The notes under the pieces were generated by a model. That model was not told the origin of the DNA and searched no databases. It saw nothing but the letters and a program-made list of their open reading frames with translations. Shown here in pieces: positions 1 to 64,000 of a DNA stretch of 64,000 nucleotides. The DNA is taken from NCBI GenBank assembly GCA_948144175.1, contig CANXME010000875.1:897501-961500 (forward strand), in the 5' to 3' direction. Within the stretch, counting starts at the first letter, position 1. Each line of letters opens with the position of its first letter. This DNA comes from Closterium sp. NIES-65. Its lineage: Eukaryota > Streptophyta > Zygnematophyceae > Desmidiales > Closteriaceae. The translations under genes were made by a program, and so were the position numbers.

Positions 1-3000
1 AGCGACGGGTCAGCAGTGGAAGGAGCAAACCCAAGAGCCGCAAGCGTAGTCCTCACTGTGTCGTGCCACTCACGCGGTGCCTGGCGGAGACCGTAGACTG
101 GCCGTCGGAGGCTCCACTGGGTGCCAGGAGGGAAAGTCCCAGTGAAGCCAGGCGGACGGCGCAGCCAGATCTCCTCGTGCAGGCTACCCTGCAGGAACGC
201 AGTGCTGAAGTCGAGAGAGTGAAGCTCGTAGTCGCGCTGAGCGGCAACGTGCAGCAGCACCCGAAGAGTAGTCATCTTCGGAGTGGGAGAGAAGGTCTGA
301 AAGTAGTCAACTCCCTGCCGCTGACTGAAGCCACGAGCGACGTAACGCGCCTTGAAGACAGGCGGAGAGCCCGGCGGCCGCTTCACCCTGAAGATCCACA
401 TGCCACTGACGATGTTCGCCCCAGGAGGGGGAACTGCGTCAACGTAGGTGCCTGTGGACTTCCAGGAAGCCATCTCTGCATCCATAGCTGCCTGCCACTG
501 AGAGGAGTAGGGACCCTCTACAGCCTCCGCGTAAGAACGCGGAGTCGGGATGTCTAGTGCATCCGGGTCTCCCTCAGGGGCAAGCAGTACAGACGCGAGA
601 TGAGGTGAAGCAGCGGCTAGACACTGTAACTCCTCCTGCCTGTCCTCTAGGACGTCCGTGCCAAGAGCACACTCACCCCCGACGGACGGAGGACAGACAG
701 ACGCAGACTCAGCAACAAGACTAGCAGCGTAGTCTAAGCGACAGCGAGCAGCAAAGTCGACAAGCTCAGTGAGTAGGGCAGACGCAGCAGAAGACTCGAA
801 AGAAGGGTCAGTGACGACAGTAGCAAGGAAACGCGTGACAGTAGGACTGGCAGCACGCAGAGAGTCCGACGCAGGGTCGGCAAGCGCAGGAAGAGAGGAC
901 GCAGGAGGAGAAGGCAAAGGGGCACGCAGAGGAGCAGTGGACGGACGCAAAGACATCTGGTGCGTGCCAGGGACAGGAGGAGGACGCTGACGCGAACCGC
1001 GACCAGTAGCGCGAGCAGGACGAACAGGCGACGCAGGACGAGACGCAGGCTCACGATGCTCAGCAAGACCTCCAGTAGGACCAGTGTAAGGAGAGGGAGC
1101 AGGTAGTGGAGAGGAAGGCTCCAGCAGGGACTGCGACTGGACAGGCGGTGGACTCTCTATTGGAGGAGAAAGACCAAGAACCTGCTGCAGGAGCGGAACG
1201 AAGTACGGTCGAGGCCGCTCAGCAGCTCCAGGCGCAGCAGGGACAGCTCCAGCACCCTCAGTGACAGCACCAGGGCCACCAACTCCTCCAGCAGCAGGAC
1301 CAACAGCAGCAGTCTCAGCACCAACACCCTCAGCAGCGCCAGCTCCAGGAGGACCCGCAGGCCCAGCAGCTCCGGGACCGGCAGCACCAGCACCCTCGTC
1401 AGTCGAAGAAGGTCCAGCTCCAGCTCCAGCAGCACCCCCAGACTCAGCAGCACGCCTCCAACGACGAGCGAACCACTCGCGCAGCTCCTGTGGAGAGAGA
1501 GGCTCCCGGGGAGGCTGAGCAGCAGGAGAAACCCCAGGCGCAGCAGCTCCAGACGCAGCACCCCCAGGCTCAGCAGCTCCAGACACAGCACCCCCAGGCG
1601 CAGCAGCTCCCAACTCAGCACCCCCAGGCTCAGCAGCTCCCGACTCAGCACCCCCAGACCCAGCACCTCCAGTGACAGCACCCCCCGGCGCAGCACTCCT
1701 AGGCTCCGCACCCTCCGCACTAGCACCCCCAGGCTCAGGACCCCCAGCAGCAGCTCCTCCAGGCTCAGCACCCCCGCGGACAGCACCCCCAGAGTCAGCA
1801 CCCCCAGGCTCAGCACCCGGAGCAGCACCAGAGTCACCAGTAACCTCGACCGGGTCAACGGCGTCTACCTGGGACACACCTGAGGGAGCAGGAACCTGAG
1901 GGGGAAGGGGGTCTACCGGGGGGGGAACCGGCACAAGGAAGTCCGGGGGAGGGGGGAGGGAAGGAGTGCGGTAGGGGAAGAGACGGTAGAAGGGGACCGA
2001 CTCGTCGAACGTGACGTCCTGGGAGGACAGAACACGACGAGAGGAGGGGTGGTAGAACTGCCACCCTGGGGCGTCAGTGGGGAAGCCAAGGAAGACACAG
2101 GGAGCAGCACGAGGGGACAGCTTGTCCGCAGACAAGTCGCGGACAAACGCCCGAGATCCCCAGACACGAAACACAGACGCATCGCCAACCTTCCTCGTCC
2201 ACAGCAAGGCTGGGGACATCGCAGGCCTAGAGACCCGCGGGTGAAGGTTGAGCTGATGCGCCGCGTACCTCACCGCAAACGGCCACAGAAAATGGGGGGC
2301 AGCCGCATGCATCATGGACGTACGAGCGACATCCATGACCATGCCAATGCGGCGCTCAGCAATCCCATTTTGCTGTGGTGAGTCCGGAAGCGTGAATGTC
2401 TGGCGGATCCCCCGTGCACGACAGTAGTCTCGCAGAAGGCGAGAGGAGAACTCTCCGCCTCTGTCCGAGTGCAGACGCAGAACAGGAAAGTCAGAGCCGA
2501 AGCTCTTCCTGAGCTGGAGACGAGCCTCGCGGATCCAGTCGATCAGCACCTCAGTGACAGCACCCTTGCTGCGCAAGGGGAGGACTGTGGTGTAACGCGA
2601 GTAGTCGTCAACCACCAACAGGAAGTAGCGCTCGTAACCCTGCCCACGGACGGGGGCCGGGCCCCACACATCCATGTGAAGCGTCTGCAGCGGAGCCTCT
2701 GTCGGGGGGAAGTGGGAGGAGTGAGGAGTAGCCCGGAGGCGACCCTCGACACAGGGGACACAGGAAGGCCCTGGCCCGGGGGGGGGAGGAGGGAGAGACC
2801 GGGGAAGACCAGAGACAAGGACACGGGAAGCCATGCTCCGAAGACGAGGCAAGGAGGGGTGGCCAAGACGGTGGTGCCACAGGAGAGTCTCGTGAGACAG
2901 GAGGCGACAGGAACAGGGGGCAGACTCAGGACCTGACCGGGACGCAGCAGCAAACACCTGACCTGACGCAGCTACCCGACCAGACACAGGGACAGGAGGA

Positions 3001-4944
3001 GACGAAGTGGTCAGGGTGTAGAGACTCGACCCCGGCCGACGCGAAAAGGTGGCCAGGTGTCGGCCTGTGTCTGCGTCCGTGCAGTGGGTCACCCGCCGCC
3101 TCGCAGGAGTGAACTGGTGAACCCCCGCATCCTGTAGGTCCGCACCACTCACCAAGTTCGTAGAGAACGAGGGAAGGTACAGACCAGACAGGGTGCCCGA
3201 AGGGGCAGCCGGACACGGGGGGACAGTGGAGAAGTGAGACAGGACAGGACCCCCAGAGGGGTCAGCAAGGGAGACCGCAACCGGTCGGCCAAGTGGCGTG
3301 AGAGTAGTGCGGTCTCGAAAGAAGGAGCGCGAAGCCCCAGAGTCAAGTGTGAAAGTGAGGGAGGACGAGGGTGACGCAGTACCTGAGAGCGCAGTCTCAC
3401 CAGCACCTGAGAGCGCAGTCTCACTAGTACCTGAGAGCGCAGACGCACTGGCACCTAGAGCAGCAGCCTCACAAGTACCTAGTGCAGCAGTACCAATGCC
3501 CGGGTCGGGCTGGAAACACCGGTAACCCTCATTCTCCTCACTATAAGTCACAGCATACATAGCAGAAAGGATAGCATCAAAATCAAGATCAAAGATCGCT
3601 ACACCAGCCCTAAGGAGCTCATCCCAGCGAGGGATCTCACTAGCCCCGGGGAACTGCTGACGCCAAGCGTCCGTCAGGCGGCCAAAGCAGCGCTGGGTGG
3701 AGTGGGCACCCCCACACTGCTCACCCGCGCGGTCGCCGGAACGAAGAACGTAGGCGCAGGGACCAGTACCCCCACCCCTCTGACGCGCAGCGTACCACTC
3801 ACGAAGCTGCTGAGGCGGAGGGATGTCCCGCGAACGCTGCTGCTGCTGCCGCTGCAAGCGCTGGCCACCACCACCGCCGCTCCGCTGCTGGGTACCACCA
3901 CGACCAGCTCCACCTCCTCCACCACCACCGCCTCCTCCGCCGCCGCCTCCACCGCCTCCACCTCCACCGCCTCCACCTCCACCGCCTCCACTCCCGCTGC
4001 TGCCTCCACCACCACCGGTGCCACCACCACCACCGTCTCCGCCGCTGCTGCCACCACCACCACCACCACTACCACTACTCCCGCCGCCACCCCCACTCCC
4101 TCCGCCGCCCCCGCCGCCACCGCCACCGCCCCCTCCAGCTCCGCCCGCGCCCTTGCCCCCCTTGCCCTTGCCAGAGCGACGTCTCCCACTAGGGGCAGAC
4201 GCCGCGCCGACCGACTCAAGACCAAGCAGGTCGGCCGCAGCAGCAGAGGCAACAGAGGGCAGCAGGGGGGAAGGAGAGCACCCCTCAAAGATGGGGGTGC
4301 GAGGGTCACCACGAGAGGCACCAACAGCGACTATGCTCTTCTCCGCTGCGAGGAGGGCCTTCTCGAGGAGGTCGACGGTGAGAGTGGTGGGACAGACTGC
4401 GAGAAAGTGGTCCCTGACTACGCGGAGGGAGTCAGGGAGGCGCGCGACTACGTAGTAGAGAGTGATGTACATGGGGGGGGGGGTTCTTAGCGCAGAACTC
4501 AGCAGGAAGGGCGGCGCGGTAGCGAGTGTCACTAGTGCGGAGGTGCGTAATGAGGTCAGCGACAGTGGGAAAGGCAGAGAGGTCAGGAAAGAGGTAGGGA
4601 AGCATGAGACGGCTCAGTGCAGCAGTGGCAGGAGAGGAGTAGCGCGCAACTACAGCGTCGTACAAGGTCTGAGCACTCTTGTACTGACTAAAATGCGCAC
4701 GCTCAGAGGTAGGGAGGTGGCGACGCACAGCAAGACGTGCAGCAGCATCGCGGGTGGCCCACTGAGAGCGGACAGTGGGATCAGCATCGGCAGCAGGAGC
4801 AGGAGAGGCGCCAGAGGTGAGGTCAAAGAGAGAAAGGCTGTCAGCTCTGTCGCACTGTAAGAAAAGCTGAAGGTCATCTAGCCAGACCTCAAAATCAATG
4901 GCGCGACCCTCGGCGTCAAAGGCTAGGACACTAGGGGTGGCCAT
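1..4944 (-). CDS. Copia A Gag-Pol polyprotein (partial, one frame change)
   Basis: Gag starts at the ATG at 4944 (MATPSVLAFDAEG), a start shared with the other copies. After about 150 codons the frame changes at an 11-base C run (4473-4483). From 4472 down to base 1 I found no stop in the pol frame wherever I translated it. Visible parts are a long poly-Gly tract (about 3890-4180), a C-x13-C-x3-H-x4-C motif, the protease core DSGAS (3344), pre-integrase WHHRLGHPS (about 2870), integrase with MDVWGP, SDRGGEF and PQQNGIAER, the GAEPGGA repeat linker (about 1500-1850), and RT with its first catalytic Asp in LDFSTAF (about 210). Protease, integrase and RT share one codon phase, which suggests a recent and possibly functional copy. 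The YVDD box lies outside the window. Confidence 0.85.
4473..4483 (-). other. C11 homopolymer at the gag frame change
   Basis: The run follows AlaLysAsn codons of Gag. Eleven Cs put the upstream Gag frame out of phase with the downstream Met-Tyr-Ile-Thr-Leu frame; ten would be in phase. Translation in the Gag frame stops about 14 codons later. Copia C has 17 Cs and E has 16 at this point, while H has no pure run. It may be a slippage site, a replication error or a sequencing error. Confidence 0.6.
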
Positions 4945-5039
4945 GATGACGACAGCAAAGCAGTGCAAGCAGTAGGGAAAGAGGGCGCAGTGACAGAGGG
5001 ACTGTGCTCACCAGGCAGGGCAGGCCGTGCAGCTCGACA

Positions 5040-5890
5040 GAAAAGCAGAGCGGCGACCGGGCGGCTCGGGTGTACAGCTGCTCAGCTCCCGGGCGGCTCG
5101 GCGGCAGGGCGGCTCGGGTGCAGGGCGGCTCGGCTCCCGGGCGGCTCGGCGACGGACGGCTCGGGTGCAGGGCGACTCGGCTCCCGGGCGGCTTGGCGAC
5201 TGGGCGGCTCGGCTGCCCGGCCGCCCGACTGCTGCAGGTGAGGCGGCGGGGTCGCGTGAGAGAACCGGGGCGGGGCCGCGAAGGGGCCGGCGGTAGGGCC
5301 GCGTAGGAGTCGGCGGCAGGGCCGGCGGTAGGGCCGGCTTAGGAGCCGGGGCAGGGCCGCGTTGGAGCCGGCGGCAGGGCCGCGTAGGGGTCGGCGCAGG
5401 GCCGAGCAGAGGCCGGCGGCAGGGCCGCGTAAGGAGCCGGCGGACAGGGCCGTGAAGGAGCCGGGACGGGGCCGCGTGAGAGCCGGCGCGGGGCCGAGTA
5501 GGAGCCGGCGGCGGGGCCGCGTAGGAGCCGGGGCAGGGCCGCGTAGGAGGCCGGCGCGGGGCCGCGTGAGGGGCCGGCGGCGGGGCCGCGTAAGGGGCCG
5601 GCGCGGGGCCGCGTAAGGGGCCGGCGGCGGGGCCGCGTAAGGGGCCGGCGGACAGGGCCGCGTAGGAGCCGGGGACGCCGCGTAGGAGCCGGCGCGGGGC
5701 CGCTTAGGAGCCGGCGCGGGGCCGCGTAAGGGCCGCGTAAGGGGCCGGCGCGGGGCCGCGTAAGGGCCGCGTAAGGGGCCGGCGCGGGGCCGCGTAAGGA
5801 GCAGGCGGCGGGGCCGCGTAAGGGTCAGGGCGGGGCCGCGACAGAGTGGGCGGCGAGGCCGCAGGGGAGAGGGCGACTCGAGGGGTCGCT
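5040..5890 (-). repeat. GC-rich tandem repeats in the copia A leader
   Basis: Short degenerate units built on GGGGCCGCGTAAGGGGCCGG (plus-strand reading) repeat dozens of times between the primer site and Gag. The tract is CpG-dense with no shared long reading frame. Every copia copy here has its own leader repeat of this kind, so it belongs to the element rather than to the host. Confidence 0.85.
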
Positions 5891-5957
5891 AAAAAAAAAC
5901 CGCGCCTCGGGGCGCGCTTCGGTGGGCCAAAAAAAAAATCGGTCCTGGAGGGACCTA

Positions 5958-5968
5958 GCTCTATACCA
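5958..5968 (-). promoter_or_regulatory. Primer binding site of copia A
   Basis: The minus strand reads TGGTATAGAGC directly after the LTR. It resembles the plant copia site TGGTATCAGAGC, complementary to initiator Met-tRNA, with one base missing. The same 11 bases follow the LTRs of B, C and E. Confidence 0.8.
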
Positions 5969-6100
5969 TGTGAAACAATGAGAAGAGGAATGAATGACTA
6001 AGTCACAAATTGGTACAAATAACAAACCCTAGGAATCTGTACCCCATATGTGCTACCCCACTATAGCCTACAAACATGTATCAGCTATAATGTTCTGACA
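5969..6100 (-). repeat. 5' LTR of copia A (132 bp)
   Basis: It starts TGTCAGAACA and ends TTTCACA in minus orientation, with TG..CA ends. It aligns along its length with the LTRs of C, G and H. Confidence 0.9.
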
Positions 6101-6660
6101 CATACGCCATGGCTGGCATATTGCTGATATGCTAAAATACGCTGGGCGGGCAGGAAAAACTTTTTCCCAGGCAGATTTCACCCTCGAACTGTAGGGAGTA
6201 GGGGACGCCATGGCGAGGAAGTACTAAAGCTAGGAGAGTTTGAGCTCGACGAGAGTCGGACGAAATGCAAGATGAGAAATGCGGGATTGAATGAAAGAGG
6301 AGCTGTTTAGGGATTGAGATGTTCGAACTAGTGAAAGGGGGAGGTGGGGTTTGGGAGGTTGAGAGGGGTGGTGTGTGGTTGGGGATGTGGGAGGGGTTGA
6401 ATTTTGAATTTCGAATTGCAGACAGGAGTTGGGCTCTGTGCGAGCTCGAGGGTTCAATTCTCGCTGTCGCAAATTCTTGCAATTTTTTATGGAGTTTTTT
6501 TTTTTTTTTTTTAATTTTATTTTATTTATTACCGGGCTGCCCCTGCTTATTTTAGGATTTCCAGGTGTATTAGCGTGTTGCGTACATACGCTAGCGTATA
6601 AACGCAATACGCCCACCCCCCAAGGGCGTATCTGCCAACGTAGCATGGAGCGAGAGCAGT
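6101..6660. other. Spacer with tRNA-like tail and long T run
   Basis: No convincing gene. Around 6445-6470 the plus strand contains GGTTCAATTCTCGCTGTCGC, which resembles a tRNA T-arm or Pol III B box with 3' acceptor strand. A T-rich run follows at 6495-6530, the usual look of a tRNA-derived SINE tail. No A box or 5' half was identified. Self-complementary pieces (tacgctagcgta) occur near 6590. The local AT content is higher than in the flanks. Confidence 0.3.
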
Positions 6661-6899
6661 GAGTGGTTGAAGGGAGTGGGAGGTGGTCGGCAAGGCTTTG
6701 TTTCGTACGTTGTGATGTGTCAACAATAAATCAAGACCATGTTCTAGTTTCACAAGGTTCACCATTGTTGCTGCAGCGAAGAGGAATGCAGCCACAACCT
6801 TGCATGTTGCTGCTGCTATTGCTGATGCATTCGTTGCACTGTCTTCTACTCCTGTCATTGCTGCTGCAATCATTCTGTTGTTTTTACTTTGTTACAGAT

Positions 6900-7480
6900 G
6901 CTCCTGTCATTGCTGCTGCTGAGATTAAGGCCACTGATGGTGGTTTTGGTCTTGGGTTTGTTGTCGCAAAACCTGCAGCAGTTGCTCCAGAATTAGCCCA
7001 ACACCATGCTGCTCTTGTTGTTGGCCAATCTCATGTTGCTCTCCCTGCTGCTGCTGCCCTCCCTGCTGCGCATTCTGCAGCAATTGCTGCAGGAGCAGCA
7101 TCATTTGCTGCCCCTGCTGCTGCTGCTGCTGCTGTCCCTGGCACTCCTGCTGTCCCTGCTACTGCTGCTGCTGTCCCTGCTGCTGCTGCTGCTGTCCCTG
7201 CTGCTGCTGCTGTCCCTGCCGCTGCTGCTGTCCCCGCCGCTCCTGCTGTCCCTACTGCTGATACTGCTCCTGCTGTCCCTGCCCCTCCTGCTGTCCCTGC
7301 TGCTGATGCCTATGCTGCTGTCCCTGCCGCTCCTGCTGTCCCTGCCGCTCCTACTGTCCCTGCTGCTGCTGCTGTCCCTGTCGCTCCTGCTGTCCCGGCT
7401 GCTGCTGCTGCTGTCCCGGCTGCTGCTGCTGCTGCTGCTGGTGTCCCTGCTGAGTCACACCCTGCAGCTGTTTCCGTCTC
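6900..7480. repeat. CTG/CAG triplet-rich tract
   Basis: Runs of CTGCTGCTGTCCCTG-type units. The plus strand would encode Ala/Val/Pro or Leu repeats and the minus strand Gln-rich sequence. Several frames stay open only because of the repeat. Confidence 0.75.
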
Positions 7481-8628
7481 TGATGTCGTTGCTGCATCTG
7501 CAACCTTCTCAACTGGCGGCGTCGCTTCTGCCCCAACTTCATACGCTTTTGTTCATCCCGCATTTCCCCGTTGTGGTCCGCTGGGTTATCCACAACGGTT
7601 GATTCTTCTGTATCAGGTACTTGGGTATGGTTTGTATGGCCCGTTGCCTCTGAGTCCGCCCCTGTTCCTTCCTCCACCACAGCCGCTGGCCTCTGATCCC
7701 TATTTCTTGGTTCGGGAGCCACTTGTCTTTGCTGACGAACGTGTTGCATCCGCCTCAGTCTAAAACGAACCATATTGTCACCATTGTTTTGCGAGGCATC
7801 ACCAGGTGTGGGATTGTTGTGGTCAAATCCCATCTCACCTGCCACTCCACCGCTCCCTGCTGCTCCTCCCCTTCCCGCCCTGCTCCCTGCTCCTCCCCTC
7901 CCTACCCCGCTCTCGGCTGCTCCTCCCCTCACCGCCCCACTCCTTGCTGCTCCTCCCATCTCGGCCCCACTCACTGCTCCTCCCCTCTCCCCCCCACTCC
8001 CTGCTACTCCTCCCCTTCCCCCCCCGCTCGCTGCTGCACCTCCCCTCCCTGCCCTGCTCCCTGCTGCACCTCCCATCTCTGCCCCGCTCCCTGCTGCTCC
8101 TCCCCTCCCTGCCCCGCTCCCTGCTGCTCCTCCCCTCCTGTCCCGCTCTCGGATGCTCCTCCCCTCCCTGCCCCGCTCTTGGATGCTCCTCCCCTCCCTG
8201 CCCCGCTCTCGAATGCTCTTCCCCTCCCTGCCGTGCTCTCGGATGCTCCTCCCCTCCCTGCCCCGATCCCTTCTGCTCCCCCCCTCACCGCCCCACTGCT
8301 CCCTGCTCCTCCCCTCCCGGCCCCGCTCCCTGCTCCTCCCCTCCCGGCCCCGCTTCCTGCTCCTCCCCTCCCCGCCCCACTCCCTGCTCCTCCCCTCCCC
8401 GCCCCACTCCCTGCTCCTCCCCTCCCTGTCACGATCTCGGCTACTCCTGCCCTTCCCGCCCCGCTCTCTGCTCCTGGCCTCCCTGCCTCGCTCCCTGCTG
8501 CTCCTCCCCTCCACGTCCCACTCCCTGCTCCTCCCCTCCCTGTCACGATCCCAGCTGCTCCTGCCCTTCCCGCCCCGCTCTCTGCTCCTGCCATCCCCGC
8601 CCCACTCTCTGCTGCTCCTCTCCTCCAT
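7351..8628 (-). CDS. Hypothetical repetitive ORF (Arg/Ser/Gly then Gln-rich)
   Basis: A 425-codon ORF. The first half is a degenerate GGKGRSSRERGREG-type repeat. A non-repetitive basic/acidic stretch follows at about 7480-7800 (containing DNMVRFRLRRMQHVRQQRQ), and then a poly-Gln end. I recognise no family. The same bases are open in other frames on both strands, as expected for simple repeats, so coding is doubtful. Only the non-repetitive segment resembles ordinary protein. Confidence 0.2.
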   Translation of the reverse strand: MEERSSREWGGDGRSRERGGKGRSSWDRDREGRSREWDVEGRSSRERGREARSRERGGKGRSSRDRDREGRSREWGGEGRSREWGGEGRSRKRGREGRSRERGREGRSREQWGGEGGSRRDRGREGRSIREHGREGKSIRERGREGRSIQERGREGRSIRERDRRGGAAGSGAGRGGAAGSGAEMGGAAGSRAGRGGAAASGGGRGGVAGSGGERGGAVSGAEMGGAARSGAVRGGAAESGVGRGGAGSRAGRGGAAGSGGVAGEMGFDHNNPTPGDASQNNGDNMVRFRLRRMQHVRQQRQVAPEPRNRDQRPAAVVEEGTGADSEATGHTNHTQVPDTEESTVVDNPADHNGEMRDEQKRMKLGQKRRRQLRRLQMQQRHQRRKQLQGVTQQGHQQQQQQQPGQQQQQPGQQERQGQQQQQGQ

Positions 8629-8745
8629 GCCCCACCCCCTTCTGCTCCTCCCCTCCCTGCTTTGCTCTCGGACGCTCCTCCCCGCTCCCCCAATCCACCA
8701 CTCTCGGCTACACCTCCCCTCTCCCCCAATCCCCCACTCTCTGAT
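7840..8745. repeat. CTCCC/GCTGCTCCTCC minisatellite
   Basis: About 900 bp of imperfect 24-30 bp units such as CCCTGCCCCGCTCCCTGCTG, strongly pyrimidine-rich on the plus strand. Confidence 0.8.
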
Positions 8746-8871
8746 GTTGTTGGATTTGATAACCCCACACCCCCCGAGCGCGTGTTTCCGTTGGTTCCTG
8801 AGGTGCTGAGTCCGTTAAATGCCTTGCCAAATACTTCACGGAGTACGGTTGGGACTGCCTGTTGGACACCA

Positions 8872-9081
8872 TGTTAGAATATATTTGCTGTCTAGCCTGC
8901 AGTGGGGTACTCTGTAATGAGTACAACCCAATTTAGGGTATTGTACTTGTATCCCAACTCTTGCTAGTGAAATCACTTCTCTTTCAAAAACCTCTCAATA
9001 CTTTCCTCCTCACCCTCGAACTCGATTACCTAGGCACCTAAACTATGGCTTCTAAGCCTACCTTTGCTTAACATTTTGAGA
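8872..9081 (+). repeat. 5' LTR of the non-autonomous element (210 bp)
   Basis: It starts TGTTAGAATATATTTGCTG and ends directly before the primer site. The last bases are TTTTGAGA where the family has TTTTCACA, so the terminal CA has decayed. Confidence 0.75.
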
Positions 9082-9249
9082 TGGTATTAGAGCTTAACGC
9101 TCCTGGCCTGTGGGCCCACTCGATTCCGCTGCCCTATTGTGTGTCGTGCGCCCCGTGGCGCGCGACCACCTATTTTTCTTCCCGCCACGCGCTCGGGGCG
9201 CGTGGCGGTTTTCTGCCCGCCGTGCGCCCCGAGGCGCGCGGCGGGTACC

Positions 9250-9480
9250 TACCTCGTCGCGGCGTCTTGGGGGCCCGCGCGCTGGCCCCGACCATCGCCT
9301 CGTCGCGGCGTTTTGGGGGCCCGCACGCAGGTCCCTCCTGTCGCCTCGTCGCGGCACTTTCGGGGCCCGCGAGCCGGCCCCTCCCGTTGCCTCATCGCGG
9401 CACCTTAGGGGCCTGCTCGCGGTCCCCTCTCGTCGCCCGTCGAGGCACTTTCGGGGACCTGCGCGGCTCCCTAGCACGCC
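9250..9480 (+). repeat. Tandem repeat, about 55-60 bp unit, about four copies
   Basis: Units begin near CTCGTCGCGGC and contain GGGGCCCGC. They form the GC-rich leader of the non-autonomous element. Confidence 0.6.
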
Positions 9481-9529
9481 GCCCTTTAGGGCACAATAGG
9501 GGCCGCGCCCTTCACCTCCCCTACCTCCT

Positions 9530-10215
9530 ACTTTCCGCTGCAGCAGCCCCAGGAGCAGCCGCCCCAGCAGCAGCCCCTGGAGCAGCAGCCCCTGGAGCAG
9601 TAGCCCCAGCAGCTGCAGCCCCTGGAGCGGCCACCCCAGCAGCAGCAGCCCCTGGAGCCGCTGCTACTGCAGCAGCCACCCCAGCAGCAGCAGCCCCTGG
9701 AGCAGCAGCAGCAGCTCCAGGAGCAGCCGCTCCAGCAGCAGCCCCTGGAGCCGCCCCAGCAGCAGCAGCCCCGGGAGCAGCCGCCCTAGCAGCAGCCACT
9801 GGAGCAGCCGCCCCAGCAGCAGCTGCCTCTGGAGCGGCCACCCCAGCAGCAGCAGCCCATGGAGCCACTGCTACTGCAGCAGCCACCCCAGCAGCAGCAG
9901 CCCCAGGAGCAGCAGCAGCAGCTCCAGGAGCAGCCGCCCCAGCAGCAGCCCCTGGAGCCGCCCCAGCAGTAGCAGCTCCGGGAGCAGCCGCCCCAGCCGC
10001 AGCCACTGGAGCAGCCGCCCCAGCAGCAGCTGCCTCTGGGGCGGCCACCCCAGCAGCAGCAGCCCCTGGAGCAGCAGCAGCAGCTCCAGGAGCAGCCGCC
10101 CCAGCAGCAGCCCCTGGAGCAGCCGCCCCAGCAGCAGCAGCCCCTGGAGCCGCCCCAGCAGCAACAGCCACTGGAGCAGCCGCACTAGCAGCAGCCGCCC
10201 CTGCAGCAGCCGTGG
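9530..10215 (+). repeat. CAG/CCC-rich repeat encoding Ala-Pro-Gly runs
   Basis: Imperfect GCAGCAGCCCCTGGAGCAGC units keep frames open on both strands (Ala/Pro/Gly on plus, Ala/Gly on minus). A larger block near 9640-9780 is repeated at 9840-9970 and 10030-10160, so there is higher-order duplication. No domain is recognisable. Confidence 0.7.
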
Positions 10216-10788
10216 GGGGTGAGTGTGGGGGTGATAGTTGTGGGGGTGTCGGTTGTGCGTGCCGTCCCCTCCTCCTCCTCCTCCTTCGTCTCCCACTGCT
10301 GCAGCTCTCGCTGAGGGGGGTGGTTGTGTGGGAGTCTGGGGTTTAGGGTTTAAGGGGGTGCTGCGGGTGCAGGGCTAGGGTTTGAGCAGGGGGTGTGGGA
10401 GAGGGGCGTTGGGCAGCTGGGGGAGGTTGAGTGGAGGCAGCAGTCTTGTCGTCAGCAGCAGCAGCAGTCCGGAGGCTACAATCTCCGGTAGTCGCGAGTC
10501 GCCCGTGGGTCCGTTGCTCGTCTGCCGCTACTTTTAGCCGCGGGGCCAGTTACTCCAGTAGTCCGAAGCCCTGTTCTGGTAGCCACTGAGCCAGCAGCTC
10601 GCCTGTGTGTCTGCAGCGTCAGCAGTCGCCTCCCATCTTCTCATCCCCACAATCTCTCCTCCTCCTCACCTGTCCTCTGTGATTAGCTCTAGCCTTACTT
10701 ACCTATTGTGAACTCTTGCTCTATGCTTGCTCACTGTGCTGATTACACCCCACTTTGGCTATGGGGGTGTGTTAGAATATATTTGCTG

Positions 10789-13206
10789 ATTACACCTGCT
10801 GCGTGAGTCGCGCTAACGTCCGCTACCCTCACCCCATTCTGTGGTTGTTCATGTTCACGAGGTTGCCTCCTAGGCTCGCAAAGTACATCCCTGTGGTGCC
10901 CTATATTGCATGCACTACACATCGCCACATTCACTTGAGCCTCTGCTTGCGTCGCTGTTTGCACACTCATGTGCCCTTCCGGAGTGTGAAGTGCCTCCCA
11001 TGCGTCTCTCAATTGTTTGCGCAAATCACAAGTCTTTCTATTGTGCCCTTTCCCGCCACACTTCCCACATCTACGCAATTTCCTGCTATCAATCTCACCA
11101 TGGGACCTCAACCGAGTGTTGCGTGGCCTCCCCGACTTCTTTGGGTATATTGGTGCCTCTGTTGTCGTATTTGGAACGACCTCAGTGCAGTCAAGAGAGC
11201 CAATCTGCATGTTGTAGAGCTCCTTCAATGCGTCCGAAGTTTAACACCTGTGGATCATGGCTTGAACCACATGTTGGACGTCCGCAAACTCGTTGCCACG
11301 TGCCGGCCTGATGTTGTGGACCAGTACCGCAAACATGTGCATACATGGCAGCCTGCACTCTCTGCAATTATATGGGGAAATCAAATGGGTGTCAAACGGA
11401 TGTCAAGTTCCATCAAAGGACAAACATCAGGAGAAAGCCCGAAGGAAGATAAAGGTTATGCATGTACTGACAATCCTAACACCAGGTGCAGAATGTTTCC
11501 CACAGGTATTTCAAGGATTAGCCTAAACACAAAACTCACCTCGAATAATTACACGTGCACTACGCCATCTCTAGCTTCGCAGCCTCCAACACCACCACAC
11601 GCTCCTCCTTGGCTCCAGTGTCACGGCTCAGATGGTATGAACTTCTGCCAGTCTTCTCCACTTTGTACTGAGTTCCCATTTGACAATTAGCACGAATGAT
11701 ACCTGCTGTTTTGGGGGGGAGATCAGCTACCCCGGGATTCCCATACAGCTCACGACCCTCTTGCATTGGATTTGGTTGCTGTGTGATGAATGCAAGCAAA
11801 ACTTGTGCTGGATTGTCCCTCCTCCACTTGTGCATAGATGCATGATGCGACTCCACCGGGTTTGAAGTATAGCACCCATAACGTGATGCATTAAACAGAA
11901 AGGTAGCCCAATGTGTGGCTAATCCATCCCTCTCCAAGTATTGCTTCCCCCCTGGGCACTCTTCCTCAATTTTGTCCATGTAGCCCCGCAGCACATCTCT
12001 GGTCAATGCTGCAGCCGTGAGCTCGATGTTGCCATCACAGTCAGAATCAAACTTTGAATTATAATTCCTCACCAAATGTGTGATACAAAATGCCTCGCGC
12101 GCCCCTGGCAGCACTCTGGCAGCGCCGCTTTCCATGCTTTCCCACGATCATGCATCAATGTAAACCTCGGAGTGTTGATCTCAGGGGCAGCTACCTTCAG
12201 CTAGCTCAGAAAATACTCACACGAATCCGCACTCTCACCTTCTACCCACGTACTCCCTAACCTCACCAGCTTATGCTCGCAGTCAATCATGCATGCATTC
12301 AAAGTATGGCCTCGCCATTCACCTTTGTTGTAACATCCATCTACAAATACGATCGGAAAGCAATTTTTAACTATCTCATGGACTCCAGGGTAAATCACTG
12401 CAGCACGATGGAACCTATTCTCATTCAGCATCAGTGACACAACGCTTGATGGGTTATGTCACTTGAAAACATCTAGGATGCTACCAATGCTTGAAACCTG
12501 ACTCTCCACCTAGAGGATCCTCTCGAGTGACATCATCTATTGACCGGCCACACGTAGCATTGCAGCAGTCGACGCCTAACTTTTCCCGCACCATATGTCG
12601 TAGTCCACTAGGAGTAATGGTTGTATGAGGATGTACTTCATACACCACTTGATTAACCTGTCCCCTCTTAATACGACCAGGGCGTGGCACACACGTGTGT
12701 GCATGCTGCAGCGTCATAGATCTCACACTAAAGCTGCAATTAAGGCCCGATAGCTACAATCCAAAACGGACAAAACCCCTCTGGTGCTTTGGCCTCATTC
12801 TTGGGCCAGTCTTTTCCTTTCATAGAAAGGCAACGCGCGTCAAGGCGTTCTGGCCTTTTGTCCTTATACCACGGCTGGAAGTTGAACTTATCGCCATATT
12901 TCTCTATCTCGACTCTAGAAGCGCTTACGGATGAATATATTTTCCCTTGGTAAATGTGGATCTCCTCCGTCTGTTGTCCAAGAAATGCCCTGTTTAAAGA
13001 ACACATAATCGCAGAGGTAATGGAATCGTATGTAAGTAGTTTGATGCAACCCAAACAAGGAACGTGTTGCAATACAGGACATATCCCATACATTGCATCA
13101 GTGAGATCACCTTGAAAGGGAACTTCTGAACATTGTGCACACATGGTCTCTGTCTACACAATAGTTTGCGAATGATGAAGGTCTGGAAAAAGAAGATTAG
13201 AGACAC
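10789..13206 (-). pseudogene. Mutator-like (MULE) transposase remnant
   Basis: Minus-strand fragments in several frames follow MULE transposase order. They are an N-terminal zinc-binding-like part (12740-13144, PWYKDKRPERLDARC; continuing at 12726 after a frame change), the first catalytic Asp in FVDGCYNKGEW (about 12345), the second in MHDRGKAWKAAL (about 12150), the catalytic Glu region YTSNPVESHH (about 11840), a SWIM-type CRECRLPCMH (about 11360), and a terminal zinc knuckle CGKCGGKGHNRKTC (about 11060). Stops and frame changes separate the pieces; some gaps may be introns. The nominal C-terminus (10743-10788) is read from the neighbouring broken LTR. No terminal inverted repeats were identified. 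Confidence 0.85.
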
Positions 13207-14024
13207 GTGAAAGATATATAAGAAAAGGGTGGATTATATTCAAAAGCAGCGCTTAAATAATGTGGATGAAACACATGTGCGAGGTGACTGAAGCTTAGCG
13301 TTCTGTAAAGACCAATGCAAGGAGTCCGTAACAGGCGCGAGTAATCATGCGGAAGGAAAGTCCTAGGGGACAATCAGATTATGCAAGTCGCCTACGATGA
13401 TATGATAAGCGGATCAGAATTATGCCAACATACTATCGACCGCAAGGATCGGAGAAGATAAATGAAGGGTGCACATATCAAAAGATCCAGAACGCATATC
13501 CTGGATTGCTAGCCAATAAAACATTATCCGTCAGAAGGTGATGCTCCTACGGCTGGATATGGTATAGCCAAATATTCAGGAAAAACACATGGCGCCTATG
13601 CTGATTTAAGATTGCTAGCGGGAACCTACGAGGTAACTTATCACGGAGTTTTACATTGTGACTTGTCGCAAACCCTAATTTCCGAAGGAGCCAACATAAA
13701 TTGAGACGAAGGGACTCAAAAGACCTGACGGAATGCTACTCCGTTTCCGTCTGCCTTGCTGGCCTGTGTTCCAAATTTTGGGCGCGAAATAGTAGCCTTG
13801 CAGATTTCGAAACAGTGTGGCAGCCGAGCCACCCAGATACAGTTGCGCACAGTTGATCAGTTGTCTAGTACAGTAGTTGGCATGGAAACTGGTGACACGT
13901 GGGTGAATGTGGGGAAGAGTACATCTTGGCATTTGATTGTCATACCATATTTCGCCAATAGATACCTCAGAACGTTTCACTCATAGCTGAAATCAGTTTC
14001 TGATTCATGGCTTGAGAGCACACC
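13207..14024. other. Spacer, no gene recognised
   Basis: Lower GC than the flanks. Only short ORFs occur on both strands and none has a recognisable motif. It may hold upstream exons or the promoter of the receptor-like kinase, but I see no TATA box or start that I can defend. Confidence 0.5.
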
Positions 14025-14767
14025 ATGTGCACATGCAGGGACATATCTGGGACGGCAATCACATGCCCTCCTGACTACAGCAACTGCATGGTCCCACAGA
14101 ACGCTTCTAGTGACTTCTGTAGGCAGTGTGGCTCTTTCTGCTCCACGTGTGACAAGCCACCACCAGGTGAACTGCTATCTCCTTATGCAGGTGGTTGCAT
14201 TCTCCTTTAACTTTGCTCAACATAGTGGTAAGAGTACAGGCACCGCATTGCCACCCACATAACAAGTGTGCCAAAGATCAGCTACTCCTCATAATATGCA
14301 ATCCATACACAGCTCATCTACTCAGTGTTGTGCTTCTGTTGTACATGTCCACTCATGCTTATGAAAGAAAATCTGTTTCAGTCTTTCAATCTCTTTCTTC
14401 ACGTCCCCTCTCCCGACAGCCGTACCTTATGCCACAGCCCCTTACAGCAACTCCATCAGCATCCCCATATCTGAATTCCTTCTCCCATTTTTATCTCCGC
14501 CTTATTTATCTGATTTTGTGCCCTCCCCACCTCCAGTGCCAACTCCCTCTTCAAGTGCACCCAAAGCTGCTCCCTCCCAGTCAGGAGGCGGTTTATCCAC
14601 CGGAAAAATTGCCGGCATTGCTGTTGCTGGCGTTGTGTCTGTCCTCGTGCTGCTGTTGCTGACCTGGCTGCTATGGAGGCGATGCTGCAACAAAGGGGCA
14701 GCAGAAGGAGGCGATACCAGCACTGATGTGAATGGCAAGAAATCAGCAGATAATGATTCGTTTCAAT
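14025..14767 (+). CDS. RLK ectodomain and transmembrane exons
   Basis: The first exon (at least 14025-14166) encodes a Cys-rich stretch (MCTCRDISG, CRQCGSFCSTC) and ends CCACCACCAG before GTGAAC. The next exon starts after CCACCTCCAG at 14537, and the join keeps phase (Pro-Pro-Pro-Val-Pro-Thr-Pro). It gives a Ser/Pro stalk, a small-residue Gly stretch (LSTGKIAGIAVAGVV), a Leu-rich membrane helix (SVLVLLLLTWLLW) and a basic stop-transfer RRCC. The exon ends at 14767 before GTAAGA. This is the layout of a single-pass plant receptor kinase. The ectodomain family was not identified. Confidence 0.7.
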
Positions 14768-14961
14768 GTAAGATATTTCTAAAGATGCTTGGACTAGATG
14801 AAGCAATCACAAGGCAAACGCCAGGCAATCAAAATAAGTGGTGGGTATTACGAAAGCCAGAAGGTCACAAACAAATACAAGTGTATAAGCAACACCGATT
14901 TCTCACCACATACCAGCCCATCTCCTCGCAGATGCCAGGCCGTCCTTTTGGAAAGGCCTGA

Positions 14962-15086
14962 TGTCAAACTCATATCATATAGCTTGTCTAGGCTATAGTG
15001 GGGTAGACACTATGGGGTACAGTTTCCTAGGGTTTCCTACTTGTACCCAACCTTGTGCTAGTTCATTCATTCCTCATTTCTTCACA
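14962..15086 (+). repeat. 5' LTR of copia B (125 bp)
   Basis: Starts TGTCAAACTC and ends TTCTTCACA. It differs from the 3' LTR at only a few positions, so insertion is fairly recent. Confidence 0.93.
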
Positions 15087-15097
15087 TGGTATAGAGC
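15087..15097 (+). promoter_or_regulatory. Primer binding site of copia B
   Basis: TGGTATAGAGC directly follows the LTR, as in A, C and E. Confidence 0.8.
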
Positions 15098-15179
15098 AGG
15101 TTCCCTAGTGGGAACGCTTCCTTGGGCCCACCACTGAATTTTTTTTTTTCTGACCTGAGCGCCAGTTGCTCCTGCCCGA

Positions 15180-15620
15180 GGCACGCCTTGTGGGCCGCCC
15201 TTCTGTCGAGCTCTCTTAGAGGCCCCTCTCACGGCCCCTCGCACCACCCTTAGCGGCCCCGTCGCCGCCCCTAGCGGCCTCGTCGCCGCCCTTCCAGGCC
15301 CCTAGCGGCCCCGTCGCCGCCCCTACGTGGCCTCGTCGCCGCCCCTACGCGGCCCCGTCGCCGCCCCTAGTGGCCCCGTCGCCGCCCCTACGCGGCCCCG
15401 TAGCCGCCCCTAGCGGCCTCGTCGCCGCCCCTAGCGGCCCCGTCGCCGCCCCTAGCAGCCCTGTCGCCTCCTCCCCCTCTACGCGGCCTCGTCGCCGCCC
15501 CTACGCGGCCCCGTCGCCGCCCCTAGCGGCCCCGTCGCCGCTCCCCTCCGTACGCGGCCCAGTCGCCGCCCCTAGCGGCCCCGTCGCCGCCCCTACCCGG
15601 CCCCGTCGCCGCCCCTAACG
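15180..15620 (+). repeat. Leader tandem repeat of copia B
   Basis: About 20 units of CGGCCCCGTCGCCGCCCCTA with small variations, CpG-dense. Confidence 0.85.
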
Positions 15621-15883
15621 AGCATCCGAGCCGCTCAGCAGCCGAGCCACCGAGTCGCCCAGCAGACGAGCCGCACCTGGAGCAGCCGCTATTGCAGTAG
15701 CCACCCCTAAAACACCATCCCTGCAGCTGCCGCCGAGCTCTCAACCTAAAGTGGTAGCGGCCTCGCCGTTGCCGCCGTCGTACGCCTGCCCTTCTCGCCA
15801 CTGGAGAGCACTGCCCTGCCCGTACTGCAGTTACTGCTCCTCTTGCTGCTACTCCTCTTTCTACTGCTACTGCTGCTCCTGGC

Positions 15884-16597
15884 GTGGCCAGATGCAGCTC
15901 CAGCATCGCCCGCATGAGTCCCTCACCCCCCAACAGCTTCGTGAGTGGTACGCTAGTTGGAGTTGTCGGCGTGGCCGTACTAGGAGTCGTCCTGGAGTGA
16001 GTAGTTCCACAGCTGCTTCTAGTGGCCAGGTGCAGCTGCAGCGTCACCCGCGTGAGTCCCTCACCCCCCAATAGTTTCGTGAATGGTACGCTCAGGGTAG
16101 AGGGTCGCTGACTAGTGCTCGCTGCCCGTACGTTATTTGCTCGGGTGTCCGGACTGGTCAGCCTTGCGGGACGTGTGGTCACACAGTCCCGCTGCTTCGC
16201 CCGTCTGAGCGACACTTGGCGTACGGAGTTTGGCGACGCGGCTGAGCTCCATGACTGGGTGGAACTGGTTAGGCTGCGGGTAGATATCTATCCTCTTGAC
16301 TATGATGCTATCCTCACTGCCATGTATGCATTGCCTACTAGTGATGAGAGTGACTGTTACCTGTGTGTTCCGCCTGACCCGGGCATTGAGGCTGCTGCTC
16401 TAGGTGCTGGTGAGGCTGCTGCTCTAGGTGCTTGTGCGTCTGCTGCCCCAGGTGCTGGTGAGTCTGCTCTCTCAGGTACTACGTCGGCTCAGGCCTTACA
16501 CACCTTCACCCTTGACTCGGGTGCGTCCCGCTCCTTCTTTCGAGACCGCACCACTCTTACGCCGCTTAGTCAGCCAGTTGCAGTCTCTCCTTGCTAG
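15884..16597 (+). pseudogene. Copia B late-Gag and protease remnant
   Basis: The motif ESLTPQQLREWYA occurs at about 15913-15955 and again at about 16048-16090, a tandem duplication of roughly 133 bp. The following ORF (from 16115) carries the conserved Gag C-terminal stretch, Ala/Gly repeats and the protease core LDSGASRSFFRDRTTLTPL. A small deletion after the protease (Val-Ser-Pro then stop) removes residues present in the sister copies. The Gag N-terminus and poly-Gly tract are absent. Confidence 0.75.
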
Positions 16598-16849
16598 CTT
16601 CTCCACTGTCTTACCGTGCCCGGCAGCCCCCTCTAGCACCCTGTTCGGTCTCTACCTCCCCTCATTCTCTACAAACTTGATGAGTGGAGCTGACCTACAG
16701 GATAGGGGGGCTGACTAGTTCACTCCTGCGATCAGCGGGTGACCCAGGCACGTGTGCTCGGACAGGCCGACACTTCCGTTCACCCGTCGGCTGGCGTCGA
16801 GCCTGTACACACTTACTATTGAGTCTCCTCTGGCTGCTGAGTCTCGCCA

Positions 16850-19800
16850 GGTAGTTGCGTCGAGTCAGGAGTTTGGTGCAGCGTCCACGTCTGGTCCTGA
16901 GTCTGCTCCCTGCTCGTGTCATCTTCTGCCCTACCAGACTCTCCTCTAGCACCACCGCCTTGGTCACCCCTACCTGCCTTGTCTCCGAGGCATGGCCTCC
17001 CATGTCCTTGTCTCTGGTCTCCCTCGGTCTCTCCCTCCCCTTCCTCCGGGGCCTGGCCCTACCTGGGTCCCCTGCGTCAAGGGGCGACAGCGCGCCGCCC
17101 CTCACTCCTCCGAGTTTCCTCCGACAGAGGCTCCGTTGCAGACTCTTCACATGGACGTGTGGGGCCCCGCCCGCGTTCGTGGCCAGGGGCACGAGCGTTA
17201 CTTCCTGTTGGTGGTTGACGACTTCTCGCGTTACACCAGAGTCTTGCCCTTGCGCAGCAAGGGTGACGTCACTGAGGTGTTGATCGACTAGATCTGCGCA
17301 GCTCGTCTCCAACTCAGAGAGAGTTTCGGCTCGGACTTTCCTATTCTGCGTCTGCGCTCTGACATAGGCGGGGAGTTTTCCTCTGCCCGTCTGGGAGCCT
17401 TCTGTCACGCACAGGGCATCTGCGAGACCTTCACGCTTCCGGCCTCTCCACAGCAAAATGGGATTGCTGAGCGCCGCATTGGCATGGTCATGGACGTCGC
17501 TCGTACGTCCATGATCCATGCGGCTGCCCCCCATTTTTTGTGGCCGTTTGCGGTTCAGTACGCAGCGCATTAGCTCAACCTTCAGCCCTGGGTCTCCTTG
17601 CCAGAGACCTCCCCCACCCTTCGGTGGACGGGGAAGGTTGGGGATGCGTCAGCGTTTCAGGTCTAGGGATCTCAAGCGTTTGTTCGTGACTTGTCTGCGG
17701 ACAAGCTGTCCCCGCGTGCTGTTCCTTGCATCTTCCTTGGCTTCCCCCCTGACGTGCTTGGGTGGCAGTTTTACCACCTCACCTCGCGCCGTGTTCTGTC
17801 CTCCCAAGACGTCATCTTTGACAAGTCGGTGCCTTACTACCATCTCTTCCCCTACCGCACTGCGCCTCTCCCCCCGCCGCCGCTCTTCCGTGCGCAAGGT
17901 CCTCCCCCGGTAGACCCCCTCCCCCCTCAGGGTCCTGCCCCGTCAGGTGTGTCCCAGGTAGACGCAGTCGAGCCTGTTGAGGTAGCTGTTGACTCTGGTG
18001 CTGCTAGGGGTGCTGAGCCTGCGGGTGCCGGGCTAGCAGGTGCTGAGCCTGAGGGTGCGGAGCCTGGGGGTGTTGAGTCCGGGGGTGCTGAGCCTAGGGG
18101 TGCTGAGTGTGGGGGTGCTGAGCCTGGGGGTGTGGAGCCTGGGGGTGCTGAGCCTAGGGATGCTGAGCCTGGGGGTGCGGAGCCTGGGGGTGCTGGGTCT
18201 GCTCGCGTGGCCTTTCGCGGTGCTTCGTCGAGGCGGGAGCCACTCTCTCCGCAGGAGCTGCGCGAGTGGTTTGCCCGGTGCTGGAGCCGTGGTACTGGAG
18301 CTGGAGGTATTACTCTTGCTGCTGGTCCGGGAGATGCTCGTACTGGCGGTACTGGAGCTGCTGGAGTTGGAGGTGTTGCTGGGGCTGCTAGAGTTAGTCC
18401 TGCAGGAGGTACTGCTGGAGCTGCTGGCGGTACTGGAGCTGCCGGTCCTGCTGGAGTTGGTATTGCTGGAGCTGCTGGAGCTGGAGCTGCTGGGGGTGTT
18501 GGCACTGGTGGTTCTGCTGGCGCTGGTGCGTCTGAGGGTGCTGGAGTTGGCACTGTTGGAGCTGAAGGTGCTGCTGTCGCTGGTGCTGCCGCTGGGGGTA
18601 CTGGTGCTATCCCTGCTGCATCTGCAAGCGCCGCGCGGCCAAGGCCGTACTTCGTTCCGCTCCTAGAACAGGTTCTTGGTCTCTCGCCCTCTTCTGGTCC
18701 TCCTCCTTCCTTAGAGTGTCCACAGCCTGTTTAGTTGCGGTCACAGTTAAAACCCGCCTCCCCTCTACATGCTCCTTCTCCCTACACTGGTCTTGCTGGA
18801 GGTCTTGCTGAGCGTCGTGAGCCTGCGTCGCCTGTTCGTGCAGCTCGCACTAGTCGTCGTGTTCCGCGTTCGCGTACTTCTACGGTCCGAGGCACACACC
18901 AGATGGCACTGCGTCCTTCCACTGCTCCTATGCGTGTCCCATTATCGACTCCTCTAGAGTCCCCACTTCCTATTCTTGGTGGCCTGGAGTCTGACTCTCT
19001 TCGTGCTGCCAGTCCTACTGTCACGCGTCTCCTGGCAACTGTTGTCACTCACCCTTCCTTTGAGTCCACTGCTGCGTCGGCCCTAGTTGCTGAGCTTGTC
19101 GACTTTGCTGCTCACTGTCGTCTAGACTACGCTGCCAGTCTTGTTGTTGAGTCTGAGTCTATCTGTCCTCCGTCCATCGGGGGTGAGTGTGCTCTTAGCA
19201 CGGACGTCCTTGAGGACAGGCAGGAGGAGTTCTAGTGCTTTGCTGCTGCTTTGCCTCATCTCGTGTCCACGCTGATTGCCCTTAAGGGAGACCCGGATGG
19301 ACCAGACATCCCGACTCCTCGATCGTACGCTGAGGCGATCGAGGGTCCTTACTCCTCTCAGTGGCTGTCAGCCATGGACGCAGAAATGGCTTCCTGGAAG
19401 TCCACAGGCACCTACGTCGACGAGGTTCTCCCACCTGGGGCGAACATCGTCAGTGGCATGTGGATTTTCAGGGTGAAGCGGCCGCCGGGTTCTCCACCTA
19501 TCTTCAAGGCGCGTTACGTGGCTCGAGGCTTCGGTCAGCGGCAGGGAGTTGACTACTTTCAGACCTTCTCTCCCACCCCGAAGATGACCACTCATCGGGT
19601 GCTACTGCACATAGCCGTTCAGCGCGACTACGAGCTTCACTCTCTTGACTTCAGCACAGCTTTCCTGCACGGCATCTTGCACAAGGAGATCTGGCTACGC
19701 CGCCCACCTGGCTTCACTGAGTCGTTTCCCTCTGGTACCCAGTGGAGCCTCTGTCGGCTAGTCTACGATCTCCGCCATGTGCCTCGTGAGTGGCACGACA

Positions 19801-20888
19801 CATTGAGGACTACACTTGCGGCTCTTGGGTTTGCTCCTTCTACAGCCGACCCGTCGCTGTTTCTACGCACCGACACCTCTTTGCCGCCGTTCTACATCCT
19901 CGTGTACGTCGACGACTTGGTCTTTGCCACTGCTGACACTGCTTGACTCGCCCACGTGAAGTCTAAGCTGCGGATTAGACACACGTGCACAGACCTGGGT
20001 GAACTGCGCAGCTACCTTGGCTTGCAGATCACCAGGGACAGAGCACAGCGCACCATTACCCTGACTCAGTCACACATGGTGCAGCAGGTCCTTCAGAGCT
20101 TCGACTTCACGTACTCCTCGCCTCAGGCCACTCCTCTGTCTACTCGCCACTCGCTCTCAGCTCTGCCTTTGGATGAGTCCGTAGAGCCGAGTGGCCCGTA
20201 CCCAGAGCTTGTTGGCTACCTCATGTACCTGATGACCTGCACTCGACCTGACCTTGCATACCCTCTTAGCATCTTGGCACGCTATGTTGCTCCTGGGAGA
20301 CACCGACCAGAGCACATGGCTGCAGCGAAGAGGGTGTTGCGCTACTTGTGCAGTACGTCGGGGATGGGGCTAGTGCTTGGAGGGCGACGTTGAGTGGTCC
20401 TTACAGGTCACGCAGACGCTTCTTGGGCGGACGACCAGGCTACGCAGCGGCCGTCACAGGGTTACACCTTCAGCCTTGGTTCCGGCTATGTTTCGTGGCG
20501 GTCTACCCGCTCGTCTTCTGTTCTCGGCTCCAACTGTGAGGCTGAGATCTACGCAGGGGCCATGGCTGCACAGGAGCTACGCTGGCTCACCTACCTCCTG
20601 ATTGGCCCAGGAGAGTCGCCTCGTTCTCCTCCAGTGCTGTACGTAGACAACAAGGCCATGCTGGCCTTGTGTCGGGAGCACAGATTGGAGCACAGAACGA
20701 AGCACATTGCTCTTCGCTACATCCTTGCTCGTGAGTTGCAGCAGCGTGGTCAGCTGCGCCTTGCTTACGTGGCCTCTGAGGCCAACACTGCTGATATCTT
20801 TACCAAGGCACTTCCGCCTTGTGATCATCGGCGCTTCTGTACGATGCTAGGTCTTGTGCCTACTTGGCCTCACTTGCTCACTTCTTGA
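16850..20888 (+). pseudogene. Copia B Pol: integrase, linker, RT, RNase H
   Basis: Integrase has MDVWGP (about 17150), a damaged RSDIGGEF, and PQQNGIAERR (about 17450). The GAEPGGA linker lies at about 18000-18190 and SPQELREWFAR at about 18250. RT retains LDFSTAFLHG and an intact YVDDLVF (about 19905). RNase H ends PTWPHLLTS at 20888. From 17691 to 20888 one frame is open except for stops at 18732 (TAG), 19233 (TAG), 19944 (TGA) and 20391 (TGA). Integrase has further stops. The copy is dead but recently so. Confidence 0.88.
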
Positions 20889-21085
20889 CCTTGCTTGTAC
20901 TGTGATCTTTCTATACCTGCACTTGCTTGTTTACCTTTATATATAATCTTGCATGTGAGCTGGCCTTTTGGCCTTGCTCTTGTGCTCGGATTGTGTGGTG
21001 ACGTTGTGATCCAACCTGAGCTTGCTTTGCTTTGCTTGACTGGTCTTGTGACCTCTTTTTCTCCCCCACTTTGCCTATGGGGATG

Positions 21086-21210
21086 TGTCAAACTCATATC
21101 ATATAGCTTGTCTAGGCTATAGTGACGTAGACACTATGGGGTACAGTTTCCTAGGGTTTCCTACTTGTACCCAACCTTGTGCTAGTCCATTCATTCCTCA
21201 TTTCTTCACA
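21086..21210 (+). repeat. 3' LTR of copia B (125 bp)
   Basis: Preceded by the G-rich CTATGGGGATG tract and nearly identical to the 5' LTR. Confidence 0.93.
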
Positions 21211-21825
21211 CCTGGCTCATGAGTTTTGGATTGGAGTCTCACAATTGCTGGTCCAAACCCTATGTTTGGGGTGCGGTGCATGATTCCATACCTATACGTG
21301 CCCCACAGAAGTGTCTGTGATGGCATTATCGTTCGCGTCCATATCTATGTAAAATCGGCATGAGGAGATGACAAAACCAAGTCGCTTCGGGTTTCCTTGA
21401 GTCAAATGCGAAGTGGTTCACACTCAATGTGAATCCGAGTCGAACTGATGAGTGAATGGGTGGTTTCCAAGTTCAGATTACCAGGTACGGATCGAGCTGG
21501 GCATGTTCGATTCTAGGGGAAAGATCAAGATTCAGGCTAGAGTTTTGGGCCGTGGTCCATTGCCATCACATCAAACAACCACACAGCTACGTTGACGATT
21601 TGGCAATGTACCATCGGCGAGCTTGTTCACCACAGATGTGACTGAATTCATCCTCTCGCTGACAATTCAACCAGCCTTATCTTTTACTTGCCAGGTGCTT
21701 GCTCGTCTGTCCTGGGCCGTTATCAAACCAGAGTAGGTGGCTGAGGATCCTAGGCCCTTCGTTTCGTTCAGAGTACCTACTCGATCTTCTCTTTCTCTTC
21801 CACCAACTCTCACATACCTTTGCAG

Positions 21826-23911
21826 GAACAAAGCATGAGGATCAGGACCCAGCACCAGCGGAAGGGGGGGGCGCAGCAGCGCTAGCACTAGCATCAGCAC
21901 AAGGGAGGCAAGGTGATAGTGTTGTTCTGGAGATGGAGGCAGCACGGCCATATGTCTGTCAGGAGTACTCTCAGACAGAGCTGGCCAAGGCCACAGGAGA
22001 GTGGGCAGAGGGGAACATGATAGGAAGTGGCAGCTTTGGGGATGTCTACAAGAGTGTGTCGCCCCACGATTGCAACCAAGCCAGAGCTGTCAAACGAGCT
22101 CGAGTGCTCACTAACGACTTCCAAACAGAGGTATCATGTTGTGAGTTCCTGTTGATACGTTAGTGCCACATTTTTTGTTAGTTTCTTCAGCCAACTCCAA
22201 GCATAATTGGTGGATTGATAATTCAATCTCCTTTCATGTGTTCATTGTTTTCAATGTCAGGTAAAAGAGATGGCAAGCAAGCACCATCCGCATCTTGTGC
22301 GTCTGTTTGGCTATTGCATTGACATCGACCTCTCCACACGACTCATGGAGCAGATCCTCATCTACGAGTTCATGCCCAACAGCGACCTTGAGAGCTGGAT
22401 CGGTACTACTGTCTCCCACCCTCTTTCACTTCGTCAAAGGCTTGACGTTCTGATTGGAGTGGCAAAGGGGTTGCAGTATCTTCATGACTTTGGCATTGTG
22501 CATCGCGACATCAAGCCCGTCAACATTCTCCTTGATGCAAAAATGCATGCACGTCAAACGAATTTCTGGTGCAAATTGCAAACACATGTTCATCCTTTCT
22601 CAAGTATCAAGTTATGTTTTATAGAGTCCAGTATTGCGTCAACGGCATGCTCCTCATATTGCACATTCATGCTGTTGTTGTCAATGGGCAAGCCAAGATT
22701 GCCGACTTCGGACTTGTGAAGTTAAGTGGAGGCACGTCTGTGGCCGCCACCCGAGTGATGGGAACACCAGGCTTTGTGGACCCTGCCTATTACAAGTCTC
22801 ACAAGGCCACTCCACCAGCAGATGTGCACAAGTAAGCAGATCAGTGCAGACACCAATGCAGGTGAGGGGCGTATTGGCCCAAAAATTCCATTCTCACAAG
22901 AACCTGAAGTGGATGAGAAAGCTTTATTTGGAGTGCACGGGTTAACAATTTCTGCACTGTGTTATCTGCTTCGTTTTGTCACACGTAGTCCATGCCTCCC
23001 ACTAAAGGCATGTGTGATCAGCCAAGTGTTTGTTGATGCTCGGATAGCAAAATAGAAGCTTGGTACACGATCGCTTGTGAACAGTATGTTAATAGAGATG
23101 TGTGCCTTTGAGCGTCTTTTTTTAAATAAATCCTTCTTTTATTGCTTGGTTTGCCGTTTTGGCATTGTGATGTTGGTGCTTATCACGGCGCGGAAGGCTG
23201 TGCATGTTAAAGGGGACAACCAGATCGTTCTCAAGCAATGGGTGAGATACCAGCAGAATATACAATAAAGCCAGACTTACTCTCAAGTCAGTGCAACATG
23301 CTCCTTTGTTAACACCACTCTTCTAGATTGCCTTTGCCCTTCGCCAATTTGATGTGCTCCTTATATCCTTTCCCGGCAAGACATATGCTGCAATGATCAC
23401 CGAAACTTTAACAATGATGATTATTTTGCCTTACCTCGCTGTTCATTTGTGACAGAATCAGCCTTTTGATCACTCATCCTATCTTCCTGGAGCTAATTCC
23501 TTCAAAACAAACATCCTCCCATGCGTTTTATCCCCCTCTCTATTGTCATTTTTGTTTCGTATATACACCTTGAATCTTTCTGAACCCTTCATGTGGCACA
23601 CGCATTCAACCTGGCATGTGGCCCCATTGGTGGATTCAGGTGATGCGGCAGCATTCAAGGACCCCCACTTGGACGCACCAGCTGATTTGGTGCTGTGCTT
23701 GGCTTGCATTGCCCTCTCATGCACTGCCATGCCTGTGGCCTCCCAACCCTCTATGAGTCAAGTGCTAATGGAACTGGTGAAGGTGAAGCATGAAACTTAT
23801 GGAACAAATGTGAGCAAGGCCATATCGCGCATCGATATGGAAGTTGAGAGGTCTACAAGCGCCCCTTCCTTATTTGCTGAAATAGCCCGTGCAAAGTTCT
23901 CCGGGATGTAA
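21826..23911 (+). CDS. RLK cytoplasmic kinase exons
   Basis: Exon 21826-22130 holds the Gly-rich loop IGSGSFGDVYK and the ATP-binding Lys (ARAVKRA). It joins exactly to exon 22261 (GAG|GTAAAAGAG), which has LVRLFGYCID, the hinge ILIYEFMPNSDLESW and the catalytic loop IVHRDIKPVNILLD. After a short intron (about 22553-22692) come KIADFGLVKL, the activation segment and GTPGFVDPAYY, ending at 22825 before GTAAGC. FGIVMLVLITARKAV (about 23155-23242) and a last exon (about 23639-23911, SQPSMSQVLMELV) complete the C-lobe. All catalytic residues (Lys, HRD, DFG) are present, so it was built to be active. An extra exon between 23242 and 23639 is possible. The exact junctions at 22553 and 23155 are uncertain. 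Confidence 0.8.
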
Positions 23912-24141
23912 AATGGCTCTTCCACTAGCCTGACAATATTTTATTATACATGACCTCACTGATTTATGTTATAAACCTGGTACCAATGGTTTGAGCAAGA
24001 TGGATAAAGCCAAGTAACAGACTTTGCTAGACATGAATCAGAAGGGGTATCAGTTCAGTAAGTACTGTCACCTGAATATATGCTATCCCCCCTTCTCCCC
24101 CACCCCACCCCTACCCCAGTTGTTAACCCCTAGGTCTATAA
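23912..24141. other. 3' flank of the RLK gene
   Basis: AT-rich, no ORF of interest. It presumably contains the transcript end, but no clear polyadenylation signal stands out. Confidence 0.4.
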
Positions 24142-24143
24142 TA

Positions 24144-24654
24144 CTGTATGGCCCCGGATATAGGCGCCGTCCGATTAAAGGCTCCGGCGCCTCTATCTCG
24201 AGCATGGCGCTTATGGCCGTTCCTGGATTATAAGCGCCCCCCCTAGAAAACCTTTACTTATTATAAGCGCATGTGCAATTTTAATCTAAATACTTGCTTA
24301 AAACGATAACGAAATTCATTTTTGCAGCAAGTCAGATTTCAATTTTGCTTTGTTTGACTCGCGAAGACCTGACTGGCTGCGCGTCTAGTCAGGATCCGCT
24401 GACATGACGTGTCTTTGCCTGTGTGTGCGCCCAGAATATCACTTGCGCGAGATTTTGTTTTGTGACGCCAAAGCATTTTGACTCGGTTGAAATGGTAAGA
24501 AGAAAATGAACAATTTGGTGCTCAAAATATATAATTTCGTGTTTGTCATTATATAAGCGCCGGCGATTATGGCCGTTACTCAATTACAAGCGCCCCCCCT
24601 CAGAAAAATGAATTTATTACAAGCGCATATGCGCCTATATCCGGGGTAATACGG
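24144..24654. mobile_element. MITE with 24-bp inverted repeats and TA duplication
   Basis: The ends read CTGTATGGCCCCGGATATAG at left and, reverse-complemented, CCGTATTACCCCGGATATAG at right. They are flanked by TA on both sides (24142-24143, 24655-24656), as in Tc1/mariner-type elements. There is no transposase. Internally a block of about 75 bp (24205-24280, with TATGGCCGTT and AAGCGCCCCCCCT) recurs in the same orientation at about 24555-24630. Confidence 0.75.
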
Positions 24655-24656
24655 TA

Positions 24657-25243
24657 CGGTATTCAATTAGGGTCTGATTTGTCATACCCCCCCTTTTATA
24701 TAAACGCAATAAGAACCCCTGCCACCCAATTTAGGGCATTCAAGGCAATCAAACAAGACTCTTTAATGGTGAATCCCGGCCCAGATTGGAAGGGTGGTTG
24801 CATCAAGTTAAGCGAGAAGAAGCCGGGCTGATCAAACACAGTTTCAAACAACTTGAGTAACAACTTGGAGATAAGACCCCCTCCAGCTGTAGACCCCCGG
24901 GTCTATGATACGGAGGGGGGTACGCTAAATAGGTTGTTTGTAGTTATACCCCCCTAAATGGGAGCCAACATTATAAGACCCCCACCCCCTAGAAAATCGG
25001 TCATTTATAGGCAATGAATGAAATTCCGATAGCTTTTCTACCCATTTTCATACCAAATTCCATAAAATGTTCATTAACGATGGGTACCTCTCACAAAAGC
25101 ACATCTACTCATCATCTTGTCCATTCCGCGAAACGCTAAAAACGAATTTCATTCCGCGTACTCCTTTTGAATGCAAAAAATGGAGCACATACAGTTGACA
25201 TGTATGGCTTTCAAAACACAAGTAATATACATGACCTTATGAT
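24657..25243. other. Non-coding spacer with C-rich motifs
   Basis: No gene. Short C-rich words (ATACCCCCC, TTATAAGACCCCC, the palindrome TAGACCCCCGGGTCTA) recur, and similar words follow copia C (TTATAATACCCCCGAG, about 32430). The two flanks were one sequence before C inserted. Confidence 0.45.
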
Positions 25244-25275
25244 TGTCAGAACATTATAGCTTATACATTTGTGTA

Positions 25276-25451
25276 TGTGAAAAAAGGAGGCAAAGGTAGG
25301 AGCCAAAGCTAGGAAAGCCCTAGCTAGGCAAGAAATAGTTTAGGCAAAGAGGGGTTTCACTAGCAGGAATGGGGATACAAATAGCAAACCCTAGAAGGGT
25401 TGTACTCGCTATAGAGCACCCCACTACAGGCTAGAGCATAACATTCTGACA
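25276..25451 (-). repeat. 3' LTR of D (176 bp)
   Basis: Minus-orientation LTR with TG..CA ends. It is a near copy of 26093-26268, with few differences. Confidence 0.93.
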
Positions 25452-26080
25452 CACCCCCATAGCCAAAGTGGGGTGTAATCAGAAGAGAAAGCAAAGCAGA
25501 ACAAGCTCAGGGTGGATCACAATGTCACCACACATTCTGAGCACAAGTTCAAGAAGCAACATTTTAAAGTTCACAAGTGTAAGCAAAGCTAGAGGCTATC
25601 GCAGAGGGCAAGTGAGGAGGAGGAGGCGAGACTGTAAGAGGAGAGGAGATAGGAGGCGACGACTGAAGCTGCAGACACACGGGCAACAGGAGGCACACTG
25701 GCACAGCAGCTACCGTAACAACGCTCCGGACTACTGGAGTAACTGGCCCTGCGGCTAAAAGTAGCGGCAGACAAACAACAGCCCGTACGGGCCGCGTCCG
25801 GGCCTGGCGCAGCCCGTACGGGCCGTGCGCAGCCTGTACGGGCCGCGCGGCGGCCATGACGGGCGACGGGGAGCGACGCGCGGGTTCCTGTCGCCCGTCG
25901 CAGCGCCTCCCGGGGGCGACGCGCCGAGTGACAGGGCAGAAACCCGCCGCGCACCTCGGGGCGCACGGCGGGCTGAAAACCCTAATTTCGACGCCGCGCA
26001 CCACGAGGCGCGCGGCGGACAGGGAGTAGTAGTAGCAGCGGAAGTAGTGAAGTGGTGGGCCCACAGGCCAGGAGAATATC

Positions 26081-26092
26081 GCTCTGAAACCA
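26081..26092 (-). promoter_or_regulatory. Primer binding site of D
   Basis: The minus strand reads TGGTTTCAGAGC next to the LTR, one mismatch from the Met-tRNA site TGGTATCAGAGC. Confidence 0.8.
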
Positions 26093-26268
26093 TGTGAAAA
26101 TAGTAGGCAGAGGTAGGAGCCAAAGCTAGGAAAGCCCTAGCTAGGCAAGAAACAGTTTAGGCAAAGAGGGGTTTCACTAGCAGGAATGAAGATACAAATA
26201 GCAAACCCTAGAAGGGTTGTACTTGCTATAGAGCACCTTACTACAGGCTAGAGCATAACATTCTGACA
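26093..26268 (-). repeat. 5' LTR of D (176 bp)
   Basis: Same length as its partner, adjoining the primer site. Confidence 0.93.
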
Positions 26269-26439
26269 GTGTAGGCAATAGTGGGGTAGCCCATAAGGGG
26301 TACAACCCAATAAGGGTTACTACTTGTACCCAACTGTTTCATAGTTCAATCATTTTCTCTCGTTCTAATCTTCACATGGTATAGAGCTGGTTCCCTCGTG
26401 GAACTGTTCCTAGGGCCCACCGATTTCTTTTTCCTGCCC

Positions 26440-27240
26440 GGAGCGCGCTTGGCCCCTGCCCGAGTCGCGCCCCATGTCGTTCCCCCTCGCGGCCTCTAGC
26501 GGCCCCTCTTACAGCCCTTAACGGCCCCGTCGCGCCGCCCTTGCGGCCCCGTCGCGCCGCCCTTGTGGCCCCGACGAGCCGCCCTTTACGCGGCTCCGTC
26601 GCCGCCCCTTAGTGCGGCCCCGTCGCCGCCCTTTCAGCTGCCCTGTCCCCGCCCTTTCAGTGGCCCCGTCGCCGCCCTTCCGCGGCCCCGTCACCGCCCT
26701 TCCACAGCCTCGCCGCCCGCCCTTTCAGCGGCCCTGTCGCCTCCCTTCCGCGGCCCCAACGCCGCCCTTCCACGGCCCCGTAGCCGCCCTTCTACGGCCC
26801 CCTCCCCCTCGGTGCCGCCCTTCTGCAGCCCCGTCGTCGCCCTCCAGCGGCCCCGTCGCCGCCCTTCCGCGGCCCCGTCTCCGCCCTTTCAGCGGCCCCG
26901 TCGCTGCCCTTTCAGCGGCCCCGTTGTCGCCCTTCCACGTCCCCGTTGCCGCTCAGCCGCCCAGCGCCCGAGCCGCCGAGCAGCCCAGCCACCAAGCAGC
27001 CGAGCTGCCGAGCAGCTAAGCCGCCGAGCAGCCGAGCCGCCCGACCGCCCAGCCGCCCTGCAACTGAGCCACCCGACCGCCGAGCTGCCCTACCGCCGAG
27101 CCGCCCAGCAGCCGAGCAGCCCTACAGCCGAGCCGCCCGACCGCCGAGCCGCCCTGCAGCCCACCCGCCGAGCCGCACCGCAGCCAAGGCGCTACCGCCT
27201 GCCGGCCTGCCCGGGACCGCCCCACTTGCGTAGTAAGAGC
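26440..27240 (+). repeat. Leader tandem repeats of copia C
   Basis: GCGGCCCCGTCGCCGCCCTT-type units run to about 26950. They are followed by GCCGAGCAGCCGAGCCGCC-type units to about 27180. Confidence 0.8.
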
Positions 27241-27299
27241 AGCGCCTCTGCCACTGCACTGCCCTGCCCCACTGTACTCGCTGCCTGTCTACTGCTGTC

Positions 27300-29003
27300 A
27301 TGGCCTCCCCTAGTGTTCTCACCTTTGACGCTGAGGGTCGGGCAGTTGACTATGGTCTGGGTACATGATCTTCAGCTTTTCTTACAGTGCGATAGGGCAG
27401 ACGGTCTCTCCCTGTTTGACCTCACTTCTGGTGCCTCTCCTACCCCTGCTGCTGATGCTGACACCACTGTTCACTCACACTGGGCCACACGTGATGCTGC
27501 TGCTCGCCTTGCTGTGCGCCGCGACTTACCGACCACTGAGCGTGCACACTTTAGCCAGTACAAGAGTGCTCAGACCTTGTACGACGCTGTAGTTGCACGC
27601 TACTCTTCCCCTGCCACTGCCGCACTGAGCCGCCTCATGCTACCGTACCTCTTCCCTGACCTTGCTGCCTTTCCCACAGTCGCTGACCTCATTACGCACC
27701 TCCGCACTAGTGACACTCGCTACCGCGCTGCGCTTCCTGCTGAGTTCTGCGCCAAGAACCCCCCCCCCCCCCCCCATGTACATCACCCTCTACTACATAG
27801 TCACGCGTAGTCAGGGACCACATCCTCTCTGTTTGCCCCACCACTCTCACCGTTGACCTCCTCGAGAAGGCCCTCCTAGCGATAGAGAAGAGCATAGTCG
27901 CTGTAGGAGCCTCTCGTGGTGACCCTCGCACCTCCATCTTTCAGGGGTGTTCTCCCTCCCCCCTCTTGCCCTTTATTGCCTATGCTGCTGCGGCCAACCT
28001 CGTTGGTTTCCAGTCGGTCAGCGCTGCGTCTGCCCCGAGCGGGAGACGCCGCACCGGCAAGGGCAAGAGGGGTAAGGGCACTGGAGGGGGTGGAGGGGGC
28101 GGTGGAGGTGGTGGTGGAGGCGGTGGAGGGAGTGGGGTTGGTGGTGGGAGTGGTACCGGGGGTAGCGGCGGCGGCGGCAGCAGTCAAGGCGGCTCAGGCG
28201 GTGGTGGTGGCGGAGGGAGCGGAGGTGGCGGAGGAGGCGGAGGTGGAGGAGGCGGCGGAGGCGGCGGCGGTTGCGGCGGTGATGGAGCGGGTCGCGACTC
28301 TGCGCAGACGAGTGGCTCATGTGGTGGTCCACGCCAGCAGCAGCGGAGTGGTGTGACTTTGTCCCCTCAGCAGCTTCTTGAGTGGAACACTCCACGTCAG
28401 CGCAGTAAAGGTTTTGGACCCTGCACTTACGTCCTCCGTACCGGCGACCGAGCTGATGAGCAGTGCGGAGACCCGCACTCCACCCAGCGCTGCTTCAGAC
28501 GCCTGACGGATGTGTGGCGTCACCAGTTCCCTGAGGCGTCAGAGATCCCTCACTGGGGAGATCTGTCTACGGTAAGGGTTGCCGTCATTTATCTTGACTA
28601 TGATGCTGTCCTTGCTGCCATGTATTCTGTGACCACTAGTGTTGAGGGTGACTGTTACCTGTGTGTACCGCCTGACCTGGGCATTGAGGCCACCGCTCTA
28701 GGTGCTGGTGAGGCTGCTGCTCTAGGTGCTAGTGCGTTTGCTGCCCCAGGTGCCAGTGCGTCTGCTGTCCCTGGTGCTGGTGAGTCTGCTCTCTCACGTA
28801 CTACGTCGGCTCAGGCCTTCCACACCTTCACCCTTGACTCGGGTGCGTACCGCTCCTTCTTTCGAGACCGCACCACTCTTATGCCGCTCACTCGGCCAGT
28901 TGCAGTCTCCCTGGCAGACCCCTCTGGGGGTCCTATCCTTGCTAGCTTCTCCACTGTCCTTCCGTGCCCAGCAGCCCCCTCTGGCACCCTTTCTGGTCTC
29001 TAA
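27300..29003 (+). pseudogene. Copia C Gag and protease
   Basis: The ATG at 27300 opens the conserved Gag start, but a small indel near 27350 shifts frame at the Asp-Leu-Gln-Leu-Phe-Leu block. A 17-base C run (27759-27775) shifts it again. The later ORF (from 27966) has a roughly 80-residue poly-Gly/Ser tract, SPQQLLEWN, the C-x13-C-x3-H-x4-C motif (CTYVLRTGD..EQCGDPHSTQRC), and the protease core, here DSGAY rather than DSGAS. It ends at 29003. Confidence 0.82.
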
Positions 29004-29429
29004 CTCCCCTCGTTCTCTACGAACTTGGTGAGTGGTGCTAATCTACAGGATGGGGGGGTTGACCAGCTCACTCCTGCGAGTCAGCGGGTGACCCACTGTA
29101 CGTGTGCTCGGATGGGCCGACACTTGGCCACGTTTACCCGTCAGCCGAGGTTGAGCCTGTAGACACTGACTACTAAGTCTCCTCCGGTTGCTGAGTCTGG
29201 TCAGGTAGCTGCGTCGGGTCAGGTGTTTGCTACAGCATCCTACAAGTGGAGTGGAGCGGGCCTAGAGGATGGGGGGGTTGACCAGCTCACTCCTACTGAC
29301 CTACTGCAAGTGTGCTCGGACAGGCCGACACTTGGCCACGTTTACCCGTCGGCGAGGGTCGAGCCTGTACACCCTTGCTACTTAGTCTCCTCCGGCTACT
29401 AAGTCTACCCAGGTAGCAGCGTCGAGTCA

Positions 29430-31203
29430 GGTGTTTGCTGCAGCTTCCAGGTCTGGTCCTGAGTCTGCTCCCTGCTCGTGTCGTCTGTTGTCCCACCACA
29501 CTCTCCTCTGGCACCACCGCCTTGGTCACCCCTCCCTGCCTTGTCTCCGAGGCATGGCCTCCCGAGTCCTTGTCTCTGGTCTCCCTCGGTCACTCCCTCC
29601 CCTACCTCCGGGGCCTGGCCCTACCTGCGTCCCTTGTGTCGAGGGGCGACAGCGCGCCGACCCTCACTCCTCCAAGTTTCCTCCGACAGAGGCTCCGCTG
29701 CAGACTCTCCACATGGACGTTTGAGGCCCAGCCCGCGTCAGTGGGCAGGGACGCAAGCGGTACTTCCTGCTGGTGGTTGACGACTACTCGTGTTACACCA
29801 CGGTTTTCCCCTTGCACAACAAGGGTGACGTCACTGAGGTGTTGATCGACTGGATCCGCGCAGCTCGTCTCCAACTCAGAGAGAGTTTTGGCTCGGACTT
29901 TCCTGTTCTGCGTCTGCACTCGGACAGAGGCGGGGGGTTTTCCTCTGCCCGCCTAGGAGCTTTCTGTTGTGCACAGGGCATCCGCCAGACCTTCACGCTT
30001 CCGGCCTCTCCACGGCAAAAAAAGATTGCTGAGCGCCGCATTGGCATGGTCATGGACGTCGCTCGTACGTCCATGATGCATGCGGCTGCCCCCCATTTTC
30101 TGTGGCCGTTTGCAGTTCAGTACGCCGCGCATCAGCTCAACCTTCAGCCCTGGGTCTCCATGTCAGAGACCTCCCCCGCCCTGCGGTGGACCAGGAAGGT
30201 TGGCGATGCGTCTGCGTTTCAGGTCTGGGGATCTCGGGCGTTTGTCCACGACTTGTCTGCGGACAAGCTGTCCCCGTGTGTTGTTCGTTGCGTCTTCCTT
30301 GGCTTCCCCCTTGACGCGCCTGGGTGGCAGTTTTACCACCCCACCTCGCGTCGTGTTCTGTCTTCCCAGGACGTCACCTTTGACGAGTCGGTGCCTTACT
30401 ACCGTCTCTTCCCCTACCGCACTGCGCCTCTCCCTCCGCCGCCGCTCTTCCTTGCACCAGGTCCTCCCCCAGTAGACCCCCTCCCCCTTCAAGGTCCTGC
30501 CCCGTCAAGTGTTTCCCAGGTAGACACAGTCGAGCGTGTCGAGGTAGCTGTTGACTCTGGTGCTGCTAGAGGTACGGAGCGTGGTGCTGGGTCTGGGGGT
30601 GCTGAGACTGGGGGTGTTGAGACTGGGGGTGCTGTTTCTGGGGGTGCGGAGCCTGGGGGTGCGGAGCCTGGAGGTGCGGAGCCTGGGGGTGCCGAGCTTG
30701 TGGGCGTTGGGTCTGCTCGTGTGGCCGCCGGCGGTGCTTCGTCGAGGCGGGTGCCACTCTCTCCACAGGAGCTGCGCGAGTGGTTTGCTCGCCGCTGGAG
30801 ACGTGTTGCTGAGACTGGGGGTGCTGCTGGGGCTACTGGGGTTGGTCCTGCTGGAGCTGCTGGCGGTACTAGTGCTGCTGGAGCTGGAGCTGCTGGGGGT
30901 GTGGGCGCTGGTGTTTGTACTGGCGCTGGTGTTTCTACTGGCGCTGGTGCGTCTGGGGGTGCTTCTGAGGCTGCTGGAGCTAACGGTCCTACTGGAGTCG
31001 GTGCTGCTATACCAAGTGCTGCTGGGGGTGTTGGCGCTGGTGTTGCTGCTGGCGCTAGTGCTTTTGAGGGGGCTGGAGTTGATGCTAGAGGAGCTGGAGG
31101 TGCTGCTGGCGGTGGTGCTGCCCCTAGGGGTACTAGTGCCGTCCTTGCTGGTTCACGAGGCGCTGAGCGACCGAGGCCGTACTTCGTTCCGCTCCTGGAG
31201 TAG
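29430..31203 (+). pseudogene. Copia C integrase and linker
   Basis: Pre-integrase and integrase sequence with a stop right after the first catalytic Asp (MDV then TGA at about 29722). One long ORF follows (29773-31203). Conserved SDRGGEF has become SDRGGGF and PQQNGIAER has become PRQKKIAER, so the core is dead. The GGAEPGGA repeat spans about 30590-30710 and SPQELREWFARRW about 30765. Confidence 0.85.
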
Positions 31204-31280
31204 GTTCTTGGTCTCCCGCCCTCTCCTGGTCCTGCTCCTCCCTTAGAGTGTCCACAGCCTGTCCAGTCGCAGTCACAGTT

Positions 31281-32045
31281 ACAGCCCTCCCCCCCTCTAC
31301 TCGCCACTCGTTCTCAGCTCTGCCTTTGGATGAGTCCGTAGAGCCGAGTGGCCCGTACCCAGAGCTTGTTGGCTACCTCATGTACTTGATGACCTGCACA
31401 CGACCTGACCTTGCATTCCCTCTTAGCATCTTGGCAGGCTATGTTGCTCCTAGGAGACACCGACCAGAGCACATGGCTGTAGCGAAGAGGGTGTTGCGCT
31501 ACTTGTGCAGTACGTCGGGCATGGGGCTAGTGCTTGGAGTGCGACGTCGAGTGGTCCTCACAGGTGACGCTGACGCTTCTTGGGCTGATGACCAGGCTAC
31601 GCAGCGGCCGTCACAGGGTTACACCTTCAGCCTTGGCTCCGGCTCTATTTCGTGGTGGTCTACCCGCTCGTCGTCTGCTCTCGGCTCCAGCTGTGAGGCT
31701 GAGATCTACGCGAGGGCCATGGCTGCACACGAGCTACGCTGGCTCACCTACCTGCTGACTGACCTAGGAGAGCCGCCTCGTTCTCCTCTAGTGCTGTACG
31801 TAGACAACAAGGCCATGCTGGCCTTGTGTCGGGAGCACAGACTGGAGCACAGAACGAAGCACATTGCTCTCCGCTACTTCTTGGCTCATGAGCTGCAGCA
31901 GCGTGGTCAGCTCCGCCTCACCTACGTGGCCTCTGAGGCCAACACTTCTGATATCTTCACCAAGGCCCTTCCGCCTTGTGACCATCAGCCCTTATGTACT
32001 TTGCTAGGTCTTGTGCCTACCTGGCCTCACTTGCTGACTTCTTGA
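31281..32045 (+). pseudogene. Copia C RT C-terminus and RNase H after deletion of the RT core
   Basis: The sequence jumps from the linker (about 31290, CCCTCCCCCC) directly to STRHSFSALPLDESVEPS, the thumb/connection part. Fingers and palm, including the YVDD box, are missing relative to copia B, a loss of roughly 1.4 kb. RNase H (GDADASWADD, LYVDNKAML) and the C-terminus PTWPHLLTS are intact. Confidence 0.88.
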
Positions 32046-32244
32046 TCTTGTTTGTACTGTACTCTTTCTATACCTTTACTTCCTTGTCTACCTTTATGTA
32101 TATGATCTTGCATGTGAACTGGCCTTGTGGCCTTACTCTTGTGCTCGGACTGTGTGGTGACTTTGTGATCCACCCTGAGCTTGCTTTGCTTTGCTTGACT
32201 GGTCTTTTAACCACTTGTTCTCCCCCACTTTGCCTATGGGGGTG

Positions 32245-32377
32245 TGTCAGAACATTATAGCTTATACATTTGTGTAGGGTGTAGTGGGGTAGCCCATAAG
32301 GGGTACAACCCAATTAGGGTTAGTACTTGTACCCAACTGTTTCATAGTCCAATCATTCTCTCATTGTAATCTTCACA
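32245..32377 (+). repeat. 3' LTR of copia C (133 bp)
   Basis: Starts TGTCAGAACATTATAGC, ends ATCTTCACA, and is followed by the target duplication atgat. Confidence 0.95.
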
Positions 32378-32700
32378 ATGATAAGGCCTGGGTCTTATAA
32401 AATGTAGCCAAGTGTTGAGTGGGATTCTTATAATACCCCCGAGTCTTTCATTTGGGGTATTACAGGTATGCAGGTCGAGCTCACATTATTGGCTCCTATC
32501 AAAACAGAATTTCCACTCATGCCAAAAGTCACATTTCTCCACCTGCACGACGGTAGCACGGCGATGGCTTCAATTGCTGGGTCCAACTTCAAGTTCAAGT
32601 TGGGCCACGATTCACTACTGGCTAGCTTCCTTTCTTGAAATTCCTAGTTTTCTACAGTATCATAGAATAGCTGAGAACTTAGCCTTTTTGCCTAGGCGTG
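32378..32700. other. Spacer between copia C and E
   Basis: No gene. It continues the C-rich non-coding sequence interrupted by C and ends with gcgtg, the left target duplication of E. Confidence 0.5.
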
Positions 32701-32824
32701 TGTCAAACTTATGCTATAGTCTGTGTAGGCTGATGTGGGGTAGATAATATGGGGTACAACACTTTTAGGTTTTCGTACTTGTACCCACCTGTTTCCTAGT
32801 GCATTTATTCCTCCTTCTTTCACA
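32701..32824 (+). repeat. 5' LTR of copia E (124 bp)
   Basis: Starts TGTCAAACTTATGC and ends CTTTCACA. The primer site TGGTATAGAGC follows at 32825. Confidence 0.94.
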
Positions 32825-32939
32825 TGGTATAGAGCAGGTTCCCTAGGGGGAACGTTTCCAAGGGCCCACTGAAAATCGATTTTTTTTTTCCTGCCCGGAG
32901 CGCGCTTCGTCCCTGCCCGAGTCGCGCACCGTGTGCCTG

Positions 32940-33600
32940 CCCTCCCGTCACGTCCCCGGCCCTTAACGGCCCGTCGCGCTCTCTTACGGCCCCGTAGCGG
33001 CCCCTCTCACGGCCCCTCATGGCCCCTCTCATGGCCCTTCGCGGCCCCTTCAGGCCCCTCGCGGCCCCTTCGTGGCCCCTTGCGGCCCCTTCGCGGCTCC
33101 GTCGCCGCCCTTCGAGGCCCTTTGCGGCCCCTTCTCGGCCTAGTCGCCGCCCTTTACAGCCCCTCACGGCCCCTTCTCGGCCCCGTCGCCGCCCTTCGCG
33201 GCGCCTCATGGCCCCGTCTCAGCCCCGTCGCCACCCTTCGCGGCCCCTCACAGTCCCGTCTCGGCCCTGTCGCCGCCCTTCGCGGCCCGTCATGGTCTTT
33301 CATGGCCCTTATGCCGCCCTTACTGGCCCTTTCTCGGCTCCTCCGCGAACAGCAGCAGCCGCAGCCAGCAGCAGCCACCGCCGCCGATAGCAGCAGCCGA
33401 CAGCAGCAGACGCTGCCGACAGCAGCGGCGGCCGCCGACAACAGCAGCCGCCGCCGCCGACCGCAGCAGCCGCCGCCGCCGCTGCCGTGACAGCCGCCGC
33501 CGCCGCCACTGCCCGGGCCATAGCCGCCACTACCGTGACCGCCGCCATCGCCGTTGCTGAGGCCGCAACCGCCGCCGCCGCCGACATCAAGAGCCGGTGC
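32940..33600 (+). repeat. Leader repeats of copia E
   Basis: CGGCCCCTTCGCGGCCC-type units are followed by CAGCAGCCGCCGCCG triplet-rich sequence up to about 33590. Confidence 0.8.
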
Positions 33601-33736
33601 CGTCATCACGGCCATGTCCCTGCCGACGCGCCTCGGCCCTGCCCCACCACTTGCGGGCCCCTACCCACCCGCCCTGGTAAGAGCACCGCCGAGCCGCGCC
33701 TGCTGCTACTGCAACTAGCCTGCTGCTGCTGCTGTC

Positions 33737-35551
33737 ATGGCTACTCCTGGCGTTCTCACCTTTGATGCTGAGGGTCGGACTGTCGACTTTGATGTCTGGG
33801 TCGATGATCTGCAACTGTTCCTGCAGTGCGATAGGAAAGACGGTCTCTCACAATTCAATCTCACGTCTACCGCCTCTCCTGCCCCTACTGCCGATGCTGA
33901 CAGCACTGTTTGCTCACAGTGGGCCACACGCGATGCTGCTGCCCGTCTTGCTGTGCGTAGTCACTTGCCGTCCGCTGAGCGCGCGCACTTTAATCAGTAC
34001 AAGAGCACTAAGACCTTGTACGACGCTGTAGTTGCAACTACTCTTCCCTTGCCACTGCTGCCCTTAGCCGCCTCATGCTATCGTACCTGTTCCCTGACCT
34101 CGCCGCCTTTCCCACTGTCGCTGACCTCATTACGCACCTTTGCACTAGTGCCACCCGCTACCGCGCTGCGCTTCCTGCTGAATTCTGCGTCAGGAACCCC
34201 CCCCCCCCCCCCATGTACATCACCCTCTACTACATAGTCACCCGGCTCCCTGACTCCCTTCGTTGGGTCAGGGACCACTTCCTCTCTGTTTGCCCCACCA
34301 CACTCACCGTTGACCTCCTCAAGGAGCGCCTCCTAGCAGCTGAGAAGAGTATAGTTGCTGTAGGAGCCTCTCAAGGTGACCCTCGTACCCCCTTCTTTGA
34401 GGGGTGCTCCCCCTCCCCACTTTTGCCCTCTGTTGCCTCTGCTGCTGCCGTCGACTTCGTTGGCACTGAGTCGGTCGGCGCTGCGTGTGCCCCTAGCGGG
34501 AGATGCCATACCAGCAAGGGCAAGAGGGGCAAGGGCGCTGGAGGGGCTGGCGGGGGCGGTGGAGGTGGCGGTGGAGGCGATGGAGGGAGTGGGGGTGGCG
34601 GTGGGAGTGGTGGCGGGGGTGGGGGCTTCGGTGGCAGCGGTGGAGGCGGAGGCGGCGGCAGCGGTGGCGGTGGGAGCAGAGGAGGAGGCGGTGGCGACGG
34701 TGGCGGAGGTGGCGGCGGCGGAGGTGGAGCTAGTCGGGGTGGCTCTGCGCAGCGGGGCGGTTCCGGTGGCGGTCAGTGCCAGCAGCAGCAGCGCACTCGT
34801 GAGACCCCGCCCCCCAAGCAGCTTCGTGAGTGGTACGATTCGCGTCAGCGGGGTGGGGGTGCTGGTCCTGGAGCCTTGCGGTGGTCCGCACGCCACCCAG
34901 CGCTGCTTCGGCCGCTAGACAGACGCTTGGCGTCTCTAGTTCCTTGACGCCACTGAGATCCCCTGCTGGGGCGAGCTGCTTAGGTCCGGGGTTGCTATCT
35001 TTGATCTGGATTATGATGCTATTCTTGCTGCCATGTATGTTGTGTCTACTAGTGATGAGGGTGACTATTACCTGTGTGTTCCGCATGACCCGGGCATTGA
35101 GACTGGTGCTCTGGGTGCTGGTGAGGCTGTTGCTCTAGGTGCTAGTGCGTCTGCTACCCCAGGTGCTGGTGAGTCTGCTCTCTCAAGTACCACGTCGGCT
35201 CAGGCCTTCCACACCTTCACCCTTGACTGGGGTGCTTCTCGTTCCTTCTTTCGAGACCACATCACGCTTACGCCGCTTAGTCGGCCAGTTGCGGTCTCCC
35301 TGGCGGACCCCTCTGGGGGTCCTGTCCTTGCCCACTTCTCCACTGTCTTACCGTGTTCGGCGGCCCCCTCTGGCACCCTGTCAAGTCTCTACCTCCCCTC
35401 GTTCTCTACGAACTTGGTGAGTGGTGCTAATCTACAGGATGGGGGGGTTGACCAGCTCACTCCTGCGAGTCAGCGGGTGACCCACTGTACGTGTGCTCGG
35501 ATGGGCCGACACTTGGCCACGTTTACCCGTCAGCCGAGGTCGAGCCTGTAG
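33737..35551 (+). pseudogene. Copia E Gag and protease
   Basis: Starts MATPGVLTFDAEGR. A two-base loss near 34035 shifts frame. The next ORF (34075-34947) reads through a 16-base C run in phase into a poly-Gly tract and PPKQLREWYDSRQRGG. The later ORF (35033-35551) has the Ala/Gly repeats and a protease core LDWGASRSFFRD, in which the Ser next to the catalytic Asp is Trp. Confidence 0.85.
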
Positions 35552-35875
35552 ACACTGACTACTAAGTCTCCTCCGGTTGCTGAGTCTGGTCAGGTAGCTG
35601 CGTCGGGTCAGGTGTTTGCTACAGCATCCAGGTCTGGTCCTGAGTCTCCTCCCTGCTCGTGTCGTCTCCTGTCCCACCGGACTCTCCTCTAGCACCACCA
35701 CCTTGGTCACCCCTCCCTGCCTCGTCTCCGAGGCATGGCCTCCCGTTACCTTGTCTCTGGTCTCCCCCGGTCCCTCCCTCCCCTCCCTTTGGGGCCTACC
35801 CCTACCTGCATTCCCTGCGTCAAGGGCCGGCAGCGCGCCGCTCCTCACTCCTCCGAGTTTCCTCCGACAGAGGCT

Positions 35876-36887
35876 GTTGTGCCAACACATTATAGTGGCA
35901 CGGTCATCGCACTCCCATTCGGCCTACAAGCCTTCTCAGCTTCTGGAATTTTGTGGGGAGGTTTTTCAACATTTGTTCTTCAAACTCTCAAAGTTTCAGA
36001 GTTTTTGAAGCAGTTACCAAGGCATGACAACATTTTATGTTTCAAGACTTATGGCATCCCGGAAGTGTGTGTTACTCCTTTTTTGTAACACCCGAGTTCA
36101 CCATTTCAGCTGCTGACTCGTCTACCGTGCTCTGATTGGTCTAACCTTCCGTCTGACAGTTCTTTGCCCTGCTGTGCAGGTGGTCACAAAGTTTCAGAAC
36201 GATCCAAAATCTGAGCATTGCGTGACAGCTTCCGAAATTCACTGTTCCGTAGTCATGGTGCACTGTTGGCAGCATTTCCCTTGCCACCCTTTCATTGTTG
36301 TCATGCCAATGGTGCAGGGACAGAGAATGAGACAAGAAGTACAGGTGGTCAAGTGAAACTCTACAAACCTCCTTTTGAGAAGTGTGGTCTTCCTGGAAGC
36401 AGCTTGCAAGAGGGTGCAAGTGGGAAGACAAGCTGACTCATGCTGGCTTGACTCACTATTGGTAGCCTTGAGTACAGCTCTGAACATCCATGTGTGGTTG
36501 GATTTGCTGACCTAGCTAGGACGCTTCCCATCCTTCTCTAGCCTTTGTCCCCTAGGACTCAGCCTTCTCTGAGTTCCCAGGATGACCTAACCCTTATGAG
36601 TCCCCTAGGCAATGTTGTACTCACCTCTTCCTTGCATCAAGGAGAATACACGTTTTTCAGCCGAGCTTACGTTTTCATTCACAGCTTAGTGCATACACCT
36701 CTGGTGAAAGCAAGCAATACACCGTTGGAAAGCAGCCATGTAAGGCTAAATTCTGCACAAGTTTCAGCTTCATGTGTTATCGGATCTGATCGTGACGGCG
36801 TTTTGAACAGAGGCGGTTCGAAGACGTCAGATTCTGCTTAGGCGGTTTTATGGGCATCCGTGACCTCTAAGTGGACTCTTGATTATA
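35876..36887. mobile_element. 1,012-bp insertion with 9-bp target duplication
   Basis: acagaggct occurs exactly at 35867-35875 and 36888-36896. Removing the insert and one copy restores the conserved integrase sequence found in B, C and G. No ORF resembles a transposase and the GC content is lower than in copia E. The 9-bp duplication fits the MULE class. The termini are only weakly complementary, so the class remains inferred. Confidence 0.85.
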
Positions 36888-38617
36888 ACAGAGGCTCCAA
36901 TGCAGACTCTTCACATGGACGTGTGGGGCCCTGCCCGCATCCGTGGCCAGGGTTATGAGCGTTACTTCCTGTTGGTGGTTGACGACTACTCGCGTTACAT
37001 CACGGTTTTCCCCTTGCGCAGCAAGGGTGACGTCACTGAGCTGTTGATCGACTGGATCCGCGCAGCTCGTCTCTAGCTCAGAGAGAGTTTCGGCTCGGAC
37101 TTTCCTGTTCTGCGTCTGCACTCGAACAGAGGCGGAGAGTTTTCCTCTGGCCTTCTGGGAGCCTTCCGTCGTGCACAGGGCATCCGGCAGACGTTCACGC
37201 TTTCGGCCTCTCCACAGCAAAATGGGATTGCTGAGCGTCGCATTGGCATGGTCATGGATGTTGCTCGTACGTCCATGATTCATGCGGCTTCCCCCCATTT
37301 TCTGTGGCCGTTCGCGGTTCCGTACGTGGCGCATCTGATCAACCTTCAGCCCCGAGTCTCCTTGCGGAAGACGTCCCCTACTCTGCGGTGGACAGGGAAG
37401 GTTGGCGGTGAGTCTGCGTTTCGTGTCTGGGGATCTCGGGCTTTTGTCCGCGACTTGTCTGCGGACAAGCTGTCCCCCCGTGCTGTTCCCTGCGTCTTCC
37501 TTGGCTTCCCCCCTGATGCGCCTGGTTGGCAGTTTTACCACCCCACCTTGCGCCGTGTTCTGTCCTCCCAGGATGTCACGTTTGATGAGTCGGTTCCTTA
37601 CTACCGTCTCTTCCCCTACCGCACTTCGCCCCTCCCCCCGCCGCCGCTCTTCCTCGCACCAGTTCCCCCCCCGGTAGACCCCCTTCCCCCTCAGGGTCCC
37701 GCCCCCTCGGGTGTGTCCCAGGTAGATGCAGTCGAGCCTCTCGAGGTAGCTGATCACTCTGGTGCTCCTCGGGGTGCTGAGCCTGCAGGTGCGGGGCCTG
37801 GGGGTGCTGAAACTGGAGGTGCTGGGTCTGGGGGTGCTTAGCCTGGGGGTGTGGAGCCTGACGGTGCTGGGCCTACTCGTGTGGAGTCTGGCGGTGCTGG
37901 GTCTAGGGGTCCCTCGGGTGCTTCATCCAAGCGGGAGCTCCCCTCTCCTCAGGAGTTGCGCGAGTGGTTTGCTTGGCGCTGGAGCCGTGCTGGTGGCGCT
38001 TGCGATTCTGCTGCTACTGAGGGTGTTGGTGCCACGGGTTCCGGAGGTGCTCGTACTGGAGGTACTGGAGCTGCTGGGCGTGGTGTAAGGAGCTCTTGGT
38101 GGTGCTGGAGCTGCTGGTGGAGCTTCTAGAGAAGGTGCTGCTGGAGGTGCTGGAGAAGGTGCTGCTGGAGGTGCTGGAGCTGTGGCTGTTGAGTCTTCTG
38201 GTGGTCCGGCTAGAGCTAGAGCTGCTCGGGGTGTTGGCGCTGGAGGTGCTGCTGGCGCTGGTGCTTCTGAGGGTGCTGGGGTTGGCGGTGCTGCAGCAAG
38301 GGGTACTACTGGTGCTGGTGCTGCCGCTGGGGGTGATGGTGCAGTCTCTGCTGGCTCTGGAGGCGCTGCGCGGCCACGGCCGTACTTCGTTCCGCTCCTT
38401 GAGCAGGTTCTTCGTCTCCCGCCTCTGCTGGTCCTGCTCCTTCCTTAGAGTGTCCGCCACTTGTCCAGTCTTAGTCGCAGTTACAGCCCGCCTCCCCACT
38501 GCCTGCTCCCTCTACCTACACCGGTCCTACTGGAGGTCTTGCTGAGCGTCATGCGCCTGCGTCTCATCCTGCATCGCCTATTCGTGCTGCTTGCTCTCAT
38601 AGTCGTGATCCGCGTCC
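36888..38617 (+). pseudogene. Copia E integrase and linker
   Basis: LQTLHMDVWGP and LVVDDYSRY are present, then a TAG at 37075. The second catalytic Asp is changed (HSNRGGEF instead of HSDRGGEF), while PQQNGIAERR is kept. The linker carries GGAEPGGA-type repeats (about 37760-37880) and SPQELREWFAWRW. The reading breaks at 38617 where F inserted. Confidence 0.87.
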
Positions 38618-39047
38618 TGTCACAGAATTCACCGAGGGAAGTTGCAATTCATTCTGTTAACGCTAATAAGGTGCAATGTGATGCGCTGTAGCATATGGAG
38701 CAGGGTGTAGAATGTTATTTGAATTGTAAGCAGGTTGGTGGGCAGCAAGGGGAGTGACGCGAAGTTGGTGGCCTAGGGACCAGCGAGGCGCGCAAGAAGT
38801 GAACCCAAGAGCCTCGAGCAACTAGGAAATCACTCTGGCCAATACCAAGCTGGGGCGGCCCGAACTCAACCAGAACTCAGAGACATGGGCGACTTGGCCG
38901 AGGGTAGATTTATAGCCTAGAGAAATATCACTCGATTAGTTCTCTCGTTTGTTTACTCTCTATAGTGGATGAAGTTGCTGCTCTAAGCTTTCTAAGCCAG
39001 GTGACGAGGCCACTCAGACTAGCCAAGTGTGGGGGACAGATTCCTCA
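38618..39047 (+). repeat. 5' LTR of F (430 bp)
   Basis: Starts TGTCACAGAATTCACCG and ends GATTCCTCA. The next bases (caaacgagagaag) do not resemble the Met-tRNA site used by the copia elements, so the primer tRNA is unknown. Confidence 0.9.
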
Positions 39048-39071
39048 CAAACGAGAGAAGAAACGCGCAGT

Positions 39072-41729
39072 ATGGACTGCGACAAGCATCGATGGGCTAG
39101 GACCTACAGTCGACGGGGTCCTGAAGTGCAGCGGAGAATGCGCTCACGAGAGCGCGGGAGATCGCCAGTACGCTCGCCGCGTACGGAAGCATACCGCGCG
39201 GATCGGGTAATGCTTGTAAGGAATCGGCGCGCGGAAGGTGAGCCTGGACGTTTTGCGGAGTCAGTTCCCAGATCACTAACCACGCGAAGCGATCCTTGGA
39301 ATCTGCCGAGTCGCAGCGAGGGCGTCCAGCGCCTCGAGGAGGCTGATGTGCGCGACCAGTTAGAGTCGTCAAGCGAGGACGACGGGGTCGACGATGACGA
39401 TGTCCCAATTGCGCGGGACGGCGTGAAGGAACCTGAGGAGGGAGAGGCCGTGGATGCGGAGGAGCATGAGGACGGAGAAATGGGCCAGAAGGGAGAAGGG
39501 ACGGAGCGCGACGCGATGGATCCAGCACGTGAGAACGGAGGAGAGCCTCGCGCGCGCGCGGAAGCAGATCGCTTTTCAGTCGGACGTGGTGAAGGTGTCC
39601 GCCACCAGCGCGAGCAGGCAGGGGCGTACTGTTCGCCTGACCCGCGTGAAAGGTACGGGAGGAGGAGACGAAGGGCGATGGGCATGCGAAGGTCGCCAGA
39701 GCCGTATGAGGAAGGGGATCACCATGAGAGAGATGCGCGAAGCGAACGAGAAAAGGGGGGAAGGTCGCGCGCGGACGCGGATGATCGACAGCAGAGAGGA
39801 GATGAGCATCGTGAGGAGAGGAGAGGATTATCGCGAGGAAAGTCAGAGGCAGAAAAGACACCTGAGGATGGGGTAAGAAGGAGGAAAGAAGAGGAGGAAC
39901 AAACATATGAGAGGCGGCGCCAGGAACGAGAAATCGAGACTGAGTCTGAGAGCGAAGAGGAGTATGACCGGGCCCGTCGCATGTATGGTAAGCAAAACCA
40001 GCGCAAGAACGGAGAATCACCTGAGGCAAGGGGTCAACGCAAGGAAAGGCGAGAAGAGAGCCGCGCGAAGGCCAGCGAGAAGCGTAGCCCGTGCCCGAGA
40101 TGGCAGGGAAGGTCTGAGCGTGTGAGGGAAGGCTCGAGGGGAGCAAGAGCTGCGAGGGAAGGCATAGAGCGTGCGTTGTACGGAGGGAGCACAAAGAGCA
40201 AGCGATCAGGAGCAAGGGGCAGGGAGTACGGCCATCCGGCAGGAGAGGAGTCAGGGACGTGGGAGACGGGGAGATGGAGTGCGGCAGCAATGCCACGGGT
40301 GGAAGTGCCGGTGAGGTTCACAGGAGGCATAGGAACAGGGAGCAACCTGAGGAACTACCTTATGCAGATAGGTAACGTGAAGTACCGCTGTGACCGTAGC
40401 GGAATGGACCCGATCGAGTTCTTCTTAAGTTTGCCTAACACCTTGGGAGGGGAGGCAGAGACGCTGTACCGCATGAAAATGAAGGAGTGGCTGAGAAGGG
40501 CGGAGGAGGATGATGAGGACCCCACGATATTGTTCCTGGAGCGCCTTCGGAAGCAGTTCCCGGGGCATACGACGGAAAGGATTAGGGAGTTTCAGGAGTT
40601 CAGACGGGGGAAAACAAAGTCACTGTTTACCTATTACGGGAGATTGATGAACCTGGCAGAAGATGTCGTATGCACGGACAGCAGCATGCTCATAAGTAAG
40701 TTCCTGGGGGGACTGGACAAGGGGTTGAGCGGGGGGCTGAGAATGCGAGTCTATGAGCTAGGGGCGGAGGCCACACTAGAGGAGGTGTTTGAGCTGGCGG
40801 AAAAGGTGGAACTGGTGCAGCGGCGGTATGAGGCCTACCTGCCAAAAGCGGCAGAAGAAAGAAAACCTACCTGGGCAGCAGCAATGATACCCGAAGAGGG
40901 GACAAGGGAGGAGAATCGGCAGGAGAGAAGGGTGGACACCCGCACCTGCCACAGGTGTGGGCAACAAGGGCATGTAAAGAGGGACTGCAAGAATTGTGAC
41001 ACATGTGGCAAGCCTGGGCACCGCCGGAGGGAATGCCCGGACGCGCCCAAGTGTGAGGTGTGTGGGAAACAGGGACATCAGGCAAAGGACTGCTATCAAA
41101 GGACAGGTGGGCCAAAGAGGTCATCCGAGGACATAGAGAAGCAGATTGGTAGGCTGCAGGCACAGTTGCGGGACATGGGAGGGAAGAAGGAGAGGGAGGC
41201 GGGAATGTATGCAAGAGAGGAGGAAGAAGATGGGGAGGAGGAGGAGCAAAAACTGGAGTGGTCATTTGCGGTGCTGCGGAGCAGAGAGGAGTTAGGGTTA
41301 CGAAGCGGAGGGATGGACGAACGCAAAGAGCAGGTGATGAAGGAACGCCGCAGACCTGAGCAGAAGATAGCAAGGACAGAGGGGCAGGCAGGGACAGCCC
41401 ACCGCCACCCCAAGGACAGACTGGCCAGCCAGACGACAGTGTTGGTAGTTGAAGCAGGGGCCGTAACAGTAGGGGGAGAACGAGTGGGAACAACAATCAT
41501 AGATACAGGGGCACAAAGCGTGATGCTGGGAAGGAAGATAGCACAAAAGCTGGGACTGACAGGGCCAGGCCAGTACGTTAAAAAGGGGATGCTGGTGATG
41601 ACAGCAGAGGGAGGGGCCGAAGTGGATGCCAAGCACAAAAACACCTGTGGAGATAGTGCTGCTGCCAGGACAAGAAGGGGAGACAAGGATCAAGGTGCAG
41701 TGCGGCATCTCGGACTCAGAAGATTTTGA
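39072..41729 (+). CDS. F Gag and start of protease
   Basis: The ATG at 39072 is preferred because the upstream ATG at 39027 lies inside the LTR. About 400 residues of Arg/Glu/Asp/Ser-rich, probably disordered sequence come first. The Gag core follows (about 40300-40860, FTGGIGTGSNLRNYL, LERLRKQFPGH). Three CX2CX4HX4C zinc knuckles (CHRCGQQGHVKRDC, CDTCGKPGHRRREC, CEVCGKQGHQAKDC) lie at about 40945-41095, and the protease active site IIDTGAQS at 41502. Homology moves to the next frame near 41626, inside the protease, so the last 34 codons are out of frame. That is a one-base change: a +1 shift signal, or more simply a lesion in this copy. Confidence 0.9.
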   Translation: MDCDKHRWARTYSRRGPEVQRRMRSRERGRSPVRSPRTEAYRADRVMLVRNRRAEGEPGRFAESVPRSLTTRSDPWNLPSRSEGVQRLEEADVRDQLESSSEDDGVDDDDVPIARDGVKEPEEGEAVDAEEHEDGEMGQKGEGTERDAMDPARENGGEPRARAEADRFSVGRGEGVRHQREQAGAYCSPDPRERYGRRRRRAMGMRRSPEPYEEGDHHERDARSEREKGGRSRADADDRQQRGDEHREERRGLSRGKSEAEKTPEDGVRRRKEEEEQTYERRRQEREIETESESEEEYDRARRMYGKQNQRKNGESPEARGQRKERREESRAKASEKRSPCPRWQGRSERVREGSRGARAAREGIERALYGGSTKSKRSGARGREYGHPAGEESGTWETGRWSAAAMPRVEVPVRFTGGIGTGSNLRNYLMQIGNVKYRCDRSGMDPIEFFLSLPNTLGGEAETLYRMKMKEWLRRAEEDDEDPTILFLERLRKQFPGHTTERIREFQEFRRGKTKSLFTYYGRLMNLAEDVVCTDSSMLISKFLGGLDKGLSGGLRMRVYELGAEATLEEVFELAEKVELVQRRYEAYLPKAAEERKPTWAAAMIPEEGTREENRQERRVDTRTCHRCGQQGHVKRDCKNCDTCGKPGHRRRECPDAPKCEVCGKQGHQAKDCYQRTGGPKRSSEDIEKQIGRLQAQLRDMGGKKEREAGMYAREEEEDGEEEEQKLEWSFAVLRSREELGLRSGGMDERKEQVMKERRRPEQKIARTEGQAGTAHRHPKDRLASQTTVLVVEAGAVTVGGERVGTTIIDTGAQSVMLGRKIAQKLGLTGPGQYVKKGMLVMTAEGGAEVDAKHKNTCGDSAAARTRRGDKDQGAVRHLGLRRF

Positions 41730-44700
41730 TGTGCTGCTGGGAACCGACTTAGTGTACAAGGTAGGAATGACGATATGCACCTGGAAAGAGCAAGTGGAGT
41801 TCAGGAGGCAGTACTGGAATAAGCAGAGTGAGTTGGGTGAGTTGCCTGTGCGGTTCGTGAAGCAGGAGCCGAGAAGGGCGTATACTGCAGGACAGGGAGG
41901 TGAGGAAGGAGCAGAGCTGATTGGCACAGGGAACAGGAGGAGTAACTGGCTGCAGCCGATAAGGATGGTGGAACTGTTTGGGGGGATAGGAGCAGGATTG
42001 GCAGCAGTAGTAAAAGCAGGGGTTGCAGTCAAAGAGTGGATATATGTGGAGAAGGATACACAAGTGCGGAAGATGGCGGAGAACCACGCGAAGAAGCTGC
42101 AGGAAGAGTATCCAGAGCTGTTGGGAGAAGAAGTGATAGAGCGGGCCATGCGTGGGATGGTGAGAGATGTGAGACACATAACACGAGATATGGTGCACAG
42201 CTGGGGGCACGTGGACCTACTGGTGGCAGGGTGGGAGTGCCAGGGGGTATCGAGAGCAGGGAAGGGAAAAGGCATGGAGGATCCTAGGGGGGCACTGCTG
42301 TTAGACCTGCTGCGCATTATGGACTGGATAAAGGAAGGATAGGGGGAAGTAACATACCTACTGGAGCACTTGGACCTGGAAGGGGACTTGAGAGAGCCCG
42401 TGAGAAGGGTGAGGGAACTGGTGACAAAGCGGTTGGGAAAGGGAGTCCGATGTGATGCAGCAAGGCTGGGGGCACGAGCGCACCGGGTAAGGCGCTATTG
42501 GCAGAACGTAGTACTGGAAGACCAGTTGCAGGAGGAGCTAGATGGGGTAAAGCGGTCATGGGGCAGGACAGTGAAGGATATACTGGAGGTGGGGAGGATG
42601 GCGGCACCAGTGAAGAAGGGCAGACACGAGACACAGTGTCCGTGTAACAAGGTGGGGGAGGAGCGAAGGGCGTGGCCAACTCTGGTGGCCTTTGAGGGAG
42701 CAGCGGGATTCAGAATGGAGAATGGCGAGGCAGGGGAAGGGATGGTGTACGACCACCGAACGAAGCAGTAGGAAGAACCAACAGCGCTTCAGCGAGAGCT
42801 GGCGATGGGGTACGGAGAGGACATAACACGGGCGGAGGGAGTCACAGAGCAAGAAAGGCGCAGCGCGCTGGGAAGGGCAATGGATGGACAGGTAATGCTG
42901 TGGCTGACGCGCAGGATGTGGAGGGGACTGGTCTGGGACAGCACCCAAAGACAGGAGGAGGCAAGGGAAGTAGCAGAGAAGATGGGGGCATGGGCATGCA
43001 TGCCAGCAGAAGCAAAGGAAGCAGAATGGGAGGTGGGAGATGCAATGAGCCCTGACGGAAGGAAGGCACTGCAGGCGGTGCTGGCCAGGTTCTGCCATGC
43101 CTTCGCCTTCACCTTGGAGGAATTAGGGAAATGCACCGTTAAGGAGATAGAGCTGAAATTAATGACGGAGGAACCGGTGTTCCAGAGGAAGCGGCGGATG
43201 ACGCCAGGGGACGCGGATATCTGCAAGGAAAAATGCAAGGAGTTAGTAGAGGCGAGACTGATTCAGCGATCCGAGTCCGAGTATGCCGCGCCGACCGTGA
43301 TAGCGGCTAGGAAGGACCTGACGGGGGAGATACTGAGCAGGCGCATGTGCGGGGACTACAGAGCGCTTAACAAGGTGACTGTGCCAGATCGCTACCCCAT
43401 GCCAGCTGCGGAGGAGATCTTTGACAAGCTGGGGGCAGGAGAGATATTCAGCACGCTAGACTTAAGGCAGAGCTTCAATCAGATTCGGATTAGGAAGGAG
43501 GACGTGCGCAAGACCGCGTTTCATGGAGCGGACGGATTGTACGAATGGCTATTCATGCCTTTCGGGCTGAGGAACGCTTCAGCAATCTTCCAGAGGGTTA
43601 TGGACAGCGTGCTGCGGAGCCTGGACTGTGCCGCCTGTTACATAGATGACGTAGTCATCTTTAGCAGGACAGAAGAAGAGCACGTCAGGGACGTGGATCG
43701 AACGCTAGAAGCGCTAGTAGTAGCGGGACTCACCTGCCACCCAAAGAAATGCAGCTGGGGAGAGGCAACGGTGCGCTACCTGGGCTATGAGGTGCGGGGC
43801 GGACAAATAGGGATACAGAAAGCGAAAGTGGAGGTGTTAGACCGACTACAGCAGCCGAGAGACAGGACAGGACTCAGGGCAGTGTTAGGCTTCCTAAACT
43901 ACTACCGACGTTTCGTGCCCAGCTTCAGTAAGCGGGCAGCAGCACTCAACGGCTTGCCACGTGAGGATAGGAAGTGGGATTGGGGGACAGAGCAGCAGGA
44001 GGCACTGAAGGACCTCATGGAAGCAGTAAAAACAGGGACCATACTGCAGCTGCCTCAAGCGGACAAGCCATTCTGCTTGTACACTGACTGGAGCAGCCTG
44101 GGCATGGGGGCGGTGCTATGTCAGGAAGTAGATGGGGAGGAAAGGGTGGTGGCATATGCGAGCAGAAGATGCAGTCCAGCGGAGGCGAAGTATAGCTCTT
44201 ACCATGGGGAGGGTCTCGCAGCCGTGTGGGCAGTAGGACACTTCCGGGTTTACCTGCAGGGGAGGGAATTCACCCTGGTGACAGATCACCAGCTGCTGCA
44301 GTGGTTGATGACACACTAGGGTCACACAGGGAGGAATGCGAGATGGGCAGTAAAACTGCAAGAATATGACTTCAAGATTCGGCATAGGCCGGGGAAGACA
44401 CTCCAGCATGTGGACGGGCTTTCCAGAAACCCGCCGCCGCCAGCACCAGAGCACACGCTGATCCTATTTGTAAGGGCAGGAGAAGTAGCGGCAGCAGAGA
44501 AGCAGAAAGGGCCAAGGGATGTTTGGGAGGATGCAGCAGCAATGCGACGGGTCAAGGGGGAAACGGAAGCAGACGAGCAGGTGCAAGAGCGAGCAAGGGC
44601 AAGGGGTGTTCACTACAGGTGGTACCAGCAGCAACTGCAAATACAGACGGAAGACGGCTGGAAACTGGTACCTGCACCAGAGGACAGGGAGGGGCTGATC

Positions 44701-45825
44701 AGGGAGGTACACAACAAGCTGGGCCATTTCGGGCATGAGAGGACTATGCAGCTGCTGAAAACTGGCTGGTGGTGGGAAGGGATGAGGAAACAGGTGAAAG
44801 AATGGGTGAGCGGGTGCGAGGGTTGTCAGCGAAGCAGGGCCAGTCTGGTCCAAACAAAGCAGGAGTTGCAGTCATTGCCGATACGTGGGCTGGGGTTCAG
44901 GTGGTCATTGGACTTGGCAGGAGAGCTGCCGCTGAGCAGGGGAGGTCAGCAGTACATCCTACTCATGGTGGAATATGCAAGCAAATGGTTGGAGGTGCGC
45001 GCTATTCCCAGCAAGAGCTCGAAGCATGTGGCAAAGGCCTTCAAGGAGCAAGTGCTATGCCGGTTTGGAGCACCAGGGGAGGTCTTGACAGACCAAGGGA
45101 GTGAATTCAGAGGGGAGTTCCAGGCATTGTTGGACCAGGCACGCGTCACGCACCGGAGGACTTCTCGGTATCATCCTCAAAGTGATGGACTCACAGAGCG
45201 GCTGGTGCAGACCTTGAAGCGGAATCTGCGGGCATACGGGGAGAAGCGGAAGAGAGACTGGGATGAGGAACTGTATTGGATTGCAGCAGGATACAGGTTC
45301 GGGAGGCAGGCATCGCTGAGGGATCACTCGCCGTATAGCCTACTGTTTGGGCGAGAGCCAGTGCTGCCAGTGGGGGCACCGCGGGTGTTAACCGACCCGG
45401 TGAGCGTGCAGGGAACAGAGAAGTGGGTAGCACTGGCGGAAGCAAGAGCACGCTACATGAAAGAGATGCTACCAGCCGCACTCGAGAACCTGCACACAGC
45501 ACAGTTGCGGGATGCACTGAGGTACCAGCAGCGGCAGCACAAGGGAGGAGGAAAGGGGAAGGAAGCAGTGGCGGAGGGACAAGAGGTTTATTTGAAGCGG
45601 GCCAAGCAGGATACCCTGGACGTGGGACTAGGAACCGTAAGGTGGAAGGTGAAAGCAGTACGCGACTTAGGGGTGCTGGTACTAGAGAACGAGAAGGGGG
45701 AACAGACAGTGGACCACCAGACCAATGCAGCGGTGGTGAGGAGCAGCCGGCCTCAGCTGGATGGTCCTGTGACTCGGGCCCGTGCAGCACGAGCACGAGT
45801 ACAGGAGGGGGCAGGGAGTGGCTGA
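41626..45825 (+). pseudogene. F Pol: protease end, methyltransferase, RT, RNase H, integrase
   Basis: One frame runs throughout, broken only by TAG at 42340, 42769 and 44317. It begins with the protease end FDVLLGTDLV, then the methyltransferase (41968-42906). RT follows with RMCGDYRALNKVT, LDLRQSFNQI and YIDDVVIF (43639), then RNase H (LYTDWSSLGMGAVL, about 44080) and the H2C2 finger HNKLGHFGHERTM..CEGCQ. Integrase has Asp in DLAGELPL, Asp in LTDQGSEF and Glu in GLTERLVQTLKR. Polymerase and integrase catalytic residues are all intact. The three TAGs look like recent point mutations. Confidence 0.9.
41968..42906 (+). CDS. DNMT3/DRM-like C5-cytosine methyltransferase domain inside F Pol
   Basis: This entry marks the domain within the Pol frame, about 313 codons. 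Motif I (SAM binding) is VELFGGIGAGLAAVV at 41968. Motif IV is VDLLVAGWECQGVS, with the presumed catalytic Cys at 42238. Motif VI is TYLLEHLDL (about 42352), and the target-recognition side carries AHRVRRYWQNV (motif VIII, about 42478), as in DNMT3/DRM enzymes (AHRxRYFWGN). The C-terminal helix ALGRAMDGQVMLWL (about 42868) matches the LLGRxWSVPV region. Motif order is the ordinary one, not the circularly permuted DRM order. The Pro of the PC dipeptide is Glu, and motif VI ENV is EHL. Two TAGs fall within the domain, the second exactly where a conserved Trp is expected. Confidence 0.85.
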
Positions 45826-45895
45826 GAGAGGCACAAGAGAGAAGATGGGTAAGGAACAGAAGAGGAGAAGGTAATGGGGCAAAAGTTGGAGCACG

Positions 45896-45926
45896 GAGAC
45901 AAGTAAGGGAGGGGATTCACGACAGC
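45896..45926 (+). repeat. 30-bp repeat B1 with polypurine tract before the 3' LTR of F
   Basis: Contains AAGTAAGGGAGGGGATT, a plausible plus-strand primer, but 12 bases separate it from the LTR TG. The same 30 bases recur after the LTR. Confidence 0.85.
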
Positions 45927-46356
45927 TGTCACATAATTCACCGAGGGAAGTTGCAATTCATTCTGTTAACACTCATAAGGTGCAATGTGATGCGCTGTAG
46001 CATATGGAGCAGGGTGTAGAATGTTATTTGACTTGTAAGCAGGTTGGTGGGCAGCAGGGGGAGTGACGCGAAGTTGGTGGCCTAAGGACCAGCGAGGCGC
46101 GCAAGAATTGAACCCAAGAGCCTCGAGCAACTAGGAAATCACTCTGGCCAATACCAAGCTGGAGCGGCCCGAACTCAACCAGAACTCAGAGACATGGGCG
46201 ACTTGGCCGAGCGTAGATTTATAGCCTAGAGAAATATCACTCGATTAGTTCTCTCGTTTGTTTACTCTCTATAGTGGATGAAGTTGCTGCTCTAAGCTTT
46301 CTAAGCCAGGTGATGAGGCCACTCAGAGTAGCCAAGTGTGGGGGACGGATTCCTCA
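45927..46356 (+). repeat. 3' LTR of F (430 bp)
   Basis: Same length as the 5' LTR with few differences, starting TGTCACATAATTCACCG and ending GATTCCTCA. Confidence 0.92.
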
Positions 46357-46364
46357 AGAGCAGA

Positions 46365-46394
46365 GAGACAAGTAAGGGAGGGGATTCACGACAG
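46365..46394 (+). repeat. 30-bp repeat B2 after the 3' LTR of F
   Basis: Identical to 45896-45925. It is followed directly by copia E sequence and the target repeat. No copy precedes the 5' LTR. Confidence 0.88.
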
Positions 46395-46403
46395 TCCGCG
46401 TCC

Positions 46404-48041
46404 TCTTGCGGTCCCAGGCACACACCAGATGGCACTGCGTCCTTCCACTGCTCCACTGCGTGTCCCGTTGCTGTCTCCTCCAGAGTCTCTCTTCTTGCTC
46501 TTGCTGACTCAGCGTCTAACTCTCTTCGTGCTACTAGTCCTACAGTCACGCGTCTTCTCGCTACTCTTGTCACTGACCCTTCCTTTGCATCCACTGCTAC
46601 ATCTGCCCTAGTTGCTGAGCTTGTCGACTTTACTGCTCGCGGTCGTCTAGACTTTGCCACTAGTCTCGTTGCTGAGTCTGAGTCTGTCTGACCTCCGTAC
46701 GTCGAGGGTGGGTGTGTTCTTAGTACGGACGTCCTTGAGGACAGGCAGGAGGAGTTCCAGTGTTTTGCTCCTGCTTTGCCTCATCTCGTGTCCATGCTGA
46801 TTGCCCCTGAGGGAGACCCGGATGCACCAAACATCCCGACTCCTCGATCGTACACTGAGGCGATCGAGGGTCTCTACTCCTCACAGTGGCAGTCAGCTAT
46901 GGACGCAGAGATGGCTTCCTGGAAGTCCACAGGCACCTACGTCGACGAGGGTCCCCCACCTGGGGCGAACATCGTTAGTGGCATGTGGATTTTCAGGGTC
47001 AAGCGGCCGCCGGGTTCTCCGCGGTTCTTCAAGGCGCGTTACCTGGCTCGAGGATTTAGTCAGCGGCAGGGAGTTGACTACTCTCAGACCTTCTCTCCCA
47101 CGCTGAAGATGACTACTCTTTGGGTGCTGCTGCACATAGCCGCTCAGCGCGACTATGAGCTTCACTACCTTGGCTTGCAGATCACCCGGGACAGAGCACA
47201 CCACACCATTACCCTGACTCAGTCACACATGGTGCAGAAGGTCCTTCAGCGCTTCGACTTCACGTACTCCTTGCCTCAGGCCACTCCTTTGTCTACTCGC
47301 CACTCGCTCTAAGCTCTACCTTCGGATGAGTCCATAGAGCCGAATGGCCCGTACCCAGAGCTTGTTGGCTGCCTCATGTACCTGATGACCTGCACTCGAC
47401 CTGACCTTGCATACCCTCTTAGCATCTTGGCACGCTATGTTGCTTCTGGGAGACACCGACCAAAGCACATGGCTGCAACGAAGAGGGTGTTCCGCTACTT
47501 GTGCAGTACGTCGGGCATGGGGCTAGTGCTTGGAGGGCGGCATTTATTGGTCCTCACAGGTCACGCAGATGCTTCTTGGGCTGACGACCAGGCTACACAG
47601 CGGTTGTCACAGGGTTACACCTTCAGCCTTGGTTCCGGCTCTGTTTTGTGGTGGTCTACCCGCTCGTCTTCTGTTCTTGGCTCCAGCTGTGAGGCTGAGA
47701 TCTACGCGGGGGCCATGGCTGCACAGGAGCTACGCTGGCTCACCTACTTGCTGACTGACCTAGGAGAGGCGCCTCATTCTCCTCCAGTTCTGTATGTAGA
47801 CAACAAGGCCATGCTGGCCTTTTGGCGGGAGCACAGACTGGAGCACAGAACGAAGCACATTGCTCTTCGCTACTTTTTTGCTCGTGAGTTGCAGCAGGGT
47901 GGTCAGCTGCGCCTTGCTTACGTGGCCTCTCAGGCCAACACTGCTGATATCTTTACCAAGGCACTTCCGCCTTGTGATTTTCAGCGCTTTTGTATGATGC
48001 TAGGTCTTGTGCCTACTTGGCCTCACTTGCTCACTTCTTAA
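46404..48041 (+). pseudogene. Copia E RT (core deleted) and RNase H
   Basis: The N-terminal RT part is present (AMDAEMASWKSTGTYVDE, FRVKRPPGSP, QTFSPTLKMTT). At about 47166 it jumps from RDYELH to YLGLQITRDRA, removing the catalytic Asp motif and YVDD. A TGA at about 46688 and a stop at about 47310 add damage. RNase H (GHADASWADD, LYVDNKAML) runs to PTWPHLLTS at 48041. Confidence 0.88.
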
Positions 48042-48238
48042 CCTTGCTTGTACTGTGATCTATCTATACCTGCACTTGCTTGTTTACCTTTATGTATAAT
48101 CTTGCATTTCAACTGGCCTTGTGGCCTTGAACTTGTGCTCGGAATGTGTGGTGACGTTGTGATCCACCCTGAGCTTACTGTACTTTGCTTGACTGGTCTT
48201 GTGACCTCTTGTTCTCCCCCACTTTGCCTATGGGGGTG

Positions 48239-48364
48239 TGTCAAATTTATATGCTATAGTCTGTGTAGGCTCTAGTGGGGTAGATAATATGGGGTACGAC
48301 ACTTTTAGGTTTTCCTCCTTGTACCCACCTGTTTCCTAGTGCATCCATTCCTCGTTCTTTCACA
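48239..48364 (+). repeat. 3' LTR of copia E (126 bp)
   Basis: Preceded by CTATGGGGGTG and followed by the duplication gcgtg. It differs from the 5' LTR at several bases. Confidence 0.94.
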
Positions 48365-48439
48365 GCGTGTAGTTACTGAGTTTTCTCAGGTGCGTAATAC
48401 ATGTGTGAAGTAGAGCAGTGCTCTTCTGCAGTCTGGATG

Positions 48440-49255
48440 CAATTGCCAACTCTCAAGTCACTATCAGCCCCTCTTTCTCTCTCTCCGCGCACCACATCAT
48501 TATCCCCACAATGTTTCACTCACCTGATACTTGTTCTCACAATTTTTCACTCACCTGATTCTTGTTCTCACCCTCCCTTTCCCCAATTGCCTCTTGTGTT
48601 GCCCTCGTTGTCACCCTTCATTACCCGTCTCTATCACCCTCCCACAATTGCATACTCCTCGTGGTCATCATTCCTCTTGCCTAGATTTAGTCACCCTTCC
48701 TCTCTCCCCTCCCATCACCCATCGCCGCCCTCGTGCTTGCCACGCCTGCCTCCCCGTGTCCACCCTCGTTCCCTCCAATCACCCATCTCGTCTCCTTCAT
48801 GCTCATTTTGAAATGTTCTCTACTCTTTCTAGCTCTCCCCCATCTTCACCATCCTCGTCGTCATCGGGTACACCCCAAAATTCCCTCTCGTTGCACCTTT
48901 GATCGCCCACATCGTTGTTTTTGCTTTCAAAGTGAATCACCTACTTTTGCCCTTCCTCTACCTTCCTATCGCCTATCTAGCTTTCCTCCTCGATTCACCT
49001 TCCCGTTACCTTCGCTCTCTTCTCTCCCTTCCCGTTGCCCTTGCCCTCTCACCTCCTTTCCCGTTGCCCTCTCTCTCTCTTCCCTCCATTGCCATCGCCC
49101 TCACATTTTTCCCTCCCTTCTCGCCACCCTCACTCTCTCCTCTCCCTTCCCTTCAACCTCGCTCTTTCTACTTTCTTCCCTTTGCCATTGCTCTCTCCCC
49201 TCCATTCCCATCGCCCTCGCTCTCTCCTTTCCCGTTCTGCATACTAGCTCTTTTC
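48440..49255 (+). repeat. Polypyrimidine tract
   Basis: About 800 bp with almost only C and T on the plus strand (CTCCCTTCCCGTTGCCCTCG-like units). Open frames here are compositional. No gene is claimed. Confidence 0.7.
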
Positions 49256-49260
49256 CTGGC

Positions 49261-51783
49261 ATGGACACGAGCTCAAATGGGGCTAAGAATTACACCGCAA
49301 GGCCTGGAGAGCGGAATTTTTGGGACTTTCATGAAGACAAGGATGTCTACAACAAGACATGGCAGATCCATGTGGTCCCTATGCCTAAGGAGAGGCAAGT
49401 GGCAGCAAGCGTCAGCATTAAGGGTGAAGCGGTTGGTAGCGGAAATGGCGCAAACGTTGGTGCCAAGAAAAATGAGTCCGAGGAGTGCAATCTTGGAGGG
49501 ACCAGGAAGCAATGTGAGCATAAGGAGAGTGGTGCAAGGAGCAGCAAAAGGGTGAGGAGAACCCCAAGGCAGCAGCGGAAGAGGAGTACAGAGAGAGCAT
49601 GTGGGGCACTATTGCAAGTGCGGCATTCTTCGATCCGACTTCGACTACGGAGGAGTATGATTGGTTCACTTTGCATCGGCGCATGGGGCAGGTGGCATTG
49701 CCCATCTTGGAGCAGCTACTGAAGAATGAGATGGTGGCTGGCATACGTGTGAAAGGGGAGCCTAATGAGGTACTTGGTTGTTTGACATGCATGCAAGCAA
49801 AGTTCACCCAGTTCATGTTTTCTAGCTTGAAGACAAAAGCTAAGAGACCGCTCGATGAGGTGGTGATGGACGTGGTGGGCCCCTTGAAGCTTGGAGCTGC
49901 TGGAGCTGAGTATTTCCTCACCATAGTCGACGTCTACTCCCACATGACCTGGGTGTATGTGCTGTCCAAGAAGACCAACATGGCTGAAATGGTGAAGACT
50001 GATTGGTTGTCGATGGTGGAGCGGCAACAACACCGTCTTGTGAAAACAATCCGCACCGATCGAGGGGGAAAGTTCTGGAGAAAGAAGTTTTTTATGTGGC
50101 TAAAGAAGAATGGATAAGACACTCCCTTAGCATGCTAAAATCCCCTGTTATGAATGGCATCGCCAAGCGAGCGAACCGAACAATCATGGAGACGGCACGC
50201 GGATTGCTTATTGAAGCCGGGCTACTCGACTATTTTTGGCCTAATGCAGTGCGGATTGCGTGTGTGGCTAGAAACAGAGCGTTGACTCATGTGGGAGCAA
50301 ACAGATGGGTGTCCTATGTGGACTGGATTGGAAGGAAGCCGAAGGCGGATATGCTTTGGGTGTTTAGGGTTTAGGGTGCATGTGCATGGCGCTCGTTCCT
50401 AAGCATTTTCGGCACAACAAGTTGATATGGGCTATATGGGCTGTGCACTTGAGCATGGCTCAAAGTAGCAAGGGATGGCTTTTTTGGGACCAATTCACCC
50501 AGAAGTTCTTGATGGGCAAGGTATGCGCATTCATGGAAAACCTGATGTACCAATGATTTGAAGGCGGGAAATGAGGCGAAGATAGGTGCGTGGATTGAAG
50601 AGGTGACGAGACCTGGCTTGGAGCATGTGCAGCTGCCTTTGGAGGTGAGTAGCAGCAGTGCCATCACTAGGCAATCTCCTCTCGTAAATGGGGGAGAGGA
50701 GGCCAGGAATGAAGAGGAAGAGGGGGAGGAGGTACAGTAAGTAAGCGAGCATACGTCGATGCTTCCACCTTGCACTACGAGTGCTCGAGGGGTTCGAGTT
50801 ACCCTGCAGCAACGCTATGAGAGCCTTCATGTCTCTGCAGCTGAGGAGGAAGGAAGGGGCCAAAGGAGAATTAAGGCCTCTATTTTAGGCTGACCTATGA
50901 TGCACTTGGAAAGCCAGCTAGGCCAGTCTTGGCTGGAGCAGCACTTATGGTTGGAGATGACGAGGAGAGTGACAACGAGCAGTGTGCCTTTGCGTTCTTC
51001 TCTCCGGTGGAGATACCGAGAGAACCAGCAACTCTCAAGGATGCCTTGGAGAGTAGTGATGCTGAAGAGTGGAATAAGGCCATGGAGATTGAGTTGAAGA
51101 GCATTGAGGAGAACAGCACGTGGGAATTGGTAAAGCAACTGGAGGAGCGAAAGGCAATTGCGTCCAAGTGGCTCTTCAAGACCAAGTCCGACGCCGACAG
51201 CAAAATCGAGTGCTACAAGTTCAGGCTTGTGGCAAAGGGATACCAGCAGAAGAAGAAGGTGGAATGTAAGGAGTTGTTTGCTCATGTGGTGAAGCCGACG
51301 ATGCTGCGAACCCTACTCGCGGGAGCTACCATCAAAGGATGGGTGGTGAAAAAAATGGATGTGACAACGACATTCCTCAACGGCGTCCTTCAACAAGAGA
51401 TTTTTATGGCGCAGTCAGAGGGGTTTAATGATGGCAGTGGCAGAGTGTGGAAGCTGAAGAACATCTTCTAGGGGCTTGAGCAAGCCCCTAGACAATGATA
51501 CTTGAAGTTGCGAGAAGTTTTGGAGGAAGTCGGTTTCACTCCCTCTGTGACCAATCATTCCTTGTTCGTGCTTGGTGAGGGGGAGCAGAGGAGTTTTATG
51601 GTGGGTTATGTGGATAATATCCTCATATTCTCACACTCCTTTAACCTTGTGAAGGAAGTGATGCTAAAGCTTCAAGACAAATTCAAGTGCAAAACTCTTG
51701 GTGACGTGAACTTTTACCTCGACTTCGACGTAAACACGACGTGGAGAAGCACTGGATGCGAGTGTATTGTTGGGTGCAAATAA
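49261..51783 (+). pseudogene. Older, unrelated Ty1/copia pol remnant
   Basis: Pre-integrase (LHRRMGQVALPILEQL), integrase with VVMDVVGPLKL (49867), TDRGGKF (Glu lost) and SPVMNGIAKRANRTI (frame change near 50100), then RT with DALESSDAEEWNKAM (about 51040), KKMDVTTTFLNGVL and GYVDNILIF (YVDD altered to YVDN, about 51608). Many stops. Base composition is closer to balanced than in copia A-H, and the protein belongs to a different copia family. No LTRs were recognised. Confidence 0.85.
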
Positions 51784-52639
51784 TTATTTTTGCACGCCGA
51801 CCAGCCGCCTGCATGGCATTTTGCATTTTGTCTGTATGCGCATTTTTCATTTTCATCTTGCGATGTTCTATGCACATTTGTTCTTGAATTTTGTGTGTTT
51901 CGTTTTCATTCGTAATTGCATTTTGTTGTTTTACATTTTCAGTTTCGTTTTCATTGTTCACATGATGCGCTCAAATGAGGCTGACATGATGCGCTCAAAT
52001 GAGACTCCCACGTAGTCTCAAATGAGGCCCTCATGAAACTCAAATGAGTTCTCATGAAAGTCACATGTGAAAATATTTCATGCGAGGCTCATATGGGCAA
52101 GCTACGAGTGATTTATGGGAAGCTCATCGAAGTTCCATATGCCTCGAAAATTTCATACGAGGCTTATGTGAGTGAGTAGTGTGGAGAGGGGCTCGAAAGT
52201 TTGACTGGTCAAAGGGGTGCTGTTTGACCGTTTTCGTGCGAGTCAAAGGGTGCGATAATCAGGACCACGTGTGGGTCCTGATACGCGCGTGTGGCCCCTT
52301 AGGAGAATAAATGTGACGGTTATACCGCAGTTGAGTGAGCTAGGAAAAGAAAACGATGAGGGGAATTGATGGGATTTGTGAGTGGATATGAGAGTCAACA
52401 GTCAAAAATGTGAAGAGCGACGAGTGTTTGCAAGAGAATTGGGAGTGGAATAGGATTGGGAATGCTGAAGGGTCAAGAAAAGGAATGGTGGGAGAACACG
52501 GAATAGAAACAGTGGGGGATGATGGAGGGAATACCGGTATCAATCGTGCTGTCGCTTCCTTCGCTTATAACGCCATCGGTCTGGTTACCACAGAGAAACA
52601 GGGCACCTTTGCCCAGATCCACGATTCTGCACCGACTCT
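51784..52639. other. Non-coding region with CTCAAATGAG array
   Basis: The 10-mer CTCAAATGAG or close variants occurs about five times within 51969-52047. The rest shows no gene. It may include the 3' untranslated region or LTR of the old copia element, but no matching LTR is in view. Confidence 0.35.
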
Positions 52640-52909
52640 TCACCAACTCGTTACAAGGCAGCTCGGTACACGCACCTGCATGGCATAACGAGGAGCAAGG
52701 TGGAAGAGTAGTGTTATGGCAACCAAGACCAACAAAGCAAGAGAGGACATTGAGGGGGTATCCAAGGGGCGAGTGCACATCGTAGCATACAAGAGTGTCC
52801 CAACGAGCTTCGGATAGGGCCGCAATTCTGAGGAGGGAGCGGGAACGGCACGGACAATAAGCTGATGGTTAGTGGGAAGAGGAGTGGAAACTGGTTTGGC
52901 CTGCGACAT
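52640..52909 (-). pseudogene. Copia RT C-terminal fragment
   Basis: The minus strand reads KPVSTPLPTNHQL, then PYPKLVGTLLYATMCTRP, the conserved copia block before RNase H. It breaks afterwards. Nothing upstream or downstream continues it. Confidence 0.7.
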
Positions 52910-53415
52910 TTCAGAGCACTCAAGGATGGAGTGGATGTAGAAGGATTGAGAGAGAAAGATGGCCTAGACCTTAGTCCTTAGCTTTTTTTAGCCTCTCTCC
53001 CCTAGGCCTTAGTCCTTAGCTATTTTTAGCAGTGTTCCCCTAGTATAAAGCACCTAGTGAGAGTCCTTTGAGATTATTCTTCACTGATGAGTTCATTCTC
53101 CTCTCCAAATCCGGAGGCTCACGCCGGCTCCGAAGGGCGGCCGATGCTCAACAGCTCGGCCTACGGCCGCGCGTGAGGGAGGAAAGGAGAAGGGGAAGGC
53201 AACACTATAGCAAAGGGTGACGCTGAATGGAGCAGTAACAACATCAACCAAGAACAAAAGCCCCAGGTGCTTACACAGCGTCATGGGGAAGCCCAACCAC
53301 AGGCCGAAAACCCAAGTGGGCAAAGGAAGAGCGGCGACTACTAGGTCAGAATCTACGCCAGCCTCCCGTCCATCCAACGCAACTCGGATGCGGCAGCTGG
53401 TGTCAGGTCGAGCGA

Positions 53416-53889
53416 TCAGTGGCGGGCAGCAGAGATTAACCGCCGAACAGCAGTCGGACCAGGGCTGCGGGAAATCCTAAGGGCGCCCATCTCAAGCCCA
53501 ACGTGGGGAAAGGAGAGCAGCATCTCAGTCGCCGCAGCAACAGCACACTCTCTATTGTCCTTCAGCAGCTCCGGAAACTCCACACCAAAACGTTTCAGGC
53601 AGGCATGCAGCTGATTCAGAACAGTCGAAAGATGATCAAGGCAAATCCCCATGGTCATTACGTGCCGCTCAACGCGGAGCAGCCTATCCACCGGCGATTT
53701 CGCAACCCACAAGCTCCATCGCTCATCAAGGGTGGGCGTAGGCGCAGGAGCAACAGATGGAGCCTCCTGCCCCAGTGCTTCCCATGGGATCAAGATTTGG
53801 ATCCCTCCCATGAAGAGCTGTGGATACCCAGCCGCAGGAAGTGACAACACACCAGGAGCAGCAGCTGGCGGAGGAGGCGGACGGGACAA
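53416..53889 (-). CDS. Hypothetical protein, 157 codons
   Basis: A proline-rich start is followed by ordinary-looking mixed sequence (LLRVERHVMTMGICLDHLST, FGVEFPELLKDN). Family not recognised. The opposite strand is also open in part. It may belong to an old retroelement. Confidence 0.3.
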   Translation of the reverse strand: MSRPPPPPAAAPGVLSLPAAGYPQLFMGGIQILIPWEALGQEAPSVAPAPTPTLDERWSLWVAKSPVDRLLRVERHVMTMGICLDHLSTVLNQLHACLKRFGVEFPELLKDNRECAVAAATEMLLSFPHVGLEMGALRISRSPGPTAVRRLISAARH

Positions 53890-53934
53890 GGGCGGCGGCG
53901 TCGCCGCAGAGAGCCCACGGAGCTACAGACTGCG

Positions 53935-55143
53935 GTGGCAATAGCGGTGTTGCTGGAAGGGGCACAGACGGATCGGATTCAGCTTGAGCTGGCAGGGACA
54001 GAGGCATTGACGGCACCAACATTGCTGGAGGATTTGGCAGAGGTGAGGGAGGCTGGGATGAACGCCGATGCTACTACTTCTGTGGCGCACCATGTGGTCC
54101 GGGACGCGGCGGACGTCTCGACTGGCGCTTCATCCGCCGTAAGGGTTGATGCTGCCGAGGACAGAGAATTGCCGGAGCGCGCCCAGGAGGAGAGTGGAAC
54201 ACAGGCTCTCGGGAGCCGCAACGACGCTCACGCCGCCCGCGGGAAGACCGCGGGGCTGCGTGCCCGGCTAGCACTGCTGTGGCATGGAGCAACGCTGGCA
54301 CGTGGTCACCCAACACCCCTCCTGGGCTGGCTTCGGCAAGCGCCGTCACCACAAGCGCTAGGGCATCCATCAACATCTGCGCCACGGCTAGCAGTAGAGG
54401 CACATGAGGAAGCAAGCACGTGGGGAGAACGCCACGTACAACCTACGACAATTGAGACACGATCCGCACAGCAAACGATGAGAGTGATCGCAACACAGGC
54501 AACTCACCATGAAACGCGGGGCGCGATTCACGGGCGAGGAATCGTATGGGGCAGACCGACAAGCGCAGGATCTGCAGCTCCAATGAACCCTTGGGTGCCG
54601 GTGGGCCGGGGACCACAGAGCGTGTTGGTGGCTCTAGGGATGGTGGAGTAGCGGGCGATGCCGCTACAACCTGATGACGAACGGGCGGAAGGGGGTGGCA
54701 CGAGGAGGGGACTAGTTACGACACTGAGCGGGGAAGCGCCGATAGCGAGATCCGGCATGTGGCGGGAGAGACACGGCCGTCTTGAACAGCCACCAGCACC
54801 AGCGAATGGGAATGTGGACGCTCCTTACACTCCGGAGGAAGGAAGTGAGTTTATACCCTCCCGCTCCCAATCTCCAGAGGACGACACCTCAGAAGGGGAG
54901 GAGGGAAATCCGCCTAGCAACACTCACCGCGTACGTGGTGGTGGGGAGGCTTGTGGACAAAAGGAACCTAACAATCCGGGCGCAGGCTTAGCGGGAAGTG
55001 CCCAGGTGGCGCCTAATGAGAAATCACCAGCTGATCTGGCAAGGGATGACAACATGTGGCACTTGGCGAGCGGATGGGACATTGCACTGCTTCAACGCAG
55101 TGATCGGTCTTCCTTGTCCGACGGTTACCACCCAAGATTCTAG
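53935..55143 (+). pseudogene. Long ORF with one TAG, function unknown
   Basis: One frame of 403 codons is open apart from TAG at 54649. It is Ala/Arg/Glu/Ser-rich and ends with an acidic PEEGSEFIPSRSQSPEDD stretch. No domain was recognised. It ends 80 bp before copia H and on the same strand as the non-LTR reverse transcriptase beyond H, so it could be the first part of that element. That link is inference. Confidence 0.3.
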
Positions 55144-55222
55144 AGAACTACACCACGTGCATGCGTGCACCCCTCTTGCACCTCGCAATGAACCTGGATT
55201 GCGCAGTATCTGCAGAGGCTGA

Positions 55223-55354
55223 TGTCAGAACATTATAGCTTACTTATTTGTGTAGGCTATAGTGGGGTATCCCATAGGGGGTACAACCCAGTTAGGGTTT
55301 CCTATTTGTACTCACTTCGTTCATAGTCATTCCATTCTCGTTCACTTCTTCGCA
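55223..55354 (+). repeat. 5' LTR of copia H (132 bp)
   Basis: Starts TGTCAGAACATTATAGC and ends TTCTTCGCA. Confidence 0.9.
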
Positions 55355-55479
55355 TGGTATCGAGCAGGTTCCCCTATGGGAACTGTTCGTAGGGCCCACC
55401 ACCGCTACCGCTTAACTTTTTTTCTGCCCGGAGCGCGCTCCGGGCCCTAGTAATTCCTTTTTTTTCGATCTGCCCTAGT

Positions 55480-56060
55480 GCTCTGACGGCAGCCCGCCCT
55501 AGCGCCCGAGCGCCGCCGCCCTTGCGCCCTGACGGCCGCCCGCCCTAGTGCCCTGACGGCCGCCCGCTCTAGCGCCCGAACGCCGCCCGCCCTAGCGCCC
55601 TGACGGCCGCCCGCCCTAGCGCCCTGACGGCCGCCCGCCCTAGCGCCCGAGCGCCGCCCGCCCTAGCGCCCGAGCGCCGCCCGCCCTAGCGCCCGAGCGC
55701 CGCCCGCCCTAGCGCCCTGACGGCCGCCCGCCCTAGCGCCCGTGCGCCGCTCGCCCTAGCGCCCTGACGGCCGCCCGCCCTAGCGCCCGTGCGCCGCTCG
55801 CCCTAGCGCCCTGACGGCCGCCCGCCCTAGTGCCCTGACGGCCGCCCGCCCTAGCACCCGAGCGCCGCCCGCCCTAGCGCCCGAGCGCAGCCCGCCCTAG
55901 CGCCCTGACGGCCGCCCGCCCTAACGCCCGTGCGCCGCTCGCCCTAGCGCCCGAGCGCCGCCCGCCCTTGCGCCCTGACGGCCGCCCGCCCTGACGCCTG
56001 AGCGCCGCCCGTCGTCGCCCCAGCGCCCTAGCGCCCGACGCCCGCGAGCCGCCCGTCGCA
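55480..56060 (+). repeat. Leader tandem repeat of copia H
   Basis: About 24 bp units alternating CGCCCTAGCGCCCTGACGGC and CGCCCTAGCGCCCGAGCGC, about 20 copies. Confidence 0.88.
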
Positions 56061-56481
56061 GCCGCCCGTGAGCTGCCTGTACGCCGCCCGCCGAGCCTCC
56101 CGTGCACCCGCCCAGCGTGAGACGCCCACGACCGCCCAGGCCGCCGTCCCTGAGCTGCCCGCGCCGCCGTCCCTGAGCCGCCTGTGCAGCCGCCCGCGAG
56201 CCGCCAGCGAGCCGCCCGTCGCGACGCCCGCGCCGCACGAGCCGCCCGTACAGCCGAGCCGCCCCAACCGCCCGTGCAGCAGACCCGCCCGAGCCGCCCG
56301 AGCCGCCCGAGCCGCCCGCGCCGCCCCAGCAACCCGAGCCGCCCGGGCAACCTGAGGAGCCGAGCTCCTGCTCCTGCGTGGCTGCTGCTGCTCCGAGGCG
56401 TGCGCAGCTGCTGTTCTGCCGAGTTGCAGAGCCGCTGTGCTACCCGACTCTTCGTGCCCGGTGAGACAATCAGCTGCTGCA

Positions 56482-56970
56482 ATGGCCACCCCCAGTGTCC
56501 TGTCTTTTGACGCTGAGGGTCGCGCCATTGACTTTCCAGTCTGGATTGAGGACCTGCAACTGTACTTACTGTGCGATGCGATCGATGAGGTTTCTCTCTT
56601 TGACTTTGTCTCTGGAGCTGTCCCTGCCCCTCCTGCTGATGCTGACCCTGCTGTTCGCTCCAAGTGGGCCACACGCGATGCTGCTGCACGTCTTGCTGTG
56701 CGTCGCCACCTCCCTTCCTCCGAGCGTGCCCACTTTAGTCAGTGCAAGACCGCTCAGGCCTTGTACGACGCTGTAGTTGCACGCTACTCCTCCCCTTCCT
56801 CCGCTACGCTGAGCCGCCTCATGCTACCGTTTCTCTTCCCTGACCTCGCTGCCTTTCCCACTGTCGCTGACCTCGTTACCCACCTCCGCGCTAGTGACGC
56901 TCGCTACCGCGCTGCCCTTCCTGCTGAGTTCCGCGCCGCAAACCCTCCTCCCATGTACATCACTCTCTAA
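56482..56970 (+). pseudogene. Copia H Gag N-terminus (truncated)
   Basis: MATPSVLSFDAEGRAIDF opens the conserved Gag fold. The Asn-Pro-Pro-Pro-Met-Tyr-Ile-Thr-Leu junction is in phase with no C run. TAA follows at 56968 where sister copies read Tyr. Homology ends about 30 bp later. Confidence 0.88.
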
Positions 56971-56998
56971 TTTCTCGTCACCCGTCTCCCTACGTCCC

Positions 56999-58510
56999 CC
57001 TCTCAAACCTGTTGAAGGGAGCAGGTGGCTTGGGATTGAAACAAGATTGCACCATTTCAGGCTCGAAGTTTGGAGCGACATTTACAATGAGGCATGCATC
57101 ATACTCGATACAGGAGAGCTGACAAGACACCAGCTGAACGAAGCAAGACTTATTGCAAGAGCTGGAGGGTTGATTAAAAAAGGTTGCGAAGCCACTTGCT
57201 GAAGCTATACCAGTGACCCTCGCAGCCGTGCAGGTAAAACACCCCAAAGAGGAAATGCCAATCCTCGACTGGGTTACTAGCCAGGCTGCCTTGTCACTGA
57301 ATATAAGGGATTTTTTTGAGCATCTGAAGGTTCCCATGCTTAGTAATGAAGAAGTCTACATCCAATTCACGTCAGTGATCCGCCACCTGCTAAATGGGAA
57401 ACAAACACAGGAGGTGTGTGAGCTGATCCTACTGTCTACGCTGATAGCTCTAGCAAAGCCAGGCGGAGGGGTGCGGCCGATTGCAATAGGAGAGGCCTTA
57501 TTCTGGGTGGCAGCTAAAGCAGCGCTTAGCGAGCTTGCGCCTAGCATTCGCAATTTTTTCCTGCCAGTAAAATATGGCGTTTCGGTGATAGGGGGAGCCG
57601 AATGCGTCATACACACGGTGGAGCCCTGCTAGAGGAACACGACAAGCACATAGCCCTACAGTTGGATGTGGGAAACGCCTTCAACAATGTGGAACGAGTA
57701 GCCTTTTTCTCGGCATTAACAGAGCCAACCTCCACTCATTGATCCCGGTTGTCAGAATGCTCTACGACGGCCCTTCGAGACTGCTGACCGATGCTCGACT
57801 CGGAGTTGACCACATCCGAAGCTCACGGGGCGTGAGGCAGGGAGACCCACTTGGCCCGCTACTATTCGTGGCTGCAATCCAGCCCACACTTCTTCGTACC
57901 TCAACACAAGTGCCAGAGACCGCTAACATCACGATTACGGTACCTAAGGAGAAGGCATTTGAGGCATTTGACATCATCGTCGCGGAACTAGCAAAGTGTG
58001 GACTCCGCTGCAACGTTAAGAAGTCCTCGGCGTGGGGACGTTTGGCTGAGGAGGGAGGCACACGGGAGCTACCACACGGGCTGGCACTGAGCAGTGGTGG
58101 AATCCGAGTGCTGGGTAGTCCGGTCGGGATGCCGGACTATTGCACGGACGAAGCCCGGTCGGCGCTCTTCAAACATCTGCCCCGGTGCCCTTGATTGCAC
58201 AGCTTCACCCCCAGCATGCGCTCCTCCTCCTCTTACATAGCATCTCTCACACGGTCTCGTATCTGCTCAGAACCACACCTCGGGAGACGTGGGACAACGA
58301 GGAATGGGGGGCATGGAGTGAATCTCTAGTGGGAGCAGCTCTCGCAGCGGCTGAACTCCACGTCCCCACTTCAGAACTGGAGCAGAGCCTACTGTGGTAG
58401 CAGGCGGCACTACCGATCCACTTGGGGGGCCTTAGCATCGTGGACCCCATCTCCAAAGCGCCGGCAGCCTACGTTGCATCGGTGATAGCACCGCACCAGC
58501 TTCTATGATA
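56999..58510 (+). pseudogene. Non-LTR (LINE-type) reverse transcriptase remnant
   Basis: Fragments in three frames keep non-LTR RT order: AKPGGGVRPIAIGE (about 57455), LQLDVGNAFNNVE with the motif A Asp (about 57658), SRGVRQGDPLGPLLF (about 57822), CGLRCNVKKSSAW (about 58000), then the C-terminal blocks SYLLRTTPRETWD and LPIHLGGLSIVDP (about 58260-58450). The YLDD box survives only as YLN in another frame (about 57896), so the polymerase is dead. The 5' part is missing at the junction with copia H. Confidence 0.85.
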
Positions 58511-58737
58511 GATGAAACTGCCAGAGTCATACCTCCAGAGCCGCGCGGTAACGAGGTTGTCTCACACCTGGATCCCACCACCGCCACCACAGAATAGGCT
58601 TACCTCTCTTAGAGAGGCTCTCTAAGCCCAGGCCAAGGTGGCGCTTCAAACATTCAGGGACGGACTGGCGGGGCAGGGGAACTTGCTGCTGCTGCTGTCT
58701 AAGCACATCAATCAAAAGAGAGCGACGGAGTTGCTAG
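58511..58737. other. End of LINE remnant and left flank of copia G
   Basis: No ORF of interest. Possible continuation of the LINE. The pentamer gctag (58733-58737) would be G's target duplication; its partner lies outside the window. Confidence 0.4.
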
Positions 58738-58869
58738 TGACAAGAAATGAGAATGGAGTGAATGAACTATGAAACAGTTGGGTACAAGTACTAACCCTAA
58801 TTGGGTTGTACCCCTCATGGGCTACCCCACTACAGCCTACACAAATGTATAAGCTATAATGTTCTGACA
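58738..58869 (-). repeat. 3' LTR of copia G (132 bp)
   Basis: Matches the C and A LTRs. The outer end reads TTGTCA where relatives have TTCACA. Confidence 0.88.
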
Positions 58870-59068
58870 CACCCCCATAGGCAAAGTGGAGAAGAACAAG
58901 CAGTTACAAGACCAGTCAAGCAAAGCAAAGCAAACTCAGGGTGGATCACAAAGTCACCACACAGTCCGAGCACAAGAGTAAGGCCACAAGGCTAGTTCAC
59001 ATGCAAGATCATATATATAAAGGTAAACAAGCAAGTGCAGGTATAGAAAGAGGACAGTACAAACAAGA

Positions 59069-61033
59069 TCAAGAAGTGAACAAGTGAGGCCAAGTAGGCA
59101 CAAGACCTAGCAAAGTACAGAAGCGCTGATGATCACAAGGCGGAAGGGCCTTGGTGAATATATCAGCAGTGTTGGCCTCAGAGGCCACGTAGGTGAGGCG
59201 GAGCTGACCACGCTGCTGCAGCTCACGAGCCAGGAAGTAGCGGAGAGCAATGTGCTTCATTCTATGCTCCAGTCTGTGCTCCCGACACAAGGCCAGCATG
59301 GCCTTGTTGTCTATGTACAGAACTGGAGGAGAACGAGGCGCCTCTCCTAGGTCAGTCAGCAGGTAGGTGAGCCAGTGTAGCTCTTGAGCAGCCATGGCCC
59401 CTGCGTAGATCTCAGCCTCACAGCTGGAGCTGAGAACAGAAAACGAGCGGGTAGACCGCCACGACTGAAGGTGTAACCCTGTGACGACTGCTGCAGAGCC
59501 TGGTCATCAGCCCAAGAAGCGTCAGCCTGACCTATGAGGACCACTTGACGTCGCCCTCCAAGCACTAGTCCCATGCCCGACGTACAGCACACGTAGCACA
59601 ACACCCTCTTCGCTACATCCATGTGCTCTGGTCTGTCTCCCAGGAGCAACATAGCGTGCCAAGATGCTAAGAGGGTATGCAAGGTCAAGTCGTGTGCAAT
59701 TCATCAGGTACATGAGGCAGCCAACAAGCTCTGGGTACGGGCTAGTCGACTCTACGGACTCATCCGAAGGTAGAGCTGAGAGCGAGTGGCGATAAGACAG
59801 AGGAGTGGCCTGAGGCGAGGAGTACGTGAAGCCGAAGCGCTGAAGGACCCGCTGCACCATGTGTGACTGAGTCAGGGTAATGGTGCGCTGTGCTCTGTCC
59901 CGGGTGATCTGCAAGCCAAGGTAGCTGCGCAGCTCACCCAGGTCTGTGCACGTGTGTCTCTTCTGCAGCTCAGACTTCACGTGGGCGAGTCCAGTAGTGT
60001 AAGCAGTGGCAAAGACCAAGTCGTTGACGTACACAAGGATGTAGAACAGCGGCAAAGAGGTGTCGGTGCACAGAAACAGCGACAGGTCGGCTGTAGAAGG
60101 AGCAAACCCAAGAGCCGCAAGTGTAGTCCTCAGTGTGTCGTACCACTCACGGGGCGCCTGGCGGAGACCGTAGACTGGCCGCCGGAGGCTCCACTGGGTA
60201 TCAGGGGGAAACGACCCAGTGAAGCCAGGAGGGCGGCGCAGCCAGATCTCACCGTGCACGCTGCCCTGCGGGAAAGGTGTGCTGAAGTCAAGAGAGTGAA
60301 GCTCGTAGTCACGCTTAGCAGCTATGTGCAGAAGTACCCGAATAGTGGTCATCTTCGGGGAGGGAGAGAAGGTCTGAAAGTAGTCAACTCCCTGCCCTTG
60401 ACTGAAGCCTCTAGCCACGTAATGCGCCTTGAAGACAGGCGGAGAACCCGGCGGCCGCTTCACCCTGAAAATCCAGATGCCACCGACGATGTTCGCCCCA
60501 GGTGGGGGAACCTCGTCGACGTAGGTGCTTGTGGACTTCCACGAAGCCATCTCTGCGTCCATGGCTGACTGCCACTGAAAGGAGTAGGGACCCTCGATCG
60601 CCTCAGCGTACGATCAAGGAGTCGGGATGTCTGGTGCATCCGGGTCTCCCTCAGGGGCAATCAGTGTGGACACGAGATGGGGCAAAGCAGCCGCAAAGCA
60701 CAGGAACTCCTCCTGCCTGTCCTCAAGGACGTCCATGCTAAGAGCATACTCACCCCCGACGGACGGAGGACAGACAGACTCAGACTCAGCAACTAGAATG
60801 GTAGCATAGTCTAGACGGCAGCGAGTAGCGAAGTCGACAAGCTCAGCAACTAGAGCAGACGCAGCAGTGGACTCAAAGGAAGGGTCAGTGACAACAGTAG
60901 CAAGAAGGCGTGTGACCAAAGGACTAGCAGCATGAAGGGAGTCAGACTCCGGGTCAGCAAGAGAAGGAAGAGAGGACTTTGGAGGAGATGGCAACGAGAC
61001 ACGAAGAGGAGCACTGGAAGGACGCAGTGCCAT
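59069..61033 (-). pseudogene. Copia G RT and RNase H
   Basis: One frame covers MALRPSSAP, AMDAEMASWKSTST..., LDFSTPFPQG and the polymerase box, here YVNDLVF instead of YVDDLVF (about 60035). It breaks near 59520-59690, then RNase H resumes (AAQELHWLTYLLTDLG, LYIDNKAML) to PTWPHLFTS at 59069. The Asp to Asn change alone should abolish polymerase activity. Confidence 0.9.
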
Positions 61034-62681
61034 CTAGTGTGTGCCGGGGACCGCAGGAGGACGCGGACGCGCAGCACAACGTCTAGTGCGAGCAGCACAA
61101 ACAGGCGACGCAGGACGAGACGCAGGCTCACGACGCTTAGCGAGACCTCCAGTAGGACCAGTGTAGGGAGAAGGAGCAGGTAGCGGGGAGGCAGGCTGTA
61201 ACTGTGACTGCGACTGGTCGGCTGTGGGCACTCTAAGGGAGGAGGAAGACCAGGAGAGGGCGGGAGACCAAGAACCTGCTCTAGGAGCGGAACGAAGTAC
61301 GGCCTCAGCCGCTCAGCGCCTCCAGAACTAGATAGGACGGCGCCTGTAACCCCACCGGCAGCACCAGCGCCAGCAGCACCTCCAGCTCCAAGAGCGCCAA
61401 TTCCAGCACCCTCAGAAGCACCAGCGCCAGCAGCATTGCCAGCGCTAACACCCCCAGCAGCTCCAGCTCCAGCAGCACCCACTCCAGTAGGACCGTCAGC
61501 ACCAGCAGCACCCGCAGACGCACCAGCACTTGTAGAAACACCAGCGCCAACACCCCCTGCAACTCCACCTCCAGCAGCACCAGCACCACCAGCAGCTCTA
61601 GCAGGACCAACTCTAGGAGCTCTAGCAGCACCCCCTGTCTCAGTAGCACGTCTCCAGCGGCCGGCAAACCACTCACGCAGCTCCTATATAGAGAGCGGCT
61701 CCTGCCTCGACGAAGCACCGCCAGCGGCCACACGAGCAGACCCAGCACCCCCAGGCTCCGCACCCCAAGGCTCAGCACCCCCAGTCTCAGCACCCCCAGA
61801 CCAAGCACCCGCAGGCTCAGCACCTCTAGCAGCACCAGAGTCAACAGCTACCTTGACAGGCTCGACTGCGTCTACCTCGGACACACCTGACGGGGCAGGA
61901 CCCTGAGGGGGGAGGGGTTCTATCTGGGGAGGACCTGGCGCAAGGAAGAGCGGCGGCAGGGGGAGGGGCGCAGTGCGGTAGGGGAAGAGACGGTAGTAAG
62001 GCACCGACTCTTCAAAGGTGACGTCCTGGGAGGACAGAACACGCCGCGAGGAGGGGTGGTAAAACTGCCACCCAGGCGCGTCAGAGGGGAAGCCAAGGAA
62101 GACGCAGGGAATTGCACGGAGGGACAGCTTGTCCGCAGACAAGTCGCGGACAAACGCCCGAGATCCCCAGACCCGAAACGCAGACGCATCGCCAACCTTC
62201 CCTGTCCACCCCAAGGCGGGGGAGGTCTCTAGCAAGGAGACCCGGGGCTAAAGGTTGAGCTGATGCGCGGCGTACTGAACTGCAAACGGCCACAGAATAT
62301 GGGGGCAGCCGCATGCATCATGGATGTACGAGCGACGTCCATGACCATGCCAATGCGGCGCTCAGCAATCCCATTTTGCTGTGGAGTGGCTGGAAGCGTG
62401 AAGGTCTGGCGGCTGCCCTGTGCACGACAGAAGGCTCCCAGACGGGCAGAGGAAAACTCCCCGCCTCTGTCCGAGTGCAGACGCAGAACAGGAAAGTTCG
62501 AGCCGAAACTCTCTCTGAGCTCGAGACGAGCTGCGCGGATCCAATCGATCAACACCTCAGTGACGTCACCCTTTCTGCGCAAGGGGAAGACTGTGGTGTA
62601 ACGTGAGTAGTCGTCAACCACCAGCAGAAAGTACCGCTCTCGCCCCTGCCCACTGACGCGGGCTGGGCCCCACACGTCCAT
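61034..62681 (-). pseudogene. Copia G integrase and linker
   Basis: MDVWGPARVSGQG, HSDRGGEFSS and PQQNGIAERRIG keep all three catalytic residues in one frame (62229-62681). A frame change follows near 62230, then the capsid-like block VFRVWGSRAFVRDLSADKL and the GAEPGGA linker, and another change near 61230 before RT. Confidence 0.88.
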
Positions 62682-64000
62682 ATGGAGAGTCTGCAGCGGA
62701 GCCTCTGTTGGAGGAAACTCGGAGGAGTGAGGGGCGGCGTGCTGTCACCCCTCGACGCAGGGGACACAGGTAGGGCCAGGCCCCGGAGGAAGGGGAAGGA
62801 GAGACCTTGGGAGACCAGAGACAAGGACACGGGAGGCCATGCCTCTAAGACAAGGCAAGGAGGGGTGACCAAGGCGGTGGTGCCAGAGGAGAGTCTGGTG
62901 GGACAGCAGACGACACGAGCAGGGGGCAGACTCAGGACCAGACCTGGACGCCGCAGCAAACACCTGACTCGCCGCAACTACCTGGGCAGACTTAGCAGCA
63001 AGAGGAGACTCAGTAGTAAGGGTGTACAGGCTCGACCCTGGCCGACGGGTGAACGTGGCCAAGTGTCAGCCTGTCCAAGCACACGTGCAGTGGGTCACTC
63101 GCTGACTCGCAGAAGTGAACTGGTCAACCCCCCCATCCTCTAGGTCCGCTCCACTCACCAAGTTCGTAGAGAACGAGGGGAGGTAGAGACCTGACATGGT
63201 GCCAAAGCGGGCTGCCGGGCACGGAAGGGCAGTGGAGAAGCTAGCAAGGACAGGACCCCCAGAGGGCTCTGCCAGGGAGACTGCAACCGGTCGACTGAGC
63301 AGCGTAAGAGTGGTGCGGTCTCGAAAGATACAGCGGGAAGCACCCGAGTCCAGGGTGAAGGTGTGGAAGGCCTGAGCCGACGTAGTACCTGAGAGAGCTG
63401 ACTCACCAGCACCTGGGCCGGCAGACGCACTCGCACCTGGGGCAGCAGACGCACTAGCACCTAGAGCAGCAGCCTCACCACTACCTAGAGCAGCAGCCTC
63501 ATTGCCCGGGTCAGGCGGTACACACAGGTATTTGTCACCTTCAACACTAGTATCAACGGCATACATGGCAGCAAGAATAGCATCAACGTCAAGATCAAAG
63601 ATAGCAACCCCAGCCTTAGACAGATCTCCCCAGCGAGGGGTCTCTGATGCCTCAGAGAACTGGCGACGCCAAGCATTCGTCAGGCGACCAAAGCAGCGCT
63701 GGGTGGAGTGCGGGCCTCCGCACTGCTCACCAGCTCGGTCGCCGGTACGTAGGACGTAAGCGCAGGGACCAAAACCCCCACCGCGCTGACGCGCAGTCTA
63801 CCACTCACGATGCTGCTGAGGGGACAGGGTCACACCACTCCTCTGCTGCTGGCGCTGACCACCACCGGCTCCACTCCTCTGTGCAGAGTCGCGACCCGCT
63901 CCACCACCGCCGCCTCCGCCGCCGCCGCCGCCTCTGCTGCCTCCTCCACCTTCGCCTCCTCCACTACCTCCGCCGCCTCCGCTCCCTCCGCCACCTCCAC
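62682..64000 (-). pseudogene. Copia G late Gag, protease and pre-integrase
   Basis: Poly-Gly-coding sequence at the right edge, the C-x13-C-x3-H-x4-C motif (about 63680-63770), Ala/Gly repeats, protease core LDSGASRCIFRDRTTLT (about 63345), and WHHRLGHPSLPCLRGM (about 62870). Stops occur near 63064 and 62745. Confidence 0.85.

What the first reader, a model, noticed from the sequence alone, without database searches (positions are those of the whole stretch)
41968..42906. Ty3/gypsy retrotransposon carrying its own cytosine-5 DNA methyltransferase between protease and RT
The sequence shows a complete set of C5-methyltransferase landmarks (motif I LFGGIGAGL, motif IV Cys, motif VI, AHRVRRYWQN, terminal LGRAMDG) in the same Pol frame as the downstream RT, RNase H and integrase. 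Methyltransferase-bearing retrotransposons have been reported from Klebsormidium and dinoflagellates, so the principle is not new, but the system is rare. An element that can methylate DNA might mark or silence its own copies or rivals, and the CpG-rich copia leaders nearby would be natural substrates.
Basis: partly seen in the sequence, partly recalled or inferred. Interest (0 to 1): 0.92.

Follow-up and report, generated by a model that had tools for sequence, protein, structure and literature searches.

The report
Algal retrotransposon with built-in DNA methyltransferase
A jumping gene in the green alga Closterium carries its own DNA-methylating enzyme domain; this copy is broken, but related copies keep the domain under strong selection with an odd change next to its catalytic residue.

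Summary

The kind is known: KnitGypsy-Dnmt3 of Klebsormidium (PMC5890265), also with DIRS-like A-coding-B-A-B repeats. New here: Closterium, liverwort and Sphagnum relatives; TG...CA ends with an exact 4-bp target duplication in 8 of 8 copies with both ends found; a recurrent internal B-GC-A junction; and loss of the textbook-invariant proline before the catalytic cysteine (Glu in 40 of 41 copies). The likeliest role is acting on the element's own cDNA. Whether the Glu-Cys enzyme still methylates is open.

The parts
38618..46393 (+). whole element, TG...CA, 7,776 bp, inserted inside a copia element
   Evidence: empty site
38614..38617 (+). target-site duplication GTCC, left
46394..46397 (+). 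target-site duplication GTCC, right
38618..39047 (+). repeat A1 (left end)
   Evidence: 97% identical to A2 (419 of 431 aligned columns)
39072..41729 (+). gag with CCHC knuckles (best 40941-40994), running into the first half of aspartic protease (41463-41612), then out of frame
41602..41952 (+). second half of protease and linker, in the Pol frame (frameshift relative to gag)
41953..42921 (+). DNMT3-type cytosine-C5 methyltransferase domain, motifs I to X in canonical order
42235..42240 (+). motif IV Glu-Cys (canonical Pro-Cys); catalytic Cys codon 42238-42240
42364..42366 (+). motif VI catalytic Glu codon
   Evidence: 36 of 36 rows
42340..42342 (+). in-frame TAG stop inside the methyltransferase
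42769..42771 (+). in-frame TAG stop inside the methyltransferase
43342..43794 (+). reverse transcriptase (RVT_1)
   Evidence: 8.4e-30
43981..44313 (+). RNase H (RT_RNaseH_2 and RT_RNaseH matches)
   Evidence: 4.3e-30 and 7.4e-28
44317..44319 (+). in-frame TAG stop near the end of RNase H
44680..45177 (+). DDE integrase (H2C2 zinc-binding and rve core)
   Evidence: 5.1e-18 and 2e-13
45889..45924 (+). repeat B1, purine-rich, ends CGACA
45925..45926 (+). GC spacer of the internal B1-GC-A2 junction
45927..46356 (+). repeat A2
46358..46393 (+). repeat B2 (right end)

Best explanation
This is a broken copy of a large, old and still selected family of Ty3/gypsy retrotransposons in Closterium, with TG...CA ends and split repeats (A-coding-B-A-B), whose Gag-Pol carries a captured DNMT3-type methyltransferase between protease and RT. 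Shown: anatomy, gene order, many copies, purifying selection, 4-bp target duplications. Inferred: protease frees the domain together with RT inside the particle, where it acts on the element's own newly made cDNA, most simply by methylating cytosines so that the cDNA is tolerated or protected before integrase inserts it. In Closterium the active site has Glu-Cys where most relatives have Pro-Cys, so whether it still methylates, and where, is unsettled.
For: Domain, fold and order. 123 scored PF00145 matches in the genome, 21 of them listed in open frames of 1,500 or more codons without a stop (my count of the table). dN/dS median 0.086 for the methyltransferase (34 pairs from 29 copies) against 0.101 for RT (49 pairs from 32 copies). 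Methyltransferase and RT distances run together (Mantel r 0.972, 0 of 999 permutations as high, 25 copies). Catalytic Cys and Glu 36 of 36. TG...CA ends with an exact 4-bp duplication in 8 of the 8 copies in which both ends were found; empty site in three other copia copies. Retroelement DNMT3s of another class methylate CG de novo in yeast (SymbioDIRS, PMC5890265, section read).
Against: No activity data exist here for this family. The Klebsormidium gypsy enzyme gave no methylation in yeast, which its authors call inconclusive. The proline missing here is called invariant, and a rice DRM3 with Cys but no Pro was predicted inactive (PMC2965745 passages). The element shows no CpG pattern of its own (CpG o/e 0.71 against 0.69 for the window). 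dN/dS used only copies with an open domain, its pairs are not independent, and some copies may be duplicates in the assembly. Some annotated relatives lack pieces of the domain (P0010 and P0011 lack motif IV).
Confidence: 0.6

Rival explanations
1. The Closterium domain has lost or greatly reduced catalysis and is kept as a DNA- or protein-binding part (for cDNA, integration complex or host methylation machinery), as DRM3 and DNMT3L act as helpers.
For: Proline before the catalytic Cys replaced by Glu or Asp in 29 of 29 Closterium proteins that show the motif and by Glu in 40 of 41 genomic copies; precedent of catalytically mutated DRM3 and Dnmt3L; motif VI Asn is His in 7 of 36 rows.
Against: Catalytic Cys and motif VI Glu are invariant, 36 of 36, and motif VIII Arg is 33 of 36; a pure binding part would be expected to lose them, as DRM3 and Dnmt3L lost the Pro-Cys pair.
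Confidence: 0.27
2. The domain acts in trans on the host genome or on rival elements.
For: Many copies in the genome; otherwise only plausibility.
Against: No substrate signal in the window (CpG o/e 0.69 window, 0.71 element); K. nitens, with a comparable element, has a land-plant-like methylome.
Confidence: 0.08
3. The domain is passenger sequence without function.
For: The window copy itself is broken.
Against: dN/dS about 0.09. In a neutral simulation at 60% identity 0 of 500 runs stayed free of stops, whereas 29 of 41 copies have an open domain of at least 290 residues (the 40 fetched were picked for open frames in part).
Confidence: 0.02

Closest known systems
KnitGypsy-Dnmt3 of Klebsormidium nitens (de Mendoza et al. 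2018, PMC5890265)
   Same: Gypsy domain composition, DNMT3-type domain in the Pol ORF, non-rearranged motifs, DIRS-like repeat structure, purifying selection (Ka/Ks under 0.2 there)
   Different: Host class (Zygnematophyceae and bryophytes here). The paper's text says key residues are conserved, whereas Closterium has Glu-Cys. The text seen gives neither target duplications for this element nor the domain's exact place in Pol (the words TSD and protease were searched); figures and supplements were not seen. No K. nitens sequence was retrieved, so kinship was not tested.
SymbioDIRS-Dnmt3 of Symbiodinium (same paper)
   Same: DNMT3 domain sharing an ORF with RT; A-coding-B-A-B repeats; CG methylation shown in yeast
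   Different: Tyrosine recombinase instead of DDE integrase; another retrotransposon class
Animal DNMT3A/3B
   Different: About 22% identity; Pro-Cys replaced by Glu-Cys; part of a retroelement polyprotein
DRM3 / DNMT3L (catalytically mutated relatives)
   Same: Loss of the invariant proline in motif IV
   Different: They carry further catalytic losses; here Cys and Glu are kept

Membership tests
DNMT3-bearing gypsy elements (KnitGypsy-Dnmt3 kind) | Gypsy order protease, RT, RNase H, DDE integrase | tested here: met
   window; 20 of 20 stretches: gag, methyltransferase, RT, integrase; protease and RNase H not searched there
DNMT3-bearing gypsy elements (KnitGypsy-Dnmt3 kind) | DNMT3-type domain inside Pol | tested here: met
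DNMT3-bearing gypsy elements (KnitGypsy-Dnmt3 kind) | A-coding-B-A-B repeats | tested here: met
   window and seven other copies with both ends found, of 21 stretches
DNMT3-bearing gypsy elements (KnitGypsy-Dnmt3 kind) | Purifying selection on the domain | tested here: met
DNMT3-bearing gypsy elements (KnitGypsy-Dnmt3 kind) | Common descent with the K. nitens element | not tested
   no row named as K. nitens was returned
DNMT3 methyltransferases | Unrearranged motif order I to X and DNMT3 fold | tested here: met
DNMT3 methyltransferases | Catalytic Cys (IV) and Glu (VI) | tested here: met
   36 of 36 rows each
DNMT3 methyltransferases | Invariant Pro before the catalytic Cys | tested here: not met
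   Glu in 40 and Val in 1 of 41 genomic copies
DNMT3 methyltransferases | De novo methyltransferase activity | not testable with these tools
   needs an assay
DRM methyltransferases | Motifs VI-X before I-V | tested here: not met
   motifs run I to X; definition
DIRS retrotransposons | Tyrosine recombinase, no target duplication | tested here: not met
   DDE integrase and 4-bp target duplications
Canonical LTR retrotransposon | Two complete direct terminal repeats | tested here: not met
   left end A only, right end B-A-B
Canonical LTR retrotransposon | TG...CA ends with a short target duplication | tested here: met
   8 of 8 copies with both ends found

The most novel reading that the evidence does not exclude
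Closterium retrotransposons have evolved a conserved non-canonical C5 methyltransferase, with Glu-Cys in place of Pro-Cys. It is about as constrained as RT yet has changed chemistry, substrate (for example the RNA:DNA hybrid or single-stranded cDNA) or a non-catalytic role. It rides in a DDE-integrase element that keeps an internal copy of its own joined ends (CGACA-GC-TGTC) as a template for regenerating its termini.
Probability: 0.35. Interest if true: 0.78.

Novelty: new variant of a known kind. Interest (0 to 1): 0.62.

Why it matters
Why a parasite of a methylation-silenced genome would carry a DNA methyltransferase was left open by the 2018 paper (discussion read). Here is a family with many copies in one alga, 21 matches lying in long open frames, domain and RT under similar constraint, and a lineage-wide active-site change, plus relatives in Marchantia and Sphagnum. 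That makes the question testable in tractable hosts. The wide spread also suggests that the capture is older than one Klebsormidium lineage, though this was not tested against Klebsormidium sequence. The exact ends and the B-GC-A junction give a concrete structure for working out how split-repeat gypsy elements copy their ends.

Tried and rejected
Considered and rejected. (1) An 8-10 bp target duplication: my first reading of the window alone (TCCGCGTC). Eight copies with both ends gave TG...CA with 4 bp, and the empty site then aligned without a gap at the junction to three copia copies, where the 8-bp version had needed 6-7 gap positions. (2) An ordinary LTR pair: the B repeats rule it out. 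(3) A DRM-type enzyme: motif order and weaker match (4onj, a plant DRM by recall, 6.7e-11, and DRM2 2.8e-7, against 1.4e-21 for DNMT3A). (4) Reassigned TAG: the Closterium relative P0002 has Gln at the first stop and Trp at the second, so they look like mutations. (5) A viral or bacterial source: the IMG/VR and GTDB scans gave nothing or distant matches, 27-33% identity where over 100 residues aligned; these loci were not examined further. (6) Special CpG composition: none. (7) A tRNA primer site directly after A1: no TGG there by eye; unresolved. (8) tRNA and Rfam scans: nothing.

Limits. The genome search gave a result once; copy counts are lower bounds, not every PF00145 match was checked to be an element, and copy number by the A repeat was never obtained. 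Some genomic copies may be duplicate contigs of one locus. Figures and supplements of PMC5890265 were not seen. The tree is a quick tree with flagged long branches, and the motif IV column was not taken out before counting its changes. The 40 genomic stretches were chosen by me from 123, favouring long open frames. In one search, 13 of 21 stretches are outside the 8-of-8 count: 7 without the exact junction string in range, 6 with the string but one or both outer ends not found. In one search, 12 of 41 methyltransferase copies and 9 of 41 RT copies were dropped (stops, short match, or no match), and the pairs with dS at or under 0.03 (14) and at or over 1 (358) were left out for the methyltransferase, 12 and 435 for RT; one RT pair reached 0.727.

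Full report
Observation. The finding's interval translates to a methyltransferase-like protein carrying the motifs named, and PF00145 matches it at 1.1e-8. The frame also holds RT, RNase H and integrase, but TAG codons stand at 42340, 42769 and 44317, and gag with the first half of protease lies in another frame. The copy is therefore dead.

Host. The nearest protein (P0002, 97%) is from Closterium sp. NIES-65, on a contig of 769,901 bases. Contig C1639 of the window's own genome has exactly that length, so the window is very probably NIES-65, a zygnematophyte (lineage). The genome held is 874 Mb; the window is C874:897501-961500.

Anatomy. Repeat A occurs at both ends with 419 of 431 columns identical. 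A short repeat B (35 of 37 identical) lies just before and just after the second A, and nowhere else in the window. The order is A-coding-B-A-B. In 14 of 21 stretches (20 genomic and the window) the exact string ACAGCTGTC stands in the right half, in the window at the B1-A2 junction. In 8 of these both outer ends could be found (A1 start with at most 2 of 20 mismatches, B2 end with at most 1 of 16). All 8 have TG...CA ends flanked by an identical 4-bp duplication (TATA, TGAC, TGAA, ACGC, AGTT, CTGG, ACCG, and GTCC in the window). By chance each would match about once in 256. The window copy sits inside a copia element: with one GTCC removed, the flanks align across the junction to three other copia copies in the window, without a gap at the junction.

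How the ends may be made (inference). B1-GC-A2 is the right end joined to the left end with two bases between, and GACAGCTGTC is a palindrome. It thus carries both integrase end sequences back to back inside the element, where transcription cannot lose them. This is what split-repeat elements of the DIRS order are thought to use (recalled knowledge), but here integration leaves a duplication, as a DDE integrase does.

The odd residue. PMC2965745 (passages) calls the proline before the cysteine invariant and says that it contacts the target base. Closterium proteins that show the motif have Glu (28) or Asp (1), 29 of 29 counting the window's own. In the genome 40 of 41 copies, the window included, have Glu and one Val. 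Of 60 further relatives with the motif (of 104 scanned), 56 have Pro, 1 Ala, and 3 Glu; those three are the eukprot-only rows, two of which show the order RT-RNase H-methyltransferase and one also integrase after it, while the third shows RT before methyltransferase. On the tree the 18 Closterium rows are one side of a branch (SH-aLRT 100), and motif IV needs at least 3 changes (quick tree with long branches flagged).

Selection. In 29 open domains, the 34 pairs with dS between 0.03 and 1 have dN/dS median 0.086 (range 0.053-0.34). RT gives 0.101 from 49 pairs (range 0.035-0.727). Most pairs are saturated (358 of 406 for the methyltransferase). Pairs are not independent, and only open domains were used. 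Under neutral drift to 60% identity, 0 of 500 simulated domains stayed free of stops. Domain and RT distances correlate at 0.972 over 25 copies, so they have travelled together. The substitution next to the cysteine is therefore part of a selected protein.

Distribution. Searches returned 45 Closterium proteins: all 27 and 18 of the 21 new ones. One search returned 107 rows, among them five from Marchantia, one from Calypogeia, three from Sphagnum, three eukprot-only rows, and many environmental ones of unknown host. Where both were seen in one relative, protease precedes the methyltransferase in 11 of 11 (motif positions), and the methyltransferase precedes RT in 13 of 16, the other three being the eukprot rows. 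The row labelled Obscuribacterales (P0034) is probably a stray eukaryotic contig (inference).

What is known. PMC5890265 (abstract, sections 6, 9, 10, 11 and passages) reports the Klebsormidium gypsy element with Dnmt3 in Pol, DIRS-like repeats and Ka/Ks below 0.2, and the Symbiodinium elements with shown CG activity; the Klebsormidium enzyme gave no methylation in yeast, judged inconclusive. PMC12344493 (passages) repeats the streptophyte report. PMC6338049 (passages) states that such transposons are absent from land plants such as tracheophytes. PMC5784723 (passages) names five Marchantia methyltransferases of three classes, none a retroelement in the passages seen; PMC6453930 passages mention none either. 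Paper searches listed no paper whose title or abstract start reports such elements in Closterium, liverworts or Sphagnum; the library is open-access only and full texts were mostly not read, so this is no proof of absence.

Mechanism judged likeliest. The domain is released with RT, sits in the particle, and acts on cDNA. Methylation of cDNA is the simplest reading and was proposed in 2018 for DIRS elements. Against it stands the Glu-Cys site. I put retained methylation ahead of a helper role because the cysteine and the glutamate are kept.

Verdict. A real and well-supported feature of a known kind, with a new host range, exact end structure and a family-wide active-site change.

Noticed in passing
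window 218-2473 (-), 17353-20749 (+), 29915-31906 (+), 59208-62479 (-), and 36.9-38.6 kb with 46.4-48.0 kb (+): Several related copia elements (longest aligned pieces 77-93% identical) crowd the window; the gypsy element is nested in one of them.
   Followed up: partly
P0130, P0139, P0149: Rows from an unnamed eukaryote source have the methyltransferase after RT (in P0139 between RNase H and integrase) and also Glu-Cys in motif IV.
   Followed up: partly
P0071, P0072, P0073, P0079, P0091, P0098, P0102, P0103 and others: A separate environmental clade (13 rows), many with the motif WPCQGMSM or close to it, of unknown host.
   Followed up: no
P0034: A protein filed under a Candidatus Obscuribacterales MAG (2.4-kb contig) groups with the retroelement enzymes: probable contamination.
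   Followed up: no
window 34518-34772: Direct repeats rich in GGN codons, 9- and 12-base steps.
   Followed up: no
L084: One genomic copy has Val in place of Glu before the catalytic Cys.
   Followed up: no
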